From positions 147,085 to 211,084 of IMG/VR virus record IMGVR_UViG_3300017991_000001: 64,000 nucleotides of DNA. One strand, given 5' to 3'. The notes under the pieces are model-generated. The model was not told the origin of the DNA. It did not search any database and saw only the letters and a program-made list of their open reading frames with translations. Below, one piece after another: positions 1-64,000 of the stretch; position 1 is the first letter of the stretch; each line of letters starts with the position of its first letter. The position numbers were made by a program, and so were the translations under genes. The DNA is from a virus.

Positions 1-2
1 AC

Positions 3-140
3 ATGCCGGAGATGGAAGACAACCTTCGCAACGTCTTCAAGAACCTGGGCGAGCTGGCCCTGTTCCTGAAGCAGAAGACGATCGAGCCGGACGAAGCCGA
101 CAGTGGGGAGGCGGAACTGACAAACGTCCTGGCATCATGA
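3..140 (+). CDS. C-terminal end of an unknown protein (possibly 5' partial)
   Basis: An open frame enters at the left edge and stops with TGA at 138-140, one base before the next ATG. It encodes about 45 residues (MPEMEDNLRNVF... to NVLAS), charged and helical-looking. The ATG at position 3 could be a real start, but the frame is just as likely the tail of a longer gene upstream of the window. The one-base spacing to the next gene fits the co-transcribed head operon. No function can be assigned. Confidence 0.55.
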   Translation: MPEMEDNLRNVFKNLGELALFLKQKTIEPDEADSGEAELTNVLAS

Positions 141-141
141 T

Positions 142-978
142 ATGCAAAAAGCAGACCTTCAACTCCTCGAAGCCGCTCCTGACAAGGAGTGGCAGATGGT
201 ACAGGACGCGGTTACGAAGCGCCTCGAGCCGGGTCGCAGCCCCGAGCTGTCCCTGCGCCGGCGCTCCTACCGTTTCCTGCGCCGTTGGGTGAAGGCCTCC
301 ATCTGCGAAGCCGACAAGCTCAAGCGCGAATACCCCGACATCTACGTGGCCTACTGCCTGTACCTGAACCCGGCCAGCGTGCGCTGGATCATCGAGGCGG
401 GGCTGCTGACCGACGTGTCGTACGAGGACATGGCCGAGTACGTGGGCAAGTCGGTCGACGTGCTCAAGACCTACGAGAAGCTCTTCTTCAACGTGCGCCA
501 CCGGCTGGACTCCAAGGGCGAGATCATGAACATGGTTCTGCTCCCCACGGTGGCCTCCGGCCTGGACGGCCGCGACTTCGACTTCCTCTACAAGACGCTG
601 GCCTACTGCGCCGGCTGGAAGGCCCTGCAGGCGTTCATCGAGGTGGGCGAGATGGACGCCAACACCGAGGACTGGCTGCAGTCCTCGTTCCGTTCGCGCC
701 TGAAGAAGCTGGGCTGGATTGCCGTGCACCGCGTCGAGGTCAACCAGTTCACGGCCATCGAGATCATCGACCGGTGCCTGGAACTGGTGCGTTTGGAGAA
801 GGAGCACGGCACCGGAGCCGCCCAGGATCAGGCCTCCCAGCTGATGAAAGACTTGCTGGAGGGATCTTCGCTGACTATCATCTCTTCCAAGGCGAAGTTG
901 TCGGCGAATGAACCGCGTGCACTGTTTGCCAAGGCCGGAACGTACGAGGGGCCTTTCGCGCTCCCACAGGAGACCTGA
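142..978 (+). CDS. Unknown head-operon protein with a helix-turn-helix-like segment
   Basis: A 278-residue protein of unknown function. Residues about 68-115 (LNPASVRWIIEAGLL, then DMAEYVGKSVDVLKTYEKL) read like an HTH in which a short recognition helix follows 'AEYVGKSVDV'. The adjacent FFNVRHRL is helical. Such HTH-plus-helical proteins next to head genes can be terminase small subunits, but that is inference; no large terminase is visible in the window. The ATG starts two bases after the upstream stop, and the stop is two bases before the next ATG. A long antisense frame covers the same region and was rejected as a GC-rich shadow. Confidence 0.75.
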   Translation: MQKADLQLLEAAPDKEWQMVQDAVTKRLEPGRSPELSLRRRSYRFLRRWVKASICEADKLKREYPDIYVAYCLYLNPASVRWIIEAGLLTDVSYEDMAEYVGKSVDVLKTYEKLFFNVRHRLDSKGEIMNMVLLPTVASGLDGRDFDFLYKTLAYCAGWKALQAFIEVGEMDANTEDWLQSSFRSRLKKLGWIAVHRVEVNQFTAIEIIDRCLELVRLEKEHGTGAAQDQASQLMKDLLEGSSLTIISSKAKLSANEPRALFAKAGTYEGPFALPQET

Positions 979-979
979 G

Positions 980-2368
980 ATGGAAAAGCTCAGCAAGGAA
1001 AATGAACAGAAGGTCATCGCCGCCATCGAGAGCGCGATCAAGCTGGCCAACGCCGGCTCCACGCCCAACGAGGCGCTGCGCAAGGTGGCCGAGGACAACA
1101 GCTTCACGCCGCCGCTGGTGCGCCGCATGGTCGAGGCCTTCAACGTTTCCAAGACGCTGGCGCACATGAAGCACGCTTCCGGCGAGGACCGCGTGAACTC
1201 CTTCCCGCTGGCCGACGCCGGCGAGATCCTCAAGGAGATGTACCCGGAGAACCCGGTCGCGCCCGCCGACGAGAAGGCTGCCGAGTTCGAGCCGTCCTTC
1301 TACCGGTACCCCGAGCGTCACAACTACATGAAAGAGGCGGCCACGGAAGTCACGCTGCCGCCCCTGGTCGACAAGAAGGCCGAGGCGTACGGGCCCGACC
1401 CGGTCGTGGTGGCGCGCACGCGTGCGGACAGGTTGCAGGGGCTGAGCAAAAGGGCCGACAACAGGCGCTCGGTGTACCGCCAGAAGATCTGGGAGCTGAA
1501 CAGTCTGGTGAAGGAGGGGGGCGCCTATTTCAGGCAGCTCTACCACACCCCGTTTGCCGAGGTCGAACGCAACATGGTCGGCGAGTACGGGGCCATGGGC
1601 AAGACGCTCATGGACATGATCTACAAGGAGGGCCGGCTCAAGGAATCGCGCTACGCCGAGGACGCGCCCGTGCGGCAGTGGCTGTTCGACTCCAAGGCCG
1701 AACCTTACACCCACCTGACCATGGCGCTGAAGGTCGCGTCCGACTCCGTGAAGCTGGTGAAGGAGGCAGCACGGGCCCAGCTCGAGCACGAGAAGTTCGC
1801 ACGGGAGTGCGGCTATCCGCTGCCCGTCGACGACGAGGAGGAGGGTGAGGTCAAGGAGGCGCTTCTTGATGAAGTGCTGCACGAGCACCACACCCCCTTC
1901 GAGGAGAACGCGCTCGCGCCGGCCTCGGAGGTGGCCGAGGACCCTTTTGAGAAAGACGCCGTCCTTCCGGGTCTGCCGGAGACGGCTTTGGCTTCCGGCG
2001 CCATGAGCATCCTGGGCCTGAAGGAGACGGACGAGAAGGACAGGCAGCAGGCGCTCAGCGAGGCGCTGGACCCCGTGCATGAGTCGAAGCTCAGGTCCAT
2101 CTCCACGCAGGCCATGCTGTCCGACTTCATGTCCAACGACCCGATCATCAGCTCCTACTCGCAGGACGACGTCGTGAACGCCTACAACCAGCTGGCGCAG
2201 CTGGCACCGTCCGTGTCGCAGCAGCCCGCGGTGGCGCGCGGCATGCTACGGCGGCTGCTGCAGTCCGAGAGCATCGTGGAACCGCACGAGGCCGGACAGC
2301 TGACGGACGTGGAGACGAAGCTGAGGAAGGGCACACCGGGTATCGCGGAAGTCCCTCCACGCGTTTGA
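980..2368 (+). CDS. Unknown head-associated protein, 462 aa
   Basis: The ATG at 980 directly follows the upstream stop and was preferred over an in-frame upstream ATG at 908 inside the previous gene. The product is acidic and mostly helical. It opens with a compact helical region (MEKLSKENEQKVIAAIESAI) and then a 'PPLVRRMVEAFNVSKT' segment. Several short K-E-A, K-K-A and K-R-A sites (near YMKEA, VDKKAE, LSKRA) could be protease sites, but this is unproven. The C-terminal third is low complexity and Glu/Asp-rich. Its place just upstream of the prohead protease suggests a head or internal virion protein. No family was recognised. Confidence 0.7.
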   Translation: MEKLSKENEQKVIAAIESAIKLANAGSTPNEALRKVAEDNSFTPPLVRRMVEAFNVSKTLAHMKHASGEDRVNSFPLADAGEILKEMYPENPVAPADEKAAEFEPSFYRYPERHNYMKEAATEVTLPPLVDKKAEAYGPDPVVVARTRADRLQGLSKRADNRRSVYRQKIWELNSLVKEGGAYFRQLYHTPFAEVERNMVGEYGAMGKTLMDMIYKEGRLKESRYAEDAPVRQWLFDSKAEPYTHLTMALKVASDSVKLVKEAARAQLEHEKFARECGYPLPVDDEEEGEVKEALLDEVLHEHHTPFEENALAPASEVAEDPFEKDAVLPGLPETALASGAMSILGLKETDEKDRQQALSEALDPVHESKLRSISTQAMLSDFMSNDPIISSYSQDDVVNAYNQLAQLAPSVSQQPAVARGMLRRLLQSESIVEPHEAGQLTDVETKLRKGTPGIAEVPPRV

Positions 2369-2380
2369 TCGGAGCCTGAC

Positions 2381-3532
2381 ATGGAGCTGTCCCAAGAACT
2401 CGCCGTGACCTGTGTGGCCGTCAAGGAGGCTTCCGAGAAGGAGGCCATGCCTGGCGTGCCCGCCGCGCTGCCCATGAGCAATGCCCTGGCAGCCCCCGCC
2501 AAGAGCATGGCCGGCCAGGCAACGCAGATGGCCAACCAGCGCGTGGCGCAGGGGCAGGCCACCGAGCGTCAGCAGATCAACGATAAGGAACAACAGGGGC
2601 AAGTCCAGACGGCCAGCCCCATGACCAAGAACATTGCCCCCATCCGTCCCGCGAACATCGGCCAGCCCCTCATACGGCAGGGGTATCAGCCACCCGTGGT
2701 GCGCAATACCTGGTCACCGCCGGTGCCCGTCAAGGCGGCAGCCGACCCCGACCTGACCCAGCTGCGCGCGAAGTTCGAGTCCATGGAAGCCAGGGAACGC
2801 CTGCTGCGTCGGCACGCGCAGAAGTGGGAGGAGTTGTCGGCTGCACGCGCGGCGCGCGAGGAGCCCAGCGCCGTGTCCACGGCGTTACAGCGCATGGCTC
2901 CGGTACCGCACACGATGGGCGAGGCGGCCGTGCGTGCTCCGCTGGCGGCCCTTTCCGGGTACGGCGGATATAGAATGGGCGCCAAGTTGGAGCCGGCCGA
3001 CGTGGAGGAACTGCAGCGCGTGCTGGGCGCTTCCCGCGCCAAGGGCGAGGGGCTGCGCCCGATCGAGCGCAACCTGTCCGACCTGGTCGGTGAGCAACGG
3101 GCAAAGAGACTGGCCAAGGCGTTGCGCCAGGCGGACCCGACCGTGACCGCGCAAGCGCTCAGGGAGGCGGACATCACCGCGCCTGGTGAAGACGTCGCCA
3201 AGCTGCGTAAGCGTATGGGGAAGGCGGTGAAAGGTTCCAAGGGCAAGGCGTTGCGCGGCCTAGCCGGGCGCGCCCGCATCAAGTCCGAGATTTCCAACTT
3301 GTTTCGCCAGGGGCAGAGCCAGCCGCTTGTACCCAAGATGAGACCCTGGCGCATCGGCGGGGCGCTGGGCGGCCTGGCGCTGGGCGGACTGCTGTCCGGC
3401 ATCCCGTACGCGGCACACGCTCTGTACCGCAAGGGCGAGGGCGGCGAGGCGGCCTACCGCGCCGCGCAGCGGGCGAAGGAACTTACCGAGGAGGCTGAGC
3501 GCGTCTCCGCTGAAAGGGAGGCGCTGCTGTGA
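2381..3532 (+). CDS. Unknown protein with a glycine-rich hydrophobic C-terminal segment
   Basis: A 383-residue protein. The N-terminus contains VKEASEKEA, loosely like the K-(E/Q)-A tag ends seen elsewhere in this genome but without the AYL core. Residues about 60-130 are Gln/Pro-rich and probably disordered, and the middle is basic and helical. Residues about 324-348 form a glycine-rich hydrophobic helix that could cross a membrane, followed by a charged helical tail. The last four bases overlap the GTG start of the protease gene, which implies translational coupling. A virion-internal or membrane-active role is possible but not shown. Confidence 0.65.
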   Translation: MELSQELAVTCVAVKEASEKEAMPGVPAALPMSNALAAPAKSMAGQATQMANQRVAQGQATERQQINDKEQQGQVQTASPMTKNIAPIRPANIGQPLIRQGYQPPVVRNTWSPPVPVKAAADPDLTQLRAKFESMEARERLLRRHAQKWEELSAARAAREEPSAVSTALQRMAPVPHTMGEAAVRAPLAALSGYGGYRMGAKLEPADVEELQRVLGASRAKGEGLRPIERNLSDLVGEQRAKRLAKALRQADPTVTAQALREADITAPGEDVAKLRKRMGKAVKGSKGKALRGLAGRARIKSEISNLFRQGQSQPLVPKMRPWRIGGALGGLALGGLLSGIPYAAHALYRKGEGGEAAYRAAQRAKELTEEAERVSAEREALL

Positions 3533-4989
3533 TCAAGGTTATCCGTTCCGACAGCTACGACTTCGACATGCCCGCCGCGTCGCTGGTGCAGGTGTGGTCG
3601 CGCGGCATTGACCGCCACTGGATCACCAAGCGCGCGGCGGTGCTCAACGACGTCGTGCGGGGCATTCAGCCCGAGAAGGGCTTCCAGTACATCCACCTGA
3701 TCACCATGGGGGCGCAGGAGGCATACGGCCCCAACCGCAACGGGGACGGCTTCAACGAGAAGCGGGGCACCTTCGAGCTCCCGTACCCCAAGGACGGCGT
3801 GCCCGTCTACCACATGAGCGGTGGCCTGACCGAGCGGCACAACACCTTCACCAAGAACGCCCACGTCTTCGAGCACCACAAGAACAAGGACCCCAAGAAG
3901 GCCATCGGTTCGGTTCACGCGGACGCCTACAACCCCGAGATGAAGCGGGGCGAGCTGATCGCGAAGGTGCCCGAGAACGACAACTGGCTGCCCCATCTGG
4001 AGAAGCTGGCCAACGGGGAAGATATTCCCTTCAGCATGGCGTGCAAAGTCCCCTATGACGTGTGCACGATCTGCGGGAACAAGGCCAAGTCCCGGGCGGA
4101 ATACTGCAAGCACGCCTCCGACCACCTGACCGAGATCCTGAAGGAAGGCCACCAGTCCTTCGTGATCAACGACCAACCCAACTTCTTCGACATCTCGCGC
4201 GTCTTCCGGCCGGCCGACCGCATCGCCTGGTCGCTCAGGAAAGTGGCCTCGGCGGGGGTCGTTTCGATCAAGTCGGGAGCCCAGTTGGCCGAGGAAGAGG
4301 GGCTGATGTTACCGGAGCGCTTCTGGGACGCGGACAGCCCCGATGCCTCGGCCAAGATCGCCGCCGCGAAGAAGCTGGCCGAGATTGAGAAACTAGTTGA
4401 CGGATCGGCAAGGTCTGTGGACAATGCCGCCCGTTTGAAGGGGTTGGCTTGCGGGTGTCCATCCGAAAACCTTCCCCATGAAGCCATGGAGATCCTTCAG
4501 AAAGCGCAGCTCGGACAGGCGCTACACGGACTGGCGGACGCCAAGATTTGCCTTTCCCTGGAGGACTTCATCAAGCTGGTATCGGGGTCAGAAGCGTGCG
4601 ACTCCGCAGCCGGCGACATCCCTGCCGCAATGGGGGTGCTGCCTGGTGTGTTCAGCCGACTCCTCCGTAATGGGGGAATTGAGGACTGCGCGACGGACTC
4701 GGCGTACGACCCGTCCCGCTCGGCGATACCCAGGTGCATCCGGGAGGCTTTAGCTCCACTGGCAGACGGACACTCGATGTCGGCCGGTCCAGCTACGCGG
4801 CGCATGCAAATCACCATCATTCGCGCGACGCCCAAACCTTCCAAAGCACCCGTGAAACTCGCTTCCACCTCAAAGTCTGCTGAGCGCTTGGCCAGGGAGT
4901 ACGCCAAGTACCAGCTTTCGTTCGTTGCAGCAGCGGGAAGGGACGACGAACTGGTTCACGGGCTGACGGTCCTGCGCAACCACACTTGA
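3529..4989 (+). CDS. Prohead maturation protease-like protein
   Basis: A 486-residue protein resembling the prohead proteases of large myoviruses. Residues 55-80 carry IHLITMGAQEAYGPNRNGDG, a phrase I associate with that family. His residues follow in NAHVFEHHKNKD (112-117), then GELIAKVPEN, and a candidate catalytic Ser in PFSMACKVPYD (Ser169). A cysteine cluster CTIC...YCKH (179-195) looks like a metal site. The C-terminal half after about residue 280 is variable and somewhat AT-richer. GTG start, overlapping the upstream stop. It lies upstream of the scaffold-like and capsid genes, the usual place. It would cleave scaffold, capsid and tagged internal proteins in the prohead. Catalytic residues are by analogy. 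Confidence 0.75.
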   Translation: MIKVIRSDSYDFDMPAASLVQVWSRGIDRHWITKRAAVLNDVVRGIQPEKGFQYIHLITMGAQEAYGPNRNGDGFNEKRGTFELPYPKDGVPVYHMSGGLTERHNTFTKNAHVFEHHKNKDPKKAIGSVHADAYNPEMKRGELIAKVPENDNWLPHLEKLANGEDIPFSMACKVPYDVCTICGNKAKSRAEYCKHASDHLTEILKEGHQSFVINDQPNFFDISRVFRPADRIAWSLRKVASAGVVSIKSGAQLAEEEGLMLPERFWDADSPDASAKIAAAKKLAEIEKLVDGSARSVDNAARLKGLACGCPSENLPHEAMEILQKAQLGQALHGLADAKICLSLEDFIKLVSGSEACDSAAGDIPAAMGVLPGVFSRLLRNGGIEDCATDSAYDPSRSAIPRCIREALAPLADGHSMSAGPATRRMQITIIRATPKPSKAPVKLASTSKSAERLAREYAKYQLSFVAAAGRDDELVHGLTVLRNHT

Positions 4990-5038
4990 AGACGCGGGAC
5001 GTTTTTACAGTCATCACAGTCCTCTAGGAGGCAGACGG

Positions 5039-6310
5039 ATGAGCAATCAGAGTCTCATGGCCATGATGGACACGCTCCTCAAGCAGGCCAATGACGTGGA
5101 AAAGGAAGCGCTTTCCGACGTCTCGGGCCCCGAACCGACGACCCATCCGGTCATGTCGGCCGACGATGGCACGCAGGCTGCCACCGAGGGGGCGAGAAGT
5201 TCCGAGAACGAAAGCGACGCTCGCGAGGAACACGGCGACCTGGCCGTCACCGGACAGGAGGACGCCGAGAGTGCCGAGGCCGGTGAGAAGGACGAAGCCG
5301 ACAGTATCGGCACCGAGACATCAGATTCGGACGAGATGCGAGGGAACGTGGAGCAGCCCAAGGCCACGAAGGACGCCCCGCCGGACAGCGGCCCGGGCGA
5401 CCACACCTTCTCCGAGAAGTACTCCGCCGCGGCCATCGTGGATTCGGGCAACAAGCTGCTCGCCGCGCTGGGCAACCTCACCGGACAGCACAAGCAGGCC
5501 GATGAGAAGAAGGAAGGCGAGGAGAAGAAGGACAAGAAGAAGGATGAGAAGGGCGAAGCGTGTGACGACGGAGAGAACTGCGACAAGAGCGCTTCCGAAC
5601 AGGAAAAGCGCGCCGCGGCCGAGAAGTATCAGGAGGACGCGGAAGCAGGGTACGTCGCCGCCCAAATGATCGCCGAGCAGCTGATGAGCAAGCAGGCTGA
5701 GGAGGAAGAGCTCGTCAAGCTGGCGGAGAACATCATCAAGACCGCGCACGCTGACGCGGATCTCCTCTGCGAATTCCTGGACAGCCACGAGAAGGGTGTC
5801 AAGGGCCTGGAGGCCGTCAAGAAGGCGTCTCTCAAGAAGAAGGCGCAGCCTCCCATGGGCGCGCTGCCTGCCATGGGTGGCGGCGGTGAGCTTGGCCCCG
5901 AAGCCGGCGGCATGATCCCCCCGGAAGCACTGGCGGCGGGCGCTCCCCCCGAGGAGCTTCCTCCCGAAGCGGGCATGGAAGGCGCGCCCGGTGACGAAGA
6001 GGCGGCGATCGACGCCCTGGCCGATGCACTGGCCGAAGCGGGCGTGACCCCGGAAGAGCTGGCTGAAACCATCGCCGAGGCGGGTGGTGAAGGCGAAGTC
6101 GCACCCGAAGGCCTCGAAGAGGGCATGGAGGAAGAGGCCCCCGCAGAGGTGCCCGGAGAGGTCGTTGAAGACGCAGCCGAAGGGGCTGCCGAGGGTGCTG
6201 CTGAAGGCGCCACCGAGGGAACCGAAGAGGCGGAGGAGGAGGCGCCCAAGGCTGCCTCTATGAGCAAGCAGAGCATCAAGGAGGCTTTGCTGAACATCGC
6301 ACGGGGCTAA
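5039..6310 (+). CDS. Acidic scaffold-like (prohead core) protein
   Basis: A 423-residue, extremely acidic, low-complexity protein preceded by a strong AGGAGG site at the right spacing. Residues about 1-130 are Glu/Asp/Ser-rich. A Lys/Glu-rich charged stretch lies near 155-200, a helical core near 205-275 (AAQMIAEQLMSKQAEEEELV), and then a Gly/Pro/Met/Glu-rich tail with AEGAAEGA-type repeats. The end is helical again (SMSKQSIKEALLNIARG), which could bind capsid subunits as scaffold C-termini do. Its position between protease and capsid genes is where T4-like phages place their core protein. The role is inferred from composition and context. Confidence 0.6.
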   Translation: MSNQSLMAMMDTLLKQANDVEKEALSDVSGPEPTTHPVMSADDGTQAATEGARSSENESDAREEHGDLAVTGQEDAESAEAGEKDEADSIGTETSDSDEMRGNVEQPKATKDAPPDSGPGDHTFSEKYSAAAIVDSGNKLLAALGNLTGQHKQADEKKEGEEKKDKKKDEKGEACDDGENCDKSASEQEKRAAAEKYQEDAEAGYVAAQMIAEQLMSKQAEEEELVKLAENIIKTAHADADLLCEFLDSHEKGVKGLEAVKKASLKKKAQPPMGALPAMGGGGELGPEAGGMIPPEALAAGAPPEELPPEAGMEGAPGDEEAAIDALADALAEAGVTPEELAETIAEAGGEGEVAPEGLEEGMEEEAPAEVPGEVVEDAAEGAAEGAAEGATEGTEEAEEEAPKAASMSKQSIKEALLNIARG

Positions 6311-6359
6311 ACAAGCCGATTGTCGTTCGCGAGTCTGCAAGGATCAAGGAGATAGGACA

Positions 6360-6743
6360 ATGGCGAAGGTCGAAGTCGATACCAAGGTCCTCGAAGCTGT
6401 GGTGGACTATGTCGAGCAGGCGACCGGCTACGCTCAGAAGCAGGCGGAGATTGAAAAAGCCGTCGCGGAGCGGGGCCCCGAGGTTGTCGATGCGCTCATC
6501 AAGGCAGGGTTCGTCACCGAGGACAAACGCGAGTCGGCCATCCGAGCAACCAGTGACCCGAGGAAGGTGCTCGAGTCGCTGGAGAAGACGGCGAAGCTCA
6601 AGGCCGGACGCAAGAGCGCGTCAGCGCCGGAACCGTTGGGTACCGGTGAAGACGTCAAGGAAGCTGGCGTGCAAAGGCCGGGGGACACGTCTCCCGCGAT
6701 GGCCGCCGCCAACGACAGGTTCATGCGCGCAATAGGCTTCTGA
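6360..6743 (+). CDS. Unknown small helical protein between scaffold and decoration genes
   Basis: A 127-residue protein with an AAGGAGATAGGACA ribosome-binding region. Residues 1-75 are predicted helical (VLEAVVDYVEQATGYAQKQ). The middle is Lys/Ala/Ser-rich, and the end, ANDRFMRAIGF, is a conserved-looking short helix. No family was recognised. Its position between the scaffold-like and decoration-like genes suggests a head assembly component. Confidence 0.7.
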   Translation: MAKVEVDTKVLEAVVDYVEQATGYAQKQAEIEKAVAERGPEVVDALIKAGFVTEDKRESAIRATSDPRKVLESLEKTAKLKAGRKSASAPEPLGTGEDVKEAGVQRPGDTSPAMAAANDRFMRAIGF

Positions 6744-6811
6744 GAGAGGTCCGCGCTCAAACGGCGTTAGAGACAGTGACAGGAAACCTCAGGATTTAGG
6801 AGGAGACCAAG

Positions 6812-7318
6812 ATGCCGGGCACCAACGTTCCTGGACAGATGTACGACCACGAGCTCAATCCCGTAAAAGGGTGGCCGAGCCCGTACGCGGTCGACAAGAT
6901 CGCCGAGATCGCTTCAGGCGTCGAGGGTATCCTCGGCGGCATGGTGATCTCACTGGATGCCAACGGAAAGTTCATTCGGGGCGCCGACGGCTCGGCCATG
7001 CCGTGCTTCGCGTTTCCGAACGCGTCGGACTTCGATGTGCTGTCCGATCGCGGGAACATTTCCGGCGGAAACATGATGGGCCTCGTGGCCGTTGGCGCCT
7101 ACGAACTCGAGAGTACCGAGTACATGGGCTCCGGCTTCGCGGTCAACACGCCGCTGACCGCGCACAACGTTGCCGGTGACGATCAGGGCAAACTCAAGGT
7201 TACGACCTTGGGCAGCTCCGACCTCATCGTTGGCGTCTGCAACCGCGGCCCGACGGCGAACGAGTACAACAAGGAGATGGTCCGCTTCTGGCCTGTCTAT
7301 CTGCCCAAGCGTGCGTAA
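6812..7318 (+). CDS. Putative capsid decoration (head-stabilising) protein
   Basis: A 168-residue beta-rich protein with a very strong TTAGGAGGAGA site, suggesting high expression. The N-terminus is extended (MPGTNVPGQMYDHELNPVKG). It continues with small-residue beta strands (GILGGMVISLDANGKF, MMGLVAVGAYELES, STEYMGSGFAVNTPLTA) and ends in a GVCNRGPTANEYNKEMVRFW segment. Many phage decoration proteins just upstream of the major capsid gene have this size, composition and repeated 'valve-like' beta pattern. Inference from context; no homologue search was possible. Confidence 0.5.
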   Translation: MPGTNVPGQMYDHELNPVKGWPSPYAVDKIAEIASGVEGILGGMVISLDANGKFIRGADGSAMPCFAFPNASDFDVLSDRGNISGGNMMGLVAVGAYELESTEYMGSGFAVNTPLTAHNVAGDDQGKLKVTTLGSSDLIVGVCNRGPTANEYNKEMVRFWPVYLPKRA

Positions 7319-7356
7319 GCGCTTCACCCTGAACATCCGTTTGGAGGTGAGGGCTG

Positions 7357-7737
7357 ATGGACAAAAAGTGTGCAGCGTACCTGATCAAGGAGGCGACCCG
7401 GCCATACGCCCGGGGTAGCTCCGGGGGTCGAGTCATCCCCGTGCCAGGTATGCAGGAGGCCGTCGCTGCAGCCACCCGGCAGGGTATCGGCAGGAAGACG
7501 CCCCCTGCGGGCGGCGGAGGAGGAGGTGGCGGCTTTCTGGCCCCCTTCCGCCGGATGGGTTGGCGGCGGGGCTTGCGAGCGGCCGGCATCGGAGGCGGTA
7601 TCGGTGCCCTCCTTTGGGGCTTGGGCCATCTGTGGGCGAACAAGAATCGCCCCAGCGTGTCCGAGAACGTCACGCAAAACCTCAACGCGAGGATGCGTGG
7701 AGCTGGAGAAGAAGGCATTTACATGAAACCTCAGTAA
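7357..7737 (+). CDS. Tagged glycine-rich membrane protein (putative internal virion protein)
   Basis: A 126-residue protein starting MDKKCAAYLIKEA, one of seven proteins in the window sharing this N-terminal tag (see findings). A Pro/Gly linker with eight consecutive glycines lies at about 52-59, then a basic patch (FRRMGWRRGLR) and one glycine-rich hydrophobic helix at about 74-94. The tail is hydrophilic. It starts 22 bases after TTTGGAGGTGAGG. It sits between the decoration and capsid genes. If the tag is a capsid-targeting peptide, this would be a packaged, membrane-inserting protein; that is inference. Confidence 0.65.
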   Translation: MDKKCAAYLIKEATRPYARGSSGGRVIPVPGMQEAVAAATRQGIGRKTPPAGGGGGGGGFLAPFRRMGWRRGLRAAGIGGGIGALLWGLGHLWANKNRPSVSENVTQNLNARMRGAGEEGIYMKPQ

Positions 7738-7803
7738 TTGGTGCGGGCAGCTGCCAAGAGCGCATCCCGCGAGACGTAAGGCCAATTGATAAGGAGACAG
7801 GCC

Positions 7804-8751
7804 GTGGCTAACCCAACTGCGAGCGAGCCGACCTCTCGGATGGTCAACGATGCATTCATCGATCAGTTGGCCAGCGGGAACGACCGGATCGTGAAGGAAG
7901 CCCAGGACGCGATCAACGATTACGTCCGGGTAAGGATGCGTGAAGATGGCTTCTGGCGGAGAATCCTCCCGCCGGTGACCATCACCAACGACGAGCTGGA
8001 TCGGCAGGTGGACACCGACAAGCCCGTCAAGGTGGTCGACAAGGAACCTGAGAGCCCTGCGGCGATCAGCGTGCCTTTTGCCTCGCTGCCCATGAACCGG
8101 TACATCCGCGGGCCCCGGTTCCGCGTGATGTTCGACCGCATCCTGACGCCCAAGTTCACGAAGGACGTGGACGAGCTCAGGACCTACGACATGGACATCC
8201 GGCAGATCCTGTCGGACAACTCCATCAAGGACATGCTGGCCGAAGAAGACGGCAAGGCGATTGCCACCGTCAACTTCCTGCTCCTCGGCGTCAACACGCC
8301 CCTGGCCGAGACGGGCGTCGCGCAGTGGGTTGCCATCTCCGGTGGCGTCACCCGCGACAACCTGGCTGAAGCCATGAAGGTGCTCCCCCGCACCCCGAAC
8401 CACCTGAACGTGGCCACGGTGTTGGTCAACAACGTCACCATCTGGGACGTTGTCAAGTTCGGGCGCGACGAGGTCGGTGGTGACCTGTCCCAGGACCTGT
8501 TCGAGAACGGGTTCGCGGAGCGGGAGCTGCTCGGCCGGCGCTGGATCGTCACGATCAAGCGGGACCTGGTGCCTGACAGCACCATCTTCCTGTTTGCCGC
8601 GCCGAAGTTCCTCGGCAAGTTCTTCGTGCTCGAGGACACGACGATGTACATTGATCGCCGTGCCTTCATGCTCGAGTTCTTCGCGTACGAGAGCATTGGC
8701 TCCTCGATCGCGAACGTGGCCGGCATCGGGCGTGTCGACTTCGAGCCCTAA
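7804..8751 (+). CDS. Probable major capsid protein (HK97-like fold inferred)
   Basis: A 315-residue protein. The GTG at 7804 is chosen because AAGGAGA lies 6-7 bases upstream; the in-frame TTG at 7786 has no such site. The N-terminal helical arm (NDAFIDQLASGNDRIVKEAQ) precedes DGFWRRILPPVTIT, SVPFASLPMNRYIRGPRF and a helical spine (VDELRTYDMDIRQILSDN). The C-terminal part has the DLVPDSTIFLFAAPKFLGKF and MYIDRRAFMLEFFAYESIG strands typical of capsid P-domains. An internal IVKEA site could be processed by the protease. Position after scaffold and decoration genes and before connector genes supports the call. Confidence 0.75.
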   Translation: MANPTASEPTSRMVNDAFIDQLASGNDRIVKEAQDAINDYVRVRMREDGFWRRILPPVTITNDELDRQVDTDKPVKVVDKEPESPAAISVPFASLPMNRYIRGPRFRVMFDRILTPKFTKDVDELRTYDMDIRQILSDNSIKDMLAEEDGKAIATVNFLLLGVNTPLAETGVAQWVAISGGVTRDNLAEAMKVLPRTPNHLNVATVLVNNVTIWDVVKFGRDEVGGDLSQDLFENGFAERELLGRRWIVTIKRDLVPDSTIFLFAAPKFLGKFFVLEDTTMYIDRRAFMLEFFAYESIGSSIANVAGIGRVDFEP

Positions 8752-8795
8752 GCTCGCGCCGTAGGTCTGTGTGTAGCAGGCTTGCACCCTAACCC

Positions 8796-8819
8796 GGGCG
8801 GTCGGTGATCCGGCCGCCC
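8796..8819 (+). terminator. GC-rich hairpin after the capsid gene
   Basis: A 10-bp stem GGGCGGTCGG/CCGGCCGCCC (one G-U pair) closed by a TGAT loop, 45 bases after the capsid stop. No T-tract follows, so it may be an attenuator, an mRNA 3'-end stabiliser or a factor-assisted terminator that reduces readthrough from the highly expressed capsid gene. Confidence 0.45.
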
Positions 8820-8850
8820 CTATGCAAAACGAGCACTCGAGGAGAGTCCG

Positions 8851-9183
8851 ATGAGTCAGGAAATGACCCAGGAGGACGCGGCGCTGTTCGAGAACGTGTA
8901 CGCGCCCGCCTTCGCCCAGAAGATGGCCTCCAACGGCCGCCCGCTCCACGACGACGAGTCGATGGAGCACGCGCTGGAGCTGACGGCGCGGGTGAAGCAG
9001 GAGGTGCAGTCTTCCGACGCCAACTCGATCAAGGAAGCCAACCTGGCTTTCCGCAAGGCGACCGGCGCGGACGAGCGCGATGCCGAAGAGGCTCGCGAGA
9101 CCAGCACCAAGGAGGCTGCCCGCAAGCTGGCGGCCGACCCCGGCTTCAGGCAGATGCTGGAAGCGGCGCGCAGCGCCCAGTAG
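8851..9183 (+). CDS. Unknown small helical protein after the capsid gene
   Basis: A 110-residue, acidic, helical protein (MSQEMTQEDAALFENVYAPA; later FRKATGADERDAEEARE) with a GAGGAGAG ribosome site. No known motif. It is the first gene after the post-capsid hairpin. Short helical proteins here are often head completion or minor capsid components. Confidence 0.65.
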   Translation: MSQEMTQEDAALFENVYAPAFAQKMASNGRPLHDDESMEHALELTARVKQEVQSSDANSIKEANLAFRKATGADERDAEEARETSTKEAARKLAADPGFRQMLEAARSAQ

Positions 9184-9218
9184 GGATCGTTATCCTTCAC
9201 ACGCGGTGAGGTAATCCC

Positions 9219-9683
9219 ATGCCGGGTAAGCGTGGAATCGGTGAGGCGGACTTCGTAACGCCCCGCCAGGTATACCGGGAGGATGTCGATGCCGTCGACA
9301 GTGGCGGCGTCACGGACACGGACATCCCCATCCTGGACAGCCGCGAGCTGGCGACTCAGCGACAGGGGTTGGGTCAGGGCGACGTGGCGCAGTACGGGCG
9401 CAACGCGCAGTTGAACCTGGCTTGCATCCCTGAAGGTTTTTCCAGCGTCACGATGCAGTTGTGGCTCTGGGCCGACGTGGAGGAGCCGCTCGAACCGGGT
9501 ACCTCTTCCTCTTCGTACGGCGTGCTGCCGACCACGGAGGAGTGGGTACAGGTCGAGGAAAAGACGATCACGGGACCGGAGTTGTGGGTTGTCAAAGACG
9601 TTCCTCCGGGGCAATATAAGGTTATCGTCACGGCCAAGACAGGCAGTGGCCATCTTCAGATCCGCGAGCAACACGCAGCGTAA
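9219..9683 (+). CDS. Unknown beta-rich virion protein with a short serine tract
   Basis: A 154-residue protein. The N-terminus (MPGKRGIGEADFVTPRQVY) looks like an extended virion-contact arm. The centre is beta-rich, with a SSSS insertion near residue 96, and the end IVTAKTGSGHLQI resembles the last strand of a jelly-roll or Ig-like domain. It shares the serine-tract feature with many virion proteins here. Probably a capsid-surface or neck component; not certain. Confidence 0.6.
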   Translation: MPGKRGIGEADFVTPRQVYREDVDAVDSGGVTDTDIPILDSRELATQRQGLGQGDVAQYGRNAQLNLACIPEGFSSVTMQLWLWADVEEPLEPGTSSSSYGVLPTTEEWVQVEEKTITGPELWVVKDVPPGQYKVIVTAKTGSGHLQIREQHAA

Positions 9684-9697
9684 GGAGTGAGGAGAAC

Positions 9698-9943
9698 ATG
9701 AGAACGACCATCACTAACACTTCGGGCGCGGAAAAGACCTTCGGGTGGATTCCTCCGCACGGGCACACCTTGGCGAACGGAGCATCCGTCGTCATTGAGG
9801 GCGACCTGCGCACGATCCTGGGAGGCGGCCGTGGTCGATACTCCAGGGGTCAGGAGCTTGCGGGCCTCAACGACGCGGTCACCCGCGGCCAAGTGACGGA
9901 AGAGGAGACCGTCGGTCCGTCCAGCTCTTCGAGCAGCGCCTAA
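9698..9943 (+). CDS. Small FGWIPPHG-domain protein with polyserine C-terminus
   Basis: An 81-residue protein. Its core [14 protein letters not shown], followed by a VVIEGDL strand, matches the N-terminal domain of the collagen-like fibre at 59643 ([21 protein letters not shown]). The two genes also share a 24-base identical DNA stretch across this motif. It ends in a run of six serines. In the fibre this domain is at the N-terminus, the end usually anchored to the virion, so the small protein may be a standalone anchor or capsid-surface version. Start ATG with GAGGAG upstream; a strong terminator follows. Confidence 0.65.
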   Translation: MRTTITNTSGAEKTFGWIPPHGHTLANGASVVIEGDLRTILGGGRGRYSRGQELAGLNDAVTRGQVTEEETVGPSSSSSSA

Positions 9944-10023
9944 CCGCCGCCCGGCGGCGGTTTGCCGCGATACGGCGAATGAACCGCCGCCCGGCTATGT
10001 GTACATGGCCGGGCGGCTTTTTC
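9942..10023 (+). terminator. Tandem hairpins ending in a strong intrinsic terminator
   Basis: The first hairpin (AACCGCCG/CGGCGGTT, 9942-9962) begins at the stop codon of the preceding gene. The second (GCCGCCCGGC/GCCGGGCGGC, 9986-10017) can extend through its loop to a tetraloop and is followed by TTTTTCATT. This is a textbook rho-independent terminator closing the head transcription unit before the neck genes. Confidence 0.85.
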
Positions 10024-10043
10024 ATTAGGAGAGGGACGCACAG

Positions 10044-10967
10044 ATGGCATTCGCGAACGAATGCATTGACGCTCAGGGGGTCTGCCCCAACCGCATCCCG
10101 TTCCTGGTGACCGGGCAGTGCGCCGTGGAGTCGCTGTACATCACCATCAAGGACATCAACAGCGGCGAGCCCATCGACCTGACTCAGTACGGGATCTTCT
10201 CCTCGTCGGACCCGAGCAGCTCATCGTCCTCGTCTTCCTCCAGCTTCTTCAGCAGCAGCTCCTCCTCGGGGGGCGACGACCCGGAGGACGGAGTCGAGTT
10301 CGTGGCCAAGGAGCTGCCTAAAACGCCCACGTACCTCTTCAAGAAGTACGGCGTCGTGGAGAGCGAGGAGGACGCGCGGAACGGTCGGGTGCGCCTGGAC
10401 GTGACGGCCGAGGACACGGCCCGCGCGGGGATCTGGTCCGCGATGGCCGGCGTCTGGTACAACGGCTACATACGCAAGCTGATGCCGTTCTACTACGAGG
10501 TCCAGCCCAACCTGCTGGCCGACTACTGGAACGGCCCCCTGACGACCTACCAGCTGCGCCTGTACCTGCGGGACAAGTGCGCTGAAGACAACTTCCTGCT
10601 CGACGACACGGAGTTCAAGCAGGAAGAGCTGCACGCGATGATGATCAAGGTGATCGACGAGTGGAACGAGGAGCCGCCGCCCGGCTTCGAGTCCAACCCG
10701 GTCGACTTCCCCTACCGTCACAACTGGGCCGAGGCGGTCATAGGCGAGCTGTTCACCATGGCGGCCTACCAGCTGCGCCGGAACAAGCTGGACTACACCG
10801 CCGGCGGGGTGCAGGTGGACGACGAGGCCCGCTGGGAGATGTACCTGGCCCGCGCGAAGGAACTCAAGTCGGAGTGGAAGGCGTTCATCATCCGCAAGAA
10901 GATCGAGCTGAACATTGAGGGTGGTTTCCAGAGCCTGGGAGGGTATCGGCACACGATACCGCGATAG
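10044..10967 (+). CDS. Putative neck/connector protein with polyserine loop
   Basis: A 307-residue protein. The N-terminal domain (ANECIDAQGVCPNRIPFLV) carries a long serine-rich insertion at about 52-77, coded with mixed TCN and AGC codons and followed by acidic residues. Beta strands about residues 80-150 lead into a helical C-terminal domain (TTYQLRLYLRDKCAED, FKQEELHAMMIKVIDEW). The helical domain resembles head-tail connector adaptors in style. It is the first gene after the head terminator and upstream of sheath and tube genes. Role from context. Confidence 0.55.
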   Translation: MAFANECIDAQGVCPNRIPFLVTGQCAVESLYITIKDINSGEPIDLTQYGIFSSSDPSSSSSSSSSSFFSSSSSSGGDDPEDGVEFVAKELPKTPTYLFKKYGVVESEEDARNGRVRLDVTAEDTARAGIWSAMAGVWYNGYIRKLMPFYYEVQPNLLADYWNGPLTTYQLRLYLRDKCAEDNFLLDDTEFKQEELHAMMIKVIDEWNEEPPPGFESNPVDFPYRHNWAEAVIGELFTMAAYQLRRNKLDYTAGGVQVDDEARWEMYLARAKELKSEWKAFIIRKKIELNIEGGFQSLGGYRHTIPR

Positions 10968-10969
10968 TC

Positions 10970-11572
10970 ATGGAAAAAGAAGCCGTCGGGCCCGTTGCCG
11001 GGGCCCTTGGAAAGGCCTGGGGCATCGGTAAGGTTCTGCTGGGTTTCGGGGACAAGATGCCGAAGTGGTTGTGGCCCCTCTTCGGCATCGCCGCGGCGTC
11101 ACCCGTCGTGGGCTACGCCCTTGAGAGCCGGCGCGAGAAGTCCAAGCGCACCGACGAGATCAGGCGCCGCATGAACGTGATGCGGCAGCTGCCGGGCGGG
11201 GAGGCGCTCCCGATGAACTTCGGGGAGACGCAGCCCCTGCAGGCCAAGCGAACGTCGGAGGAGGGGTACCTGCCCTTCCCGCTGCCCCCGAAGCAGGAGT
11301 CCATCCTGTCCAAGTTCGGGGAGGCGCGGGTCGTCGTGGCACGTTCGCTGGGACGGCCCGAGATCAAGGAGTCGGGGCTCAACGAGCTGGGGATCATGTT
11401 GCAGCAGGCCAAGAACAGGGCCAAGCAGAAGAGCCCGGCGAGCACGCTGAACGAGGGCGTGGACACCGAGCCGAAGGGCGAGAAGCCCGAAGAGAAGCGC
11501 GAGCAGCAGGGTGAGGCTAGGCCTGCAGCCGACTACGCCAGCGTGGGCGGCGGCATGGCGCACGGAGTGTGA
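10970..11572 (+). CDS. Unknown protein with one hydrophobic segment
   Basis: A 200-residue protein starting MEKEAVGPVAGALGK, which has a KEA but lacks the AYL core of the tag family. One hydrophobic segment at about 33-51 (WLWPLFGIAAASPVVGYAL) is followed by a basic stretch and a Lys/Glu/Pro-rich, likely disordered, C-terminus. It lies two bases after the neck-like gene and two bases before the tagged ADP-ribosyltransferase-like gene. It may be an untagged or degenerate member of the internal-protein group. No function assigned. Confidence 0.6.
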   Translation: MEKEAVGPVAGALGKAWGIGKVLLGFGDKMPKWLWPLFGIAAASPVVGYALESRREKSKRTDEIRRRMNVMRQLPGGEALPMNFGETQPLQAKRTSEEGYLPFPLPPKQESILSKFGEARVVVARSLGRPEIKESGLNELGIMLQQAKNRAKQKSPASTLNEGVDTEPKGEKPEEKREQQGEARPAADYASVGGGMAHGV

Positions 11573-11573
11573 G

Positions 11574-12710
11574 ATGAATCACCGGGCTTACTTGTTTAAG
11601 GAAGCAGCCAAGTGGTCTCGCCGCTTGATGGGTATGCTACGTTCTGCGACCCCCAAGAGGCGTAAACGCTTACTTAATCAATTCTACGAAGGTCATCTTC
11701 CTGAAAAGGGAATGGTGAGTCGGTATGGCTTAGAGGACGATCTAAGGGAGATGCAAACGTATAGTAGAGCACTGGAAAGGGCCGAGGATGCTTCAGAAGC
11801 GATGTCAGGATTGAAACAGCGTATGATAGAAAGAAAGATCCCTGTTCCGAAAACTGCCCCCACTCCAAAGGGCTTTCGTGACTATGGGTATGGTATGTCA
11901 GGTGCACGCACCATCGCTTCCGACCTGACAGAAGTGTTCCCTAAAGCAAAGAGATCAAAGATAAAAGGCATTGTGAAAAGAAGTCCGGCCGCTTTGTACA
12001 AATACCTGGCAAGTCAAGTTAGCGCTTATCCAATGAGTCCTGAAAGACGGTGGGGTGCCAATAGTCTACTGGAAAAGTGGCTTGTGTCGGGCAAAGGGAA
12101 AGCATTCAAACCACGTCCACCGCATAAGTATATGAAGACGCATAAGACAAAAGGGGGCAAAGTTGTCACGGAGGAATATAAGAAAAAGCAACCCGAGTAT
12201 CAGCCCGAAGCACACGTCTGGAGAGGCTATGGTTCGGACCGTCCTCTGCTTGCTCGTACAAGCGATGTTTTTGTTTCACCACACCCGCAAGTGGCAACAA
12301 GTTTTGGTGACCTCGTGGCCCGCATCCCTTTATCCCGATACGGCAACGTAAAGTATAGCCCGGACGTGGGGCTGAAATTTGAAGGTGCTGTTTCCTCTGG
12401 GTATAAGTGGCGTAAGAAGCGCCTTGCAAAGATCAAAAAAAGAATGTTGAAGGGGAAAGGATACAAGAAGTTCATCTACCCCGGAATGAACGCTCCCCTT
12501 CGAGATTATGAAACCGTTTTACCGACAGTGGGACCAAAGGACATCGGGGAGCTGTACAGCAGCCATGACTACAAACTGCACCCGCTTCGTTTGAAACTGC
12601 CGAAAAGGATGCAGACTGCAGGCAAGCGGACAGTACCGGCTACTGGCGAGAATCTGCTTTCACATCCCGTTACGAAGTCATTGTCTGAATTTGTAACACC
12701 AATCATGTAG
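11574..12710 (+). CDS. Tagged protein with ADP-ribosyltransferase-like signature
   Basis: A 378-residue basic protein. The start at 11574 gives MNHRAYLFKEAAKW, matching the N-terminal tag of six other genes; the upstream frame inside the previous gene is not used. The C-terminal half has VWRGYG (Arg217), FVSPHPQVATSFG (233-245), an IPLSRYG strand and DYETVLP (Glu313). An R...(S/T)S-P-x-V-A-x-S-(Y/F)-G...E pattern like this recalls ART-fold enzymes that modify host proteins with ADP-ribose from NAD. The family call is tentative. The gene is clearly AT-richer than its neighbours, suggesting recent acquisition. A packaged, injected effector is the inferred role. Confidence 0.45.
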   Translation: MNHRAYLFKEAAKWSRRLMGMLRSATPKRRKRLLNQFYEGHLPEKGMVSRYGLEDDLREMQTYSRALERAEDASEAMSGLKQRMIERKIPVPKTAPTPKGFRDYGYGMSGARTIASDLTEVFPKAKRSKIKGIVKRSPAALYKYLASQVSAYPMSPERRWGANSLLEKWLVSGKGKAFKPRPPHKYMKTHKTKGGKVVTEEYKKKQPEYQPEAHVWRGYGSDRPLLARTSDVFVSPHPQVATSFGDLVARIPLSRYGNVKYSPDVGLKFEGAVSSGYKWRKKRLAKIKKRMLKGKGYKKFIYPGMNAPLRDYETVLPTVGPKDIGELYSSHDYKLHPLRLKLPKRMQTAGKRTVPATGENLLSHPVTKSLSEFVTPIM

Positions 12711-12719
12711 AGGAAAAAC

Positions 12720-13697
12720 ATGACAGACGTGCCGGTCCTACAGGGTTACGACATCTCGGCCATCGACTGCGATGTGTTCGAGCGTATCCAGATCCAGACC
12801 AACCCTCTGGGCGGCAACGTCATTGCGTGGGGCCTGCAGCAGGGCTTCAATCAACCCGGTCCCTATCACTTCTACGTGGACTTCGGCCGCTCCGGCACCA
12901 ACGAGTGGGAGGTCCTCAACCAGACCCCCGTCGTGGACGACTGCTTCTTCGTGGACCCCTGCCAGCGCCACTGGGACACGCTGGTCGACTACTTCTACAG
13001 GGTTCGCCTGGTGCTGCCCAGCGTCAAGGACGACGCCGGCAACTGTGTAGCCTACGTCTCCCAGCCCCAGCAGGCCAACGGGCTGTGGAACAAGAAGGAC
13101 TGGCTGAAGGCGCGCTACATCATCCGCCAGGAACTGAAGTTGCAGGACAAGGCCACCACCCAGACGTCGAAGGGTGTGCTGCTCAAGCGCCGGCGCTACG
13201 GCGAGCAGTCGGTGACGACCACCACCTGGGACGTCGGCGAGATCCAGCACACCGGTTCCACGGTGGATTACGGGACCGGCATCGTGGGCGGGTACTTCCG
13301 GGCCATCGATTACCGGATCACCTTTGACACGCCCTGGCGGCGCGAGTTCGGGCGCGACAACCCCACCAAGGGCACCACGCACGAGATCAAGCGCTCCGGG
13401 CGGGCCATCGCCTACCCCTACGTTGAACACGACGATGTGTTCCATCGGCTGGACAGCGGAGAGCGCTTTGTCATCAAGGCGGTGGAGACCGTCGCCGAGA
13501 TCGGCAACATCCCGATCATCGTGAAGCTCGAGTTGAGCCTTGCCCCAACGACCGCTGAGATTTATAAGATACCCCTTTCAGGGGGTTCCTCGTCCGCCGC
13601 GCCTGAGTCGTCGGACAGTTCGGAGTCAAGCCCAAGCGGCGTCGAACCCGAGAGCTGCGGCCCCACGGCCCGCATCGATGACGCCGGAGAGTGGTAA
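12720..13697 (+). CDS. Putative neck/tail-completion structural protein
   Basis: A 325-residue beta-rich protein (GYDISAIDCDVFERIQIQT; GPYHFYVDFGRSGTNEW; VVDDCFFVDPCQRHW) with an Ig-like look in its first half. Residues about 180-280 are rich in strands around RAIDYRITFDTPWRREFGR. The C-terminus is serine-rich (SSDSSESSPSG). It lies between connector candidates and the tail sheath, which suggests a neck or head-tail joining role. No named family was recognised. Confidence 0.55.
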   Translation: MTDVPVLQGYDISAIDCDVFERIQIQTNPLGGNVIAWGLQQGFNQPGPYHFYVDFGRSGTNEWEVLNQTPVVDDCFFVDPCQRHWDTLVDYFYRVRLVLPSVKDDAGNCVAYVSQPQQANGLWNKKDWLKARYIIRQELKLQDKATTQTSKGVLLKRRRYGEQSVTTTTWDVGEIQHTGSTVDYGTGIVGGYFRAIDYRITFDTPWRREFGRDNPTKGTTHEIKRSGRAIAYPYVEHDDVFHRLDSGERFVIKAVETVAEIGNIPIIVKLELSLAPTTAEIYKIPLSGGSSSAAPESSDSSESSPSGVEPESCGPTARIDDAGEW

Positions 13698-13710
13698 AAG
13701 GAGACACACA

Positions 13711-13956
13711 ATGGCCGGTAAGGAAGAGCAAGTCAAAGAGGCGGAAGCCAACATCCAGGAGCGCCTGCAGGCGTTCGACTACGGGATGGAACTCTTCTTC
13801 AAGGAAGCGGGCATCGAGAAAGCCGCGGTTGCGCAGGCCGTCGGTCTCGAAGAGCAGGACCTTGCCCCGAAGTCGGCACGATGGCTGAAGGAACAGATGG
13901 AGGCGGCGAACAAGGAAGCAGAGAGCAAAGACGCCGCCCCGACAAAGGAGGAGTAG
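13711..13956 (+). CDS. Unknown small charged protein, 81 aa
   Basis: The ATG at 13711 follows AAAGGAGACACACA and is preferred over in-frame upstream codons inside the previous gene. The 81-residue product is helical and charged. Residues 29-33 read FFKEAGIEKAA, reminiscent of the K-E-A ends of the tag family but internal. The tail is Lys/Glu/Pro-rich. Possibly a small internal or assembly protein. Confidence 0.6.
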   Translation: MAGKEEQVKEAEANIQERLQAFDYGMELFFKEAGIEKAAVAQAVGLEEQDLAPKSARWLKEQMEAANKEAESKDAAPTKEE

Positions 13957-14031
13957 GCCCGTTCGGTCGGGTCTCTCCGCTACTGCGCAGGATAGGCCTG
14001 ACCTGGGAGCCCGACCACGAGGAGATCCTCG

Positions 14032-14778
14032 ATGGCAGTCGACTGTGGAAACGATTCCGGGACGCCCGCACCAGGCGGGACACCGATTACAAAGGTCGGA
14101 CTCGATGAGAAGTCGAGTCTCTGCACGACCGGTTTCCACCCGAATATCATCACGGGGTTCATCACGCGGGCTTTGCGGGACCACTTCTCGGACCCTGACA
14201 ACCTGGAGTTCGGCGGGCGCAATGAGTTTCGCATCGTCGACGGCCAGCGGCTCATGGTCGAGGAGTTGCAGAATTACGTATGGACGGCGGGGCCGGACAC
14301 GGAGCTCCTGATCGATCCATCGTGGAAGTACAACCGGCAGAACATCCAGAAGCGGCCGGGCCTGCTCGTGCACCGAAACAAGTTCTCGCGCAGCAGCCCG
14401 ATCGTGATGGGGGACGGCCAGACGGTCGGCCCCAAACGGGATCAAGCCGGTAACATTCAGCGGGTGCGGGGGAGATACCAGACCTGCGCCATTGCGGGGA
14501 GCCACACGGTCTTCTGTATCGGTGGCGCCGGAGCAGAAGCAGAGTTGCTGGGTGCGGAAGTGTTCAACCACTTCCTCATGTTCGGGCAGCTGTTCCGCGA
14601 GGAGTGGAAGATGCACGAGTTCAGTGCAAATTCCGTGGAACCGGTTGCCTATCTTGAGGAATTCGACGATCATTACGTGGTGCCGGTCGTGCTGTCGTAC
14701 GCCTACATGCCCACGTGGCGCGTCGAACGGGAAGCACCCTGGCTTAAAACACTCGCGATTGACATTCAATCGGAATAA
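14032..14778 (+). CDS. Putative tail terminator/neck protein upstream of the sheath
   Basis: A 248-residue protein ending 12 bases before the sheath gene. The middle contains RPGLLVHRNKFSRSSPIVMGDG, a long beta hairpin, then TCAIAGSHTVFCIGG and a helix LGAEVFNHFLMFGQLFREEW, and the end is beta-rich (VVPVVLSYAYMPTWRVE). Alpha/beta proteins of this size just upstream of the sheath are often tail terminator or neck proteins capping the tube. Assignment is by position and general fold impression only. Confidence 0.5.
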   Translation: MAVDCGNDSGTPAPGGTPITKVGLDEKSSLCTTGFHPNIITGFITRALRDHFSDPDNLEFGGRNEFRIVDGQRLMVEELQNYVWTAGPDTELLIDPSWKYNRQNIQKRPGLLVHRNKFSRSSPIVMGDGQTVGPKRDQAGNIQRVRGRYQTCAIAGSHTVFCIGGAGAEAELLGAEVFNHFLMFGQLFREEWKMHEFSANSVEPVAYLEEFDDHYVVPVVLSYAYMPTWRVEREAPWLKTLAIDIQSE

Positions 14779-14790
14779 GGAGACGCTCAC

Positions 14791-17598
14791 ATGCCGTCGT
14801 ACGTGCTCCCCCAGGTACTGGTCTTTCAAGAGTTTGAAGCCCAGCCCGCGCAGATCGCGCAGCCGCAACACGCGTGCATTGTGGGTCCCCACTACAGCCT
14901 CCACCGTTACACCGAGGAGCGCTCCGAGATCTACGTGGGCACCTATGATCCGCTCAACGAGGAATGCTTTGCCTGGCCCAACCGGCCGGCGGGCGGCGAG
15001 GTGGACCCGGACTACACGCGGGTCTACATGGAGAACGCCCTCCTCCAGTACTTCAACGACCCCGCGGGCGACAGCTCGCTGGTCAACCACGTCGCCCCCG
15101 GCAAGAACCGCATCCGGGCCGACTCCAAGATCTTCCAGACGGCCAACGGCTACGCCCGCAGCACCGACTTCCTCCGGGACGTCCAGGTGGGCGACGTGGC
15201 CAAGGTCCTGGCCAGCTCCTGTGGCGAGCCGGTCAGCCTGGTCGCCAACATTGTCGGCCTGGTCGCCGACGTGCTGGCCGCCGTGGTCGATTCGGCCGAG
15301 GTCGATATCGACAACCAGGCCGCCACCGTGGCCTCCACCGCCGACGCGCAAACGGCCGGCGCCATCAACAACGTGGGCGTCGACTCGGTCGACGGCTCCA
15401 GTTACGACGGCCTGCCGGACGGCGAGCCTTCCGAGACCTACACCATTGAAGTCATTGCCGGCTCCACCGGAGGGGACGCCACCTCGGCCCTTCTTCGGGT
15501 GACCTCGGCATCCGGGCTCGACAACGTGGCCGAGGTCACTCCGGCCGCATTCGCATCTCCGACCTCCATTGGCACCCGGGGCCTGACGGTAACCTTCGTC
15601 AACAACACCGGCAGTTCTTCGAGCGGCCCCGGCGGCCCGGTCGACCCCGACGACTTCCTGATCGGGCAGACCTGGGAGGTCGAGGTTTCGCAGACCTTCA
15701 CGCCGGCCACGCCGGCTTCGGGCGGCACGTACGGCGGCGCGGCGGACACGACCTACATCGTGGAAGTCACCCGCGGCGGGCTGTTCTCGAGCTCCACCAA
15801 GCCCCAGATCACGGTCACCACGACCACGGGCATCGACATCTCCGGCCCGACGGAAGTGCCCGCCTCCGCCACCGCGGTGGTGGTCGGCACCCAAGGCGTG
15901 ACCATCGCCTTCACGGGCGCGGGCCTGAACAAGGGCGACCGCTACACGATCGCCGTGGAAGCGGCCAAGGACGGGCCGGTCCGCACGCTGGTGCTGGACC
16001 GCAACCTGCCCGATGCCCTGCGGGGTGTCTGTGACGCGGGCACGTCCTCCTCGTCCAGCGGCGCGCCGCCGGACCTGGACCTGACGCTCTACGTCAAGAA
16101 GGACATCGAGGTGACCGAGGAACGCCTCGGCTCGCCGCCCCTGGTCAACTGGGAGCAGAGCGATACGGAGATCTGCCTGAAGTCCGGCATCACCGCCTTC
16201 GACAGCGACTTCCAGTCCGGCGGAAGCCTGGTGGCGCTGCCCGTCATGGACGGCGACATCTACATCAACTACCGGGCGATGCTCTCCACCCGCTGCAGCA
16301 CGGTGGGTTCGATCAGCGACGTCTCGGAGGTTTCCGGGGCGCTGGGTTCGGTCAGCCCGGACAACCCGCTGGCCTTCGGCGTCTACAAGGCGCTGGAGAA
16401 CAACAACGGCGAGGACGTGAAGTACCTGGCCGTGTGTGACGACAGCGGCAACGTGGACGCCACGCTGGAGCCGTGGCTGGACGCGCTGGAGATTCTGGTG
16501 GGCCGGGACGATGTCTACAGCCTGGTCCCCCTGACCCAGTACAAGCCCGTCTGCGACGCCTTCCTGGCGCACTGCTCGGCGCAGTCCACGCCGGAGAACG
16601 GCCGCTGGCGGATCACGTGGCTCAACCTGGCCGCCGAGGAGACCATCGGCGTCTACACGACCAGCGCGGTGGGCGGCGGTCCCGTCCTGGCCACGATCAC
16701 GGACGACCCCGACACCTCCGGCACGCAGTACACGCTGGTGGAAGCGGTCGGCGAGCAGTTCGTGACCAACGGGGTGCGGGCCGGCGACACGGTCCGGGCG
16801 CTGTACACCTCCGACGGGTTCGGCAACTACACCTACACCGAGTTCGTGGTGGACGCCGTGCTCAACGAGGAGTCGATTCGTTTGGTCACGGGACCGGACG
16901 CGGCGGTCAACACGCCCTCCAAGATCGAGATCTGGAGGACGCTCAGCAAGGACGAGCTGGCCACCGAGATGGCCACCAAGCCGGGCCTGTTCAGCAGCCG
17001 GCGCGCCTACCTGGTGTGGCCGGACACGCTCGGCAACGCCGGCGTCACTTTCGAGGGGTTCTACCTGTGTTCGGCTCTGGCGGGGCTGCGCTCCGGCGTG
17101 CTCCCGCACCAGGGCCTGACCAACGTGGAGATCAACGGGTTCGACGACCTGTCCCGCACGGTCGACTTCTTCAGCGCCAACCAGCTGAACACGATGGCGG
17201 CCAGCGGGTACTGGATCGTGACGCAGGACCCGAGCGACGGTTCGGTCTTCACCCGTCACCAGCTCTCGACGGGCGACCAGGACGAGCTGAACGAGAAGGA
17301 ACAGAACATCACCACCAACCTGGACAACATCTCGGTGAACTTCCTGATCCGCATGAAGCAGTTCATCGGACGCGGGAACGTGACGCCCACGATGCTGGCC
17401 ATCCTGCGCGGTGAGATTCTGGGACTGATCGAGCAGTTCAAGAACACGATCATCAACGACCAGTTAGGACCTCAGATCCTGAACGCTGAGATCCTGGAAC
17501 TCAGGCCGGACGATGTGCTGGGAGACCGGATCATCGCCCGCATCGACGTTGAGCTGCCGTACCCGCTCAACAACCTGGAGCTGCACCTGGTCGCTTAA
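14791..17598 (+). CDS. Contractile tail sheath protein
   Basis: A 935-residue protein. The N-terminus (MPSYVLPQVLVFQEFEAQPA) and the C-terminal ~220 residues show sheath hallmarks: AYLVWPDTLGN, an ALAGLRSGVLPHQGLTN segment, then NFLIRMKQFIGRGNVTPTM, ILRGEILGLIEQFKN and a final RIIARIDVELPYPLNNLELH strand. The protein is much longer than the usual 400-660 residues. The extra length is in the middle (about 110-420), beta-rich, with serine linkers near residues 274 and 418 that probably bound surface-exposed inserted domains. It contracts to drive the tube through the envelope. The tube gene follows after one intervening gene. Confidence 0.85.
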   Translation: MPSYVLPQVLVFQEFEAQPAQIAQPQHACIVGPHYSLHRYTEERSEIYVGTYDPLNEECFAWPNRPAGGEVDPDYTRVYMENALLQYFNDPAGDSSLVNHVAPGKNRIRADSKIFQTANGYARSTDFLRDVQVGDVAKVLASSCGEPVSLVANIVGLVADVLAAVVDSAEVDIDNQAATVASTADAQTAGAINNVGVDSVDGSSYDGLPDGEPSETYTIEVIAGSTGGDATSALLRVTSASGLDNVAEVTPAAFASPTSIGTRGLTVTFVNNTGSSSSGPGGPVDPDDFLIGQTWEVEVSQTFTPATPASGGTYGGAADTTYIVEVTRGGLFSSSTKPQITVTTTTGIDISGPTEVPASATAVVVGTQGVTIAFTGAGLNKGDRYTIAVEAAKDGPVRTLVLDRNLPDALRGVCDAGTSSSSSGAPPDLDLTLYVKKDIEVTEERLGSPPLVNWEQSDTEICLKSGITAFDSDFQSGGSLVALPVMDGDIYINYRAMLSTRCSTVGSISDVSEVSGALGSVSPDNPLAFGVYKALENNNGEDVKYLAVCDDSGNVDATLEPWLDALEILVGRDDVYSLVPLTQYKPVCDAFLAHCSAQSTPENGRWRITWLNLAAEETIGVYTTSAVGGGPVLATITDDPDTSGTQYTLVEAVGEQFVTNGVRAGDTVRALYTSDGFGNYTYTEFVVDAVLNEESIRLVTGPDAAVNTPSKIEIWRTLSKDELATEMATKPGLFSSRRAYLVWPDTLGNAGVTFEGFYLCSALAGLRSGVLPHQGLTNVEINGFDDLSRTVDFFSANQLNTMAASGYWIVTQDPSDGSVFTRHQLSTGDQDELNEKEQNITTNLDNISVNFLIRMKQFIGRGNVTPTMLAILRGEILGLIEQFKNTIINDQLGPQILNAEILELRPDDVLGDRIIARIDVELPYPLNNLELHLVA

Positions 17599-17606
17599 GG
17601 AGAGCG

Positions 17607-18308
17607 ATGGATTACAGGGGATACCTGATCAAGCAGGCGGCAGCGGGGCTTGTTGGCGAACAGGCCCCCGCGCCCGCTTCATGGTTTCTCAACCCCGTGA
17701 ACAAGGGGGATCGGGTACGCAAGTTCCTGAAGAACAGGAAGATCCAAAAGAGTCTCCAGAAGGAGGCGATGGGGCTGCGGCGGGCGCAACGTTTGGCGCG
17801 CCTGATGCGCAGCGGAAAGTTCAGCAAGCGCCGGGAGGTGTTCAAGCAGAAGCACGGGATTGAGACGCGGCATCCCTACGAGACAGCGCTGCATGACGTC
17901 AGGCGCAGGCTGCTGCGCCGGCAGCCGGAGAAGGCTTTTGGGGTGTTGACGGACCCGGACGTGCGGGACACGCTAAAGTATGTGGCGCGCAAGGGGCGCA
18001 ACCCGCTGGAACACCTGGAGCGCATGGGCGCCACGTCGAAGGCGGAACTGTTGGGGTTGGGGTTCCCGCCTGGCGTGCGACCGCCTGTCGGGTTGGGCGT
18101 GTTCGACCCGCTGCACAAGATCAAGGGTCGGTACCGGGGCGGCCAGGCAGCCAGCCGACCCATGGGTGCCTTGCCTGGCAGCCGGGTGATCGGGGCGCGG
18201 GAGAGTGCGCTGCCCGCGATACAGTTCGCCAAGGTCAAGGCCAAGGTGAAGGCGCCCGGCGGCAAATGGAAGAAGCGCAAGATGCGGATCGAGGACATGC
18301 CTGCATAA
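17607..18308 (+). CDS. Tagged, very basic protein (putative DNA-associated internal virion protein)
   Basis: A 233-residue protein starting MDYRGYLIKQA, a member of the N-terminal tag family. After the tag the sequence is rich in Arg and Lys throughout (RVRKFLKNRKIQKSLQKE; RRAQRLARLMRSGKFSKRRE) and ends with KVKAKVKAPGGKWKKRKMR. Such charge suggests binding to packaged DNA. It separates the sheath and tube genes, which are usually adjacent, and has its own RBS (TTAAGGAGAG). The combination of tag and basic charge fits an internal head protein; inferred. Confidence 0.6.
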   Translation: MDYRGYLIKQAAAGLVGEQAPAPASWFLNPVNKGDRVRKFLKNRKIQKSLQKEAMGLRRAQRLARLMRSGKFSKRREVFKQKHGIETRHPYETALHDVRRRLLRRQPEKAFGVLTDPDVRDTLKYVARKGRNPLEHLERMGATSKAELLGLGFPPGVRPPVGLGVFDPLHKIKGRYRGGQAASRPMGALPGSRVIGARESALPAIQFAKVKAKVKAPGGKWKKRKMRIEDMPA

Positions 18309-18323
18309 TCGGGAGGATGAGCG

Positions 18324-18773
18324 ATGGCTCGTGACGTTTTCAATCGGGAAGTTGACCTGGGGACTCCGCTGGCGGCGGACGCCACGCGACTGCTGGTCAC
18401 GGGCCTGACCGAAGAGGACATGCTCGCCCAGAACGTGCGGATCGAGTACCGCCAGAACGTGAACCGCCTCTGGGAGGTGGGGTCCTCGAAGCAGTTCTTC
18501 ATCGCCGGCCGCACGGAAGGCACCATTGCCGTTGGCCGCATCATCGGGGGCAAGGGCGTCTCCGGTGAGTTCATTCGCCAGTACGGCGACGTCTGTAACA
18601 TGCCGGGCAATCACATCACGTTGCTGCTGGACTCGGGGTGCACGGACAACCAGACGCTGGGCAAGATCACGGCGTCCGGTGTCGTGGTTCAGTCCGTGGC
18701 CTACGCCGTCAACAGCCAGGAGATGGTGATCAACGAAGACATCGGCATGTTGTTCGCGCGCCTCGAGTTCTGA
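18324..18773 (+). CDS. Tail tube protein
   Basis: A 149-residue protein of the size and beta-rich pattern of myovirus tube proteins: short N-terminal arm (MARDVFNREVDLG), paired strands (NVRIEYRQNVNRLWEVGS, FIAGRTEGTIAVGRIIGG), a helix-turn around SGEFIRQYGDVCNM, and late strands (ITASGVVVQSVAYAVNSQE, GMLFARLEF). It follows the sheath gene by one inserted tagged gene. It would form the inner tube through which DNA and any packaged proteins leave the virion. Confidence 0.75.
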   Translation: MARDVFNREVDLGTPLAADATRLLVTGLTEEDMLAQNVRIEYRQNVNRLWEVGSSKQFFIAGRTEGTIAVGRIIGGKGVSGEFIRQYGDVCNMPGNHITLLLDSGCTDNQTLGKITASGVVVQSVAYAVNSQEMVINEDIGMLFARLEF

Positions 18774-18788
18774 GGCGCCTTAGGCGCC
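18774..18788 (+). repeat. Perfect GGCGCC-TTA-GGCGCC inverted repeat
   Basis: A self-complementary 6-bp arm repeated around a TTA loop, beginning just after the tube stop codon and followed by a second GC-rich inverted segment. There is no T-tract. It may trim or stabilise the tube mRNA, or slow readthrough into the spike gene. Confidence 0.35.
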
Positions 18789-18822
18789 GCTGCGGCGTCA
18801 TTGAGTAGCAGAGGTGTATTCC

Positions 18823-21435
18823 GTGGCCTTCGATTTCAGGTCTGAAGACACGTTGTCTGCGCGCCTGCGTCGCAGGGACACGGGCACACGCTCGGACCCC
18901 ACTTTCCAAGTTGGACTGATCAAAGACACTTACGCGCATACGGGTTGCTACCTGGTGGGGTTGCCTGCCGGGCGAACCATCGTTGCCACCGAAGCTTTGC
19001 CGATGTTTTCGGGCATACCCATGGGTGCCCGACCCGTGGGTATGTACATGCCGGGTGCTCGTGTAGTCGTCGCGCAATTCCCCCAAGTTGAATACGGTTT
19101 GATACTGGGCACGTCGCTAAAACAGGTCTCCGACGCCCGAGTCGTATTGCCTGACAGCATCGGCCGCCCGCGTCTGGATGTAGGCGTGAAGAGCGACAAC
19201 ATGCATTACGGTCCGTTGCAGGACTACGACACGCCCGGCAACTTTAGCGTTGGCCGTCCCCTCGACACGCTGCCCGGCGACTGGGGAAGCATCAACGACA
19301 TGGGCGTGGGCGTGCTCGTCGGCCGGATGATGGCCCTCCTGCGCGCCTCCGACCTGGCCAAGATCGAGGCCTTCTGGGGCGACGACCTGCTCAGAATCTT
19401 CGGCTACAACATGGAGATCAGCACCGCCGCCACCGAAGAGCAGCGGGTCAACGACGAGGGCGAGTACAACGAGATCCTCTTCAAGACGCCGTATCCGTGG
19501 GAAGGGTTGGGCAGCCGGGGCGGCCCCGGCGGCACCAGCACCACCGACGACGCCCCGGCGAAGAAGGGTTCGGTCAAGGCCACCGTGGAGCCCGAGGAGG
19601 ACGACCAGCACATCCTGCCGCGCTTCACCCGGCTGACGGGCTACCTGGGCGACATGGAGCGGGAGTGGATCTCCGCTCCGCCGTCCGAGCTGGAACTGGA
19701 GACCTTCAAGGGCCTGACGCGGCACACGGGTCTGTACGAGCAGGTCAAGAGCATCGACGGGTCCTACGCCCTGCGCTCGGCCCGCGAGATCATGCTCGAG
19801 AAGACCATCCTCATCCCGGTGCCCAAGCAGATGACCTCGTCCGAGGACCCGACGGGGGACAATAGGGAGAACTACTCCGCGTCGGGCCTGTTCAACGGCA
19901 CCCACGAGAAGAAACCCTACTTCTGGGGCGAGGACAAGGCCGGCATACGCAGCGCGCAGATGCTGGACTACCATACCTGGTTCTTCAACCGCTACACGCC
20001 CGTGGGCCTCAACAAGCACGAGCTGGACTGGTACTACCCAGAAGAGTCCGGCGGCGCCCTTGGCGACGGCACGCTCTACACGGGCGGCTACAACAACGGC
20101 CACGAGTTCCTCATGGAGCTGCCGCAGATCGCGGACATCACCATCGACCACCGCTCCGGGAACATCCAGAAGTACTACCGCTCGCGCAGCGCGTTCCACA
20201 TGCATGACGACGGCTCGCTGACCATCGAGGACGGCTACGGTTCCCAGATCGTCATGGCGGGCGGCTCGATCTCCCTGAAGGCCTTCAACGACGTCTTCCT
20301 GCAGCCGGGCCGAAGCATGGTCTGCTGGGCGCCGTACGACGCGATCGTGCGGGCCGGCAACTGCGCCGACGTCTCCGCGGCGCTGGGGGACGTGCGCCTC
20401 AAGGCCGAGCGCAACCTGCAGATCCTGGGCGGCAACTCCAAGTCCGACGGCGGCGTGCTGATCGAGAGCCGCTCGACGGGTCCGCAGACGGCCTCCGACT
20501 TCGGCGAGAAGACCGGTGCCCGGGTGACCAGCCACGGCATCACGATCAAGAGCGCCGCCTCCCCGGTCTACGTCGTCGGCAGCGAGGTCTACGTGGGCCG
20601 CTACGCCGAGGGCGCCGGCTCCGTCATCATCGACGGCGGGGACCAGGGCCGTGTGCTGACACGCGGCGCGCAGATCCTGACACGCTCCACCGACGTCATC
20701 TCCCAGACGGTCGTGGCTCCGGGCGACGGCCCCGAGGAGGAGATGTTCGCGCTCAACCTGAACGGGGCGCTCCTCTCCACCAACATCGACATCGGCGGCT
20801 CGATCCGCACGTCGCCTTCGGGCACCGGCAAGACCGGGGACGCGGTCATCGGCGGACAGATCCTCTGCCATGGCCTGGGTGTCTTCGGGGACAACGTGCT
20901 GACCAACGGCCAGATGGCCCAGCGCGAGGGCTCCAACTTCGTGGCCAGCATCGAGCGCGACATCGACCTGGGCACCGAGCCCAGCGAGATCGCCGCCAAG
21001 CTCAACCGGCAGGTGGAGGCCGTGCGTGAAGTGATCGACGAGCTGAACGACGAAGCCGTGGAGGAGGCGGAAACGTCCCCCGGCAACAAGGAGTTCCAGG
21101 ACAGCATCGGGGCCTCCATGCGGGCGACGGAGGAGGACCTGAAGCTGGGCGACTCGTTCATCATCTACGAGTCCCGTTGGCAGCAGGTCATGCGCGCCAA
21201 CGGCAACGCCTCGACGTGGAACGAACCCGTCGTGGAGGCGCCCAGCGGGGAGCCCACGCGGCCTCACCCGGGCGAGGCGGCCTGGGAGGAGGGCGATCAT
21301 TACGCCACGGTCGACCCGCTCAACCTGAGCCTGTCCGAGAACAAGACGCTGGAGCGCGAGAACATGCAGAACGAGGGGGCCGAGCCCGAACTGGCCACCC
21401 TCGCCGAGGGGTATCTGATCAACACGCAGACATGA
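18823..21435 (+). CDS. Large baseplate spike/hub-like protein
   Basis: An 870-residue protein. The GTG at 18823 is favoured because GAGG lies 8 bases upstream; GTG 18814 overlaps that site. Residues about 45-110 include MPGARVVVAQFPQVEYGLILG, an OB-fold-like phrase common in gpV/gp5 spike proteins. The C-terminal half contains repeated beta strands (MHDDGSLTIEDGYGSQIVMAGG; SIRTSPSGTGKTGDAVIGG) like a beta-prism or needle, followed by a helical segment. The first ~145 codons are AT-richer than the rest. Likely spike or hub that pierces the outer layer; no lysozyme domain seen. Confidence 0.55.
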   Translation: MAFDFRSEDTLSARLRRRDTGTRSDPTFQVGLIKDTYAHTGCYLVGLPAGRTIVATEALPMFSGIPMGARPVGMYMPGARVVVAQFPQVEYGLILGTSLKQVSDARVVLPDSIGRPRLDVGVKSDNMHYGPLQDYDTPGNFSVGRPLDTLPGDWGSINDMGVGVLVGRMMALLRASDLAKIEAFWGDDLLRIFGYNMEISTAATEEQRVNDEGEYNEILFKTPYPWEGLGSRGGPGGTSTTDDAPAKKGSVKATVEPEEDDQHILPRFTRLTGYLGDMEREWISAPPSELELETFKGLTRHTGLYEQVKSIDGSYALRSAREIMLEKTILIPVPKQMTSSEDPTGDNRENYSASGLFNGTHEKKPYFWGEDKAGIRSAQMLDYHTWFFNRYTPVGLNKHELDWYYPEESGGALGDGTLYTGGYNNGHEFLMELPQIADITIDHRSGNIQKYYRSRSAFHMHDDGSLTIEDGYGSQIVMAGGSISLKAFNDVFLQPGRSMVCWAPYDAIVRAGNCADVSAALGDVRLKAERNLQILGGNSKSDGGVLIESRSTGPQTASDFGEKTGARVTSHGITIKSAASPVYVVGSEVYVGRYAEGAGSVIIDGGDQGRVLTRGAQILTRSTDVISQTVVAPGDGPEEEMFALNLNGALLSTNIDIGGSIRTSPSGTGKTGDAVIGGQILCHGLGVFGDNVLTNGQMAQREGSNFVASIERDIDLGTEPSEIAAKLNRQVEAVREVIDELNDEAVEEAETSPGNKEFQDSIGASMRATEEDLKLGDSFIIYESRWQQVMRANGNASTWNEPVVEAPSGEPTRPHPGEAAWEEGDHYATVDPLNLSLSENKTLERENMQNEGAEPELATLAEGYLINTQT

Positions 21436-21443
21436 GGTGAACC

Positions 21444-22115
21444 ATGCCGGACGGATTCGCGATCAAGGAACCGCCCAAGCAGCCGCTTGAGCAGATGAAG
21501 AAGGGCGCCGGACCGCCCTCGCAGAAGAGGGTGATCTCCGAAGAGAACACGGTGGACAGCATCCCCTTCCCGGAGACAAAGCTGGATGAGAATTCGATGC
21601 CGGCACCGGAATCCAACGAGCCGGACAAGGAGCCGGGGCCGCCGCTGCCGAAGGACGTGCCGGACGAACGCGACAAGAAGAACTTCATGCGCGTGGTCTT
21701 CGCCAACAAGCGGTATGAGCGGACCTACAAGCTCTTCGGTGGCGGGATGACGATCACGTTCGAGGACCGGTCCACGCTCGAGACGGAGCTGATGTACGCG
21801 CTGCTGGACAAGAAGAGCATCCCCACCGAGGAGGAGTTCGCCACGGAGCTGGAGCGTCTCCAGCTGGCGCTGCAGTTCAGGAAGCTGGACGTCAAGGGCG
21901 AGCAGCAGCCGGTGAAGATGGGCCCGCTGCCGACGGAGGAGACGGAGACGGCGCAGGAGGAGGAGCTCACGAAGCGGCTGGAGCGGATCATGAAGTTGCC
22001 GCGGCCGGTCTACCACGCGTTGATGGAGGCCAACCGCCGCTTCGAGGACCACGTGCGGTACCTGACCGACCAGGCCCTGCACGCGGATTTTTGGAAAGCC
22101 GGTGGGGGCGCCTGA
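21444..22115 (+). CDS. Putative tail assembly chaperone, upstream (0-frame) product
   Basis: A 223-residue protein. The first ~65 residues are Pro/Glu/Lys-rich and disordered. Residues about 73-180 form a compact alpha/beta region (NFMRVVFANKRYERTYKLFG; MTITFEDRSTLETELMYALL), and the end is helical (RPVYHALMEANRRFEDHV). The next open frame begins 24 bases before this stop, in -1 frame, with no credible start codon of its own. In many tailed phages two tail chaperones are made this way (lambda G/GT). Function is inferred from that arrangement. Confidence 0.55.
   Translation: MPDGFAIKEPPKQPLEQMKKGAGPPSQKRVISEENTVDSIPFPETKLDENSMPAPESNEPDKEPGPPLPKDVPDERDKKNFMRVVFANKRYERTYKLFGGGMTITFEDRSTLETELMYALLDKKSIPTEEEFATELERLQLALQFRKLDVKGEQQPVKMGPLPTEETETAQEEELTKRLERIMKLPRPVYHALMEANRRFEDHVRYLTDQALHADFWKAGGGA
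22088..22094 (+). other. Candidate programmed -1 ribosomal frameshift site (T-TTT-TGG)
   Basis: Five consecutive T residues (22088-22092) let the Phe tRNA on the 0-frame TTT codon (22089-22091) re-pair perfectly one base back. The next codon is then TTG in the -1 frame, which stays open to 22585. The predicted fusion has 216 residues of the upstream protein plus 164 of the downstream frame. It is not a canonical double-slip heptamer, since the A-site codon is TGG. Confidence 0.45.
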
Positions 22116-22585
22116 TCGTACACGCTTTCCGCACCGGCGCGCTCGACTTCTCGCAGTACAGCCAGGGGGATGCCTATTGGGAGCTGAGGGAGGAGCTGGT
22201 TCTCGAAGACATCCACATGGCGTTCGACGCGAAGGTTTCGGAGCTGTCGCTGCTGTGGCACTCCTGCGCCGGTCAGCCCACGGGTTGGGAGGAGGACGAG
22301 GAGCGTGCGAACTATCACTTCAAGGAAGCGGATAAGACGTGGAAGGATGTGGGCAGGTGTCTGCTGCCTTGGTATGATCTCTTCAAGAAGCGGGAGTTGT
22401 CGGCACAGCAGTTGTGGGAGGTGTTCAAGGAGCAGGAGAAGGACCCGGCATACGCGGCCTATCTGAAGAGTGAACGGCAGCGGTTGCGGACGATGGCGCG
22501 TCGTGCCGTGGAGGGCGTGGAGGCGGAGAAGGACGCCGTCGCCGCGCTGCGTGAGCTTCGGAGGCGGTTCAGGGAGAAGCGTTGA
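22091..22585 (+). CDS. Putative tail assembly chaperone, -1 frame extension
   Basis: An open frame of 164 residues after the proposed slip site. The protein is clearly coding-like and helical (AFDAKVSELSLLWHSCAG; RCLLPWYDLFKKRELSAQQLW; YAAYLKSERQRLRTMARRA). The only in-frame start near the beginning is a TTG at 22091 with no Shine-Dalgarno, lying on the slip site itself; the first in-frame ATG is about 150 bases later and would remove a conserved-looking segment. This favours expression as a C-terminal extension of the upstream protein. Confidence 0.55.
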   Translation: MESRWGRLIVHAFRTGALDFSQYSQGDAYWELREELVLEDIHMAFDAKVSELSLLWHSCAGQPTGWEEDEERANYHFKEADKTWKDVGRCLLPWYDLFKKRELSAQQLWEVFKEQEKDPAYAAYLKSERQRLRTMARRAVEGVEAEKDAVAALRELRRRFREKR

Positions 22586-24111
22586 TGCCCGACTTCGTAT
22601 CCAAGCGCAAGGAGGACCGCAAGCGGCTCGTGAAGAGCCCCGGGCGTAAGCCTCTGTCCATCTCCCCGGTTGCGACGCCCCGAACCAAACAGTCAAAGCG
22701 AGGACCGCTGGCCACGCTGCGCAAGCTGGCCCGCGACTTCCGCAGCGGGATAAGTGCTCTACAGAGAATGGCTTATGAGAAAGCCGCGGTGTCCGGCAAG
22801 CAACGGCCGGCCGAGAAATCGTCAACCGTGGAACATAGGAAGTTCATAACCAGAGAACACGTAAAGGATTACACCCCGTCTGCAATGTCTGCCGCAGGAC
22901 GGGAGCGCCTCTACCGGGCAAACGAGGCCTCGCGCCAGGCGCCTCGTCCGGTCACGCTGCCCGAGCAGCACACGTCCCGGTCGCCTCGTCCGGTCACGCT
23001 GCCCGAGCGGAACACGGTCAAATCGTCAAAAAAGACAGAGGGTCGTCGCACTGAGGTCGTACGTGAGCGTACGCAGCGCCTGCGTGACGATCGCAAGCCT
23101 GAACATCCGATAAGACCACCCGCCATTTCACGCTCGTACAGGGCGTTTAAGCGGCCTTTACAGCGGCCTTCCGGTGCACGTGGAGAGGGCGCACGGCAGG
23201 GCGTCTTCGCATACGGACGGCAGGGGATTGTGACCTCGGCCGACCGGGAGGCCGCTCAACAAGTGCACGAGCCCTACACGGGCGCGTTCCACCAACTGCC
23301 GGCAGCGGCCCGCGTGGCTCAGGTCATCCGGGCCGACGCGCTGATCAGAAGCGGAGAGGGAAAAGAGCACCCGACCATCCGCGCGCTGGCCCAGGCCGCG
23401 CGTGAGGGGCGCAAGCGCTACGTCGCGGACGCCGATCCGGTTCACTTGCAGCAGGCATTCAACGAGGCGTTCGGCGGGGCCACACGAGCCGAACAAGTTC
23501 TTAGCACACCTGTGATTCACAACATGGTCGAACGACACCGTTTTGCGGTAGAATCAGTACAGCGTCGCCTTGAAACCATATCGCGGCGCGAAGCACCCGG
23601 CAGGGTGCCGAACACGGGCTCCGGGACAGTTTCTGTGCGGCGGGGGCGCGGTTCAGGTGTACGTCGGTCGGCCTCCCCCCCACGATTGGCGTCACCTTCC
23701 GCGTCCTCGCTCCATCATACACCAGGCGGGGATGAAAGAACACACGTGCACGAACTTCGTGCACAACTCTCACACAACGACTTCGGACACCTTCCCTCCG
23801 CGGCCGACCAGGCCGAGCGGGAGGAACGCCTAAGGTCAACATCTCCATCCATATATGCGAGCAAGCAGGTTCGGACAGCGGAAACCAAGAAGTCCGACCG
23901 GCGCGTGACGCCGCCGCAGATGCCGCAGTCAGAGAGCGGCAGGCCGTCGATGCCGGCACCCACGCGGGTCTCGAAAGCGCCCGCCTCGGCGAACCAGCAG
24001 CGCAGTCAGGACGCCAAGCCAAAGCAGAACAAGTTCACGGGCGAGTTGCGCATGGTCTCTTCCACCGGCAAGGACATCGGCCGGGCGGAAGTCGAGATGA
24101 AGGGAGGTTGA
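22585..24111 (+). CDS. Arg/Pro-rich 508-aa protein in the tape-measure position
   Basis: The ATG at 22585 overlaps the upstream TGA. The product is strongly basic and mostly disordered-looking: Lys/Arg-rich start (KRKEDRKRLVKSPGRKP), a tandem PRPVTLPE repeat at about residues 119-140 encoded by a 26-bp perfect DNA repeat, a helical middle (YRANEASRQ; AQAAREGRKRYVADADPVHL), and a Ser/Arg-rich tail. Codon use is AT-richer than the flanking genes. A tape-measure protein is expected here, but this is short and not coiled-coil. Role unknown. Confidence 0.55.
   Translation: MPDFVSKRKEDRKRLVKSPGRKPLSISPVATPRTKQSKRGPLATLRKLARDFRSGISALQRMAYEKAAVSGKQRPAEKSSTVEHRKFITREHVKDYTPSAMSAAGRERLYRANEASRQAPRPVTLPEQHTSRSPRPVTLPERNTVKSSKKTEGRRTEVVRERTQRLRDDRKPEHPIRPPAISRSYRAFKRPLQRPSGARGEGARQGVFAYGRQGIVTSADREAAQQVHEPYTGAFHQLPAAARVAQVIRADALIRSGEGKEHPTIRALAQAAREGRKRYVADADPVHLQQAFNEAFGGATRAEQVLSTPVIHNMVERHRFAVESVQRRLETISRREAPGRVPNTGSGTVSVRRGRGSGVRRSASPPRLASPSASSLHHTPGGDERTHVHELRAQLSHNDFGHLPSAADQAEREERLRSTSPSIYASKQVRTAETKKSDRRVTPPQMPQSESGRPSMPAPTRVSKAPASANQQRSQDAKPKQNKFTGELRMVSSTGKDIGRAEVEMKGG
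22941..23008 (+). repeat. Perfect 26-bp direct repeat inside a coding region
   Basis: The same 26 bases occur at 22941-22966 and 22983-23008 (period 42 bp), encoding two copies of PRPVTLPE. The nucleotide identity suggests recent duplication rather than only protein-level selection. Confidence 0.8.
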
Positions 24112-24112
24112 G

Positions 24113-24565
24113 GTGGCCGACATCTTCAACTCCCGACCGGGCGTGGTGCAGGTGATCGAGGCCGAGCAGGCCATCCCGGCGCGCCTCCGCATAGGCGGCT
24201 TCGACCCCAAGGCGGTACTGGTCAGCGGCGTCGACTACACCCAGCGCACGAACCAGCAGTTCCAGTACTCGCTGGACCGCAACGTGTACATCTACGTGTT
24301 CGGCGACCTGATGGGCACGCTGATGGTCAGCGGGTTGGCCTTCCCCGAAACCTGCGCGGGCGAGGACGGGATCGTCGAGATCCTGGAGTTCTACCGGCAG
24401 GGGCGGGCGGCCATCAACCCGGCCACGGTCAACGTGGCCATCGGTAACGAGCTGATCGTGGGCTTCATGACGGAGGTCAGGCTGCGGGCCATGACCGGCG
24501 GGTACGACGCCGTCGCACCCACGGAGGAGTTTCACATCGGAATCAACGCGCTGCCGAGGGAATGA
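24113..24565 (+). CDS. Tail tube-like or baseplate-tube junction protein
   Basis: A 150-residue beta-rich protein with a GTG start just after AGGGAGG. Strands include LDRNVYIYVFGDLMGTLMVSG and ELIVGFMTEVRLRAMTGGY, with a short helix at EDGIVEILEFYRQGR. Size and strand pattern resemble tail-tube-fold proteins, and its place at the start of the baseplate cluster fits a tube initiator at the baseplate (as T4 gp48/gp54 or phage junction proteins do). Moderate confidence, by pattern only. Confidence 0.5.
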   Translation: MADIFNSRPGVVQVIEAEQAIPARLRIGGFDPKAVLVSGVDYTQRTNQQFQYSLDRNVYIYVFGDLMGTLMVSGLAFPETCAGEDGIVEILEFYRQGRAAINPATVNVAIGNELIVGFMTEVRLRAMTGGYDAVAPTEEFHIGINALPRE

Positions 24566-25350
24566 TGATCAACCACGCCAGAACCCTCCTGCTGAACCGC
24601 AGCGGTGCGTCGCGCCCCCCGGCGGACTTCTTTCTCGAGGAGTACGTCTCGCCCGACTTCGCCCGGTTGGAGCTGCCGGACTACCTGCAGACGCTGCATC
24701 ACGCGCTGGTGGGCGAGAACGCGGACGACGCCTGGGCCAACTTCAGGATGCGGCAGTACACCACGCTCCTGCACGCGACCGAGTTCGCCTCTTATGTGCT
24801 GGATCTGGACAGCCGCGTAACCTACCTGCGTGAGAACTCCACCCTGGACGACATCGAGACGCGTACGGCGGTGCCGCTGAACGGCCTGGCCGGCACAGCC
24901 TATATTTTGGGCACGCTGGAGCCTTCATCCGGGCAACCGCGCCTGCTATATGAGTGGACCGTGGAGATGGTCATGCCCCTGCTGGCCCGCTCCAAGGACC
25001 TGCGCACGGGCACCATCCAGGACACGGTGATCACCGTGGCCGACAGCCTGAGCAGCGCTATCGCGCTGGCCGGGCAACAGGACCTGAACGTCAAGGTGGA
25101 GGACCCCGTGCAGAACGCGGCCTGGAAGGTGTCGGTCTTCGCGGAGCCGCCGAGCGACCTGAGCGCGCTGATGGACACCCTCAAGCAGACGGGCGGCGCC
25201 ACACTGGGCCGGCTGTTCGCGGGGGCGAGCCCGTACGACACGTTCAAGGAGCTGTGGGAGCGGCACCCCTTTCTGTCCTATCAACTCAGCGGCCTCCTGT
25301 TGGCCTTCATCTACCGCGCGGAGGGCGCGAGGGTTGGCGATACGGCTTGA
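24562..25350 (+). CDS. Baseplate-region protein, 262 aa
   Basis: ATG codons at 24562 and 24565 both overlap the upstream stop; the latter has better spacing to GAGGG. The product is alpha/beta: SPDFARLELPDYLQTLHHAL, FRMRQYTTLLHATEFASYV, a beta segment (TAVPLNGLAGTAYILGTLEP), and a hydrophobic C-terminal helix (FLSYQLSGLLLAFIYRAEG). No known domain. Situated between a tube-like and a hub-like gene, so probably a baseplate or tail-tip component. Confidence 0.6.
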   Translation: MMINHARTLLLNRSGASRPPADFFLEEYVSPDFARLELPDYLQTLHHALVGENADDAWANFRMRQYTTLLHATEFASYVLDLDSRVTYLRENSTLDDIETRTAVPLNGLAGTAYILGTLEPSSGQPRLLYEWTVEMVMPLLARSKDLRTGTIQDTVITVADSLSSAIALAGQQDLNVKVEDPVQNAAWKVSVFAEPPSDLSALMDTLKQTGGATLGRLFAGASPYDTFKELWERHPFLSYQLSGLLLAFIYRAEGARVGDTA

Positions 25351-26986
25351 AAACTTCTACCGCGTCGATGTGCAGGTGCGGGCCGAGATCGGCGGGCAAT
25401 CCGTGCCCGTGAACAGCGTCTCCGTGCGCTACTCGATCGACCGTATACCGGAAGCCGCTATTACCATACCAGTGGGCCGCTCAGCGCGCGGGGACGCCGT
25501 ACACGTGGGTGCGGGTGTTTTCGGCACGCTGCCTCCCTTTACGTCCATGCGTATCTACGCGCTTGCTGAGGCGACGCCCGCCGGTCGCGACGCTCCGCGA
25601 AAAGGAGGATTGCCGCAAGGGGAGTTCCTTCTGTTCGATGGGTACGTGTCCGCGCCGTCCATGCATCTCGATGTTTCAGGCGGCATGGGCAGTGCCACGC
25701 TCCGTGTACAAGGTTTTGGAAGGCTGGGCGGCTTGGCTGGAGCAACCACGCTGGGCGTGGGCGTGACCTTGAACAAGCCTCCGGGCGGTACGGACGTGTT
25801 TATGAGTAGTTTTGGTCAGAACGAGAAGAACAACCACCTGACGATTACTGACCAGCTCATGAAGAAGGGGTATTACAGAGACATCGGTGAAGCCGTTTTG
25901 GAACTGTTTGACGACGCGCTGAACGTGACCAGCGTTTGGGCCCACGATCAGCCGGGTTCGGCCAACGCTGGAGCTGCCGCGGACCGTGCCCACGCGAGTC
26001 TGGTGTCGGGCGCCAGCTTCGACCTGCTCAAGCGCGCGTCTCAGGTCAATCAGCAGGCGTTCGGACGCATGGTGGCGGAAACATTAGCGAATGTTTTCTG
26101 GGGCGTGTGGTCGGGCGTCGACAAAGCTGGAAACTTCTCGCCCAGCGCGGGCGGCGATTTGTGGGAAGTGATGCAGAAGCTCCAAGGCGTTTTCTACTTC
26201 CACGTCGTACCCACGGCGGCCACGGATTACATGGCGCCGATTACCCCCAACCTTGGCGGCGACCCGAACAACCTCTTCCCGGCCGGTGAATATTCCATCA
26301 TAGGCGGGGGTGAGGATTTCTTTGAAGGAGGGGGCGCCCGTTACATGTACGCCTATATCACACAGGTGGGTTTGGCGGCGTCGAGTTTCCAATCCTCTCC
26401 GTGGAATGACGGTTCGTCGGTAACCGGGCGCGTAGGGTACGCGAACTTGTCGTTGGGCGATGAAGACTTCGTGTTGGACGGTGGGCGCATCTTCATGTGC
26501 GGTTCACCGCCGTGGCTCATACCTGCCGGTTCACAAGCCAAGGACACACTGAATCCGTTCAAGGGCATCAGCGACGCGGCAGGTTCCGGCGGTTGGTTTA
26601 GCAGTGGCAAGCGGGCGTCGGAAATCGCCATGTTCGGTTCAACGCTGGGTGACCGTGTCGCCAGAACCATCCTGCATGAGCTGGTCTTTGAGCACCGTAA
26701 GCTTGCCGTTGCCGGCCGCCTGCGCACGGACGTGGCACCCGGCAACATCGTACGAGTTACGCTGCCCGCGGAAGGGTTCATCGGTCAACCCGGTGACAAC
26801 CTGTATGGGATGGCAAGCGATGTTATCCTGAGGATTATGACTCAGGAAGGCGGCAGTTTGGCGCGAACGGAGGTGGGCATTTCGCACCTGCGCACCGAAA
26901 GCGAGCACGAACGCCTCACGTTGGACGAACACCCCGTATACGGGGAGACTTGGTCGGGCGTGCCGTTAGTCGTGGAGGAGAGCTGA
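25334..26986 (+). CDS. Baseplate hub-like protein (gpD/gp27-type)
   Basis: A 550-residue protein with a TTG start inside the end of the upstream gene, preceded by GCGAGGG. Features of hub proteins: an N-terminal beta domain about a physical vector (FYRVDVQVRAEIGGQSVPV; SVRYSIDRIPEAAITIPVG), a helical middle (FDLLKRASQVNQQAFGRMV), and a late strand pair LAVAGRLRTDVAPGNIVRV typical of gpD-like C-terminal domains. It would sit at the tube/spike junction. Codon use is somewhat AT-richer than neighbours. The TGA overlaps the sigma factor ATG. Confidence 0.6.
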   Translation: MAIRLENFYRVDVQVRAEIGGQSVPVNSVSVRYSIDRIPEAAITIPVGRSARGDAVHVGAGVFGTLPPFTSMRIYALAEATPAGRDAPRKGGLPQGEFLLFDGYVSAPSMHLDVSGGMGSATLRVQGFGRLGGLAGATTLGVGVTLNKPPGGTDVFMSSFGQNEKNNHLTITDQLMKKGYYRDIGEAVLELFDDALNVTSVWAHDQPGSANAGAAADRAHASLVSGASFDLLKRASQVNQQAFGRMVAETLANVFWGVWSGVDKAGNFSPSAGGDLWEVMQKLQGVFYFHVVPTAATDYMAPITPNLGGDPNNLFPAGEYSIIGGGEDFFEGGGARYMYAYITQVGLAASSFQSSPWNDGSSVTGRVGYANLSLGDEDFVLDGGRIFMCGSPPWLIPAGSQAKDTLNPFKGISDAAGSGGWFSSGKRASEIAMFGSTLGDRVARTILHELVFEHRKLAVAGRLRTDVAPGNIVRVTLPAEGFIGQPGDNLYGMASDVILRIMTQEGGSLARTEVGISHLRTESEHERLTLDEHPVYGETWSGVPLVVEES

Positions 26987-27684
26987 TGGACAAGGAATAT
27001 GAGATCTGGAAGGGCAAGCCCAGCGACGCGAACTTCGACGCGGTGCTGAAGAAGGCCGACCCCGTCATCAACTCGGCGCTGCAGTCTTACGCTGGCGGGG
27101 ACAAAGGGCTGCATTCCAGGGCGAAACTGCTGGCCGCGCGGGCGATCAAGAGCTACGACGCGACCAAGGGGACCAAGCTGCGCACCCACCTGATGACCCA
27201 GCTGCAGCCGCTCTCCCGTACGCACCGCGAGCGCACCCAGGTCGTGCGCGTGCCCGAGCGCGTCACCGCGGACCTCTACAAGATGAGGCAGGAGGAACAG
27301 CGCTTCAAGGATCAGTTCGGCCGCTCGGCCTCCGACAGCGAGCTGTCCTCGGCGACGGGCCTCTCCCGCAAGCGGCTCATGCATGTGCGCAAGTTCGCCC
27401 GGGGAGAGATGGCCGAGTCGGGCCTGGTGGGGGACGAGGGCGAGATCCTGTACCCCGGCGTGTCCAAGCCGGACCCCGAGCAGGTGCTGATCGAGTACGT
27501 CCACCACGACCTGGACCCGATCGACCAGACCATCCTGGAGCATCGCTCCGGCCTGTACGGGAAGCCCGTTTTGAGCAACAATGATATCGCGGCGCGGTTA
27601 AGATTATCGCCGGGCGCCGTATCGCAGCGGGCGGCGAAGATCGCCAAGCGGATCAGCGAGTTGCGTGACCAGGGGGTCGCCTGA
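26986..27684 (+). CDS. Sigma-70 family RNA polymerase sigma factor
   Basis: A 232-residue protein. Region 2-like helix about 44-82 (LLAARAIKSYDATKGTKLRT, then LMTQLQPLSR), then the typical VRVPERV turn at 87-93 and a region 3-like helix-turn-helix (RSASDSELSSATGLSRKRL, 113-131). Region 4 at about 176-225 (LDPIDQTILEHR; LSNNDIAARLRLSPGAVSQR) is a clear -35-recognising HTH. It should redirect host polymerase to phage promoters, probably late ones. The ATG at 26986 overlaps the upstream hub gene stop; the gene lies within the baseplate operon, so it may form a positive feedback on late transcription. Confidence 0.85.
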   Translation: MDKEYEIWKGKPSDANFDAVLKKADPVINSALQSYAGGDKGLHSRAKLLAARAIKSYDATKGTKLRTHLMTQLQPLSRTHRERTQVVRVPERVTADLYKMRQEEQRFKDQFGRSASDSELSSATGLSRKRLMHVRKFARGEMAESGLVGDEGEILYPGVSKPDPEQVLIEYVHHDLDPIDQTILEHRSGLYGKPVLSNNDIAARLRLSPGAVSQRAAKIAKRISELRDQGVA

Positions 27685-28121
27685 TGGCCATCGACAACCA
27701 GTTCGAGGACCTCGTCAACGCCCTGATCAGCGCGCAGAGCGCGGTGTCCGACGGCACGCGGGACGGCGGCCAGCGCAGGTGGATGGACTACCTGGAGATC
27801 AAGGAGGCCGGCCAGTTCGATCTCGATGCCATCGCGGAGATCTTCTCACGGGCCGGCTTGAACGACACCTTCAGCAAGCTGATGGGCACGGACGGGGCGC
27901 GCGTGAAGGAGTTCCACGCGTCCAAGCTGTCCAACGACTTCATGGCCGGGATGGAGCGCGACCACGTGGCCCGCGTGCGCTCACGCGTCGCCACGATCAT
28001 GCACGGCGCCTCCCGGTCCCGGGCGAACGGCAAGTCCACGGGCCCGCTGCGGCGCAACACCATTGACTTCATCACCCGCGTGGTGGACGAGGATGACGCC
28101 ACGGCCAGGGCGGAGAGCTGA
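27684..28121 (+). CDS. Unknown protein in baseplate cluster, 145 aa
   Basis: A 145-residue helical protein (NQFEDLVNALISAQSAVSD; WMDYLEIKEAGQFDLDAIAE; MERDHVARVRSRVATIMHG). The ATG overlaps the sigma factor stop, so the two may be translationally coupled. No known domain. Position between sigma factor and gp25-like gene suggests a baseplate accessory protein, or a sigma-factor partner; neither is demonstrated. Confidence 0.6.
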   Translation: MAIDNQFEDLVNALISAQSAVSDGTRDGGQRRWMDYLEIKEAGQFDLDAIAEIFSRAGLNDTFSKLMGTDGARVKEFHASKLSNDFMAGMERDHVARVRSRVATIMHGASRSRANGKSTGPLRRNTIDFITRVVDEDDATARAES

Positions 28122-28123
28122 GC

Positions 28124-28594
28124 ATGGCCAGCACGAACTACACGGGACGGACGGTGGACCTGTTCATCTTCCAGGGGGCGCTGCCCGCCGGGGAGCAGCT
28201 GATCGAGACGGGCTTCGGCACTGCGGGCGAGGTCATCACCGGCATCCAGAAACTCGTGCAGTCGTTCACGACACTGTTCCTGACACGCATCGGCACCGTG
28301 AAGTACAACGCCTCGCTGGGCTCGGGTTTCATCGCGGCCATCCAACGCGGGCGCATCCGCGACGAGTCGGGCGCGCGCACGGAGTTCGCGCTGGCCGCCG
28401 AGGACGTGCGCAAGATTCTGGCCGAAGATGCGGAGGCCAACAACCCGCCGGACGACGAGACGTATGCGGGCGCGGACCTGGAGAGTCTTGAATTAAACAG
28501 GGCTGAATCGTTGCTCGTGTTGAAGGTTCGCGTAAACTCCGTAGCGGGCGAGAGTCGTGAAGTTTTCCTCCCCGTGCCCCTGGCGATCAGGTAA
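28124..28594 (+). CDS. Baseplate wedge protein, gp25/gpW-like
   Basis: A 156-residue protein. The pattern LVQSFTTLFLTRIGTVKYN, then SLGSGFIAAIQRGRI and a helix RTEFALAAEDVRKILAED followed by LLVLKVRVN strands, matches the GPW_gp25 layout (helical N-part with a T-x-x-G-(E/T)-R-x-x-x-P-like turn and C-terminal sheet). The gene order gp25-like, then J-like, is the one found in contractile tails. It would nucleate sheath assembly on the baseplate. It ends with TAA inside a proposed promoter. Confidence 0.65.
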   Translation: MASTNYTGRTVDLFIFQGALPAGEQLIETGFGTAGEVITGIQKLVQSFTTLFLTRIGTVKYNASLGSGFIAAIQRGRIRDESGARTEFALAAEDVRKILAEDAEANNPPDDETYAGADLESLELNRAESLLVLKVRVNSVAGESREVFLPVPLAIR

Positions 28595-28619
28595 AACGAT
28601 CGCGCGGGCGCGTTACCAT
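28592..28619 (+). promoter_or_regulatory. Candidate phage promoter, TAAAAC-N16-TACCAT with GGCGCGTTAC
   Basis: The element begins at the stop codon of the upstream gene. The core GGCGCGTTACCAT (28607-28619) matches GGCGCGTTACTAT at 52417-52429, and in both cases a TAAA lies 15 bases upstream of the first G. The layout suggests a bipartite promoter read by an alternative sigma factor (a sigma-28-like TAAA -35 is known), possibly the phage's own. Inferred from two copies only. Confidence 0.4.
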
Positions 28620-28626
28620 CTCCTAA

Positions 28627-28649
28627 GGCCGGCTTCATAGCCCCCGGCC
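28627..28649 (+). other. GGCCGG/CCGGCC leader hairpin
   Basis: A 6-bp stem with an 11-base loop lies 8 bases after the proposed promoter and just upstream of the GGAAAGGAGAC ribosome site of the next gene. It has no T-tract. It may control translation of the small membrane-protein gene. Confidence 0.4.
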
Positions 28650-28663
28650 GGAAAGGAGACACG

Positions 28664-28933
28664 ATGGGAGAGAAAGAAAAGGACCCCTTGTGGTACAGGG
28701 TGTTCCTGAAACTGGCCATACTCGCGGCCATCGCGGCGTTCCTGTACGGTTTCGTGGACGGATGGGTGTCCGCACGGGCCGAACGGCGTGAGAAGGTCAT
28801 GGAGAGGATCAGGGAGGAGAACGAGCTGCGGCGCATGGAGTCCGAGCTGATGCGTCCACGCATGGGGCAGCTTCCACCCCCGCCTCCGCCCGCGTCCCCT
28901 CCGCCCGACAAGAAGGATCAGTGGATCTTCTAG
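28664..28933 (+). CDS. Small single-pass membrane protein with proline-rich tail
   Basis: An 89-residue protein. A single hydrophobic helix at about 13-35 (FLKLAILAAIAAFLYGFVDG) follows a charged N-terminus, then a charged helix (RREKVMERIREENELRRME) and a proline-rich end with six consecutive prolines. This layout, N-in/C-out with a coiled coil, is seen in spanin-like or superinfection-exclusion membrane proteins; neither is certain. It has its own candidate promoter, a leader hairpin and a terminator, and interrupts the gp25-like/J-like gene pair, so it resembles a moron gene. Confidence 0.65.
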   Translation: MGEKEKDPLWYRVFLKLAILAAIAAFLYGFVDGWVSARAERREKVMERIREENELRRMESELMRPRMGQLPPPPPPASPPPDKKDQWIF

Positions 28934-28958
28934 GCCCGAGAGGGCTGGGCCCGGAAGG

Positions 28959-28976
28959 GCGCCCCCGGGCGCTTTT
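28959..28976 (+). terminator. GCGCCC/GGGCGC hairpin with TTTT
   Basis: A short, very GC-rich stem (5-6 bp, small loop) followed directly by TTTT, 25 bases after the membrane-protein stop. It would end the single-gene cassette before the J-like baseplate gene. Confidence 0.55.
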
Positions 28977-28997
28977 CCATAGCTATCAGGCAGAGCC

Positions 28998-30647
28998 ATG
29001 TCCAGCGACTTGACAATCAACGACCTCGATTCGGACGACGTCCAACAGGCGGAAGGCTTCCTGGTGGACTTCCTGGCCACGGAGTACCCGAGCCTGGACC
29101 TGACGGCCGGCAAGGTTCTGCGTGATCTTCTGATCCGCCCGAACGCGATCTTCCACTCGCTCAACCAGGAGGACATCGACCGGCTGCGCAGGTCCATGAG
29201 CCTAAAAGCCATCGAGGAGGACCCCACCCTGGCCGACGACGACATCGTCGACGGGGTGCTCTCCAACTACCGCGTGGAGCGCGGCGAGGGCACCAAGGCC
29301 GAGGGGCAGGTCACCATCATCGTCGCCACGTTCACGACGACCACCGTCAGCGTGGGCACGGTCTTCACGGCCAACGGCGTCAACTTCGTCACCACCCAGA
29401 CCTACAGCGGCGTGACGACGGCCGACGCCGTGGTCTCGGACCAGCAGAAGGAGATCCAGCCCAGGAGCGACGGCACGTACGGTTTCACGATCCCCGTGGA
29501 GGCCGAGGAGGTGGGCGCCGTGGAGGTGCGGCGCAGCACGCGCTTCGCCGTGGTGCCCGAACCGGCGGGCCTGGTGGACGCCGTCGCGGCGGAGGACTTC
29601 TCGGGCGGCTCGGACACCGAGACCAACTCGGAGCTGATCGAGCGGTTCAAACTGGGGATCTCCCCGTCCACGTTCGCCGGCCGCGTGCACATCCAGTCGC
29701 TGCTGCGGGAGGAGGTCCCGAACCTGCAGGCCAGTTCCATCACCGGCTTCGGCGACCCCGAGATGCTGCGGGACCGCCACAACATCTTCGCCGTGTCGCA
29801 GGGCGGCAAGGCCGACATCTGGGCCCGGACGGGCACGCTGCCCACCACCCGCACGCTGACCAAGACGGCCACCCTGATCGACGCGGACAGCAAGACGTGG
29901 CAGGTTTCGATCCTGCGGGACGACGCGCCGGGCTTCTACACCGTGCCGTTCATCCTCCCGGAAGGGGCCGGCACGGACGAGAACACCTTTGAGATCACCG
30001 CGGAGACGCGGGGGATGGACCTGACCGCCGAGACGGGGGCGTTCGTGCCGGACGTGGACGACCTCGTCGAGGGCGGCTACTCGCGGTACCAGACGGCGGT
30101 GCTGCAGTTCGTCGACCCGGACACGGACACCTCGGGCCTGACCGAGCACGAGTCCACCCAGACGGTCCAGGTGGGCGTGCTGGCGTTGCCCGACATCGAC
30201 ACGCTGCAGGCCCTGTCCAACGACCGGGACCGCCGCAACCCGCAGGCCGACTACCTGGTCAAGGCGCCGGTGCCGGCCTTCGTGGCGATCACGCTGACGG
30301 TCCAGTACAAGACCGACACCGAGGCGCCGGACGCCGACGCGATCAAGGAGTCGATCGCCGGCCGGGTCAACGACCTGGGCTTCGAGGTGGGCAAGCTGCC
30401 CTCCAGCATGGTCTACGACGCCGTACACAATGCCACTTCCGAGCTGGACGCGCTGGTGGTCGCGCCCATCGACATGTTCTGCCAGATCCGCAGGCCCGAC
30501 GGGACCGTCGTCTCCATCCGCGACGGGAACGAGATCAGGATTCCCGACGAGCCGGAGCTGGGCGTGACCTCCCGCACGACGATGTTCTACGTGGACGTGA
30601 GCGACATTGACGTGACCGTCGAACCGCTGCCGGTGCTGCCGGCGTGA
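28998..30647 (+). CDS. Baseplate J-like / gp6-type wedge protein
   Basis: A 549-residue protein. The N-terminus (LVDFLATEYPSLDLTAGKVLR) leads into the RLRRSMSLKAIEEDP helix and a beta domain (GQVTIIVATFTTTTVSVGTV) with EAEEVGAVEVRRSTRFAVVPEP, then SGGSDTETNSELIERF, all characteristic of Baseplate_J proteins. The C-terminal region has VAITLTVQYKTD followed by a helical ADAIKESIAGRVNDLGFEVG, as in gpJ tails. Forms the wedge ring that links sheath to fibres. Confidence 0.75.
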   Translation: MSSDLTINDLDSDDVQQAEGFLVDFLATEYPSLDLTAGKVLRDLLIRPNAIFHSLNQEDIDRLRRSMSLKAIEEDPTLADDDIVDGVLSNYRVERGEGTKAEGQVTIIVATFTTTTVSVGTVFTANGVNFVTTQTYSGVTTADAVVSDQQKEIQPRSDGTYGFTIPVEAEEVGAVEVRRSTRFAVVPEPAGLVDAVAAEDFSGGSDTETNSELIERFKLGISPSTFAGRVHIQSLLREEVPNLQASSITGFGDPEMLRDRHNIFAVSQGGKADIWARTGTLPTTRTLTKTATLIDADSKTWQVSILRDDAPGFYTVPFILPEGAGTDENTFEITAETRGMDLTAETGAFVPDVDDLVEGGYSRYQTAVLQFVDPDTDTSGLTEHESTQTVQVGVLALPDIDTLQALSNDRDRRNPQADYLVKAPVPAFVAITLTVQYKTDTEAPDADAIKESIAGRVNDLGFEVGKLPSSMVYDAVHNATSELDALVVAPIDMFCQIRRPDGTVVSIRDGNEIRIPDEPELGVTSRTTMFYVDVSDIDVTVEPLPVLPA

Positions 30648-30654
30648 GGATGCC

Positions 30655-31464
30655 ATGAACGCGAAAGCTTATCTCATCAAGCAGGCCGTCGAACCCATCG
30701 AGCTCCTCATGGGCGGCGGCACGTTGGGAGGTGGCTACCTGGCCGGCGAGTTGGCCGACGCGGGCGCGAACACGATGCTGAGCGACGTGGTGGCCCGTCA
30801 GATCGAGCGGTCCGCCGGCAAGATGTCGCCCAAGGAGCGGCGTGCCATACAAAAGGGCATTGGCGGGGTGAAGAAGGTACCCGTGCATGTCGTGGGCCCG
30901 AAAAAGCTTCACCACGGCAGCGAATACTTCGCGGCCGTGCCCGGCAAAAAGGGTATCGGCGAGGTGGTGATAACGAAACGCACGCCCGACTTCGTGTTGG
31001 CCCACGAGTTGGGGCACGCGAAGGTAAAGCCTACGTTCTTCAGCAAACGGATGTCGCGGTTGGAAGGATTATCCGAACGCCACGGCAAGATGTTGGGCGG
31101 CGGGGCCGGCGCGCTGTGGGCGGCACTCAGTGCCGACCCGGAAGAGAGCGCGCTGCGCACGGGCGTGGAAAGCGGCCTCAAGGGCGCGCTGACCGGCGTG
31201 GCGTCGCACGCGCCCATCCTCGCACACGAGGGGGCCGCATCGTTCCATGGCCTGCGCGGCATGGCTCGCGCGGGTGTGCCGTGGCGCAGCATGGCCCGTT
31301 CGGTACCCGGACTGGCCGCCCTGTTCGGCACGTACCTGGCTTCGGCCGCCCTACCTTCGGCGGGTGTCGCGGCCGGCGCGGGCCTGATCGCGCGCGAGGT
31401 CAAGAAGCGGCAGCTCAAGAGGGAGCTGCGCAAGGCTCGGCGGGAGGGCAAGCTTGGACGCTAA
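30655..31464 (+). CDS. Tagged HExxH zinc-metalloprotease-like membrane protein
   Basis: A 269-residue protein starting MNAKAYLIKQA (tag family). Residues 117-121 are HELGH, an HExxH zinc motif in the context PDFVLAHELGHAKV, the form common to membrane-linked zincins such as M48. A third ligand was not certain. The flanks are hydrophobic or glycine-rich (residues about 18-35 and 200-245), so membrane insertion is plausible. It is a paralogue of the gene at 32089. A packaged protease could act on host envelope or cytoplasmic proteins after injection; this is inference. Confidence 0.6.
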   Translation: MNAKAYLIKQAVEPIELLMGGGTLGGGYLAGELADAGANTMLSDVVARQIERSAGKMSPKERRAIQKGIGGVKKVPVHVVGPKKLHHGSEYFAAVPGKKGIGEVVITKRTPDFVLAHELGHAKVKPTFFSKRMSRLEGLSERHGKMLGGGAGALWAALSADPEESALRTGVESGLKGALTGVASHAPILAHEGAASFHGLRGMARAGVPWRSMARSVPGLAALFGTYLASAALPSAGVAAGAGLIAREVKKRQLKRELRKARREGKLGR

Positions 31465-32086
31465 AGCCTACCTGATCAAGCAGGCCACGACGGTCGGTCG
31501 CCTGGCACGCATCGCCAAGCGGCATGGCATACCACTGGTCGGCGACTGGCGCTACGCGGCCAAGCTGCTGGGTCGGCAGGCCACGCCCAAGGGCAAGGCG
31601 CATTACCGGCGCGCGGCCGGCCTGATCGAGCCGGGCGAACGAAAGATCCTGCGCCGCCTACAGGCGAAGACCAAGGACCCCTTGGCAGAGCTCGGCGTGC
31701 AGCGCCTGCCGGGGGAGCGCCGGCTCGGGGTCATGGGAGATCGTACCGGCTTGGAGGTGACTGAGGGTGCCGTGCGTACGGTTCATACACACCCGGAAGC
31801 AGTGGAAAAGGTATTGGGGGTGGACCTTCCGCCTTTCAGGAGGAACCGGCTGGGGCAGGTGTTCCCCTCGAGCGGGCTGGACTACCGTTACAAGAAGTTC
31901 ATGCCCAAGACGATTAGGGAAGCCATAGCGGACCTAAAGAAGGGACCCTACTTCTTCAAGCACGACCTGGGTGATCTGGAAGATAACTTAGGACTGACCC
32001 ACGCCATCCTGGACCCGAGCACGGGCGTGCAGTCGGTGATAAAAGGTGGTCGGGGTAAGCTGAGAAGGCTGTTCTTCAAGGAGTGA
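31454..32086 (+). CDS. Tagged protein with JAMM/MPN-like HxHP signature
   Basis: A 210-residue protein. The TTG start at 31454, overlapping the previous gene, is supported because it gives MDAKAYLIKQA, almost identical to the preceding gene's tag. The middle has TVHTHP (111-114) and later FPSSGLD (Ser140-x-x-Asp143). HxHP...SxxD is the zinc signature of JAB1/MPN (JAMM) isopeptidases, but here 26 residues separate His113 from Ser140 instead of about seven, so the call is weak. Basic tail. Confidence 0.45.
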   Translation: MDAKAYLIKQATTVGRLARIAKRHGIPLVGDWRYAAKLLGRQATPKGKAHYRRAAGLIEPGERKILRRLQAKTKDPLAELGVQRLPGERRLGVMGDRTGLEVTEGAVRTVHTHPEAVEKVLGVDLPPFRRNRLGQVFPSSGLDYRYKKFMPKTIREAIADLKKGPYFFKHDLGDLEDNLGLTHAILDPSTGVQSVIKGGRGKLRRLFFKE

Positions 32087-32088
32087 TG

Positions 32089-32853
32089 ATGAACCCGCGC
32101 GCGTACCTCTTGAAGAGGGCCAAGGACCTGGACGCGGATCTGTCCACGGCGGGCCAGCTCATGACCGGAAACGTGCTGGGTGGCATAGGGGGAGGCTTGG
32201 CTGCCGCCGGTTCAACAGGTCTCCTGGCAAAGGTGCTCATGCCGGGGCTGGGCAGCCTGGCCGGGCCCGTTTCTTCATCGGAGCGCAAGCAGCTTCAAAA
32301 GGCCATGGGCGTCAAGAAGGTGCCCGTGAAGACGCTCAACCCTTTCAAGATGCCCGTGGAAGGGGAGCACTTCGACCCACAAGCAGGCAAGCGTGGAAAG
32401 GTGGTGATCTCCAAACGTTCGCCGGATTACATCCTGGCGCACGAGCTGGGCCACGCGCAGGACCCCGCCTGGACCAGCCCGAGGATGATGAGGGTTTACG
32501 ACATCGCAAGGGATGTAGGAATTCCATTGGGCAGTCTGGCCGGTTCCATCTGGGCCGCGCACGGCGCGGACCCGGAGGATAGCGTAGCCCGCACGGCAGT
32601 CGAGAGCGCGTTGAAAGGTGCCGCAGGTGGAACGGTCGGGTTCTCGCCCGTACTCGCCAGAGAGACGGTGGCATCCTTGCGGGGTTTCCAGGGGATGTAC
32701 AACGCGGGCATGCCTTGGCATAGGATACTCCGGTCAGCGCCCGGTTTGGCAGTGGGCATCCTCACATACATAGCCACGGGGGCGCTACCCGCTGCCGGCG
32801 CGGCAGTGGGTACGGGCCTTGCCGCCAGAGAGCTGAAGAAAGAGGAAGACTAG
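32089..32853 (+). CDS. Tagged HExxH zinc-metalloprotease-like membrane protein, paralogue
   Basis: A 254-residue protein. The ATG at 32089 is chosen (AAGGAG at 5-base spacing; start gives MNPRAYLLKRA), although GTG 32083 and ATG 32086 are in frame. HELGH is at 118-122 in SPDYILAHELGHAQ, matching the 30655 gene, and both have MGVKKVPVK / GGVKKVPVH before it and glycine-rich hydrophobic segments on both sides. The pair, with the JAMM-like gene between them, looks like a duplicated effector locus. Zinc-protease function is inferred from the HExxH motif only. Confidence 0.6.
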   Translation: MNPRAYLLKRAKDLDADLSTAGQLMTGNVLGGIGGGLAAAGSTGLLAKVLMPGLGSLAGPVSSSERKQLQKAMGVKKVPVKTLNPFKMPVEGEHFDPQAGKRGKVVISKRSPDYILAHELGHAQDPAWTSPRMMRVYDIARDVGIPLGSLAGSIWAAHGADPEDSVARTAVESALKGAAGGTVGFSPVLARETVASLRGFQGMYNAGMPWHRILRSAPGLAVGILTYIATGALPAAGAAVGTGLAARELKKEED

Positions 32854-34478
32854 TGTCTGAGCTGCCGGGATACCCGGAGAACGACCTCAACAACGGACGT
32901 GACCTGCTGGTCATGCTGGGCAGCTTCTGGTCCGAGCTGTTCGGTGACCGGGACATCCTGCAAACCCACCTGCAATCCTCCGCCCACGAGCAGGCCCAGA
33001 CGCACCTGAACTATCTCGAGGCCGTGGCCAACGTTTCCCGCTTCACCATCCCGGTCTTCCACCGCGAGGACTGGCACCTGCTGACCTTCAAGCAGAGCGA
33101 GGCCAACGCGACGGCGAGCACGTACCGGGAAGGCGACCTGGTCTACGGGGAGCAGCCCGGCACGGTGGCGGGACGCGACGCCGGCTTCGTGCAGACCTAC
33201 GGCGGCACGGACCGCCCGGACCAGACGCGGGTGGTGCTGCCCGAGACCCTGGTCGACGCGCCCGTGACCCTCCAGAACCTGGTCATCGACCCCAGCCGCG
33301 TGTTGCTCAAGGACCTGGACTACGACATCGAGGAGCGCTACGGGAGCCGCGTGATGCGCTTCCGCGCCGACCCCTTCACGGACGACCTGATCCCGCGGCG
33401 CGACGTGGTGGATGACGACGGCAACGTGGTGGACGTGGAGATCGCCCTGTGGATCTACGTCGGCGAGTTCGACCTGGAGTACGTCTACACCCAGTTCGGG
33501 TACGCCATCGGTCTGCAGCTGCCGTCCACCGAGTTCTACAAGCAGCTCCTCAACGCCATCTGGGACTCGCACGTGCTGGGCTTCTCAAGGGCCGGTATGG
33601 AGAGCTTCCTGTCCGCCGTGTCGGGCGCGCCGATCATACTGGGCGCGCGGGAGACGGTGGAGGTGATCCGCGACGAGGGTGACTCGACCCTGGTCGTGAC
33701 CGATGCCAACGTTTATCGCGTGCCGGCTGGTGGCAACGTACTGTTGTCGGTGGGAACCACCTACCTGGCCGGTACGACGGTATCGGACATCTTCCAGATC
33801 AGGGAGCTGTCGGGTCACAGCCCGAGCTACGACCTGCTACCGGCCATGGCGTTCAGCAAGAGCCTGCTCAGCGGGCAGTTCATCTCCGAGCTGTTCATGG
33901 AGGACAAGCTCGCCGAGCTGTCGTACGAGGGGCTCGACGAGGACGGCAAGGCCATCGTGACCTTCGAGGTGTCCGGCTTCCCCAGCGACGTGGAAGCGTT
34001 CTGGGATGCGGTGCACGAGCGCGGCAAGGCGGATGGGCAGACGCTGGCCAACCTGCTAGACACGCGGGAGAATCCGGTGGGCGAGCCCGGCGAGAGTGAC
34101 CTGCCGTCCACGGTGAACCCGCTGGAGTTCATGCTGGATAACCTGTTGAAGAACAACCTCTTCCTGCTGCGCGTGAAGCCCGGGGCGTTCGATCCCGACG
34201 CTCCCGGCTTGAGCCTGTTCAGCCGGCTGCGCGAGATCATGCCGCCGCACACGACGTATATCGTGTTCATTGAGGTGACACCTGACGCGGAGAGCGTTGA
34301 CTTATCTCAGGCTGGCGGAGAAGATGAACCTGGTGCGGAGGTTAGCGCCGGTATGTTCCACGGGTCAGGGCTGCTGCTGGACGAGCTGTACGAGGGTACA
34401 TCGGCTCCCGCAGGCGACGTGTTGACATACGATGAGGCGGTCGTGGCCGCGCGCCACGTTTCGTTCACCTGTCAATGA
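32853..34478 (+). CDS. Baseplate wedge / tail-fibre connector protein
   Basis: A 541-residue protein with a GTG start overlapping the upstream TAG by one base. N-terminal helical region (GRDLLVMLGSFWSELFGDRD; LQTHLQSSAHEQAQTHLNYL), then a beta-rich region with VYTQFGYAIGLQLPSTEFYK, and a long alpha/beta C-terminus ending SFTCQ. The size and position after J-like suggest a gp7/gpI-type wedge component. No hallmark motif was recognised, so the assignment is contextual. Confidence 0.55.
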   Translation: MSELPGYPENDLNNGRDLLVMLGSFWSELFGDRDILQTHLQSSAHEQAQTHLNYLEAVANVSRFTIPVFHREDWHLLTFKQSEANATASTYREGDLVYGEQPGTVAGRDAGFVQTYGGTDRPDQTRVVLPETLVDAPVTLQNLVIDPSRVLLKDLDYDIEERYGSRVMRFRADPFTDDLIPRRDVVDDDGNVVDVEIALWIYVGEFDLEYVYTQFGYAIGLQLPSTEFYKQLLNAIWDSHVLGFSRAGMESFLSAVSGAPIILGARETVEVIRDEGDSTLVVTDANVYRVPAGGNVLLSVGTTYLAGTTVSDIFQIRELSGHSPSYDLLPAMAFSKSLLSGQFISELFMEDKLAELSYEGLDEDGKAIVTFEVSGFPSDVEAFWDAVHERGKADGQTLANLLDTRENPVGEPGESDLPSTVNPLEFMLDNLLKNNLFLLRVKPGAFDPDAPGLSLFSRLREIMPPHTTYIVFIEVTPDAESVDLSQAGGEDEPGAEVSAGMFHGSGLLLDELYEGTSAPAGDVLTYDEAVVAARHVSFTCQ

Positions 34479-34485
34479 GGTGGCC

Positions 34486-34854
34486 ATGAATCATCGGGCT
34501 TTCCTGCTTAAAGAGGCTGTGCAGAAGCGGTCCTACAGTCTGCTTCTGGGCCCTGTCGGCGGTGGTGCCGTGGGGGGCACCATGGCCGCACGGAACATCG
34601 ATCCCGAGCACAAGGAACGCATCAAGAAGATCCTGTACGGCGTGATGTACGGCACCGGCGGCGGCCTGATAGGAGGGGTGGGCGGACAGCTGGCCGGCGG
34701 CGCGGTGGGCGGTTTCGGTGGCAAGCACATCGGCAGGTTGGGGGGTATGGGGAGAGTCGGCGGAGCGGCCGGCATGACCCTCGGGGCGCTGCTGGGGGCC
34801 TTCGGAGGCATGGCTGCGGGCGGGCGCCTGGGCGGCATTAAAGCATCGGAATAG
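34486..34854 (+). CDS. Tagged glycine-zipper membrane protein
   Basis: A 122-residue protein starting MNHRAFLLKEA (tag family; true start at 34486 rather than upstream in-frame codons). The rest is glycine-rich with repeated GxxxG steps (GGGAVGGTMAARN; GGGLIGGVGGQLAGGAVGG; GGAAGMTLGALLGAFGG), i.e. a glycine zipper expected to form tightly packed transmembrane helices. A holin-like or DNA-conduit role in the host membrane is conceivable; the tag suggests a packaged protein. Confidence 0.55.
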   Translation: MNHRAFLLKEAVQKRSYSLLLGPVGGGAVGGTMAARNIDPEHKERIKKILYGVMYGTGGGLIGGVGGQLAGGAVGGFGGKHIGRLGGMGRVGGAAGMTLGALLGAFGGMAAGGRLGGIKASE

Positions 34855-34858
34855 CGTC

Positions 34859-35464
34859 ATGAATGATCTGAAAAAGATGATGGAGACGTACGAGCCGGGG
34901 CGGAAGATGTGGGGCGACATCAGGATCTTCCTGTTCGACCCCGTCACGAAACGGATCAAGCGCCTGATCCGCAGGCGCAACCTGATCCTGTACAGCGGCG
35001 CGGACGTCCTGGCGCTGATGGCTTCGGGCGCGCCCGGCTTCCACGTCGCCACGATGTACATGGAGTACGAGAACCTGGCCGACCCCGGCGACACGCCGTC
35101 GATCCCGTCGTACGACCGCACGGGCGGCATCGCCTACTACAACGGCCTGTCCGCCTCCCCGAACAAGGACTTCCTGCGCATTCCGATCACGGTGTCCCCG
35201 AGCCTGTCCTCGTCCGACGATGCCATCTACGACGGCAACGTGGTGACCTTCTTCGCCGTCTCGGAAGGCTTGGCAGGCTTCCACGGCAAACCGTTCGGGC
35301 CCTCATCGAACTCGGCGGTATACGGTGCGGGCCTGGTGGCCTCGCCCGACCCCAGCGATCAGACGCAGGACCGGGTGTTCGCCCGGACGTACACGGGCAT
35401 CGGCAAGATCCTGAAGGAAACGGGTTTCGAGATCGGAATCACGTGGCAGTTGCGTTTCAATTGA
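34859..35464 (+). CDS. Baseplate- or fibre-associated structural protein
   Basis: A 201-residue protein. The N-terminus (MNDLKKMMETYEPGRKMWGD, then IFLFDPVTKRIKRLIRRRN) leads into a beta-rich domain (LLYSG-type turn, AGFHGKPFG, VFARTYTGIG). The final strand FEIGITWQLRFN is typical of virion-bound adaptors. Between the wedge and the fibre cluster, likely linking fibres to the baseplate. No domain named. Confidence 0.55.
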   Translation: MNDLKKMMETYEPGRKMWGDIRIFLFDPVTKRIKRLIRRRNLILYSGADVLALMASGAPGFHVATMYMEYENLADPGDTPSIPSYDRTGGIAYYNGLSASPNKDFLRIPITVSPSLSSSDDAIYDGNVVTFFAVSEGLAGFHGKPFGPSSNSAVYGAGLVASPDPSDQTQDRVFARTYTGIGKILKETGFEIGITWQLRFN

Positions 35465-35474
35465 GGTGGCGCCC

Positions 35475-37346
35475 ATGGCATCCCCCGTCACACCCTGGAT
35501 AAGCCGGGTCAATCCCATCCGCGATGGGGAAGAGGTACGCCAGCAGGTCGCGAACCGGTACCCGCACGAGCTGAAGGATCGCACCCAGCACCTCAAGGAC
35601 CTGCTGGACGCGATGAGTGCCGGACAGGCGCTGTTCCTGCGCGACGTGGCGCTCGACAGCGCCGTCGAGGTGGGGCACTACGTCTACTGGGACGCCTCCG
35701 CGCTGGAGTACAAGCGGGCCGTGGCGGCCCTGGTCTACGACGCTTCGGTGGGCGGTCTGGTCGTGGCGGACTCCAGCTACGCGGTCGGCATCGTGGTCTA
35801 CAAGGCCGGCGCCACGCGCGGCGACATCCTGCAGACGGGCTTCCTCAACGGCGACTTCGACTTCACCAACACGATCGGCTCGGCGGGCGACACGGCGGCG
35901 GAGGCGGGCGCCTACTACCTGTCCGGGACCACGCCGGGCATGGCGGTCAAACAGAAGCCGCCCGTCGGCATCTACCTCATGTTCCTGCGCGGCGACGGCG
36001 GCGCGCACGTGGCCCCGGCCCCCAGAGAGGTGCTGGAGGATCACATCCACTACGTGATGGATCTACACGCCCAACCGGCCGGCACGCTGGAATGCACCGA
36101 ACCACACAACGAATACGAATTCCTTACCGTTGACGACACGATGCCAGGCTGGCTGCCGGCCGACCATTCATCGTTCAACGGCGCGGCCCCCTCGGGTGCC
36201 GTGCTGGGCTACAACCTGGCCATGCACACGGAGCTGGAGCGCGTGTGGCCCCCGTTCCCCATGGACAGCGTCTTCGTGGAGCGCGACGGCGTGGGCGAGC
36301 ACCCCAACCGCTACATCGTCGACGCCACGACGCTGTGGTGGACGGAGAAGTGCTACGGCAAGGCCCCGTGGTCGCCGGAGATCCTGGACTGCGGTTCGCC
36401 CGCCTCGTCATCGTCATCGTCTTCCTCGAGCAGCAGCAGCAGCGAGGCCGGACCCGTGGCGCGCGAGTGTGAGAGCGGCGGCGTGCTTGAGCAGATGGGC
36501 TTCGTCAAGGGCGACCCCTTCGAGCGGCGCTTGCGCCTGTACTTCACCAAGATGCTGGCGAAGACCTCCAACACGGTGGTGACCAGCCTGAGGGCGGCCG
36601 AGGGCAGCCCGATCACCGTGCAGGGCTGTGACGGGGAGGAAGCCGGCACCGGGGACCTGGAAGTCGACATCGACCTGGCGCTGGGCCTGACCGAAGGGGA
36701 GGGCGGCTACCAGGCGATCAAGGACATCGACGGGCTGACGTTCAAGCGCGGCCCCGTCATCGAGGCGATCAAGGCCGGCACCAACGTTGAAATCAACGCG
36801 GTGTCGGGCGAGAGCGCCATGGACACGAACGGGTACGTGTACGGCAAGGCCGTGATCAACGCCGTACTGCCCGGTTCCGACCAGCAGGAAGGCAGCATCG
36901 TGCTGGTCTCGCTGGACAAGGCGCGCGAGGACGTGGTCGATGACATCTTCGTGCTGTCGCTGCCGGCCGGGATCAACTCCTCCTTCCGCGGCAAGATCGA
37001 CGTGCCCCGCGACGGGATCGTGGCCAACCCGCAGATGGAGCTGTGGTTCTGGCTGCTGGCCAACTCGGCCGGCGAGCTGCCCGAGCTGCCGCTTTCGTAC
37101 CGCCGCCTGCCCCGCCCGGACGGGTGTACGTCCCTGGCGTGGCCGGAGGCCGACACGGCGCTGGCGAACCTGAACCCGGGCTGCGGCACCCTGACCGCCA
37201 AGCGCTACGTGGAGGTGACCGGCGCGGCCTTCTCCATCGCCGAGGGCGACCAGGTGAACTTCGAGTTGGGACGGCTCTCTACGGACACGTACGCGGGCAA
37301 GGTGAGCATCGCCCGCATGGGCTTTCGGATAACAGCAGGCAGCTAG
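35475..37346 (+). CDS. Fibre/adhesin protein with 13-residue polyserine linker
   Basis: A 623-residue protein; ATG 35475 is used (GAGGTG six bases upstream), not the GTG at 35466. The N-terminal domain (NPIRDGEEVRQQVANRYPHEL) and strands about 60-150 precede an interruption at about 310-322 consisting only of serines, coded by alternating TCN and AGC codons. After it come beta-rich regions ending AYVEVTGAAF-like strands and ARMGFRITAGS. The serine stretch probably separates two folded parts. First of the fibre cluster; receptor-binding role inferred. Confidence 0.6.
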   Translation: MASPVTPWISRVNPIRDGEEVRQQVANRYPHELKDRTQHLKDLLDAMSAGQALFLRDVALDSAVEVGHYVYWDASALEYKRAVAALVYDASVGGLVVADSSYAVGIVVYKAGATRGDILQTGFLNGDFDFTNTIGSAGDTAAEAGAYYLSGTTPGMAVKQKPPVGIYLMFLRGDGGAHVAPAPREVLEDHIHYVMDLHAQPAGTLECTEPHNEYEFLTVDDTMPGWLPADHSSFNGAAPSGAVLGYNLAMHTELERVWPPFPMDSVFVERDGVGEHPNRYIVDATTLWWTEKCYGKAPWSPEILDCGSPASSSSSSSSSSSSSEAGPVARECESGGVLEQMGFVKGDPFERRLRLYFTKMLAKTSNTVVTSLRAAEGSPITVQGCDGEEAGTGDLEVDIDLALGLTEGEGGYQAIKDIDGLTFKRGPVIEAIKAGTNVEINAVSGESAMDTNGYVYGKAVINAVLPGSDQQEGSIVLVSLDKAREDVVDDIFVLSLPAGINSSFRGKIDVPRDGIVANPQMELWFWLLANSAGELPELPLSYRRLPRPDGCTSLAWPEADTALANLNPGCGTLTAKRYVEVTGAAFSIAEGDQVNFELGRLSTDTYAGKVSIARMGFRITAGS

Positions 37347-37355
37347 GGATGAGAC

Positions 37356-38285
37356 ATGCCTCCAGTAGGCCCGGTTTGGAACGCGGACTGGCTGAACGCG
37401 AACAGCCAGCGGCACTACCCGATCTCGGAGAGTGCCACCCTTAAGGACTTGACGGGCAGCTTCGAGTTGCCCAAGGACTTCCTTGTCGACCTGCTTCTGC
37501 CCGTACATTCCGATGCCGGCATCGATCCGACCCTCTTTCACGTGCACAGCGTCGGCATCTTCGGTACCGGCATCTCGCTGACGCTGGGCTACAACGGCAC
37601 GGCAATCGGCAGCATCTCTACAGATTCATCGACGTTCACCGGCAACCAGAGCTTCATCTTCGAGGGGACGGGCGCCTTCTTCGACACGGTCGGGAAGGTG
37701 ATCCTGGGTTCCCTGGACAACATCCTGAACTTTGCCGGCTCCTATGAGTTCGACGTCGCGGGGGCCCGTCTCGAACCACATGCCATCGTCCCGGACCTTC
37801 GCGGCGTATCTGCTCTGTACCTCAAGAACGGGGACGACACGATTGGTCCCCTGACCGGCGACATCGTCTTCCAGGCCGGCCGCAACTTCCTCATGAACTA
37901 CGTGAACGGCCCGGCGGGAGAGCCGGACCGGCTCCTGATGAACGCCATCTCGGGTGAGGGGCTGACCGAGGACTGTGACTGCGGGGAGGCCGCGTCGCGC
38001 CCCTGCATCGAGACCATCAACGGGATCAGCCCGGACGAGGACGGCGACTACACGCTTCTGGGTGACGAGTGTCTGGAGCTGGAAGCCATCGCCAACGGGC
38101 TCCAGCTAACGGACAAGTGTGCCAATCCCTGCTGCGGATGTCCTGAACTGGAGGTGGTGGAGACCCACATGCAGTCCCTGACGGAAGCCATCTACCGGCT
38201 CGAGCAGCAGGCGTCGAAGCTGGAAACGGCGATCATCACCATGGAGAACGTGATCCTTGCCTCCAAAACGGAACTTCAGGAATGA
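37356..38285 (+). CDS. WLNAN-YP family fibre protein 1
   Basis: A 309-residue protein. N-terminal WLNANSQRHYPISES and a later FLVDLLLPV define a domain shared with the next four genes. A cysteine-rich middle (CDCGEAASRPC) leads into TINGISPDEDGDYTLLG, a second shared motif, and a C-terminal coiled-coil-like helix (LTEAIYRLEQQASKLETAI). Four-base overlap with the following gene. Probably part of a multi-protein fibre or tail-tip adhesin; function not known. Confidence 0.6.
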   Translation: MPPVGPVWNADWLNANSQRHYPISESATLKDLTGSFELPKDFLVDLLLPVHSDAGIDPTLFHVHSVGIFGTGISLTLGYNGTAIGSISTDSSTFTGNQSFIFEGTGAFFDTVGKVILGSLDNILNFAGSYEFDVAGARLEPHAIVPDLRGVSALYLKNGDDTIGPLTGDIVFQAGRNFLMNYVNGPAGEPDRLLMNAISGEGLTEDCDCGEAASRPCIETINGISPDEDGDYTLLGDECLELEAIANGLQLTDKCANPCCGCPELEVVETHMQSLTEAIYRLEQQASKLETAIITMENVILASKTELQE

Positions 38286-39706
38286 CGCAGCCCGTCTTCG
38301 AGTTCTACAGTGCCAACGAGTTCCGCGAGTACCCCTTCGACACGCGGCGTGATGACGGTCTGCACGAGCTTTTCGTGGACGCTTACGTGATGCATACGGC
38401 GCACCGGGATAACGCCGGACGCCTGCGCATGGTGAGTTTCAATACGACCGGGGACCTGGAGCTGCGCTTCGAGGACGGCACGTTGCTGGGCACTCTCACA
38501 AGTGCAGACGGGTTTATTTCCAGCTCTTTTGGCCGCTATACCTTGTACGAATGGCGAAAATCAGTTACGTATGGGGCCGGGTTCACGTCAGAGGATCTTA
38601 TCGCCCGCCTAGTGACAGTCACCGAGAAGTTGAGCAGCTTCTCTTTTCCAATCTCACCGTCAGACGCCTACCTCCTCGCCTCCAGGGTGAACCCACGTCC
38701 GTTGAACGTGATCTCCACGGCTTTGGCGTTCCCAGGTTTGGCTTGTTGTCTGGGCGGCCCCAATCGCAATGCTTTGCAGATGGAATCAGGCTATAACCTT
38801 GAGCTTTCCACGCAAGCACCAGAAAGCGAAGTCGGCCTGGCCCTGGCCGAGACGCCGGAAGTGAGGGCACCGGAAGAAGTGTCCGTGTCGGCGTTGGCTG
38901 GCGCGGGCGCGGGCACCTTCCCCTTGTGCGAGGACCCCTCCGAGTTCGTGCGCTCGCTCAACGGTGTCCAGCCCAACGACGAGAAGGACTTCCGCCTCGG
39001 ACTGGTGGACTGCACCTGGGAGGAGACGCGGCTGGTGGGCGGCACCTCCTCGCCGGTCAATCCCAACACCGATTACCTGGGCTCGATCATCGATGCCACG
39101 GAGAAGATCATCCTGCAGCTGCACCAGGCCTGTCGGGCCTGCTGCGACTGCCCGGACTACGGCCGCGCCTACGACATCATCTATACGACCTGGTCGCGCG
39201 CGAAGACCGTGAACAACCGTCTCATCGAGGTGCTTGGAGACTACGAGCGCATCCTGAACGAGTACAAGGAGATCAAGGCGGACCGCGAGACCGACCTGCA
39301 GGTGAAACTGCGCCTCATCGCGACGCCCGACTACCAGGTGGCCATCGCCGTGCAGATCGGGAACAACTCCCACACGGACCTGAACCCGATGACGCTGACG
39401 GTCGACGCGAACAACGTTGCGTCGCCGACCATCTATCCCGTGTACACCGAGGGTAGCGGCTTCGTGGAGATGGAAGGTACCCACAACGCACAGAGAGACC
39501 CAGCCGGAACGCCGGGCGGTCCCTTCACGCTCGAGATGCCGGCGCTGGCGCCCGGCAAGTACGCCATCTTTCGGATGGCGGTGCGGTACACCGGCAACCT
39601 GCGCTACCAGAAGTACTCGGAGGTTTCGGCAAGGGTGGTGAACGACGAGTTTGACGAGCTGGCGGAGCGGCGCATCCTGCTTCGTGGGCCCCTGGTGAAA
39701 GAATAA
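38282..39706 (+). CDS. WLNAN-YP family fibre protein 2
   Basis: A 474-residue protein. N-terminus FEFYSANEFREYPFDTR and ELFVDAYV match the family domain; the shared second motif is RSLNGVQPNDEKDFRLG. Cys-rich segment CRACCDCPDY follows, then a helix and a beta-sandwich-like end (TLTVDANNVASPTIYPVYT). DNA from about 38480 to 38830 is AT-richer than the rest of the gene, suggesting local sequence exchange. Overlaps its neighbours by four bases and one base. Confidence 0.6.
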   Translation: MTQPVFEFYSANEFREYPFDTRRDDGLHELFVDAYVMHTAHRDNAGRLRMVSFNTTGDLELRFEDGTLLGTLTSADGFISSSFGRYTLYEWRKSVTYGAGFTSEDLIARLVTVTEKLSSFSFPISPSDAYLLASRVNPRPLNVISTALAFPGLACCLGGPNRNALQMESGYNLELSTQAPESEVGLALAETPEVRAPEEVSVSALAGAGAGTFPLCEDPSEFVRSLNGVQPNDEKDFRLGLVDCTWEETRLVGGTSSPVNPNTDYLGSIIDATEKIILQLHQACRACCDCPDYGRAYDIIYTTWSRAKTVNNRLIEVLGDYERILNEYKEIKADRETDLQVKLRLIATPDYQVAIAVQIGNNSHTDLNPMTLTVDANNVASPTIYPVYTEGSGFVEMEGTHNAQRDPAGTPGGPFTLEMPALAPGKYAIFRMAVRYTGNLRYQKYSEVSARVVNDEFDELAERRILLRGPLVKE

Positions 39707-41265
39707 TGCTTGTCTTTTCGGAATGGCTGAACGCGAATGAGGTCCGCCGCTACCCCCTCCATGACAGTGCGAGCGGGGAGCTGCAGGACAATATCCTCGT
39801 GGACGCCCGGCTTTGGGTGCCCAAGAGCGCGGGGCGCGTGGTCTACGTCTCTTCCGTGGGCATCACCAGCGGGCTGGTCACCCTGACCTTCCTGGCCGCG
39901 GCGGACTCCCCTTTCCTGGACGGCACCGGCACGCCGGTCTCCTTCACGCCGCTGGCGGTCGTGCGCGCCTCGCGGCCCGTGACCAGGTTCGTGAACATGG
40001 CCGTCGAGGCGCTCTACCCCGGCGTGGGTGGGTGGATCGCGCTCGGGGAAGGCGCCGTCGAGATCGAGAGCCTGAACGCCCGCTTTACCGGCCCGGCCGA
40101 GACCCAGCTCAACGAGCGCTGCGTGAACGTCTACGACGACGCGGCCGTGTCCAGCGTGGGCAAGGAAAACGTTGCCGAGGGGCTGACGGGCCTGATCACG
40201 CTCCGCGGCGAAGCCGGTGTGCTGAAGACGTTCAAGGCCACCCGTACGGTCGAAGGGGTGGACCGCGAGGTAGCCGTAGTGGCCATGGACCTGGGCGACA
40301 ACAAGGTGTCCAGGCTGCAGGACTTCTCCGGCGTGTGTGGCGGCCGGCCGCAAGCCAACACCTGCAGGAAGCGCGTGGTCGAGCGGATCAACACGGTCAC
40401 CCCGGACGACGACGGCAACATCGACCTGGTCTTCGAGGGGGACATGACGGTCGGGGACGTGCAGCGGGGGCTCATCGTGGACTTCCCCGTGGGACTGGAC
40501 GACGTGTGCCCCGAGTCGATCTCCAACGAGATCCCGTTCCCCGTACCGGGCGGCCCGCCGAGCCCGACGCCGCCCGAGCCGCCGCCGGAACCGTCCGGGT
40601 CTTCGGGCCAGTCCGACTCATCCGAGGGGCTTCCTTCGGGCTATTGCGAGGACTTCGAGGACGGCGTGGCCGAGGAGCTGGACAACTTCGTGGGCAGCTT
40701 CACAATCGAGGACGTACCCGGGCGCACCAAGCGTTACGTCAGCGCCGCCGATGACACCGGTCAGCAGCTTGCCACCAACTACCTGCGGCAGTTCAACACG
40801 GAAGAGGGTGAGACTTATACGGTCGTAAGCATCATTCGTCCGCGCAGCGTGGATGGCAAGAGTTTCCTGATCGCGGGCTTCAAGAACGACAACCTGTTCA
40901 CGTTCGCTGGCATTACGTTGGAGAACGGGGGCAGCTTCTTCGTCGGCAACAAGAGCGGCGAGACAGGCGGGTCCTTCGGTAGCGGGTACAGACCCTACCT
41001 GGAGTTCGCCCCCGAGTGGGACACGCCGCCGGACACGGATTACCAGGTAACCTTCGCCATCTACTCGAGCGACATCGCTGAGATGAAGGTGGCGTGGAAC
41101 GACGGCATCGCCGACCGGGAGCAGACACAGCTTGTGGTGCTGGCTTCCTTCCAGGAGAAGGGACGGCCCGGTCTGGGTGTGCTGAATTCGGAAACGGAGT
41201 TCGATGACTTCGGGGTCAACTGCGAAGAGTTCCCGTCGTCGTCATCGTCAAGTTCGGGGCCTTAA
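39706..41265 (+). CDS. WLNAN-YP family fibre protein 3 with polyserine C-terminus
   Basis: A 519-residue protein. N-terminus FSEWLNANEVRRYPLHDS and ILVDARLWV are the family domain; the second motif is ERINTVTPDDDGNIDLVF. A Pro/Ser-rich hinge (about 285-310) precedes a lectin- or LamG-like beta region (EGETYTVVSIIRPRSVDGKS; ENGGSFFVGNKSGETGGSFG), probably a carbohydrate-binding domain. Ends in [11 protein letters not shown]. The ATG overlaps the upstream stop. Confidence 0.6.
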   Translation: MLVFSEWLNANEVRRYPLHDSASGELQDNILVDARLWVPKSAGRVVYVSSVGITSGLVTLTFLAAADSPFLDGTGTPVSFTPLAVVRASRPVTRFVNMAVEALYPGVGGWIALGEGAVEIESLNARFTGPAETQLNERCVNVYDDAAVSSVGKENVAEGLTGLITLRGEAGVLKTFKATRTVEGVDREVAVVAMDLGDNKVSRLQDFSGVCGGRPQANTCRKRVVERINTVTPDDDGNIDLVFEGDMTVGDVQRGLIVDFPVGLDDVCPESISNEIPFPVPGGPPSPTPPEPPPEPSGSSGQSDSSEGLPSGYCEDFEDGVAEELDNFVGSFTIEDVPGRTKRYVSAADDTGQQLATNYLRQFNTEEGETYTVVSIIRPRSVDGKSFLIAGFKNDNLFTFAGITLENGGSFFVGNKSGETGGSFGSGYRPYLEFAPEWDTPPDTDYQVTFAIYSSDIAEMKVAWNDGIADREQTQLVVLASFQEKGRPGLGVLNSETEFDDFGVNCEEFPSSSSSSSGP

Positions 41266-41266
41266 G

Positions 41267-42043
41267 ATGGCCGAGCGCATCGTCGCCACCGAGTGGCGCA
41301 ACAACAACGAGCGGGTCCGCTACCCCTTCGTGGACACCACCTCACTTACCAGCGAGGACGGTGCGGCCACGATCGACCAGGACCTCTTCGACGACGCGCG
41401 GCTCTACCCCGTGGGTGCCGCAGTGGGCGTGTACCTGCGCAAAATCAACGTGGACGGCAAGAACGTGACCTTTACGGTGGGGGACCCTGTCAATGGGGAC
41501 CTGGCAGACGGTACTTATGACGCGACCTCCGCTCCGGCTGAGGTCCCGCTCTATGACGCCTACAACCGCCCCGCAGGCGTACTGGTATCGGACGCCGCGA
41601 GGCTGGGCGCACTGGCCGACCAGCTCCCGCAAGGCGAGACGGTCTTCGAGGCGGCGGCGACGGAATTTGTCGCGTCCGTCGTGATCCCCATGCCGCACCC
41701 CGGTGTGCGCGGTTTCCTGCTGGATGACGGCAACATCGTCTCCGGGGACGTGTGGCTGGTGGGCGAGGACGGGGTGGTGCTCTCCTACGAGGATGGGGCC
41801 ATCCGCGTCGATGTGATCGGCGACCCCTACGCGCTCATCAAGGACTGCGAGGAGCAGGGCCAGCCGCTGCCCACGTTCAACGGGCTGAAGACCCTCAACG
41901 ACATCGAGCCGGACGACGCCGGCGACTTCAAGCTCCTGGTGGGTGGCAACCTGTCGGAGAAGCCCGTATTGCGGATCGCCACGCAGGGTGGCGGTCGCAT
42001 CGAGTTCAAGCTGGTGGGCACCAGCGGGGTGAAGGAGATCTAG
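41267..42043 (+). CDS. WLNAN-YP family fibre protein 4
   Basis: A 258-residue protein; ATG 41267 directly follows the upstream stop region. N-terminus TEWRNNNERVRYPFVDTTS and FDDARLYPV are the family domain; the second motif is TLNDIEPDDAGDFKLLVGG. The shortest member: the two shared modules are nearly adjacent, joined by beta strands, which makes it the simplest view of the family fold. Confidence 0.6.
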   Translation: MAERIVATEWRNNNERVRYPFVDTTSLTSEDGAATIDQDLFDDARLYPVGAAVGVYLRKINVDGKNVTFTVGDPVNGDLADGTYDATSAPAEVPLYDAYNRPAGVLVSDAARLGALADQLPQGETVFEAAATEFVASVVIPMPHPGVRGFLLDDGNIVSGDVWLVGEDGVVLSYEDGAIRVDVIGDPYALIKDCEEQGQPLPTFNGLKTLNDIEPDDAGDFKLLVGGNLSEKPVLRIATQGGGRIEFKLVGTSGVKEI

Positions 42044-42044
42044 G

Positions 42045-42941
42045 ATGGCCGAGCTGGAATTTCTCGACCACATGGACAAGATCGCCTTCCCGCTTGTGAA
42101 CGGGGACGACCGGTCCTTCGTCGGCGGAGGCGCGCTGCCGCGGCAGGGCCTGTCCGACGCCGGCTTCCTGCTGGGGGTCGACAGCGGTTTCGTGGCCGCC
42201 ACGCACACGGTCCGCCTGTACAGCTACGCGCGCTCCGGCAGCACCATGTCATTCGACTTCCGCTCCGACGCCATGGTCGAGCACCGCTTCCTGTTCGAGG
42301 TGCCTGCGACCACATCGTTCGGCAAGGCGTTCAGGGTGACGGCCACGCGGATCGTGGGGGGCGCCTCCGCGCCCAGCTACGGCGAAGGCTACATCGTGGT
42401 CGGCAACCTGGAGGAGCTGGAAGCGCTGGGGGAAGGCACGTTCCTGTTGACGGGAACACTGCGGGTGGAGCCGGCGCTGCTGCAACCCCTGGTCAACACG
42501 CTGATGAACACGCTGAGCATCGCCAACGAGCCCAGGCTGTGCCCCACCGTCCCGGGCAGTTCCGCGGTGCCCGAGCCGGACTACGTGTGCCCCTTCATCA
42601 AGAACCTGGACGGGGCGATCAAGTTCTCCGAGGGCAACAACGCCCGGGTCTCCGTGGACGCGGACAACAACGTGCTCCAGCTGGGCGGTGCCGTCGGGGC
42701 GGGGCTTGGAGAGCCCTGCGAGGATGTTATCATCGACGAGGACTGCGGGTTCACGCGCGGGGAGGAGTGCGACCCGTGCGACGATTACATCCGTTCGTTC
42801 AACGGGATGCAGACGGAAGACGGGGTGATCTACTTCACAGAGGGACCAGGGGTGGTGGTCATCAACGAGCCGGACGACCACCGCATCCGCATCGTGATCG
42901 ATTCGGACCTGAGGACGTGCACGTCCTCATCGACGCCGTGA
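42045..42941 (+). CDS. WLNAN-YP family fibre protein 5 (divergent)
   Basis: A 298-residue protein. The first domain is degenerate (FLDHMDKIAFPLVNGDDR; GLSDAGFLLGV), and the second motif is RSFNGMQTEDGVIYFTEG. Cysteines (CPFIKNLDG; CEDVIIDEDCGF; CDPC) suggest disulfide or metal stabilisation. Ends CTSSSTP. Only one base separates it from the upstream stop, in keeping with an operon of paralogues. Confidence 0.55.
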   Translation: MAELEFLDHMDKIAFPLVNGDDRSFVGGGALPRQGLSDAGFLLGVDSGFVAATHTVRLYSYARSGSTMSFDFRSDAMVEHRFLFEVPATTSFGKAFRVTATRIVGGASAPSYGEGYIVVGNLEELEALGEGTFLLTGTLRVEPALLQPLVNTLMNTLSIANEPRLCPTVPGSSAVPEPDYVCPFIKNLDGAIKFSEGNNARVSVDADNNVLQLGGAVGAGLGEPCEDVIIDEDCGFTRGEECDPCDDYIRSFNGMQTEDGVIYFTEGPGVVVINEPDDHRIRIVIDSDLRTCTSSSTP

Positions 42942-42948
42942 GGGTCAG

Positions 42949-44769
42949 ATGGCCAGAGCTTTTCCAGAGCGCTCGGAGTGCCCGGAAGTTCCCGATAACG
43001 ACGCGATCGGGACGCTGAACCTCAATGACCCGTCGGAGCCGGCGGACCGCATCATCCAGACGCGGTTCTTCACGTTCCCTCCACCGGAACCGCCCAACTT
43101 TGACTTCGGCTGCTACGGCCCCACCGCGACCGTAAGCGTGTCCGAGGCCTCGTCGGCGGCCGGCGAGGTCGACATCGAGTACCCGAACGAGGACGAGACG
43201 GGGCGCTGTGAGCCACGCTTCAACTTCGACTTCTCCGTGCCGCCCTGTGTGACGGCCAGCACCGAGGCCTCCATTCAGGTCAGTTCGGAACTGGCGGACC
43301 CGGCGGTGGAGTTCGAGGCCTCCCGCAAGACCGGCGACCCTTGTGCCTGGGACTTCCGCTTCAACCTGAACCTGCCCGGTTTCTGCCCGACGGTGCGCAC
43401 GGACGCCTCCATCTCCATCAACGCCTCGCTTTCCGACCCGACGGTGGAGTTCGTCGGCGAGCGCGACCCGCTGGAACCGTGCCGTTTCAACTTCGACCTG
43501 GACATCCAGCTGCCGGAGTTCGGAGAGGATGACGTCTGTCAGGCCAGGTTGGCCACCACGGGCAACATTTCCCTGTCGGGCCTGCAGACCGTAGACGGCG
43601 TCGCGGCCAGCGAGGACGACGTGATCCTGGTGCGGGCGCAGTCGACGGGCAGCCAGAACGGCGCCTACCGCATGAAGTCCGGCGCCTGGGAGCGGACTTG
43701 CGACATGTCCCGGGCCGGCATCATCGTAACGGTGCGGGAGGGTGCGGAGTACGCGGGCACGGCGTGGTTGTTGAGCACCAACGACCCCATCTCGGTGGGT
43801 TCAACGCCGCTGACCTTCACCCTGATAAGCGGATCGACCTGCTGCTGTTCAGCCAGGGTCGCCACGCTCGAGGACATCACGCTCAGCGGGTTGCAGACGA
43901 TCGACGGCGTCTCGGTGGCCGAGGACGACATCGTGCTGGTGAAGAACCAGGGCTCCGAGTCGGAGAACGGCCCCTACCTGGTCAAGGATGGGGCGGCGTG
44001 GGAGCGCACCTGCGAGGTCTTCTCCGGGCACACCGTGTCTGTCCGGGAGGGCACGTACCAGAAGCAGACGGTTTGGATGCTGACCACCGACGGCGCGATC
44101 GAGTTGGATACGACGGGGCTCACTTACCGCCAGGTGGTCGACCGCCCAATGTGCCGGGTGGCCTCCGGCGGCCACACAATACGCTCAACCACCCGCACGA
44201 TCGACGGCGTCGCCACGTCCGTCGACGACATCGTCCTGCTCATGAACCAGAACAACCCGGCACAGAACGGCCTTTACCTGGTCAAGAGCGGGAGCTGGGT
44301 GCGCACCGGCGACATCACGCCGGGCATGATCATCACCGTGCAGGAAGGGGCTGTGTACGGCGGGCAGTCCATCGTCCTGTCCACGGCGGACCCGATCACG
44401 GTGGGTACCACGAACCTGACCTTCTCGCCATTGCGCATGGTCGTGCGGGCTTACGTTGCGCTGGACAAGGGGCCGTTCGGGCAACCCGCTCAGGGGTTGA
44501 CGGGCACGCCCGACATCGACGATATAACCACGCAGGCCGGCGACGTCGTCCTGGTCTTCAATTCCAGTACGCCGGCGAACAACGGTGTTTGGGTCGTGCC
44601 GGGTACGGGGGCCTGGCAAGAGGCAATGCCCGGCACCACGGGCTTTGCCGGTACAATCGTCTCCGTGCGGGAAGGGAACAGGTTCGGACAGGTTTCCTTC
44701 ATGATTCTGGGCGGGGCAGACCGGGATATTTGGGGCATCACCGGCGTGGTGGGCCCGAACACAATTTGA
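42949..44769 (+). CDS. Multi-repeat tail fibre protein
   Basis: A 606-residue protein. The N-terminal 190 residues contain three ~55-residue beta repeats (PRFNFDFSVPP; AWDFRFNLNLPG; CRFNFDLDIQLPE). From about residue 199 to the end there are four ~95-residue copies of a fibre domain, each with LSGLQT(V/I)DGV, DD(I/V)VLV, NG.Y..K.G.W and a VREG turn, and ending in an LTF/LTY strand. This repeat is widespread in phage fibres. Three repeats are well conserved and the last is degenerate. Receptor-binding or fibre shaft role. Confidence 0.75.
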   Translation: MARAFPERSECPEVPDNDAIGTLNLNDPSEPADRIIQTRFFTFPPPEPPNFDFGCYGPTATVSVSEASSAAGEVDIEYPNEDETGRCEPRFNFDFSVPPCVTASTEASIQVSSELADPAVEFEASRKTGDPCAWDFRFNLNLPGFCPTVRTDASISINASLSDPTVEFVGERDPLEPCRFNFDLDIQLPEFGEDDVCQARLATTGNISLSGLQTVDGVAASEDDVILVRAQSTGSQNGAYRMKSGAWERTCDMSRAGIIVTVREGAEYAGTAWLLSTNDPISVGSTPLTFTLISGSTCCCSARVATLEDITLSGLQTIDGVSVAEDDIVLVKNQGSESENGPYLVKDGAAWERTCEVFSGHTVSVREGTYQKQTVWMLTTDGAIELDTTGLTYRQVVDRPMCRVASGGHTIRSTTRTIDGVATSVDDIVLLMNQNNPAQNGLYLVKSGSWVRTGDITPGMIITVQEGAVYGGQSIVLSTADPITVGTTNLTFSPLRMVVRAYVALDKGPFGQPAQGLTGTPDIDDITTQAGDVVLVFNSSTPANNGVWVVPGTGAWQEAMPGTTGFAGTIVSVREGNRFGQVSFMILGGADRDIWGITGVVGPNTI

Positions 44770-44776
44770 GGTTTAT

Positions 44777-46792
44777 ATGTCACTGGTCATATGGCGACCC
44801 TACGAGACGGAAGGCGACACTGATTGGCCGGCAGAACTGCGCGGCGGCGGCGAGGACTGGTGGCCGCGCCGTCACTTCGACGTGGAGAACATCATCGGGC
44901 GTCACGATATTTACTCCGATCCCCCGACGTGCATAGAGATGGCTTCGGAACACTCGAAGGGCCTTAACCAGATCATCGCCGTTATGAAGTACATGGTCTA
45001 CGCGTACGACCTCCACCTTTTTACCCCTACGCCTGACTATGTGGACGTGGACGAGTTTCAACAGGTCGGGTTTTCCAAGCGGTTCCCGGAACGAAATTTG
45101 TGGGACGACATCAAGCGCGACATAAACAACCTGCGAAGTGTCATAGGTGTTCCCGCTTTTTCATGGACGCTGCCTTACATCCGCCAGGTCCCCTTTATCC
45201 CGGGCGACGAACGGAAGTCGATGATCGGGAAGAACAAGATCAGCTTCGTCGATCTGACCGAGTTCAGACAAGCGTTGACCGAAGACGTGTATACGGCAGT
45301 CACGTTGCCGGAGTACTTTCAAGCAAAACCGTCTCAAGCCTACGTGAGAGAGTTTCAGGAGAAGTACCCGTCGGACATCACTGGCTATTTTTGGACGGCG
45401 GGTATGCGCATGCACATGAATCAGTATACGGGGTGTGGTGCGAGCGGTACGAGTGACCTGACAACGCTGGATAACTACTTTGACTGGTACTTCGACAAGC
45501 GACCCAACCACCACTACCCGGACCCTCCAGTGCACATTTCTCCGACAAAAGTGATCTTGTATTTGGAAGGTGAACGCAGCGAGCTTACTTGGAGCAGAGG
45601 CCCGGGGTGTCCTTCTTGTTCAGGTGACCATTATATTTATACCGGACAAAGAGGCATTTTCATGTTTAAGATTCCCCCCACGGCCGGGACATTGCCCATC
45701 ACCAAGATCACGTTGTACGGAACAACGGCAGGAGCTATAGCGGGTGTGGATGACAACGTGAGCTTCTGGATGCCTACGGAGGAATTTCTGAACGACGGGA
45801 TGGAAGACCCCGGCGCGTATGGCTCGCCGCTTGACAACATGTATCCTTTCGGCTTCGGTGGAGGTTTCAGACGCGTGCTTTGGAGACCGGCTACGCCGCA
45901 GTCTTTTCCCATGCTCGGAGGAAACAGTTCTTATCAGGAGTACACATGGGGCGGCGGTGCGGGCGGCGGTTTGGGCACGACAATGGTACAAGCCGTATCC
46001 TGGGTGAATGATCCCCTCCCCACTTATGACGGGATACGTTTCAATACGCTCGGCCACGTCCTCTATGTAGGCGGCACGAAGGTATGCGATTTCAGGAACT
46101 CAGCGTGCGTAACGCCTCCAGACCCATGCCTGGAATGTAGCCTCGGCGCAGGGGTCCTTCTTCTGGGCCAGGACGATCCCCGTGAGAACGGGTACTGGAG
46201 GGTCACAATGAGTGACCCCGACGGCAAAGGGTTGAAGCTGAATGTGACAAAACGCGGAAACCTTTGTCCGTACGCTTACTACCCTTCGGACATCGGTATT
46301 GCCTGTGAAGACGCTCAATTCATGTTTGCGACGTATCCCGACGACGGCGGAAGAGCCGGGTCGGTGTGGACGATAACGTCAGACCCCGTTGAATGTTCTT
46401 CGCTGTCGTCGGACGCGTCGGACTGTTCGGAGACCAGCGCGCAGAGTATTTCTTCCTCTACACCCTTTTCGTCGTCGTCGTCGTTCGGTTCCTGCGGAGG
46501 ACCCTTGAGGTTGCGCAAGATGACGGACTACGAACTCAGATACAGGAAGATTGCCACTTTACCGGATTGGGGCATTAAGCTGGGAACACACGACATGAGC
46601 GTGTACGATCATGGAGATCCGTTTGAAATTGAGCTGACAAACATCCCGGACTACGTGCGGGACGCGTGCCATGACTACTGGATGGTTGTTTCGCTTGATA
46701 AGGAGGTTGCGCGGACGGGCGTCTTTGACGAAGCGCTGTCGCTGCTTCTGTCTCGCTTGGAATTCGAGTTCGGTTCATCGTCGTCAGCCTAG
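44777..46792 (+). CDS. Large AT-richer virion/adhesin protein with serine tracts
   Basis: A 671-residue protein. It starts MSLVIWRPYETEGDTDWPAE, with a Trp-rich N-terminus (EDWWPRRHFDVENIIGRHD). Helical segments about 55-130 are followed by beta-rich domains, a serine-rich region at about 540-570 and a polyserine end. Codon use is distinctly AT-richer than the neighbours, indicating transfer or strong local divergence. No known domain. Position after the fibre suggests an adhesin or fibre-tip protein. Confidence 0.55.
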   Translation: MSLVIWRPYETEGDTDWPAELRGGGEDWWPRRHFDVENIIGRHDIYSDPPTCIEMASEHSKGLNQIIAVMKYMVYAYDLHLFTPTPDYVDVDEFQQVGFSKRFPERNLWDDIKRDINNLRSVIGVPAFSWTLPYIRQVPFIPGDERKSMIGKNKISFVDLTEFRQALTEDVYTAVTLPEYFQAKPSQAYVREFQEKYPSDITGYFWTAGMRMHMNQYTGCGASGTSDLTTLDNYFDWYFDKRPNHHYPDPPVHISPTKVILYLEGERSELTWSRGPGCPSCSGDHYIYTGQRGIFMFKIPPTAGTLPITKITLYGTTAGAIAGVDDNVSFWMPTEEFLNDGMEDPGAYGSPLDNMYPFGFGGGFRRVLWRPATPQSFPMLGGNSSYQEYTWGGGAGGGLGTTMVQAVSWVNDPLPTYDGIRFNTLGHVLYVGGTKVCDFRNSACVTPPDPCLECSLGAGVLLLGQDDPRENGYWRVTMSDPDGKGLKLNVTKRGNLCPYAYYPSDIGIACEDAQFMFATYPDDGGRAGSVWTITSDPVECSSLSSDASDCSETSAQSISSSTPFSSSSSFGSCGGPLRLRKMTDYELRYRKIATLPDWGIKLGTHDMSVYDHGDPFEIELTNIPDYVRDACHDYWMVVSLDKEVARTGVFDEALSLLLSRLEFEFGSSSSA

Positions 46793-46802
46793 AGGCGCGC
46801 TC

Positions 46803-47198
46803 ATGCTGCATCTACCTTTCAAGCTGTCGCCAACGGGCAGGGCGGAGCGTCCCAAGATCAACCGGCCCGCGCCTGCGCCCGCGCCTGCGCCCGCGCCTGC
46901 GCCCGCTCCCGTAATAGAACCCGAGGAAAACGTGTCGCACATGATAACGGACGACAACGTGTTGGACTTGCTGGACAACCAGCGCGTACTGTCGTTTCTT
47001 CCACACCTGGGTCCTGCCTTTAGCGGGTGGAAACCCAAGAAACCTTGCCCGCGAGAAGAGGAGCGCAGGGAGTACGCCAAGGTGCTCCGGCGCATGCTTC
47101 GCCACATGAAGCCGAAGCGCAGACGCCTGCTCAAGAAGGCTCTGCGTGTGAGGCGGCTGACGTTCAGTCTTGAAGGCGGTCCCGCGGAAACAATTTGA
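46803..47198 (+). CDS. Small Ala-Pro-linker protein, paralogue of 51979 and 51203
   Basis: A 131-residue protein; ATG 46803. After a short start it has an Ala-Pro repeat linker (about 21-37, coded by repeated GCGCCTGCGCCC units), then a folded region: DDNVLDLLDNQRVLSFLPHL, a CP...ERREYAKVLRRML helix, a basic helix, and RRLTFSLEGG. The same order of elements occurs in the proteins at 51979 and 51203. Unknown function; possibly a structural adaptor or scaffold for the nearby enzymes. Confidence 0.55.
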   Translation: MLHLPFKLSPTGRAERPKINRPAPAPAPAPAPAPAPVIEPEENVSHMITDDNVLDLLDNQRVLSFLPHLGPAFSGWKPKKPCPREEERREYAKVLRRMLRHMKPKRRRLLKKALRVRRLTFSLEGGPAETI

Positions 47199-47254
47199 TC
47201 TTCCGCCATTCATCAGTATATTCGATACCCCTTAAGAACTTCGCGGAGAAAACC

Positions 47255-49054
47255 ATGCGCGTATTCGTCCTGGGCATCCCCCACACGCAGACCACGATCG
47301 AGTTCACGACCTGTGCCTACACCATGAAGGTGTGGAACCTCTGCCGCATGCTGCACCGCCGCGGCCACGAGGTCATCCACATGGGCACGGAAGGGTCCAA
47401 CCCGGACTGCACGACCCACGTGTCGGTCACGCCGCTGGAGATGTGGGAGGAGCTGTACGGCCATCCGGGTGCGGGCTTCTACCAGACCAGCGCCGACGGG
47501 AAGTTCGCCCCGTACCACAACATCTACGAGCAGAACGTCCGCAGCGAGCTGTTGCAACGCGGAGGCGACCCCAACACCTCGATCGTCTGCGTGCCGTGGG
47601 GCGGCGCCCAGTTCAGGGCGCTGGAGGGCGTGCCGCAGCTGGCCTGCGAGAGCGGCATCGGCTACCACATCACCCAGCTGCAGAACCGGGTCTTCGAGTC
47701 CTACGCCTGGCTTCACTTCCACTGGGGCCGCGAGAACAAGCACGACGGCAAGGGCTGGTTCGATGCCGTGATCCCCAACGCCTTCGACCCCGAGATGTTT
47801 CCCTTCTCGCCCAAGGACAAGCGCAAGGACTACTTCCTCTTCATCGGCCGGCTGAACTGGGACAAGGGCGTGCCCATCGCCGTGGACGTGACCAAGCGCA
47901 TTGGCGCCAAGCTGAAGATCGTCGGCCCCGGCAGCCCCGAGCAGTGGGTCAAGGACAACCCGCACGTGGAGTACCTGCCGCCGGTGGGCGTGGAGGATCG
48001 CAAGAAGCTCATGGGCGAGGCCATCGCCACGTTCGTGCCCACCCAGTACCTGGAGCCCTTCGGCGGCGTCAACGTCGAGGCCCAGATGACGGGCTGTCCG
48101 GTGATCACCACGGACTGGGGCGCCTTCCCCGAGACGGTGCTCCATGGCATCACGGGCTACCGCTGCCGCTCCATCGAGCAGTTCGTGTGGGCCGCGAAGA
48201 ACATCGACCAGCTCGACCCGGCCAGCTGCCGGCAGTGGGCGCTGGCCAACTACTCGCTGGACCGCATCGCGCCCATGTACGAGGAGTACCTGCAGATGGT
48301 GCTCAATCGCAGGGGCCAGGGCTTCTACCAGGAGTTCCCGGAGCGCAAGCAGCTGATGTGGATGACCAAGGCCTTCCCGGCGGCGGCCACCGCGCAGCCG
48401 GCCATCCCGAAGGAGCACGTGGCCCCCAAGATCGACACGGCCTGGGAGCACGCGATCAAGTGGGAGGCGGAGTGGTGGGGCAACGAGCCCAACGAGCGCT
48501 GGGCGGCCGAGGTGGACAAGCAGAAGACCTACGCCCGCCTGATGGGCCTGCCGTACGACCTGGACATGGGCAAGAAGAACATCCTGGACGTGGGCTGCGG
48601 CCCGACCAGCATGCTGCTCAGGGCCAAGCACGGCGGCAAGTCGGTGGGCGTCGATCCGCTCCCCGTCTCCAAGAAGACAAAGGCCCGCTACAAGGACGCC
48701 AAGGTTAGGCTGTTCACCGTCAAGGGCGAGGACCTGTTCAACCCGGGCAACGGCACCAACACCCTGCGCGGCGCCACCTTCGACGAGGTCTGGATGTACA
48801 ACTGCCTGCAGCACTGCGACCAGCCGGCGATCATCCTCTCGCGCATCGCGCTGGCGGGGAAGGTCATCCGCATCTTCGAGTGGCTCAACATGGGCGTGGC
48901 TCCGGGCCACCCTCACAACCTGACGGAGAAGCTGTTTGAACTCTTCCGTAACCCGGAAATGTGGGTACAACATATCTGGAACACCGGCGTGCTGCGGGAC
49001 TTCGGCGGCACCGTGAACAACAATTACCTGGCCATCCACGTGGAGCGCAAGTGA
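47255..49054 (+). CDS. Fusion of GT4-type glycosyltransferase and SAM-dependent methyltransferase
   Basis: A 599-residue protein; ATG 47255 with GGAG upstream, rather than the in-frame codon at 47195. Residues 1-350 resemble a GT-B family-4 glycosyltransferase (MRVFVLGIPHTQT; DYFLFIGRLNWDKGVPIAV), with the donor-sugar EPFGG...E motif at 267-275 and a TDWGAFPETV turn. Residues about 440-560 are a class I methyltransferase (ILDVGCGPTSMLL, motif I, 443-455; then VGVDPLP). It may add and methylate a sugar. Neighbouring GT9-like enzyme and polyserine proteins suggest virion or host-surface glycan modification. Confidence 0.7.
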   Translation: MRVFVLGIPHTQTTIEFTTCAYTMKVWNLCRMLHRRGHEVIHMGTEGSNPDCTTHVSVTPLEMWEELYGHPGAGFYQTSADGKFAPYHNIYEQNVRSELLQRGGDPNTSIVCVPWGGAQFRALEGVPQLACESGIGYHITQLQNRVFESYAWLHFHWGRENKHDGKGWFDAVIPNAFDPEMFPFSPKDKRKDYFLFIGRLNWDKGVPIAVDVTKRIGAKLKIVGPGSPEQWVKDNPHVEYLPPVGVEDRKKLMGEAIATFVPTQYLEPFGGVNVEAQMTGCPVITTDWGAFPETVLHGITGYRCRSIEQFVWAAKNIDQLDPASCRQWALANYSLDRIAPMYEEYLQMVLNRRGQGFYQEFPERKQLMWMTKAFPAAATAQPAIPKEHVAPKIDTAWEHAIKWEAEWWGNEPNERWAAEVDKQKTYARLMGLPYDLDMGKKNILDVGCGPTSMLLRAKHGGKSVGVDPLPVSKKTKARYKDAKVRLFTVKGEDLFNPGNGTNTLRGATFDEVWMYNCLQHCDQPAIILSRIALAGKVIRIFEWLNMGVAPGHPHNLTEKLFELFRNPEMWVQHIWNTGVLRDFGGTVNNNYLAIHVERK

Positions 49055-49512
49055 GCGTCGTCGCACACATCATGGAAGAGGTGGAGCCGGGCCTGTATGC
49101 AGACTCCGCGAACCACCTGAAGATCGTGCGAGCCGTGCTGTCCAGGGCCAGCTACCGCCCCCGCAGCCACGGTGTCGAGCACTGCCCGCCCGACGTGGTG
49201 GAGTACTACCGCACGCAGACCAACATGCGTTACCCCTACAGGGCCGCGTTCACGGACAGCTTCACGAACCGCGTGCGCCGGTTGCCGGGCGACATCGTTG
49301 TGGCGACCGAACCGTGGCACCGGGAGTGCTTCAAGGGACTCCTGCGTAACGGCGCGTGGGACGGGATGCATGTCATTGAACTGCTACGCCAGGAGGGAGA
49401 GGACGCTCCGATCGCGACCGCCCGGATGACCCTGGCGCTGTCGGAGCTGAACAGATGCCCGAACCGGTTTGCATCAAAAATACGCAGAGTCCTGGAGACT
49501 ACATTGTCCTGA
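49051..49512 (+). CDS. Unknown protein between two glycosyltransferase genes
   Basis: A 153-residue protein; GTG 49051 overlaps the upstream stop by four bases (an alternative ATG lies at 49072). It is alpha/beta with HIMEEVEPGLYADSANHLK near the start and a Tyr/Arg-rich middle (YYRTQTNMRYPYRAAFTDS); the end is basic. Fifty-eight bases overlap the next gene, unusual for this genome. Possibly a helper of the adjacent glycosyltransferases. No family recognised. Confidence 0.5.
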   Translation: MSVVAHIMEEVEPGLYADSANHLKIVRAVLSRASYRPRSHGVEHCPPDVVEYYRTQTNMRYPYRAAFTDSFTNRVRRLPGDIVVATEPWHRECFKGLLRNGAWDGMHVIELLRQEGEDAPIATARMTLALSELNRCPNRFASKIRRVLETTLS

Positions 49513-51206
49513 CGGCGGCACTGCGGGACATCACGCTGTGCTACCCGGGCGTCTTCCAGTTCACCGCGGCCACGCCGGAGCCGGACATCTGGCGCAACAA
49601 CCCGCTGGTGAAGCACGGGGATAAGCGCGGCATCAGGCGCATCGTGGCCAGGTACTCCTCGCCCAACAACCCCTACCGCATCCACAAGTCCAACCAGGCC
49701 CGCGCCCACTTCATGTGGTCCTTCCTGGCCGACCTCAACCTGATGCTGAAGACCCACGCCGTGCTGACGGACTTTCGTCCGGCACTGTACCTGACCGAGG
49801 AGGAGAAGGCCACGCCCCTGCTCCAGACGGACAAGCCGTACTGGGTGATGGTGGCCGGCGGCAAGCGGGACTTCACGGCGAAGTGGTGGGACAAGGACCG
49901 CTGGCAGCAGGTGGTCGACCGCGTCAAGGACAGGGTGACGGTCGTACAGGTGGGCGGAGGCAGCCACATCCACCCAAGACTCACGGGTGTGCATGACCTG
50001 GTGGCCAAGACCTCCTTCCGCGAGCTGATGCGGCTGATCTACCACAGCCACGGGGTCTTCTGCATCGTGACCTGCCTGATGCACATCGCCGCGGCCTTCA
50101 ACAAGCCCTGCGTGACGGTGGCCGGCGGCCGGGAGCCGTGGTGGTGGGAGGCGTACAACGAGGAGAACCGCCTGGCCAACATGCGGATCGGCCGGGCGGA
50201 CTGGAAGCCGCCCGAGCCCGACACGTTCATCCCGCACCGGTACATCTACCTGGAGTGCGACAAACCCAAGTGGAGTGGCGGGCGGGGGTGTTGGAAGAGC
50301 AAGCTGGAGGGTGGGAACAAGTGTGAGGATATCGTGGCCACGCAGACGGGTCTCAGGCTCCCGCACTGCCTGGACAAGATCACGGCCGAAAGGGTGGTCA
50401 AGGAGTTCGAGTGGTACTACGAGAACGAGATCCTGTCGCTGGACAAGAAACTGATCCTGCCTCCCATTATCCCCGCCATTCCTTCAAGCAACGCCTATCC
50501 GACCCCACAGGCGTACGTGCCGAGCAAGTCGAAAGCCAAAGTACCCAAGGGCAGGGCGCAACCCACGCCCCTCTGGCATGATGTGGCCAAGCCGGCACCC
50601 GAACCGAACCTGGACAAGACCCACCTGTTCGTATACCTGGGCGGCCAGACCAGGCTGGACTACCTGAACCAGATACGGGAGCGTTCCCCCCGCGCGGCGC
50701 TCACGGCTGTCTGCAACACCGCCTCCGGCGAAGTGGACAACTGGTGCAAACACAACGCGGCCGAGGCCGTCATGGACGGGGCCGAACCGGGGCGCCCGGA
50801 GATGCTCTACCGCGCGCTCTCCGACGCCAAGCGCGAGCAGCTCGTGTGGATCGAGTACCCCGTCATGCCGCGTGCCGGCCACTGGGGCAGGTACCTTACG
50901 CCGTTCCCCGATAAGTCCTTCGGCGGCTGCTTCTACTGGCAGCGCATAACCGACGGGCATGAGCAGCTGATGAAGTCATCTCCGTGGGCAAAGGGTTGGA
51001 ACCCCCGGCAGCATGGCACGGAAGGCTTCGCCACCATGGTCTTTCCGCTGCGCGGGTACTTGGTGCTTCCGCGAAGCCTGGTCGGTCGTATAGAATGGGC
51101 GTGCAGGCACGTGCCCGACGCGGCGTTCGAGCTGGTGCTGGGCGCGCTGCTGAGCCAGTGGCAGACACCTCTGTTGGACTTGGGCCATACGGTGGAACAC
51201 CAATGA
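49455..51206 (+). CDS. GT9-like glycosyltransferase with extra C-terminal domain
   Basis: A 583-residue protein. N-terminal PVCIKNTQSPGDYIVLTAAL, and later a KWWDKDRWQQVVDRV helix after a VMVAGGKRDFTA strand, match the GT-B glycosyltransferase family 9 (heptosyltransferase-like) pattern. MHIAAAFNKPCVTVAGGRE fits the donor-site region. The C-terminal ~200 residues after a Pro/Lys-rich linker form a separate alpha/beta domain (LFVYLGGQTRLDYLNQIRER). The start is taken to begin the first beta strand although this causes a 58-base overlap. Confidence 0.6.
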   Translation: MPEPVCIKNTQSPGDYIVLTAALRDITLCYPGVFQFTAATPEPDIWRNNPLVKHGDKRGIRRIVARYSSPNNPYRIHKSNQARAHFMWSFLADLNLMLKTHAVLTDFRPALYLTEEEKATPLLQTDKPYWVMVAGGKRDFTAKWWDKDRWQQVVDRVKDRVTVVQVGGGSHIHPRLTGVHDLVAKTSFRELMRLIYHSHGVFCIVTCLMHIAAAFNKPCVTVAGGREPWWWEAYNEENRLANMRIGRADWKPPEPDTFIPHRYIYLECDKPKWSGGRGCWKSKLEGGNKCEDIVATQTGLRLPHCLDKITAERVVKEFEWYYENEILSLDKKLILPPIIPAIPSSNAYPTPQAYVPSKSKAKVPKGRAQPTPLWHDVAKPAPEPNLDKTHLFVYLGGQTRLDYLNQIRERSPRAALTAVCNTASGEVDNWCKHNAAEAVMDGAEPGRPEMLYRALSDAKREQLVWIEYPVMPRAGHWGRYLTPFPDKSFGGCFYWQRITDGHEQLMKSSPWAKGWNPRQHGTEGFATMVFPLRGYLVLPRSLVGRIEWACRHVPDAAFELVLGALLSQWQTPLLDLGHTVEHQ

Positions 51207-51532
51207 CCGTACTCGAACTGGACGACGAGAAGATCTTCAAGCTCGCGGGCGACCCGGCCGTCTACGCGGCGGCGCCGTTCCTGGAGCCCATGAAGAACGC
51301 TGCACTTTCCGCCGCGGCTAAGTACCGCAGCTGCAAGAAGTGTCAGAAGCCCGCCTATATCAAGACGGCCAAGGCCGTGGGCGGGGCCTTCGTGCGTCTC
51401 ACGCTGGACGCCGACCCGTCCCTGTACCCGCCCCTGAAGGCGATCATCTTCAAGATCCTGAACGTCCACCATGCCGACCAGGTGATGATGAACTACACCA
51501 AGGACGGGCAGCAGCACCAGTTGACCTTCTGA
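51203..51532 (+). CDS. Small CxxC protein, paralogue of 46803/51979
   Basis: A 109-residue protein; ATG 51203 overlaps the upstream stop. KYRSCKKCQKPA (Cys44, Cys47) is a CxxC knuckle, preceded by the FLEPMKNAAL helix and followed by FVRLTLDADPSLYPPLKA and a final strand before TKDGQ. The order helix, C..C, helix, strand matches the two related small proteins near it. Role unknown, perhaps a small adaptor in the same complex. Confidence 0.55.
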   Translation: MTVLELDDEKIFKLAGDPAVYAAAPFLEPMKNAALSAAAKYRSCKKCQKPAYIKTAKAVGGAFVRLTLDADPSLYPPLKAIIFKILNVHHADQVMMNYTKDGQQHQLTF

Positions 51533-51554
51533 ACATGGGACCTACAATGCTGCC

Positions 51555-52040
51555 ATGACGACCGTGCCGACCGAGTTCTATACGGGTGACAGCAGCCGCT
51601 ACATCAAATTGCAGCGGGAGGGCATGACCACCTACGTGAGCGGCCGCACGCAGGGCTTCCGCGTGCGGATCACGGCCATCGAATCCAACGAGATGCCGCT
51701 GGAGATCTTCGTCTACCAGCACCTCCCCTTCCCCGACAGCGAGACCGGGTACCAGGACCGTTTCGTCAACATTGCCAGCCCCAACGACATCGAGGAGTAT
51801 AATGTGGGTGAGGTGGGGGATTCCACGCGCCCCTTCTTCCGGCTGGCCGCGATCGACCTGGTCTTCCGCAACGATGACATGCTCGAGGAGGCGGTCCAGA
51901 AGATCTACGACGAGATCGGCCAGCTCGTGGAGAGCCTCAACTACATGGACGACCTCGAAGTGCAGGAGGAAGTGACCATTGGGACACCGCCAACTAGTTC
52001 CTCCTCCTCGTCCTCCGATTCAAGCTCGAGCTCGTCCTAA
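51555..52040 (+). CDS. Virion-like beta protein with polyserine C-terminus
   Basis: A 161-residue protein: beta strands (FRVRITAIESNEMPLEIFVY; FVNIASPNDIEEYNVGEVGD), a helix (DDMLEEAVQKIYDEIGQLV), and a C-terminal tail that is almost all serine. It resembles the other serine-tailed virion proteins in the window. Its last 62 bases overlap the next gene. Probably a small structural or glycosylated surface protein. Confidence 0.55.
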   Translation: MTTVPTEFYTGDSSRYIKLQREGMTTYVSGRTQGFRVRITAIESNEMPLEIFVYQHLPFPDSETGYQDRFVNIASPNDIEEYNVGEVGDSTRPFFRLAAIDLVFRNDDMLEEAVQKIYDEIGQLVESLNYMDDLEVQEEVTIGTPPTSSSSSSSDSSSSSS

Positions 52041-52404
52041 CACGCCCCCCAAGCCGTTTGACCGCACCGTACGCTCGCGTCCGCCGCCCCCGGCCAGGGC
52101 TCCGCGGCGCAAGAGCATGACGCTGGGCAACGACCAGCTGATCAACCTGCTCAGGAACGCCGCCGTCATCACCGCCATCCCCAGGCTGCGCGGCCTGCTC
52201 AAGAACCTGCCGCAAGGCGGGTGCCGCTGCGCCAAGAAGAGCGCCGCGGCACACAACCGCAGGGAGGCGATCAACCGCGTCAAGGAAACCCTCCAGACCC
52301 TCTCGCCCGACGAGCGCGCGGCGCTGCTGCGGGCCATGCAGACGGACGAGATCTTCTTCTACGTGAGCGCCGGCAACGGTTCCGTCGAGCGCCGCAGCAT
52401 CTAA
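51979..52404 (+). CDS. Small Pro-linker protein, paralogue of 46803 (uncertain start)
   Basis: An up to 141-residue protein. TTG 51979 has AGGAGG nine bases upstream but lies in the previous gene's polyserine region, read here as a Pro/Arg-rich stretch; the alternative ATG 52117 would shorten it to 95 residues. The folded part, NDQLINLLRNAAVITAIPRL, then CRCAKK, RREAINRVKETLQ and RAALLRAMQTDEIFFY, matches the elements of 46803. The proline-rich N-part has a counterpart there too, which supports the longer form. Function unknown. Confidence 0.45.
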   Translation: MGHRQLVPPPRPPIQARARPNTPPKPFDRTVRSRPPPPARAPRRKSMTLGNDQLINLLRNAAVITAIPRLRGLLKNLPQGGCRCAKKSAAAHNRREAINRVKETLQTLSPDERAALLRAMQTDEIFFYVSAGNGSVERRSI

Positions 52405-52429
52405 AGACAACCTCCCGGCGCGTTACTAT
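52402..52429 (+). promoter_or_regulatory. Candidate phage promoter, TAAAGA-N16-TACTAT with GGCGCGTTAC
   Basis: Second copy of the bipartite element described at 28592: GGCGCGTTACTAT at 52417-52429 with TAAA 15 bases upstream, again starting at a TAA stop codon. It sits in the largest non-coding gap of the window (152 bases) in front of the 52557 gene. Confidence 0.4.
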
Positions 52430-52445
52430 TCCATGTGACCCGAGT

Positions 52446-52464
52446 TGGCCATTCGGCCAGTTTT
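52446..52464 (+). terminator. TGGCC/GGCCA hairpin followed by TTTT
   Basis: A 5-bp GC-rich stem with an ATTC loop, then GTTTT. It could stop transcription from the upstream operon, or attenuate transcripts started at the proposed promoter just before it. Confidence 0.5.
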
Positions 52465-52510
52465 GGCTCATGTCAGTTCCGCGCGCATTGGGCGCAGGGA
52501 GGTGACTTAT

Positions 52511-52541
52511 GTAGCGGCGCTACGTTCCGGGTAGCTCCCGG
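52511..52541 (+). other. Two small hairpins in the 5' leader
   Basis: GTAGC-GGC-GCTAC and CCGGG-TAGCT-CCCGG are perfect 5-bp stems in tandem, immediately upstream of the GAAAGGAC ribosome site of the 52557 gene. They may modulate its translation or be processed. No known riboswitch pattern was recognised. Confidence 0.4.
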
Positions 52542-52556
52542 AGAAAGGACAGAAGC

Positions 52557-53159
52557 ATGCCCAGAAAGGGTAGGAGGGGCGGGAAGGCTCATGACGACAA
52601 GGTGACGGAGAAAGTGCTGGAGAAAGCATTCGACAGCATGCCGCTTCACCATCAGGCCCTCGCGGTTGCCGAAGGGACGCTGGAGGCAGCCATGAGTGTT
52701 CCCGGGTCGGTTATCGACGGTGTGACGGGCCTCGCGTCGGACATCTATTACGACGCCTGTGCCGCATATCGCGGGGGGAAGTTGCGCGGGACGATGAAGC
52801 ACAAGCCCGCGACAAAACTCGCGGTGGGTATCCTGATCCACCTGCTGCGACGGAAGTACGGCATCGGCTGGAAGGATGCCGCTATCGCCCTTGACCTTGG
52901 CAAGGGTGAGGCGCGACGTCTCGCGAAGAGCAAGAAGATTCAGCGAGCGCTCAAGGACCCCGTCAAGATGGTGGAGGTCCTGCACGGCAAGAAGGCCGCC
53001 AAACGTGTGGAGGCCCGAGCCGACGAAAGGGTCAGGAAAGCCGAGGACAAGGCCCGCAGGAAAGTCGAGAAGGAGCGGGCCAAAACCGAAGGAAAGGAGA
53101 CCGTGTCGGTCCTCGACGACTATGGTATCAGGCCGATCGAGGCGCCGGCGCCAGGCTGA
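52557..53159 (+). CDS. Unknown basic protein, 200 aa, moron-like cassette
   Basis: A 200-residue protein with a strong basic character: N-terminal RKGRRGGKAHDDK, a glycine/alanine-rich helical centre (IDGVTGLASDIYYDACAAYR), a conserved-looking KYGIGWKDAAIALDLGKGE helix-turn and a long Lys/Arg/Glu-rich charged helix near the end. It lies between a terminator-like hairpin and a strong terminator. Possibly nucleic acid binding; no family recognised. The cassette has its own candidate promoter. Confidence 0.6.
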   Translation: MPRKGRRGGKAHDDKVTEKVLEKAFDSMPLHHQALAVAEGTLEAAMSVPGSVIDGVTGLASDIYYDACAAYRGGKLRGTMKHKPATKLAVGILIHLLRRKYGIGWKDAAIALDLGKGEARRLAKSKKIQRALKDPVKMVEVLHGKKAAKRVEARADERVRKAEDKARRKVEKERAKTEGKETVSVLDDYGIRPIEAPAPG

Positions 53160-53161
53160 AC

Positions 53162-53320
53162 ATGAAAGGCAAGAAGGGCAAGAAGGGAAAGAAGGGCAAG
53201 AAGAAGCGCAGGAAGGTTGGAGCGGAGGACACCGACCGCTCCTCGCAGACGGCGAGGGTGGTCGGCAAGGTTGCCGCCTGGACGGTGGTGGGCATGGCAA
53301 CCGCCGCGTGTCTCGTTTAG
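53162..53320 (+). CDS. Small Lys/Gly-repeat protein, 52 aa
   Basis: A short frame, ATG 53162 to TAG 53318-53320. It starts MKGKKGKKGKKGKKKRRK (a Lys-Gly repeat, 18 residues) followed by a charged linker and a hydrophobic C-terminal helix (VVGKVAAWTVVGMATAACLV). Three bases after the preceding stop, so likely co-translated. The positively charged head with a hydrophobic tail suggests a membrane-associated peptide. Coding status is moderately secure because of its spacing and composition. Confidence 0.55.
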   Translation: MKGKKGKKGKKGKKKRRKVGAEDTDRSSQTARVVGKVAAWTVVGMATAACLV

Positions 53321-53334
53321 GAGGAAGGTCATGT

Positions 53335-53365
53335 GGCCGCCGGGGAAACCCGGCGGCCTTCTTTT
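53335..53365 (+). terminator. Strong intrinsic terminator with GAAA tetraloop
   Basis: A perfect 10-bp stem GGCCGCCGGG/CCCGGCGGCC closed by GAAA and followed by TTCTTTT. It closes the 52557-53320 cassette and is one of the two clearest terminators in the window. Confidence 0.9.
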
Positions 53366-53379
53366 AGCTATCAGGTTGC

Positions 53380-53407
53380 TTGACGATATCGAATAGTTTG
53401 GTAGTCT
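53380..53407 (+). promoter_or_regulatory. Candidate sigma-70 promoter, TTGACG-N16-TAGTCT
   Basis: Just after the terminator, TTGACG (5 of 6 matches to the -35 consensus) is followed by a 16-base AT-rich spacer and a weak TAGTCT -10 box. It would give the 53435 gene its own start, read by host polymerase. The -10 match is poor, so this is tentative. Confidence 0.4.
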
Positions 53408-53434
53408 CATGGGCCAACTTCAGGAGGAGAACCG

Positions 53435-53806
53435 ATGACAGAACAACAGCAGCAGCCCCCTTTGGCCACGGGCGCGGGGCAGATCGTGGATGCCAGGCCG
53501 CACGCCGGCGACATCAAGGTCGTGGAGGTGAAGGGCGGGGCACCGGGACAGGGCATTGACTACCTGTACGTGACCGTGGAGGCGGAGACCGCCGAGAAGG
53601 TCCTCTCGCAGGCGGCCAAGCAGGTGGCCTGGGAGGCGCGCAAGAAACACGGCATGCACAGCGCCGGCATCGAACCGGCAGGCGGACCCTACCCCGTCGA
53701 CGCGCGGAACGGCAAGGCGGTGCCCAACGAAGTCCTGCAGGACGTCAGGCGGCGACCGAAGCTGCGCTACCGGCACACGTTCAGGCTGACCCAGGCGGCG
53801 GTGTAA
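53435..53806 (+). CDS. Unknown small protein, 123 aa
   Basis: A 123-residue alpha/beta protein (GDIKVVEVKGGAPGQGIDYL; VTVEAETAEKVLSQAAKQVA) with a basic C-terminus (DVRRRPKLRYRHTFRL). AGGAGG lies upstream. Its stop overlaps the next ATG by one base. No known family. The strand-turn-helix order could be a small nucleic acid or protein binding fold, but nothing definite is visible. Confidence 0.6.
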   Translation: MTEQQQQPPLATGAGQIVDARPHAGDIKVVEVKGGAPGQGIDYLYVTVEAETAEKVLSQAAKQVAWEARKKHGMHSAGIEPAGGPYPVDARNGKAVPNEVLQDVRRRPKLRYRHTFRLTQAAV

Positions 53807-53982
53807 TGTTCTTCGCGCAGGCCATATCACTGGGCGTTGCCATCGGCTTCACCTTGGAGTCGGTGGAACGCCTGTTGTTCTTCAGGCACGACCAGCTCCT
53901 GATACCAAAGAAGAACTGGACCCATTTCTTTACGGGGTTGAGCTGGGGACTGGTCTACTTCAACTTCTCCCTCTTAGCATGA
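53806..53982 (+). CDS. Small two-segment membrane protein, 58 aa
   Basis: A short frame whose ATG shares one base with the upstream TAA. It has two hydrophobic segments, at 2-17 and about 40-58 (HFFTGLSWGLVYFNFSLLA), separated by a charged loop containing RHDQ and PKKNW. A hairpin-type two-helix membrane protein; holin-like or small accessory possible. It is supported by the coupled start and clean hydrophobic pattern. Confidence 0.55.
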   Translation: MFFAQAISLGVAIGFTLESVERLLFFRHDQLLIPKKNWTHFFTGLSWGLVYFNFSLLA

Positions 53983-54001
53983 TTCCGGTGCCGGCATCGA
54001 A

Positions 54002-54490
54002 ATGTTCACCGCCGACTTCGTCAAGGGCGCCACCCGCCTGTCGGATGAGAACATCCGCTACGTGCTGACGGTCTGCCTGCACCGCAAGGTCGAGGGGCCG
54101 GTGACCAGCGGGGAGCTGTTGTGCCTGCTGGTCTTCGACCTGCTCAAGGGGATGGGCTTCTCCGTCGAGCACCTGACGGCCATACTGCTCCACTGCGGGG
54201 AGCGTCTGATCGGAATAGGGAAGGTGTTCGACCTGGCCAAGCCCGGCGACGAGATCGAGTTCCAGTCGCTGCAGATTCTGGACAACCGGTGGGTGGTGAT
54301 GAACGAGGAAGTGCCGTACGACTTCACGAAAATGGAACCGGCGCCACAGTCTCCGCTGCCTGTGCTTTCTCTTGCTGTCGCGCTGCCAAGGCTGTATCAG
54401 CTCGCGATTTCAGCTTCTGCACCCGCTCCTCGTCAGCGTTCTTCAGGGGCAACGAAGCCAGATCGGAAATCAGGCGACGCATCCGGGTGA
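54002..54490 (+). CDS. Unknown protein overlapping a convergent minus-strand gene
   Basis: A 162-residue frame without a clear Shine-Dalgarno. The first ~110 residues look coding and helical (DENIRYVLTVCLHRKVEGPV; GERLIGIGKVFDLAKPG; RWVVMNEEVPYDF). The last ~55 residues (from MEPAPQ) are low complexity and overlap antisense to the 3' end of the gene at 54324, so real coding may stop being constrained there. Probably a small accessory protein; function unknown. Confidence 0.45.
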   Translation: MFTADFVKGATRLSDENIRYVLTVCLHRKVEGPVTSGELLCLLVFDLLKGMGFSVEHLTAILLHCGERLIGIGKVFDLAKPGDEIEFQSLQILDNRWVVMNEEVPYDFTKMEPAPQSPLPVLSLAVALPRLYQLAISASAPAPRQRSSGATKPDRKSGDASG

Positions 54491-55067
54491 GCAGGTACTC
54501 GTCGATCTCCATGCGCTTGCGGGTCTGCATGTCCCAGTAGGCGTTGACCTCGATCGCGTCAACGGCCAGCCCCTCCTCGACACTGCTGGCGTCCTGCAGT
54601 TCGGTGCCCACGTGGGGCGCGAGGATCTGCGGGACCTGGGTGAAACCCTCCTCCTTCAGCGACGTTTTCATGTACGCCAGGATCTCCGAGGAGAAGTCCT
54701 CGTCCTCCCCGAGCGGGTCGATCAGGTGCTGCTCGGACAGCGCCCAGCACATCTCCCGGACGGTGGCCGGGTCGTAGCTGGCGAAGTCCGCGCCGTTGCC
54801 GGAGAGGGCGTTGCAGGCGTGGATGAAGAACTCAAGGCTGACCTGGAAGAGGTTGGTCGTGACGATGTTGATCAGCGCCCAGATCTTGTCCATGTTCTCC
54901 TGGGGCGGCTCGGCGCCCCAGGCGGCCCTGATCTCCATGCGCAGGGTGTCGGGCTCCCAGTCGAAGAGCTCCGTGCCGAACCGGTCAAGCAGGATGACCA
55001 GCAGGGGCGTGGCGATGGCGTCGGGGTCGCGTAGCATGTCGGCCACGCGTTTCTCTTCCTGGCGCAT
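54324..55067 (-). CDS. Unknown minus-strand protein 3, 247 aa
   Basis: The last gene of the minus-strand cluster, following the 55069 gene with TGATATG spacing. The 247-residue product is alpha-helical and acidic (EKRVADMLRDPDAIATPLLV; KIWALINIVTTNLFQVSLEF; FASYDPATVREMCWALSEQH), ending in a Lys/Arg/Gln-rich coiled-coil-like helix. No motif recognised. Its final 167 bases overlap the + strand gene at 54002. Confidence 0.65.
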   Translation of the reverse strand: MRQEEKRVADMLRDPDAIATPLLVILLDRFGTELFDWEPDTLRMEIRAAWGAEPPQENMDKIWALINIVTTNLFQVSLEFFIHACNALSGNGADFASYDPATVREMCWALSEQHLIDPLGEDEDFSSEILAYMKTSLKEEGFTQVPQILAPHVGTELQDASSVEEGLAVDAIEVNAYWDMQTRKRMEIDEYLLTRMRRLISDLASLPLKNADEERVQKLKSRADTALAARQQEKAQAAETVAPVPFS

Positions 55068-55068
55068 A

Positions 55069-55641
55069 TCAGTTTCCGAACGTGGGCGGCACGTATCCAG
55101 AGAGCAGGGCGGCGCGCAGGCTGGCAGGCGTCGCGGGTTTGGGTTCGGGCACGTTGCTCAGGCCGTAGGCCGTGCCGAGAGCGGCGGCCGGCGCCATGAA
55201 GCCCAGCGTGCGGGCCGTGCGCGGGTTGGTGGGTCCGCCGGCCAGGCGCACCAGCAGCTTCTGGATCTCGGGCGAGAGCTCGTAGGACATGTTCGAGATG
55301 CTGTGCCCCAGGCTTTCGGCCAGGCCGGGTACGGTCGGGCCGCCTTCGGGTATGCCCGAGGGCAGCTCGATCTTGGCCGGGTAGTCCGCGCCGACGCGGT
55401 GCTCGGGCGCCTCCACGGCCTTGGGTGCGGGCTTGCCTTTGCCCTTCTTGCCTTTGGGTTTGCCCTTACCCTTGATCTTACCCTTCGCTTTGCCCAGGCC
55501 CTTGCTCAGGCCCTTGCCCAGGCCCTTCTTGCCCACGAGGCGCGCGCCGGCGCGCAGAGCCGTGCGCATGATGGCCGCTTTCTCCACGCCTTCGGACGAG
55601 CCGAGGCCGCAGAGGAGGCCGAGCTTCGATGCTGTGGTCAT
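55069..55641 (-). CDS. Unknown minus-strand protein 2 with Lys-Gly repeat
   Basis: A 190-residue protein with an AAGGAGACGTC ribosome site. Residues about 38-72 are a GKG/KGK-type Lys-Gly repeat (KGLGKGLSKGLGKAKGKIKG, then further GKGK units), followed by a proline/glycine-rich segment and a helical C-terminal domain (SPEIQKLLVRLAGGP). The repeat resembles that of the small protein at 53162. The basic repeat may bind nucleic acid or the inner virion DNA. VEKAAI near the start loosely recalls the tag family's A-end. Confidence 0.55.
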   Translation of the reverse strand: MTTASKLGLLCGLGSSEGVEKAAIMRTALRAGARLVGKKGLGKGLSKGLGKAKGKIKGKGKPKGKKGKGKPAPKAVEAPEHRVGADYPAKIELPSGIPEGGPTVPGLAESLGHSISNMSYELSPEIQKLLVRLAGGPTNPRTARTLGFMAPAAALGTAYGLSNVPEPKPATPASLRAALLSGYVPPTFGN

Positions 55642-55651
55642 GGACGTCTCC

Positions 55652-56980
55652 TTACTTGTCGCTGATGCGGTTGACCGGTACGGCCATCGTGTAGCGAATG
55701 TCTCGGGGGCTGTGCCCCTTTTTCCTGAAGAACTCGAGCATGCTTTCGCGGCTGAAGGGGTCCTCGCCGGGCAGCTTGGTGTAGGGGTTGTTCTGGAGCT
55801 TGTTGTGGCCGGCGGTCTTGTTCAGCTCCTCGTCGGCGGCTTCGGAGATCACCTTCTCCAGCAGCGACGCGTCCGTGCGCGGCAGCGTCGGCAGGATCTC
55901 GGCGGCCTTCTCCGTGTCGACGCTCATGCCGTCCTTGGCCATGATGGCGTCCACCAGCTCCTGTCCCATCACGGAGGCGATCTTGTCCAGCGGGAGGTGC
56001 TTCAGGGCTTCCACCGGATAGGTGTTGCCGGTGGTCAGCGTGATGAAGCCCTCCTTGATGTGCTGAGCCTGCTTGGCGACCAGCTGGAAGAGCGCCTCCT
56101 CGGGCAGCTCCACGCCGTGGTGGTAGTGGTTGCAAATGCCGCTTTCGCGGTCGATGGCATCGATGGCGGCGGCCGTCTTCTGCAGGAAGGCCGGCGTGCA
56201 GGCTGTGACCGGCATGGCGTGGATGGTCTTGGCCACCTTGGCCAGCTTGATCTTCAAGGGCTTGTGCCGCTCGCCCAGCATCATCACGCGCTGAGCCACC
56301 TTCTCCGCGACATGCTCGGGGAAGGAGGCGCCGATGCCGGCAGCCTTCTCCAAGTATTCCCGCGTGTCGGCGCCGAAGCGCAAGGCACCCAAGTCAGCGC
56401 CGGCGATCTTCTCGCCTTTCTTCCAGCGCTCGTCGTATTCGTTGGCTTTTCTGAGGATGTTGCGCGCGGCGGTCTTGCGCCACGGATACGGGTAGCGGAA
56501 GCGGTTGGCGAAGAGGTACTCGCCGGCCAGCTTCACCGATATGGGATTGGGCATCGGGAACATCTTCACTTTCCTGCCGCCATAGTCGACTACCAGGGCG
56601 CAGTCCTTCTCGTCCGCGGCCTGCTTGTTCATGCCGGAGACGCGGTCCCAGTTGCGCCGGAAGGCTTTGACGAGGCCGGAGATGCCGAAGTGTTCAGCGG
56701 CCTTTTCGATGCGGGCTTGAATGAAGGCTGCTTCCTTCTTAGAGTAGCCCTCCTGGCAGAGCGTGAAATACGCCTGCGCAAGCCACGTGGCTGCTTTGGT
56801 GTGGCACGGGAACTTGCGTCTCCGGGAGTCGCCGAAGACATGGCCGGGGAGCTGGTCCACCCCTTCCCGATGTTTCAACGCCGAAGCGTTCTTGACGAAA
56901 TCGGGTATACCATGCAGCCGTTCAAGCGTGTAGAATCGCTGCTGGTTGGGGTCATCAAGAAAATCGCAAGGTCCGCGCAT
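55652..56980 (-). CDS. Unknown minus-strand protein 1, 442 aa
   Basis: The ATG at 56980 (reading leftwards) follows GGAGGAGAAGG, a strong ribosome site; an upstream TTG at 57055 is not used. The protein is mostly helical: NQQRFYTLERLHGIPDFV, ATWLAQAYFTLCQEGYSKKE, GLVKAFRRNWDRVSGM, plus a beta section DCALVVDYGGRKVKMFPMP, and several K-A/K-E-A sites. Its divergent start shares the CATG palindrome with the primase-like gene. No family recognised; head-inside or accessory role cannot be separated. Confidence 0.6.
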   Translation of the reverse strand: MRGPCDFLDDPNQQRFYTLERLHGIPDFVKNASALKHREGVDQLPGHVFGDSRRRKFPCHTKAATWLAQAYFTLCQEGYSKKEAAFIQARIEKAAEHFGISGLVKAFRRNWDRVSGMNKQAADEKDCALVVDYGGRKVKMFPMPNPISVKLAGEYLFANRFRYPYPWRKTAARNILRKANEYDERWKKGEKIAGADLGALRFGADTREYLEKAAGIGASFPEHVAEKVAQRVMMLGERHKPLKIKLAKVAKTIHAMPVTACTPAFLQKTAAAIDAIDRESGICNHYHHGVELPEEALFQLVAKQAQHIKEGFITLTTGNTYPVEALKHLPLDKIASVMGQELVDAIMAKDGMSVDTEKAAEILPTLPRTDASLLEKVISEAADEELNKTAGHNKLQNNPYTKLPGEDPFSRESMLEFFRKKGHSPRDIRYTMAVPVNRISDK

Positions 56981-59642
56981 GCCTTCTCCTCCAAACGATT
57001 TATCGCGCCACGTACCGCCTGCTTCGATACTAGCTCCGGCAGGGATAACCGTCAAGGATGTGACCCCCGAGGTTACCGACTGTCCCTTCTGTCATGAGCA
57101 TACGCTCTCCATCTACATGGACCCCATCCTGTCCGGCACGGGAAGATGGCTCAGGTGTTCCGCTTGTGGCAATCAGGGGGACACCATAGAGACGTACGGT
57201 CGCATGCTCGGCATCGACGACGTCAGGAAAGCGTTCCAGCAGGTGGTTGCCGACGGGCTCTTCAAAGCCTCCTGGCACGAGGTCACACCCGACATTGTTG
57301 ACAGCTACATCGCCAACTACCCCGGTCATCGCAGCCGCCTCGAAGGGTATTGGGAAAAGTTAAGGGACACCATCAATAATGTCGATCCCCGCATGGTGGC
57401 TCGAGGCCACGGCGACCACTTGTGGGGCGGCTGGAACACGTGTACCAAGGGCCGGCTCCGGCGTTTCCTGGGTGGCGGCAAGCGCAGAGACATCATCGAC
57501 ATCTTCGGCGACCGAAAGATCCTTCCTCGAAGGGGACATAATACCAACTTCGTCCTTAACTACCAGGATGTACCGGGCAGGATTTGCGCCTTTCAGTTCC
57601 TGGGCGAGGAGGCGGACACGCTGAAAATGTTCCACCGCTCCGGCAAGCGCACCGGCGGAGAGGGCGGCCTGTCCATGCTGGATGTCCTGGAGCCTTACGA
57701 GGACACCGTTTACGCGCTGGGCAGCCCACGCACCGCGCTGCTGATGCAGCAGTACAAGATGGGCACGCTGCCCGAACCCCTGAAGATGGTGGTGTACAAC
57801 CAGCACACGCGCAAGTCCTGGGACAGCATCTCGGCCCGGCGCGTGATCTTCTGGGAGGCGGCCCCGTCGCAGGAGCTGTTCGCCCAGGTGCGACAGATCG
57901 GGCTGGGCGCGGGGTTCGTGACCCACAAGCCGAACCTGCGCAAGCGTTCGGACCAGCTGCACGTCTACCTGTGCGAGCAGGGCCTGGAAGGGTTCATGCG
58001 GATCATGCAGCGCTTCGCCCGCCCCTGGCCGGAGGCGCTGGCCAAGTGGATCATCGACCAGAACATGGACGAGGGCCTGCTCCGGGGGTTGGCCAGCAAC
58101 CTGCAATTCGACCACGACGAGCGCCTGGCCATCATCGACGCCTTCCCCTCCCGCTACCGCGATCAGGTGGAGTTCTGCCTGGGCGACGAGCGCATCACCC
58201 TCAGCACGTTCGTGAAGGGGTCCGGCGTGGTGGAAGCCGACGGCGTGTGGAGCGCCATGCGCGGTTCCAGGGAGCGGGAGCTGGTCTCTGACGCGATCAT
58301 CAAGATCCTGCGCGAGATCACCGACGAGGACACCAAGAAGGTCTACTGGGACGGCTTCATCCGCTTCAAGGGCGAGCAGATCCCCTTCAACGAGCCGGTC
58401 GAGAACATCGAACTCAACCCGCGCAGGTGGTTGATCGGGGCGGTGGAGGCGGCCGGCCTGGGACGGCCCAACATACAGCACAGCTGGTCCAAAAGCCTGA
58501 TGCAGCTCGCGCAGCAGTTCTCCACGCCGCAGCGCATGTTCGGGACGTCCAGGCTGGGCATCCGCTCCGACGGGCGCGTCATCTTCCCCAACTTCACGAT
58601 CGAAGGCGGCCAGGCCAAGGAACAGCGGACCGTGATACGGGCGCAGGACTGCCCGGCCGCGCACATACACCCGCCGGTCAAGCGCCGCCTGCGGGACTGC
58701 GATGAGCCCTGCCCGGAAAGGTCCCTCTTCACGGCCATGATGACCTCTTTCGTCTCAGGCCTGATCGCGCCGCTGTTCGGCGACGAGCCCCGTCCCGTGG
58801 CGGTGGTGGGCCCCATCGGATCGTTCGGCCGTAGCATGGCACAGACCTTCTGCAAGCACGCCGGGATGCGCACCATCGAGCTGGAGGACGGGAAGTGGTC
58901 CGTGATCGACGGGGCACAGCAGCGCGTGGGCCTGCACAACTACCCCGTCATGCTCGACACACGTGCGCCGGGGCTGCTGAAGGACTGGAGCCACAAGCGC
59001 TCGAAGCACCTGTTCATGACCACGGACGTGGTGGAGGCTTCGGCCCTGTGCACGGGCGCCAACTGGGTGTTCATCTACGGGCAGAAGCTGACTCCGCTTA
59101 CACGAGCCATCGCGCCCTTCGACGACGTGCTCTGGTACCTGGCCGACCTGCAGCGCCGCAGGTATGAGCTGCCCCATGGCCAGGACCGTGAGGACGCTGT
59201 ACTCAAGGACATCTGTCTATGGTATGAAGGGTATCTGAGAAAGGAGGATTTGAGCCGTTATAATGAAACGCGCAAGGTGATGGCCACGGCCATGTCGCCC
59301 AGCATGGCGGCGATGCGCCTTTACTGCCACCTGTACCGGCAGAAGCTGGTCCGGCGGGACTACGAACCGTTCATGGCCAACGTGGCCGCCGGGGGCTCCA
59401 TAGGCAAGAAGAGCAGCAGCATCGTGATCGACATGGAGGAGGAGCGCGTATTCCTGTCCAGGGCCAGCCTACGCAACGCGGCCAAGCGAGCGGCCGTGCC
59501 GGCGCCGGACCTGGTGAAGATCTCCGAGGACCTGATGGAATGTGGCGCGCTATTCGAGACGGGGGCGTCCCTGGACGGATGGGTCGTCTCCCTGAAGGAT
59601 TGGGAGACGCTTGTCGCGGACTGGCAACGGTGGGACCTGTAA
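56979..59642 (+). CDS. Zinc-finger primase-like protein with degenerate P-loop
   Basis: An 887-residue protein; ATG 56979 (in-frame TTG 56946 lies inside the divergent gene). Residues 35-63 form a CPFC...CSAC zinc ribbon followed by GNQGDTIETYGRM, as in DnaG-type primases. The middle is helical and basic. Around residue 611, VAVVGPIGSFGRSMAQ looks like a P-loop that lacks the invariant GK(S/T). The C-terminal part is alpha/beta (VEASALCTGANWVFIYGQ). Likely a primase or primase-helicase related replication protein, unusual within a structural region. Which enzymatic activity remains is uncertain. Confidence 0.5.
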   Translation: MPSPPNDLSRHVPPASILAPAGITVKDVTPEVTDCPFCHEHTLSIYMDPILSGTGRWLRCSACGNQGDTIETYGRMLGIDDVRKAFQQVVADGLFKASWHEVTPDIVDSYIANYPGHRSRLEGYWEKLRDTINNVDPRMVARGHGDHLWGGWNTCTKGRLRRFLGGGKRRDIIDIFGDRKILPRRGHNTNFVLNYQDVPGRICAFQFLGEEADTLKMFHRSGKRTGGEGGLSMLDVLEPYEDTVYALGSPRTALLMQQYKMGTLPEPLKMVVYNQHTRKSWDSISARRVIFWEAAPSQELFAQVRQIGLGAGFVTHKPNLRKRSDQLHVYLCEQGLEGFMRIMQRFARPWPEALAKWIIDQNMDEGLLRGLASNLQFDHDERLAIIDAFPSRYRDQVEFCLGDERITLSTFVKGSGVVEADGVWSAMRGSRERELVSDAIIKILREITDEDTKKVYWDGFIRFKGEQIPFNEPVENIELNPRRWLIGAVEAAGLGRPNIQHSWSKSLMQLAQQFSTPQRMFGTSRLGIRSDGRVIFPNFTIEGGQAKEQRTVIRAQDCPAAHIHPPVKRRLRDCDEPCPERSLFTAMMTSFVSGLIAPLFGDEPRPVAVVGPIGSFGRSMAQTFCKHAGMRTIELEDGKWSVIDGAQQRVGLHNYPVMLDTRAPGLLKDWSHKRSKHLFMTTDVVEASALCTGANWVFIYGQKLTPLTRAIAPFDDVLWYLADLQRRRYELPHGQDREDAVLKDICLWYEGYLRKEDLSRYNETRKVMATAMSPSMAAMRLYCHLYRQKLVRRDYEPFMANVAAGGSIGKKSSSIVIDMEEERVFLSRASLRNAAKRAAVPAPDLVKISEDLMECGALFETGASLDGWVVSLKDWETLVADWQRWDL

Positions 59643-60902
59643 ATGGCCCGTAACCCACAGGCCTTGACCATCGTCAAGAACATCTCCGGCGGGGGACTGT
59701 TCTTCGGGTGGATTCCTCCGCACGGCCGCTACCTCGAAGACGACGAGCGGATCGAAATACAGGGTACGCTCGAGACCCTCTTCCAGACGGACCCCAACAA
59801 GACCTACCTGCGCGAGTACCTGCGCGACATCGCCGACCAGCGTGTCGAGGTTTCCCACGAGGCCGGCTCCACGGTCGCCGCGCACACGCCTGTCGACGAC
59901 AACTTCGAGCTGGCCAACATCACCAGCGCGGAAGCCGAGTTCTACCGGGACCAGATGCTGTGTCTCTCGGAGGAGTCGGGCCTTTACCGTTTCGACGCGC
60001 AAAGCACGCTGACACCCGACGCCGACAAGGTCGTCATACCGTTCGACCTGCCGTCCGTGGCGCTGCCCGGACGCTGGATCAAGCTCACCGGGCCGGCTGC
60101 GGTGGTTACGCCGGGACCGACGGGCGTCACCGGGGTCACGGGTGCGACCGGGGCCGACGGGGTCACGGGTGCGACCGGGGCGACAGGCGTCACCGGTGCC
60201 ACCGGTGCGGGCGTGACGGGCGTGACGGGTGTGACGGGTGTGACCGGTGTCACGGGTCCTCCCGGCATGGGCACCGCGATCAAACTGGAAGTCGCGGACA
60301 TCGACAACCCGATCGAGCTGCATGGCGTCCAGGGCGACGAGAACGGGAAGCTGGCGGTTGTTTCACAGGTCAACGAGTGCAACAACGATTTCACCATCTA
60401 CTCGTGGGATTCGGGGGAGGCGCCGTCCAGCTCATCTTCGTCCTCTTCCTCGTCGAGCTCATGTGAACCTGAGGACATACCTTACACTGTGGATGGGGCG
60501 GTCGGCCGCTGGATCGCGGTGGGCGGCAAATACATCTACAACCTCCAGGACACAGGTGATTTCGACGGAGATCAGATAGTCACGTCCGGCAGCGGAATTA
60601 CAACGATCTCCACTGTTCCGGTGCCCGACAATACGGTTATACTGATCACAGTGTGGGTCTCGTGCCGGCGCCTCGACGACGAGGACCGCGGAGGGTATCA
60701 GCGTCAGGCGCTCGTGTACCGGGAAGGGGGCGGAACTGCCAAGAGGCAAGGCAACACGCAGACCCTGTTCACGAGGGAGTCGGTGGGCCAGTACCAGGTC
60801 TTCATCAATGTGAGCGGGAACAACGCGCTGATCCAGGTGCGGGGCCGCGTAGGCCATACGGTTAGATGGAAGAGCAAGTACTTCACCACGGAGGTCGCGT
60901 AA
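59643..60902 (+). CDS. Collagen-like tail fibre with FGWIPPHG anchor and polyserine tract
   Basis: A 419-residue protein. The N-terminal domain ([25 protein letters not shown]) is the same as the small protein at 9698. Residues about 155-215 are Gly-X-Thr collagen-like repeats ([10 protein letters not shown] type). A second domain with [14 protein letters not shown] precedes a 13-residue serine tract (about 261-273). The C-terminal domain ([28 protein letters not shown]) matches the next gene's C-terminus. Trimeric, elongated fibre expected, likely attached through the N-terminal domain. Confidence 0.7.
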
Positions 60903-60905
60903 CCA

Positions 60906-62120
<1,215 letters not shown>

Positions 62121-62131
62121 GGTTCACATGA

Positions 62132-63178
62132 ATGGCCATCGAAAGTGTTGTAGATATGGGCGAGGGCGTGCGATGCGCGGTCGTTTCACACGACCCGACA
62201 TCGACGTCCACTGACGTCCCCAAGGGCTCTCAGCTCTTCAGCACCAGCACCAACAAGTGGTATAGCAAGGACGACGACGGGGACACCACCAACGTAACCG
62301 AGTTTGGACCGCCCGGACCCACGGGCGTAACCGGCGCTACAGGCGTCACAGGCGCGCTCGGCGTGACAGGGGTCACGGGCGTGACGGGTAACGCCGGCCC
62401 CATCGGCGTGACCGGCGTCACGGGTCCGGCAGGCGCCACGGGTCCGCAGGGGGTTACAGGCGCGCTCGGCACGACGGGCGCCACCGGCCCGGCGGGCGCA
62501 ACGGGACCACAGGGCGTGACCGGCGCGCAAGGGGCTACGGGCGCGCAGGGCGCCACAGGTAACCAGGGCCCCACCGGGGCGACGGGGCCGCAGGGCGCGA
62601 CGGGACCTCAGGGCGCCACGGGCGCGCAGGGGGCTTCGGGCGCGACCGGCGTTACGGGCGCGATCGGTGTCACGGGCGTGACCGGGGCCACGGGCGTCTC
62701 AGGGGCGGGCGTGACCGGCGTCACGGGACCGACCGGTCCCACGGGAGTCACCGGGAACCAGGGCGTTACAGGCGTCACCGGCGCCACCGGTCCTGCGAGC
62801 GGCGTTTTCGGCAACGATTATCAGACCGTCACTTCCCTGACCGTCAGTTCCACCACGTCCTCTTCGTGGCAAACCAAGTTGACGTTGACGACGCCTGCGT
62901 TGACGGGAACATATCGCGTAAGCTGGACGTGCGGCTTGAGCCAGAGCAACCTGGCCGATCAGGTGGAAGGACGACTGTACAACACCACGGACGCCGCGCA
63001 GGTGGGGGTGGCCTACAACTACGAACCGAAACAGACCACGAACATCTTCCGCGCCGGCAGCTTCGCCGAGGTCGTCTTCACGGGGTCCGCCAAGTCGTTC
63101 GAGATCCAGTACAGGCAGCAGAGCGGACAAACGGCTTACATACAAGACGCCCGCATCGAGATTTGGAGAGTGTCGTAG
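62132..63178 (+). CDS. Collagen-like tail fibre with separate C-terminal head
   Basis: A 348-residue protein. The N-terminal domain ([34 protein letters not shown]) pairs with that of 60906. The Gly-X-(Thr/Gln) repeat is about 54 triplets long and more varied, with GATGPQG and GAQGATG units. The C-terminal head is different from the other two fibres: [20 protein letters not shown], later [19 protein letters not shown], a jelly-roll-like domain possibly binding receptor. Start ATG 62132, 12 bases after the previous stop. Confidence 0.7.
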
Positions 63179-63204
63179 CACCCGTTTAACGAGAGGAGAA
63201 AACG

Positions 63205-64000
63205 ATGTCACACACCTACACCTACAGCGTGGCGGACGATTTCCCCGACGGCGCGGTCAACGTGACCAAGCTGGTCAAGGAGATTGCGGCGGCGGAGTTG
63301 GGGGAGGATCTGGAACACATCACCACGGGCGAAGGGGGTGACGAGGACCGCCTCGACCTTGTCTTCGAGAACGAACTTTCGTCCGGCGACAAGACCAAGC
63401 TCGACGGTGACACCAGCGACCCGGCCGGAGGGCTCATCGCCGACCACGACAACGGCCCGTTCGTGCCCACGGACATCGAGTACTGGCTCACCCAGACGGC
63501 CGAGGTCACCATTGGCGACATCACCGGGCCCTGGAACGTGATGCAGATCCTGCAGCACAGAAAGGACCTGTACAACGATTCTGACAGCCCGCTCTATGAT
63601 GCCGAACACCAGCCGATTTTGGGTACGGGCGGCATCCTCGAAGACCACGGCGACAAGATCACGAACCTTGAGAACATCCACGCCAAGCTGGGCTGGCACA
63701 ACCAGCAGGTGTTGCAGGCGCTCTACGCCAAGCCGAAGGACCTGCTCATCTACTACGGCTGGACGAACAGCTTCAACAGCGGCGTCAACGGCTGGGACAA
63801 CTGGAAGGTCGCGCTCGACATGTCCCGCTACGAGCTGGTTGTCTTCGGCGCCGGCATCGAGGACTCCGGCCACGGCGACCACTCCAACTGCCAGGCCATC
63901 ATCAACTACATCAAGTCGCTCAACCCGAACACCAAGCTCTTCGGCTACGTGAGCACGAACCAGACCTACGCGAACTTCACCTCCAAGACCGACGACTGGG
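63205..64000 (+). CDS. Fibre protein with Spherulin-4-like glycosidase domain (3' partial)
   Basis: An open frame from ATG 63205 (AGAGGAGAA upstream) that is cut by the window end after about 265 residues. The first ~175 residues are a fibre-type N-terminus (SHTYTYSVADDFPDGAVNVT). From about residue 180, LLIYYGWTNSF, then SRYELVVFGAGIED, SGHGDHSN and NPNTKLFGYVSTN match the start of the Spherulin-4 (spherulation-specific family 4) TIM-barrel, related to galactosaminidases and other glycosidases. It would be a depolymerase for host or matrix glycan. The catalytic residues and the end are outside the window. Confidence 0.6.
   Translation, partial: MSHTYTYSVADDFPDGAVNVTKLVKEIAAAELGEDLEHITTGEGGDEDRLDLVFENELSSGDKTKLDGDTSDPAGGLIADHDNGPFVPTDIEYWLTQTAEVTIGDITGPWNVMQILQHRKDLYNDSDSPLYDAEHQPILGTGGILEDHGDKITNLENIHAKLGWHNQQVLQALYAKPKDLLIYYGWTNSFNSGVNGWDNWKVALDMSRYELVVFGAGIEDSGHGDHSNCQAIINYIKSLNPNTKLFGYVSTNQTYANFTSKTDDW

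Follow-up and report, generated by a model that had tools for sequence, protein, structure and literature searches.

Two glycosyltransferases encoded among the virion genes of a 211-kb phage form a candidate cassette for glycosylation of serine- and threonine-rich particle proteins

Glycosyltransferases (GTs) of the T4 type glycosylate phage DNA, and Freeman et al. 2023 (cited in PMC12691614) are said to have described glycosylation of mycobacteriophage virions, with glycans that affect recognition; the case presented here would resemble the latter in having particles that carry glycans. The GTs of pelagimyophage tail islands have been read as modifiers of host surface glycan (PMC7029224). In bacteria, the autotransporter heptosyltransferases (BAHT; TibC and AAH) transfer heptose to serine acceptors and assemble as dodecamers (PMC4358343). 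In the C. difficile SgtA-BclA3 pair, the GT gene adjoins the collagen-like gene and threonine is O-glycosylated in the Gly-X-Thr repeats (PMC7157674).

We analysed a 64,000-nucleotide stretch (the window) of the 211-kb record of an uncultured phage, in which two plus-strand genes, 47255–49054 and 49455–51206, encode GTs that both lie within the virion block. A preliminary description had called these a GT4-methyltransferase fusion and a GT9-like enzyme inside the virion region. This was borne out, the two identities by domain and profile matches and the location by a baseplate-wedge match at 28998 (phrog_6) together with tail-fibre and head-decoration matches at 42949. The polyserine proteins said to adjoin the enzymes were likewise found, namely those encoded at 44777–46792 (SSSSS) and 51555–52040 (C-terminal SSSSSSSDSSSSSS). 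The placement of the Gly-X-Thr fibres was right only in part: the enzymes do lie upstream of them, but the two are not adjacent, as the fibres start approximately 8 kb past the GT9 gene and the gap holds genes on the minus strand as well as a large one on the plus strand (56946–59642). A DNA megablast search against phage records gave no match, and a sister phage, L002, retains both GTs in the corresponding position of a shared run of plus-strand genes.

Residues 1–359 of the 47255 product matched the glycosyltransferase family phrog_3408 (6e-85), and the Glycos_transf_1 match, at 60 bits against a cut-off of 26, identifies a GT4 C-terminal domain. The start codon is consistent with L002, and E267 and E275 of the E-x7-E motif are invariant in the three sequences compared (window, L002 and cyanophage). 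The remainder (residues ~400–599) is a class I methyltransferase, for which models matched residues ~440–530 with Methyltransf_11 alone above its cut-off. The family to which this GT4 is assigned is a large one among phages, and in it fusions with several unrelated methyltransferase types occur; in cyanophages, its named relatives, the methyltransferase and the GT4 are encoded by two separate neighbouring genes. A 2OG-Fe(II) oxygenase, which adjoins the cyanophage GT4 and might hydroxylate fibres, was not found in this record or L002, and neither was an epimerase-type sugar-nucleotide gene.

The second enzyme, encoded at 49455–51206, comprises a GT9-fold domain (residues 1–330; Pfam Glyco_transf_9 at residues 53–239, 52 bits against a cut-off of 22) followed by a C-terminal domain of ~240 residues, for which a profile search gave no match. 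In a fold model computed from 58 sequences (a two-sequence model reached a pLDDT of 30), the top Foldseek matches were GT9 enzymes, with the best fit to TibC chains (TM-score on the query mostly 0.37–0.39, with low rmsd). One Asp is invariant throughout the subfamily, and there is a cluster of conserved cysteines, in which C279, C290 and C305 are invariant in all 58 sequences and a CC pair is present in 57, the window sequence having a single C268 nearby. Asp15 probably serves as the catalytic base, and the cysteines may form a metal finger. TibC likewise carries a cysteine cluster near the end of its catalytic domain, which there makes up a four-cysteine iron finger, and serine acceptors, which we propose for the phage enzyme, would be a further shared feature. 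However, the spacing of the TibC cysteines (339/342/358/370) is not the same, and the model opens directly with the strand-helix unit carrying D15, lacking the β-barrel formed by TibC residues 1–97. The BAHT model (TIGR04414) did not match the phage enzyme at E≤1 and matched only one of the 58 relatives (E 0.0018). On the grounds of this missing match and the absent N-terminal barrel, membership of BAHT was rejected; moreover, BAHT acceptors are autotransporter repeats rather than the pure serine tracts proposed here, and the donor, heptose in BAHT, may be a different sugar in the phage.

The same fold is shared by the LPS heptosyltransferases WaaC and WaaF (RfaC and RfaF), to which the 49455 product shows weak profile similarity. 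This likeness, and the fact that host modification is the usual proposal for GTs of phage tail-fibre islands, favour the alternative raised in the preliminary description, modification of a host glycan: the enzymes would act on the LPS core, the O-chain or a wall polymer at the host surface, and thereby block superinfection or change the receptor. The phage enzyme, however, scored 35.4 bits with the LPS heptosyltransferase equivalog model, far below its cut-off of 185.3, and the position of the Asp in the WaaF NDSG motif is occupied by Val or Ile in 58 of 58 subfamily members, on which two grounds an identity as an LPS heptosyltransferase was rejected. Its subfamily also differs from WaaC and WaaF in the C-terminal cysteine cluster and in its polyserine neighbours, and no segment of 19 residues reaches the hydrophobicity of a membrane span. 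Host modification would in addition leave unexplained the links to polyserine and Thr-rich collagen described below, which are absent at conventional GT9 genes. We regard this alternative as weakened and, on balance, unlikely. The GT9 apparently belongs to an undescribed subfamily.

Several plus-strand genes of the window encode candidate acceptors. The protein of 51555–52040, in the virion block, ends in the polyserine tail TSSSSSSSDSSSSSS. The position of this tail is kept in L002, and a homologue of the protein in another locus with the GT9, L218, has a short C-terminal serine stretch. The Ser-rich 44777–46792 protein adjoins the enzymes on the other side. Two tail-region proteins carry, respectively, a C-terminal SSSSSSS (39706–41265; the same tail occurs in L002:3103-4704) and an internal 13-Ser linker (35466–37346), and the product of 10044–10967 has internal tracts of 10 and 6 serines; the ORF at 9620–9940 has a tract within the same 6–13 Ser range. 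Runs of at least seven serines occur in the record only in the virion-type part of the window. Since the tracts mix TCN and AGY codons, an origin by codon slippage was rejected; their positions are conserved in L002. The fibre-like protein of 59643–60902 combines a short Gly-X-Thr run with a 12-Ser tract and could serve both enzymes, while the collagen-like fibres of 60906–62120 (mainly GVT repeats) and 62132–63178 (GAT/GVT/GPT repeats), both matching Pfam Collagen, are candidate acceptors of the GT4-methyltransferase. Thr occupies position Y in 14/16, 62/78 and 34/54 triplets of these three fibres, in gene order.

The preliminary description had asked whether the neighbours of homologous enzymes also contain Ser/Thr tracts, and for both enzymes they do. 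ORFs with runs of at least six serines were found near bacterial relatives of the GT9 at 24 of 68 loci. The corresponding counts were 1 of 40 for conventional GT9 genes and 4 of 60 for other stretches of the same genomes. The homopolymer link is specific to serine, the median distance is 660 nt, and in 21 of the 24 cases the two genes share a strand. Against a dedicated polyserine enzyme stand the remaining 44 of 68 relatives, whose flanks, as far as fetched, contain no Ser run. These relatives come mostly from Planctomycetes, Bacteroidota and Verrucomicrobia; among viruses, tblastn of named phages and scans of viral contigs detected the GT9 in L002 only. The mostly bacterial GT9 relatives and the cyanophage affiliation of the named GT4 relatives gave no link to actinobacteriophages, and a literature search on polyserine and bacterial GTs found nothing relevant.

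Around the GT4, collagen-like runs lie within 6 kb at 30 of 54 non-redundant relatives versus 0 of 80 terminase control loci, and the collagens concerned have Thr in position Y at a median of 61%, versus 27% in other phage collagens. Polyserine is rare there (3 of 55 loci, L002 being one of the three), so that each enzyme family appears to have its own type of partner. Tail-fibre islands often house GT4 relatives, and island position alone yields some proximity to collagens. This location, and the commonness of Thr-rich phage collagens with no such GT4 on the fetched stretch, count against a role in fibre glycosylation. A literature search on phage collagen and GTs found nothing relevant. Some GT4 relatives sit beside replication genes (clusters 6–11), which, with the precedent of the T4-type enzymes, would suit glycosylation of phage DNA as a means of restriction resistance. 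In this phage, however, the neighbours are virion genes, and such a role would explain neither the methyltransferase fusions nor the collagen and polyserine links; we give it very little credence.

It is also conceivable that the GT9 alone acts on the serine tracts and the GT4-methyltransferase on another target, such as a small molecule, a glycan of the host or one already present on those proteins. Among solved GT4 enzymes, those nearest to the phage domain do act on small molecules: the closest (E 7e-31), glucosylsucrose synthase TeGSS (PDB 7FG9), is a retaining, UDP-glucose-using enzyme (PMC9909042) that differs in its sucrose rather than protein acceptor and in lacking a methyltransferase domain. 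Moreover, the fibres lie at least 8 kb from the enzymes here, which speaks against a joint virion cassette, and in L218 the GT9 has no GT4-methyltransferase directly upstream. Yet the association of the GT4 with Thr-rich collagens is family-wide and both genes occur together in L002, and we consider this division of targets improbable.

Because relatives of the two enzymes repeatedly adjoin Thr-rich collagen-like fibres and pure-Ser runs, it is probable that this phage adds sugars to the proteins of its own particle, as the preliminary description had proposed; the comparison of neighbours with controls supports that proposal at the level of acceptor class. Most likely, the GT9 glycosylates the serine tracts and the GT4-methyltransferase the Gly-X-Thr fibres, and a virion-protein glycosylation cassette with the roles so divided is, in our judgement, fairly probable. 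We infer the following chemistry. The GT9 would transfer sugar from a nucleotide donor to the Ser hydroxyls of several virion-block proteins, within their polyserine tails and linkers; the GT4 half would place sugar on Thr of the fibres or extend such a glycan, and the fused methyltransferase would O-methylate the added sugar. All of this would happen in the cytoplasm of the host, either ahead of particle assembly or in its course. The mode proposed for the GT4-methyltransferase resembles SgtA-BclA3 in gene context and acceptor; BclA3 is a bacterial spore protein, and no fused methyltransferase is described in the portion of the report drawn on (PMC7157674). The likeliest purpose would be solvated, protease-resistant linkers and collagen fibres stiffened without hydroxyproline, with shielding or hiding of the particle a possible one.

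More broadly, we see about an even chance for the following reading. The GT9 would represent an undescribed cytoplasmic system for polyserine O-glycosylation, built on a TibC-like fold and probably equipped with a metal finger. Planctomycetes and bacteria of several other phyla would carry it next to pure-Ser-tract proteins, and this phage lineage would have adopted it for the Ser linkers of its particle. Alongside it, a large GT4 family of phages, often methyltransferase-fused, would decorate Thr of collagen-like tail fibres. If so, glycosylated virions would be much more widespread among phages than the few cases described so far suggest, GTs of tail-fibre islands, now generally interpreted as acting on LPS, would often act on fibres instead, and the polyserine tracts of Planctomycetes and other bacteria would gain both a probable function, as O-glycan carriers, and an enzyme.

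A third GT-like ORF (49072–49512, plus strand) lies between the two enzymes. The GT4-family profile, which scores a 290-residue GT-like gene of L002 at 2e-9, gave no score with this ORF; in alignment, it is a relative of that L002 gene shortened by an internal gap, and it is probably a decayed third glycosyltransferase.

Both enzymes, a GT4 glycosyltransferase fused to a methyltransferase (GT4-MT, 47255–49054, plus strand) and a GT9-like glycosyltransferase (49455–51206, plus strand), are present in this phage together with both types of candidate acceptor, Gly-X-Thr collagen fibres (59643–63178) and serine-tract proteins, and each enzyme family was found placed with one acceptor type. GT4-MT carries a GT4 domain (phrog_3408 match, 6e-85) with a class I methyltransferase on its C-terminal side; its E-x7-E motif is invariant across the window, the sister phage L002 and a cyanophage, and among solved structures the closest GT4 is that of glucosylsucrose synthase (PMC9909042). 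An alignment-based scan of viral contigs returned at least 592 GT4 relatives, from which the best 80 were kept. When 56 non-redundant GT4 loci were divided into 2-kb bins, the share of bins with a collagen-type Gly-X-Y run was 32–40% over the first 4 kb upstream of GT4, 22% between 4 and 6 kb upstream and 2–9% elsewhere. The preliminary description had proposed that the two enzymes decorate the phage's own particles and had suggested looking for Ser/Thr tracts beside homologous enzymes. For GT4, collagen-type runs lay within 6 kb in 30 of the 54 loci that are left without the window and L002, vs. 0 of 80 loci around T4-like terminase with a similar amount of sequence. The GT4 loci are mutually related: single-linkage clustering at 70% identity reduces them to 16 groups, and collagen is present in 10 of these.

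Part of this proximity may be an effect of common tail-fibre islands, and a link shows more strongly in the Thr bias. Near GT4, 56% of all triplets have Thr as the Y residue, with a per-locus median of 61% vs. 27% in a set of 65 phage collagen loci retrieved by a GPX pattern that left Y free (p = 7e-6); for Thr and Ser together the values are 70% vs. 32% (p = 3e-7). Phage lineage may contribute to the bias. Some Thr-rich collagens lack this GT4 within the stretch retrieved, and the link is therefore a strong tendency, not a rule.

This GT4 occurs in fusion with several methyltransferases unrelated to each other, namely the window type, a Methyltransf_23 type (6 loci), FkbM (3) and an N-terminal pair (1), which suggests that the methyl group is placed on the sugar added by GT4. 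Synechococcus phage ACG-2014f encodes the two activities in separate adjoining genes of a tail-fibre region that also holds a collagen repeat protein; MT comes first, then GT4, then a PiuC oxygenase. A number of phages (L003 (KJ019093.1), L007, L013, L049, L065 and others) have PiuC-like 2OG-Fe(II) oxygenases next to GT4 or in its vicinity, and none was found in the terminase control loci. Their co-occurrence with GT4 and collagen-like genes suggests a module by which phage collagen fibres are both hydroxylated and glycosylated. Directly ahead of the GT4-MT gene, 46803–47198 encodes a protein of 131 aa that includes a linker of alternating Ala and Pro.

The usual published reading of such glycosyltransferases is alteration of host LPS (PMC7029224). 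When a GT9 model built with 58 sequences, of good confidence in the GT9 domain and not in the C-terminal domain, was searched with Foldseek, GT9 enzymes came first; chains of the autotransporter heptosyltransferase TibC gave the best TM-scores on the query (mostly 0.37–0.39, rmsd about 5) vs. 0.30–0.34 (rmsd 6.7–9.7) for the LPS heptosyltransferases WaaC and WaaF, while E-value ranking alone placed a Veillonella GT9 and WaaF slightly above TibC. TibC glycosylates Ser, not Thr, at its mapped sites and has a four-cysteine iron finger (PMC4358343); in the phage GT9 subfamily Asp15 and three cysteines are invariant, and nearly all members have an extra CC pair. Unlike TibC, the subfamily is devoid of the N-terminal barrel, and the model of bacterial autotransporter heptosyltransferases (TIGR04414) did not match it, so that filing the enzyme in that family was rejected. 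By analogy, the phage GT9 may nevertheless work in a similar way. Its C-terminal domain (50540–51203, about aa 385–583), a low-confidence part of the model without known family, is common to L002 only.

The proposed modification of the phage's own serine-rich proteins draws on the neighbours of GT9 relatives, where Ser tracts were encountered. A scan of genome contigs gave 68 relatives, mostly from Planctomycetes, and also from Bacteroidota, Verrucomicrobia, Acidobacteria, Armatimonadetes, Caballeronia and Pseudomonas. An ORF with at least six consecutive Ser lay within about 5 kb of GT9 in 24 of the 68 loci (nearest at a median of 660 nt; same strand in 21 of 24), with an extreme of 53 consecutive Ser in locus L254. 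Both control sets came from genomes of GT9 relatives: RecA-family matches plus arbitrary stretches had such ORFs in 4 of 60 (p = 6e-5 vs. all 68; p = 9e-7 vs. the 40 GT9 loci with sampled genomes), and conventional GT9 genes in 1 of 40 (p = 3e-5). Runs of at least ten Ser occurred near 12 of 68 relatives vs. 0 of 60 and 0 of 40 controls, and runs of Thr, Pro, Ala, Gln or Gly near the 68 were not enriched. Several bacteria have GT9 in one protein with methyltransferases or further GT domains; such fusions in L220, L231, L234, L282 and L285 reach 1350 aa and include FkbM or other methyltransferases, Mannosyl_trans3 or GT34 domains.

In the window, coding-strand runs of at least six Ser occur in six ORFs, all within the virion-type part; the rest of the record has runs of five or six only, mostly on the minus strand (counted irrespective of coding direction). 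The tracts seem to be maintained as protein sequence, because they mix TCN and AGY codons, which are not interconvertible by a single base change. Three homologous window/L002 gene pairs carry a C-terminal tract or Ser-rich tail at the same place (for example [12 protein letters not shown] and [14 protein letters not shown]), in proteins only about 42–47% identical.

As a candidate chemistry proposed from these sequence comparisons, GT9 would add sugar to Ser of flexible tails and linkers, and GT4-MT would add sugar to Thr of the GXT fibres and then cap it with methyl. The fibre-like protein at 59643–60902 holds both acceptor types. Collagen helices without hydroxyproline can gain stability from sugars on a Y-position Thr. 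This would suit the GVT fibres of this record, in which no PF13640-type 2OG-Fe(II) oxygenase was found, and would be a more direct purpose than hiding. A precedent for the GT4-MT step is C. difficile SgtA, whose gene adjoins bclA3 and which glycosylates Thr of collagen-repeat peptides (PMC7157674).

Megablast of the window (positions 147085–211084 of the 211,084-bp IMG/VR record) against 50,697 phage records gave no match. L002, the nearest relative found, is part of a 163-kb viral contig and is collinear from about 36 kb to 59 kb of the window, both glycosyltransferases included (62% identity for GT4-MT, 41–45% for GT9). Between them, 49072–49512 (146 aa) aligns with a 290-aa GT-like gene of L002 (L002:11889–12761) with the middle absent; because of this gap, and because the GT4-family profile recognises the L002 gene only, the window copy is read as a putative decayed third glycosyltransferase. 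A third relative, the 21-kb contig L218 (JAAZKG010000162.1), was binned as an Erysipelotrichia MAG; its GT9 is followed by apparent homologues, judged from translations, of 51555, 53435 and 54324, which gives it the look of a phage from the same lineage. Upstream of its GT9, a 1653-aa protein with calcium-binding-type repeats stands in place of GT4-MT. In the window, the virion block is broken ahead of the collagen fibres (54324–59642) by three genes on the minus strand and a large gene of 898 aa, whose N terminus resembles a zinc ribbon (primase-like by eye). At 37356–42941, the successive tail-region genes 37356, 38282, 39706 and 41204 are weakly alike in cross-matches to L002 and may be a tandemly duplicated family.
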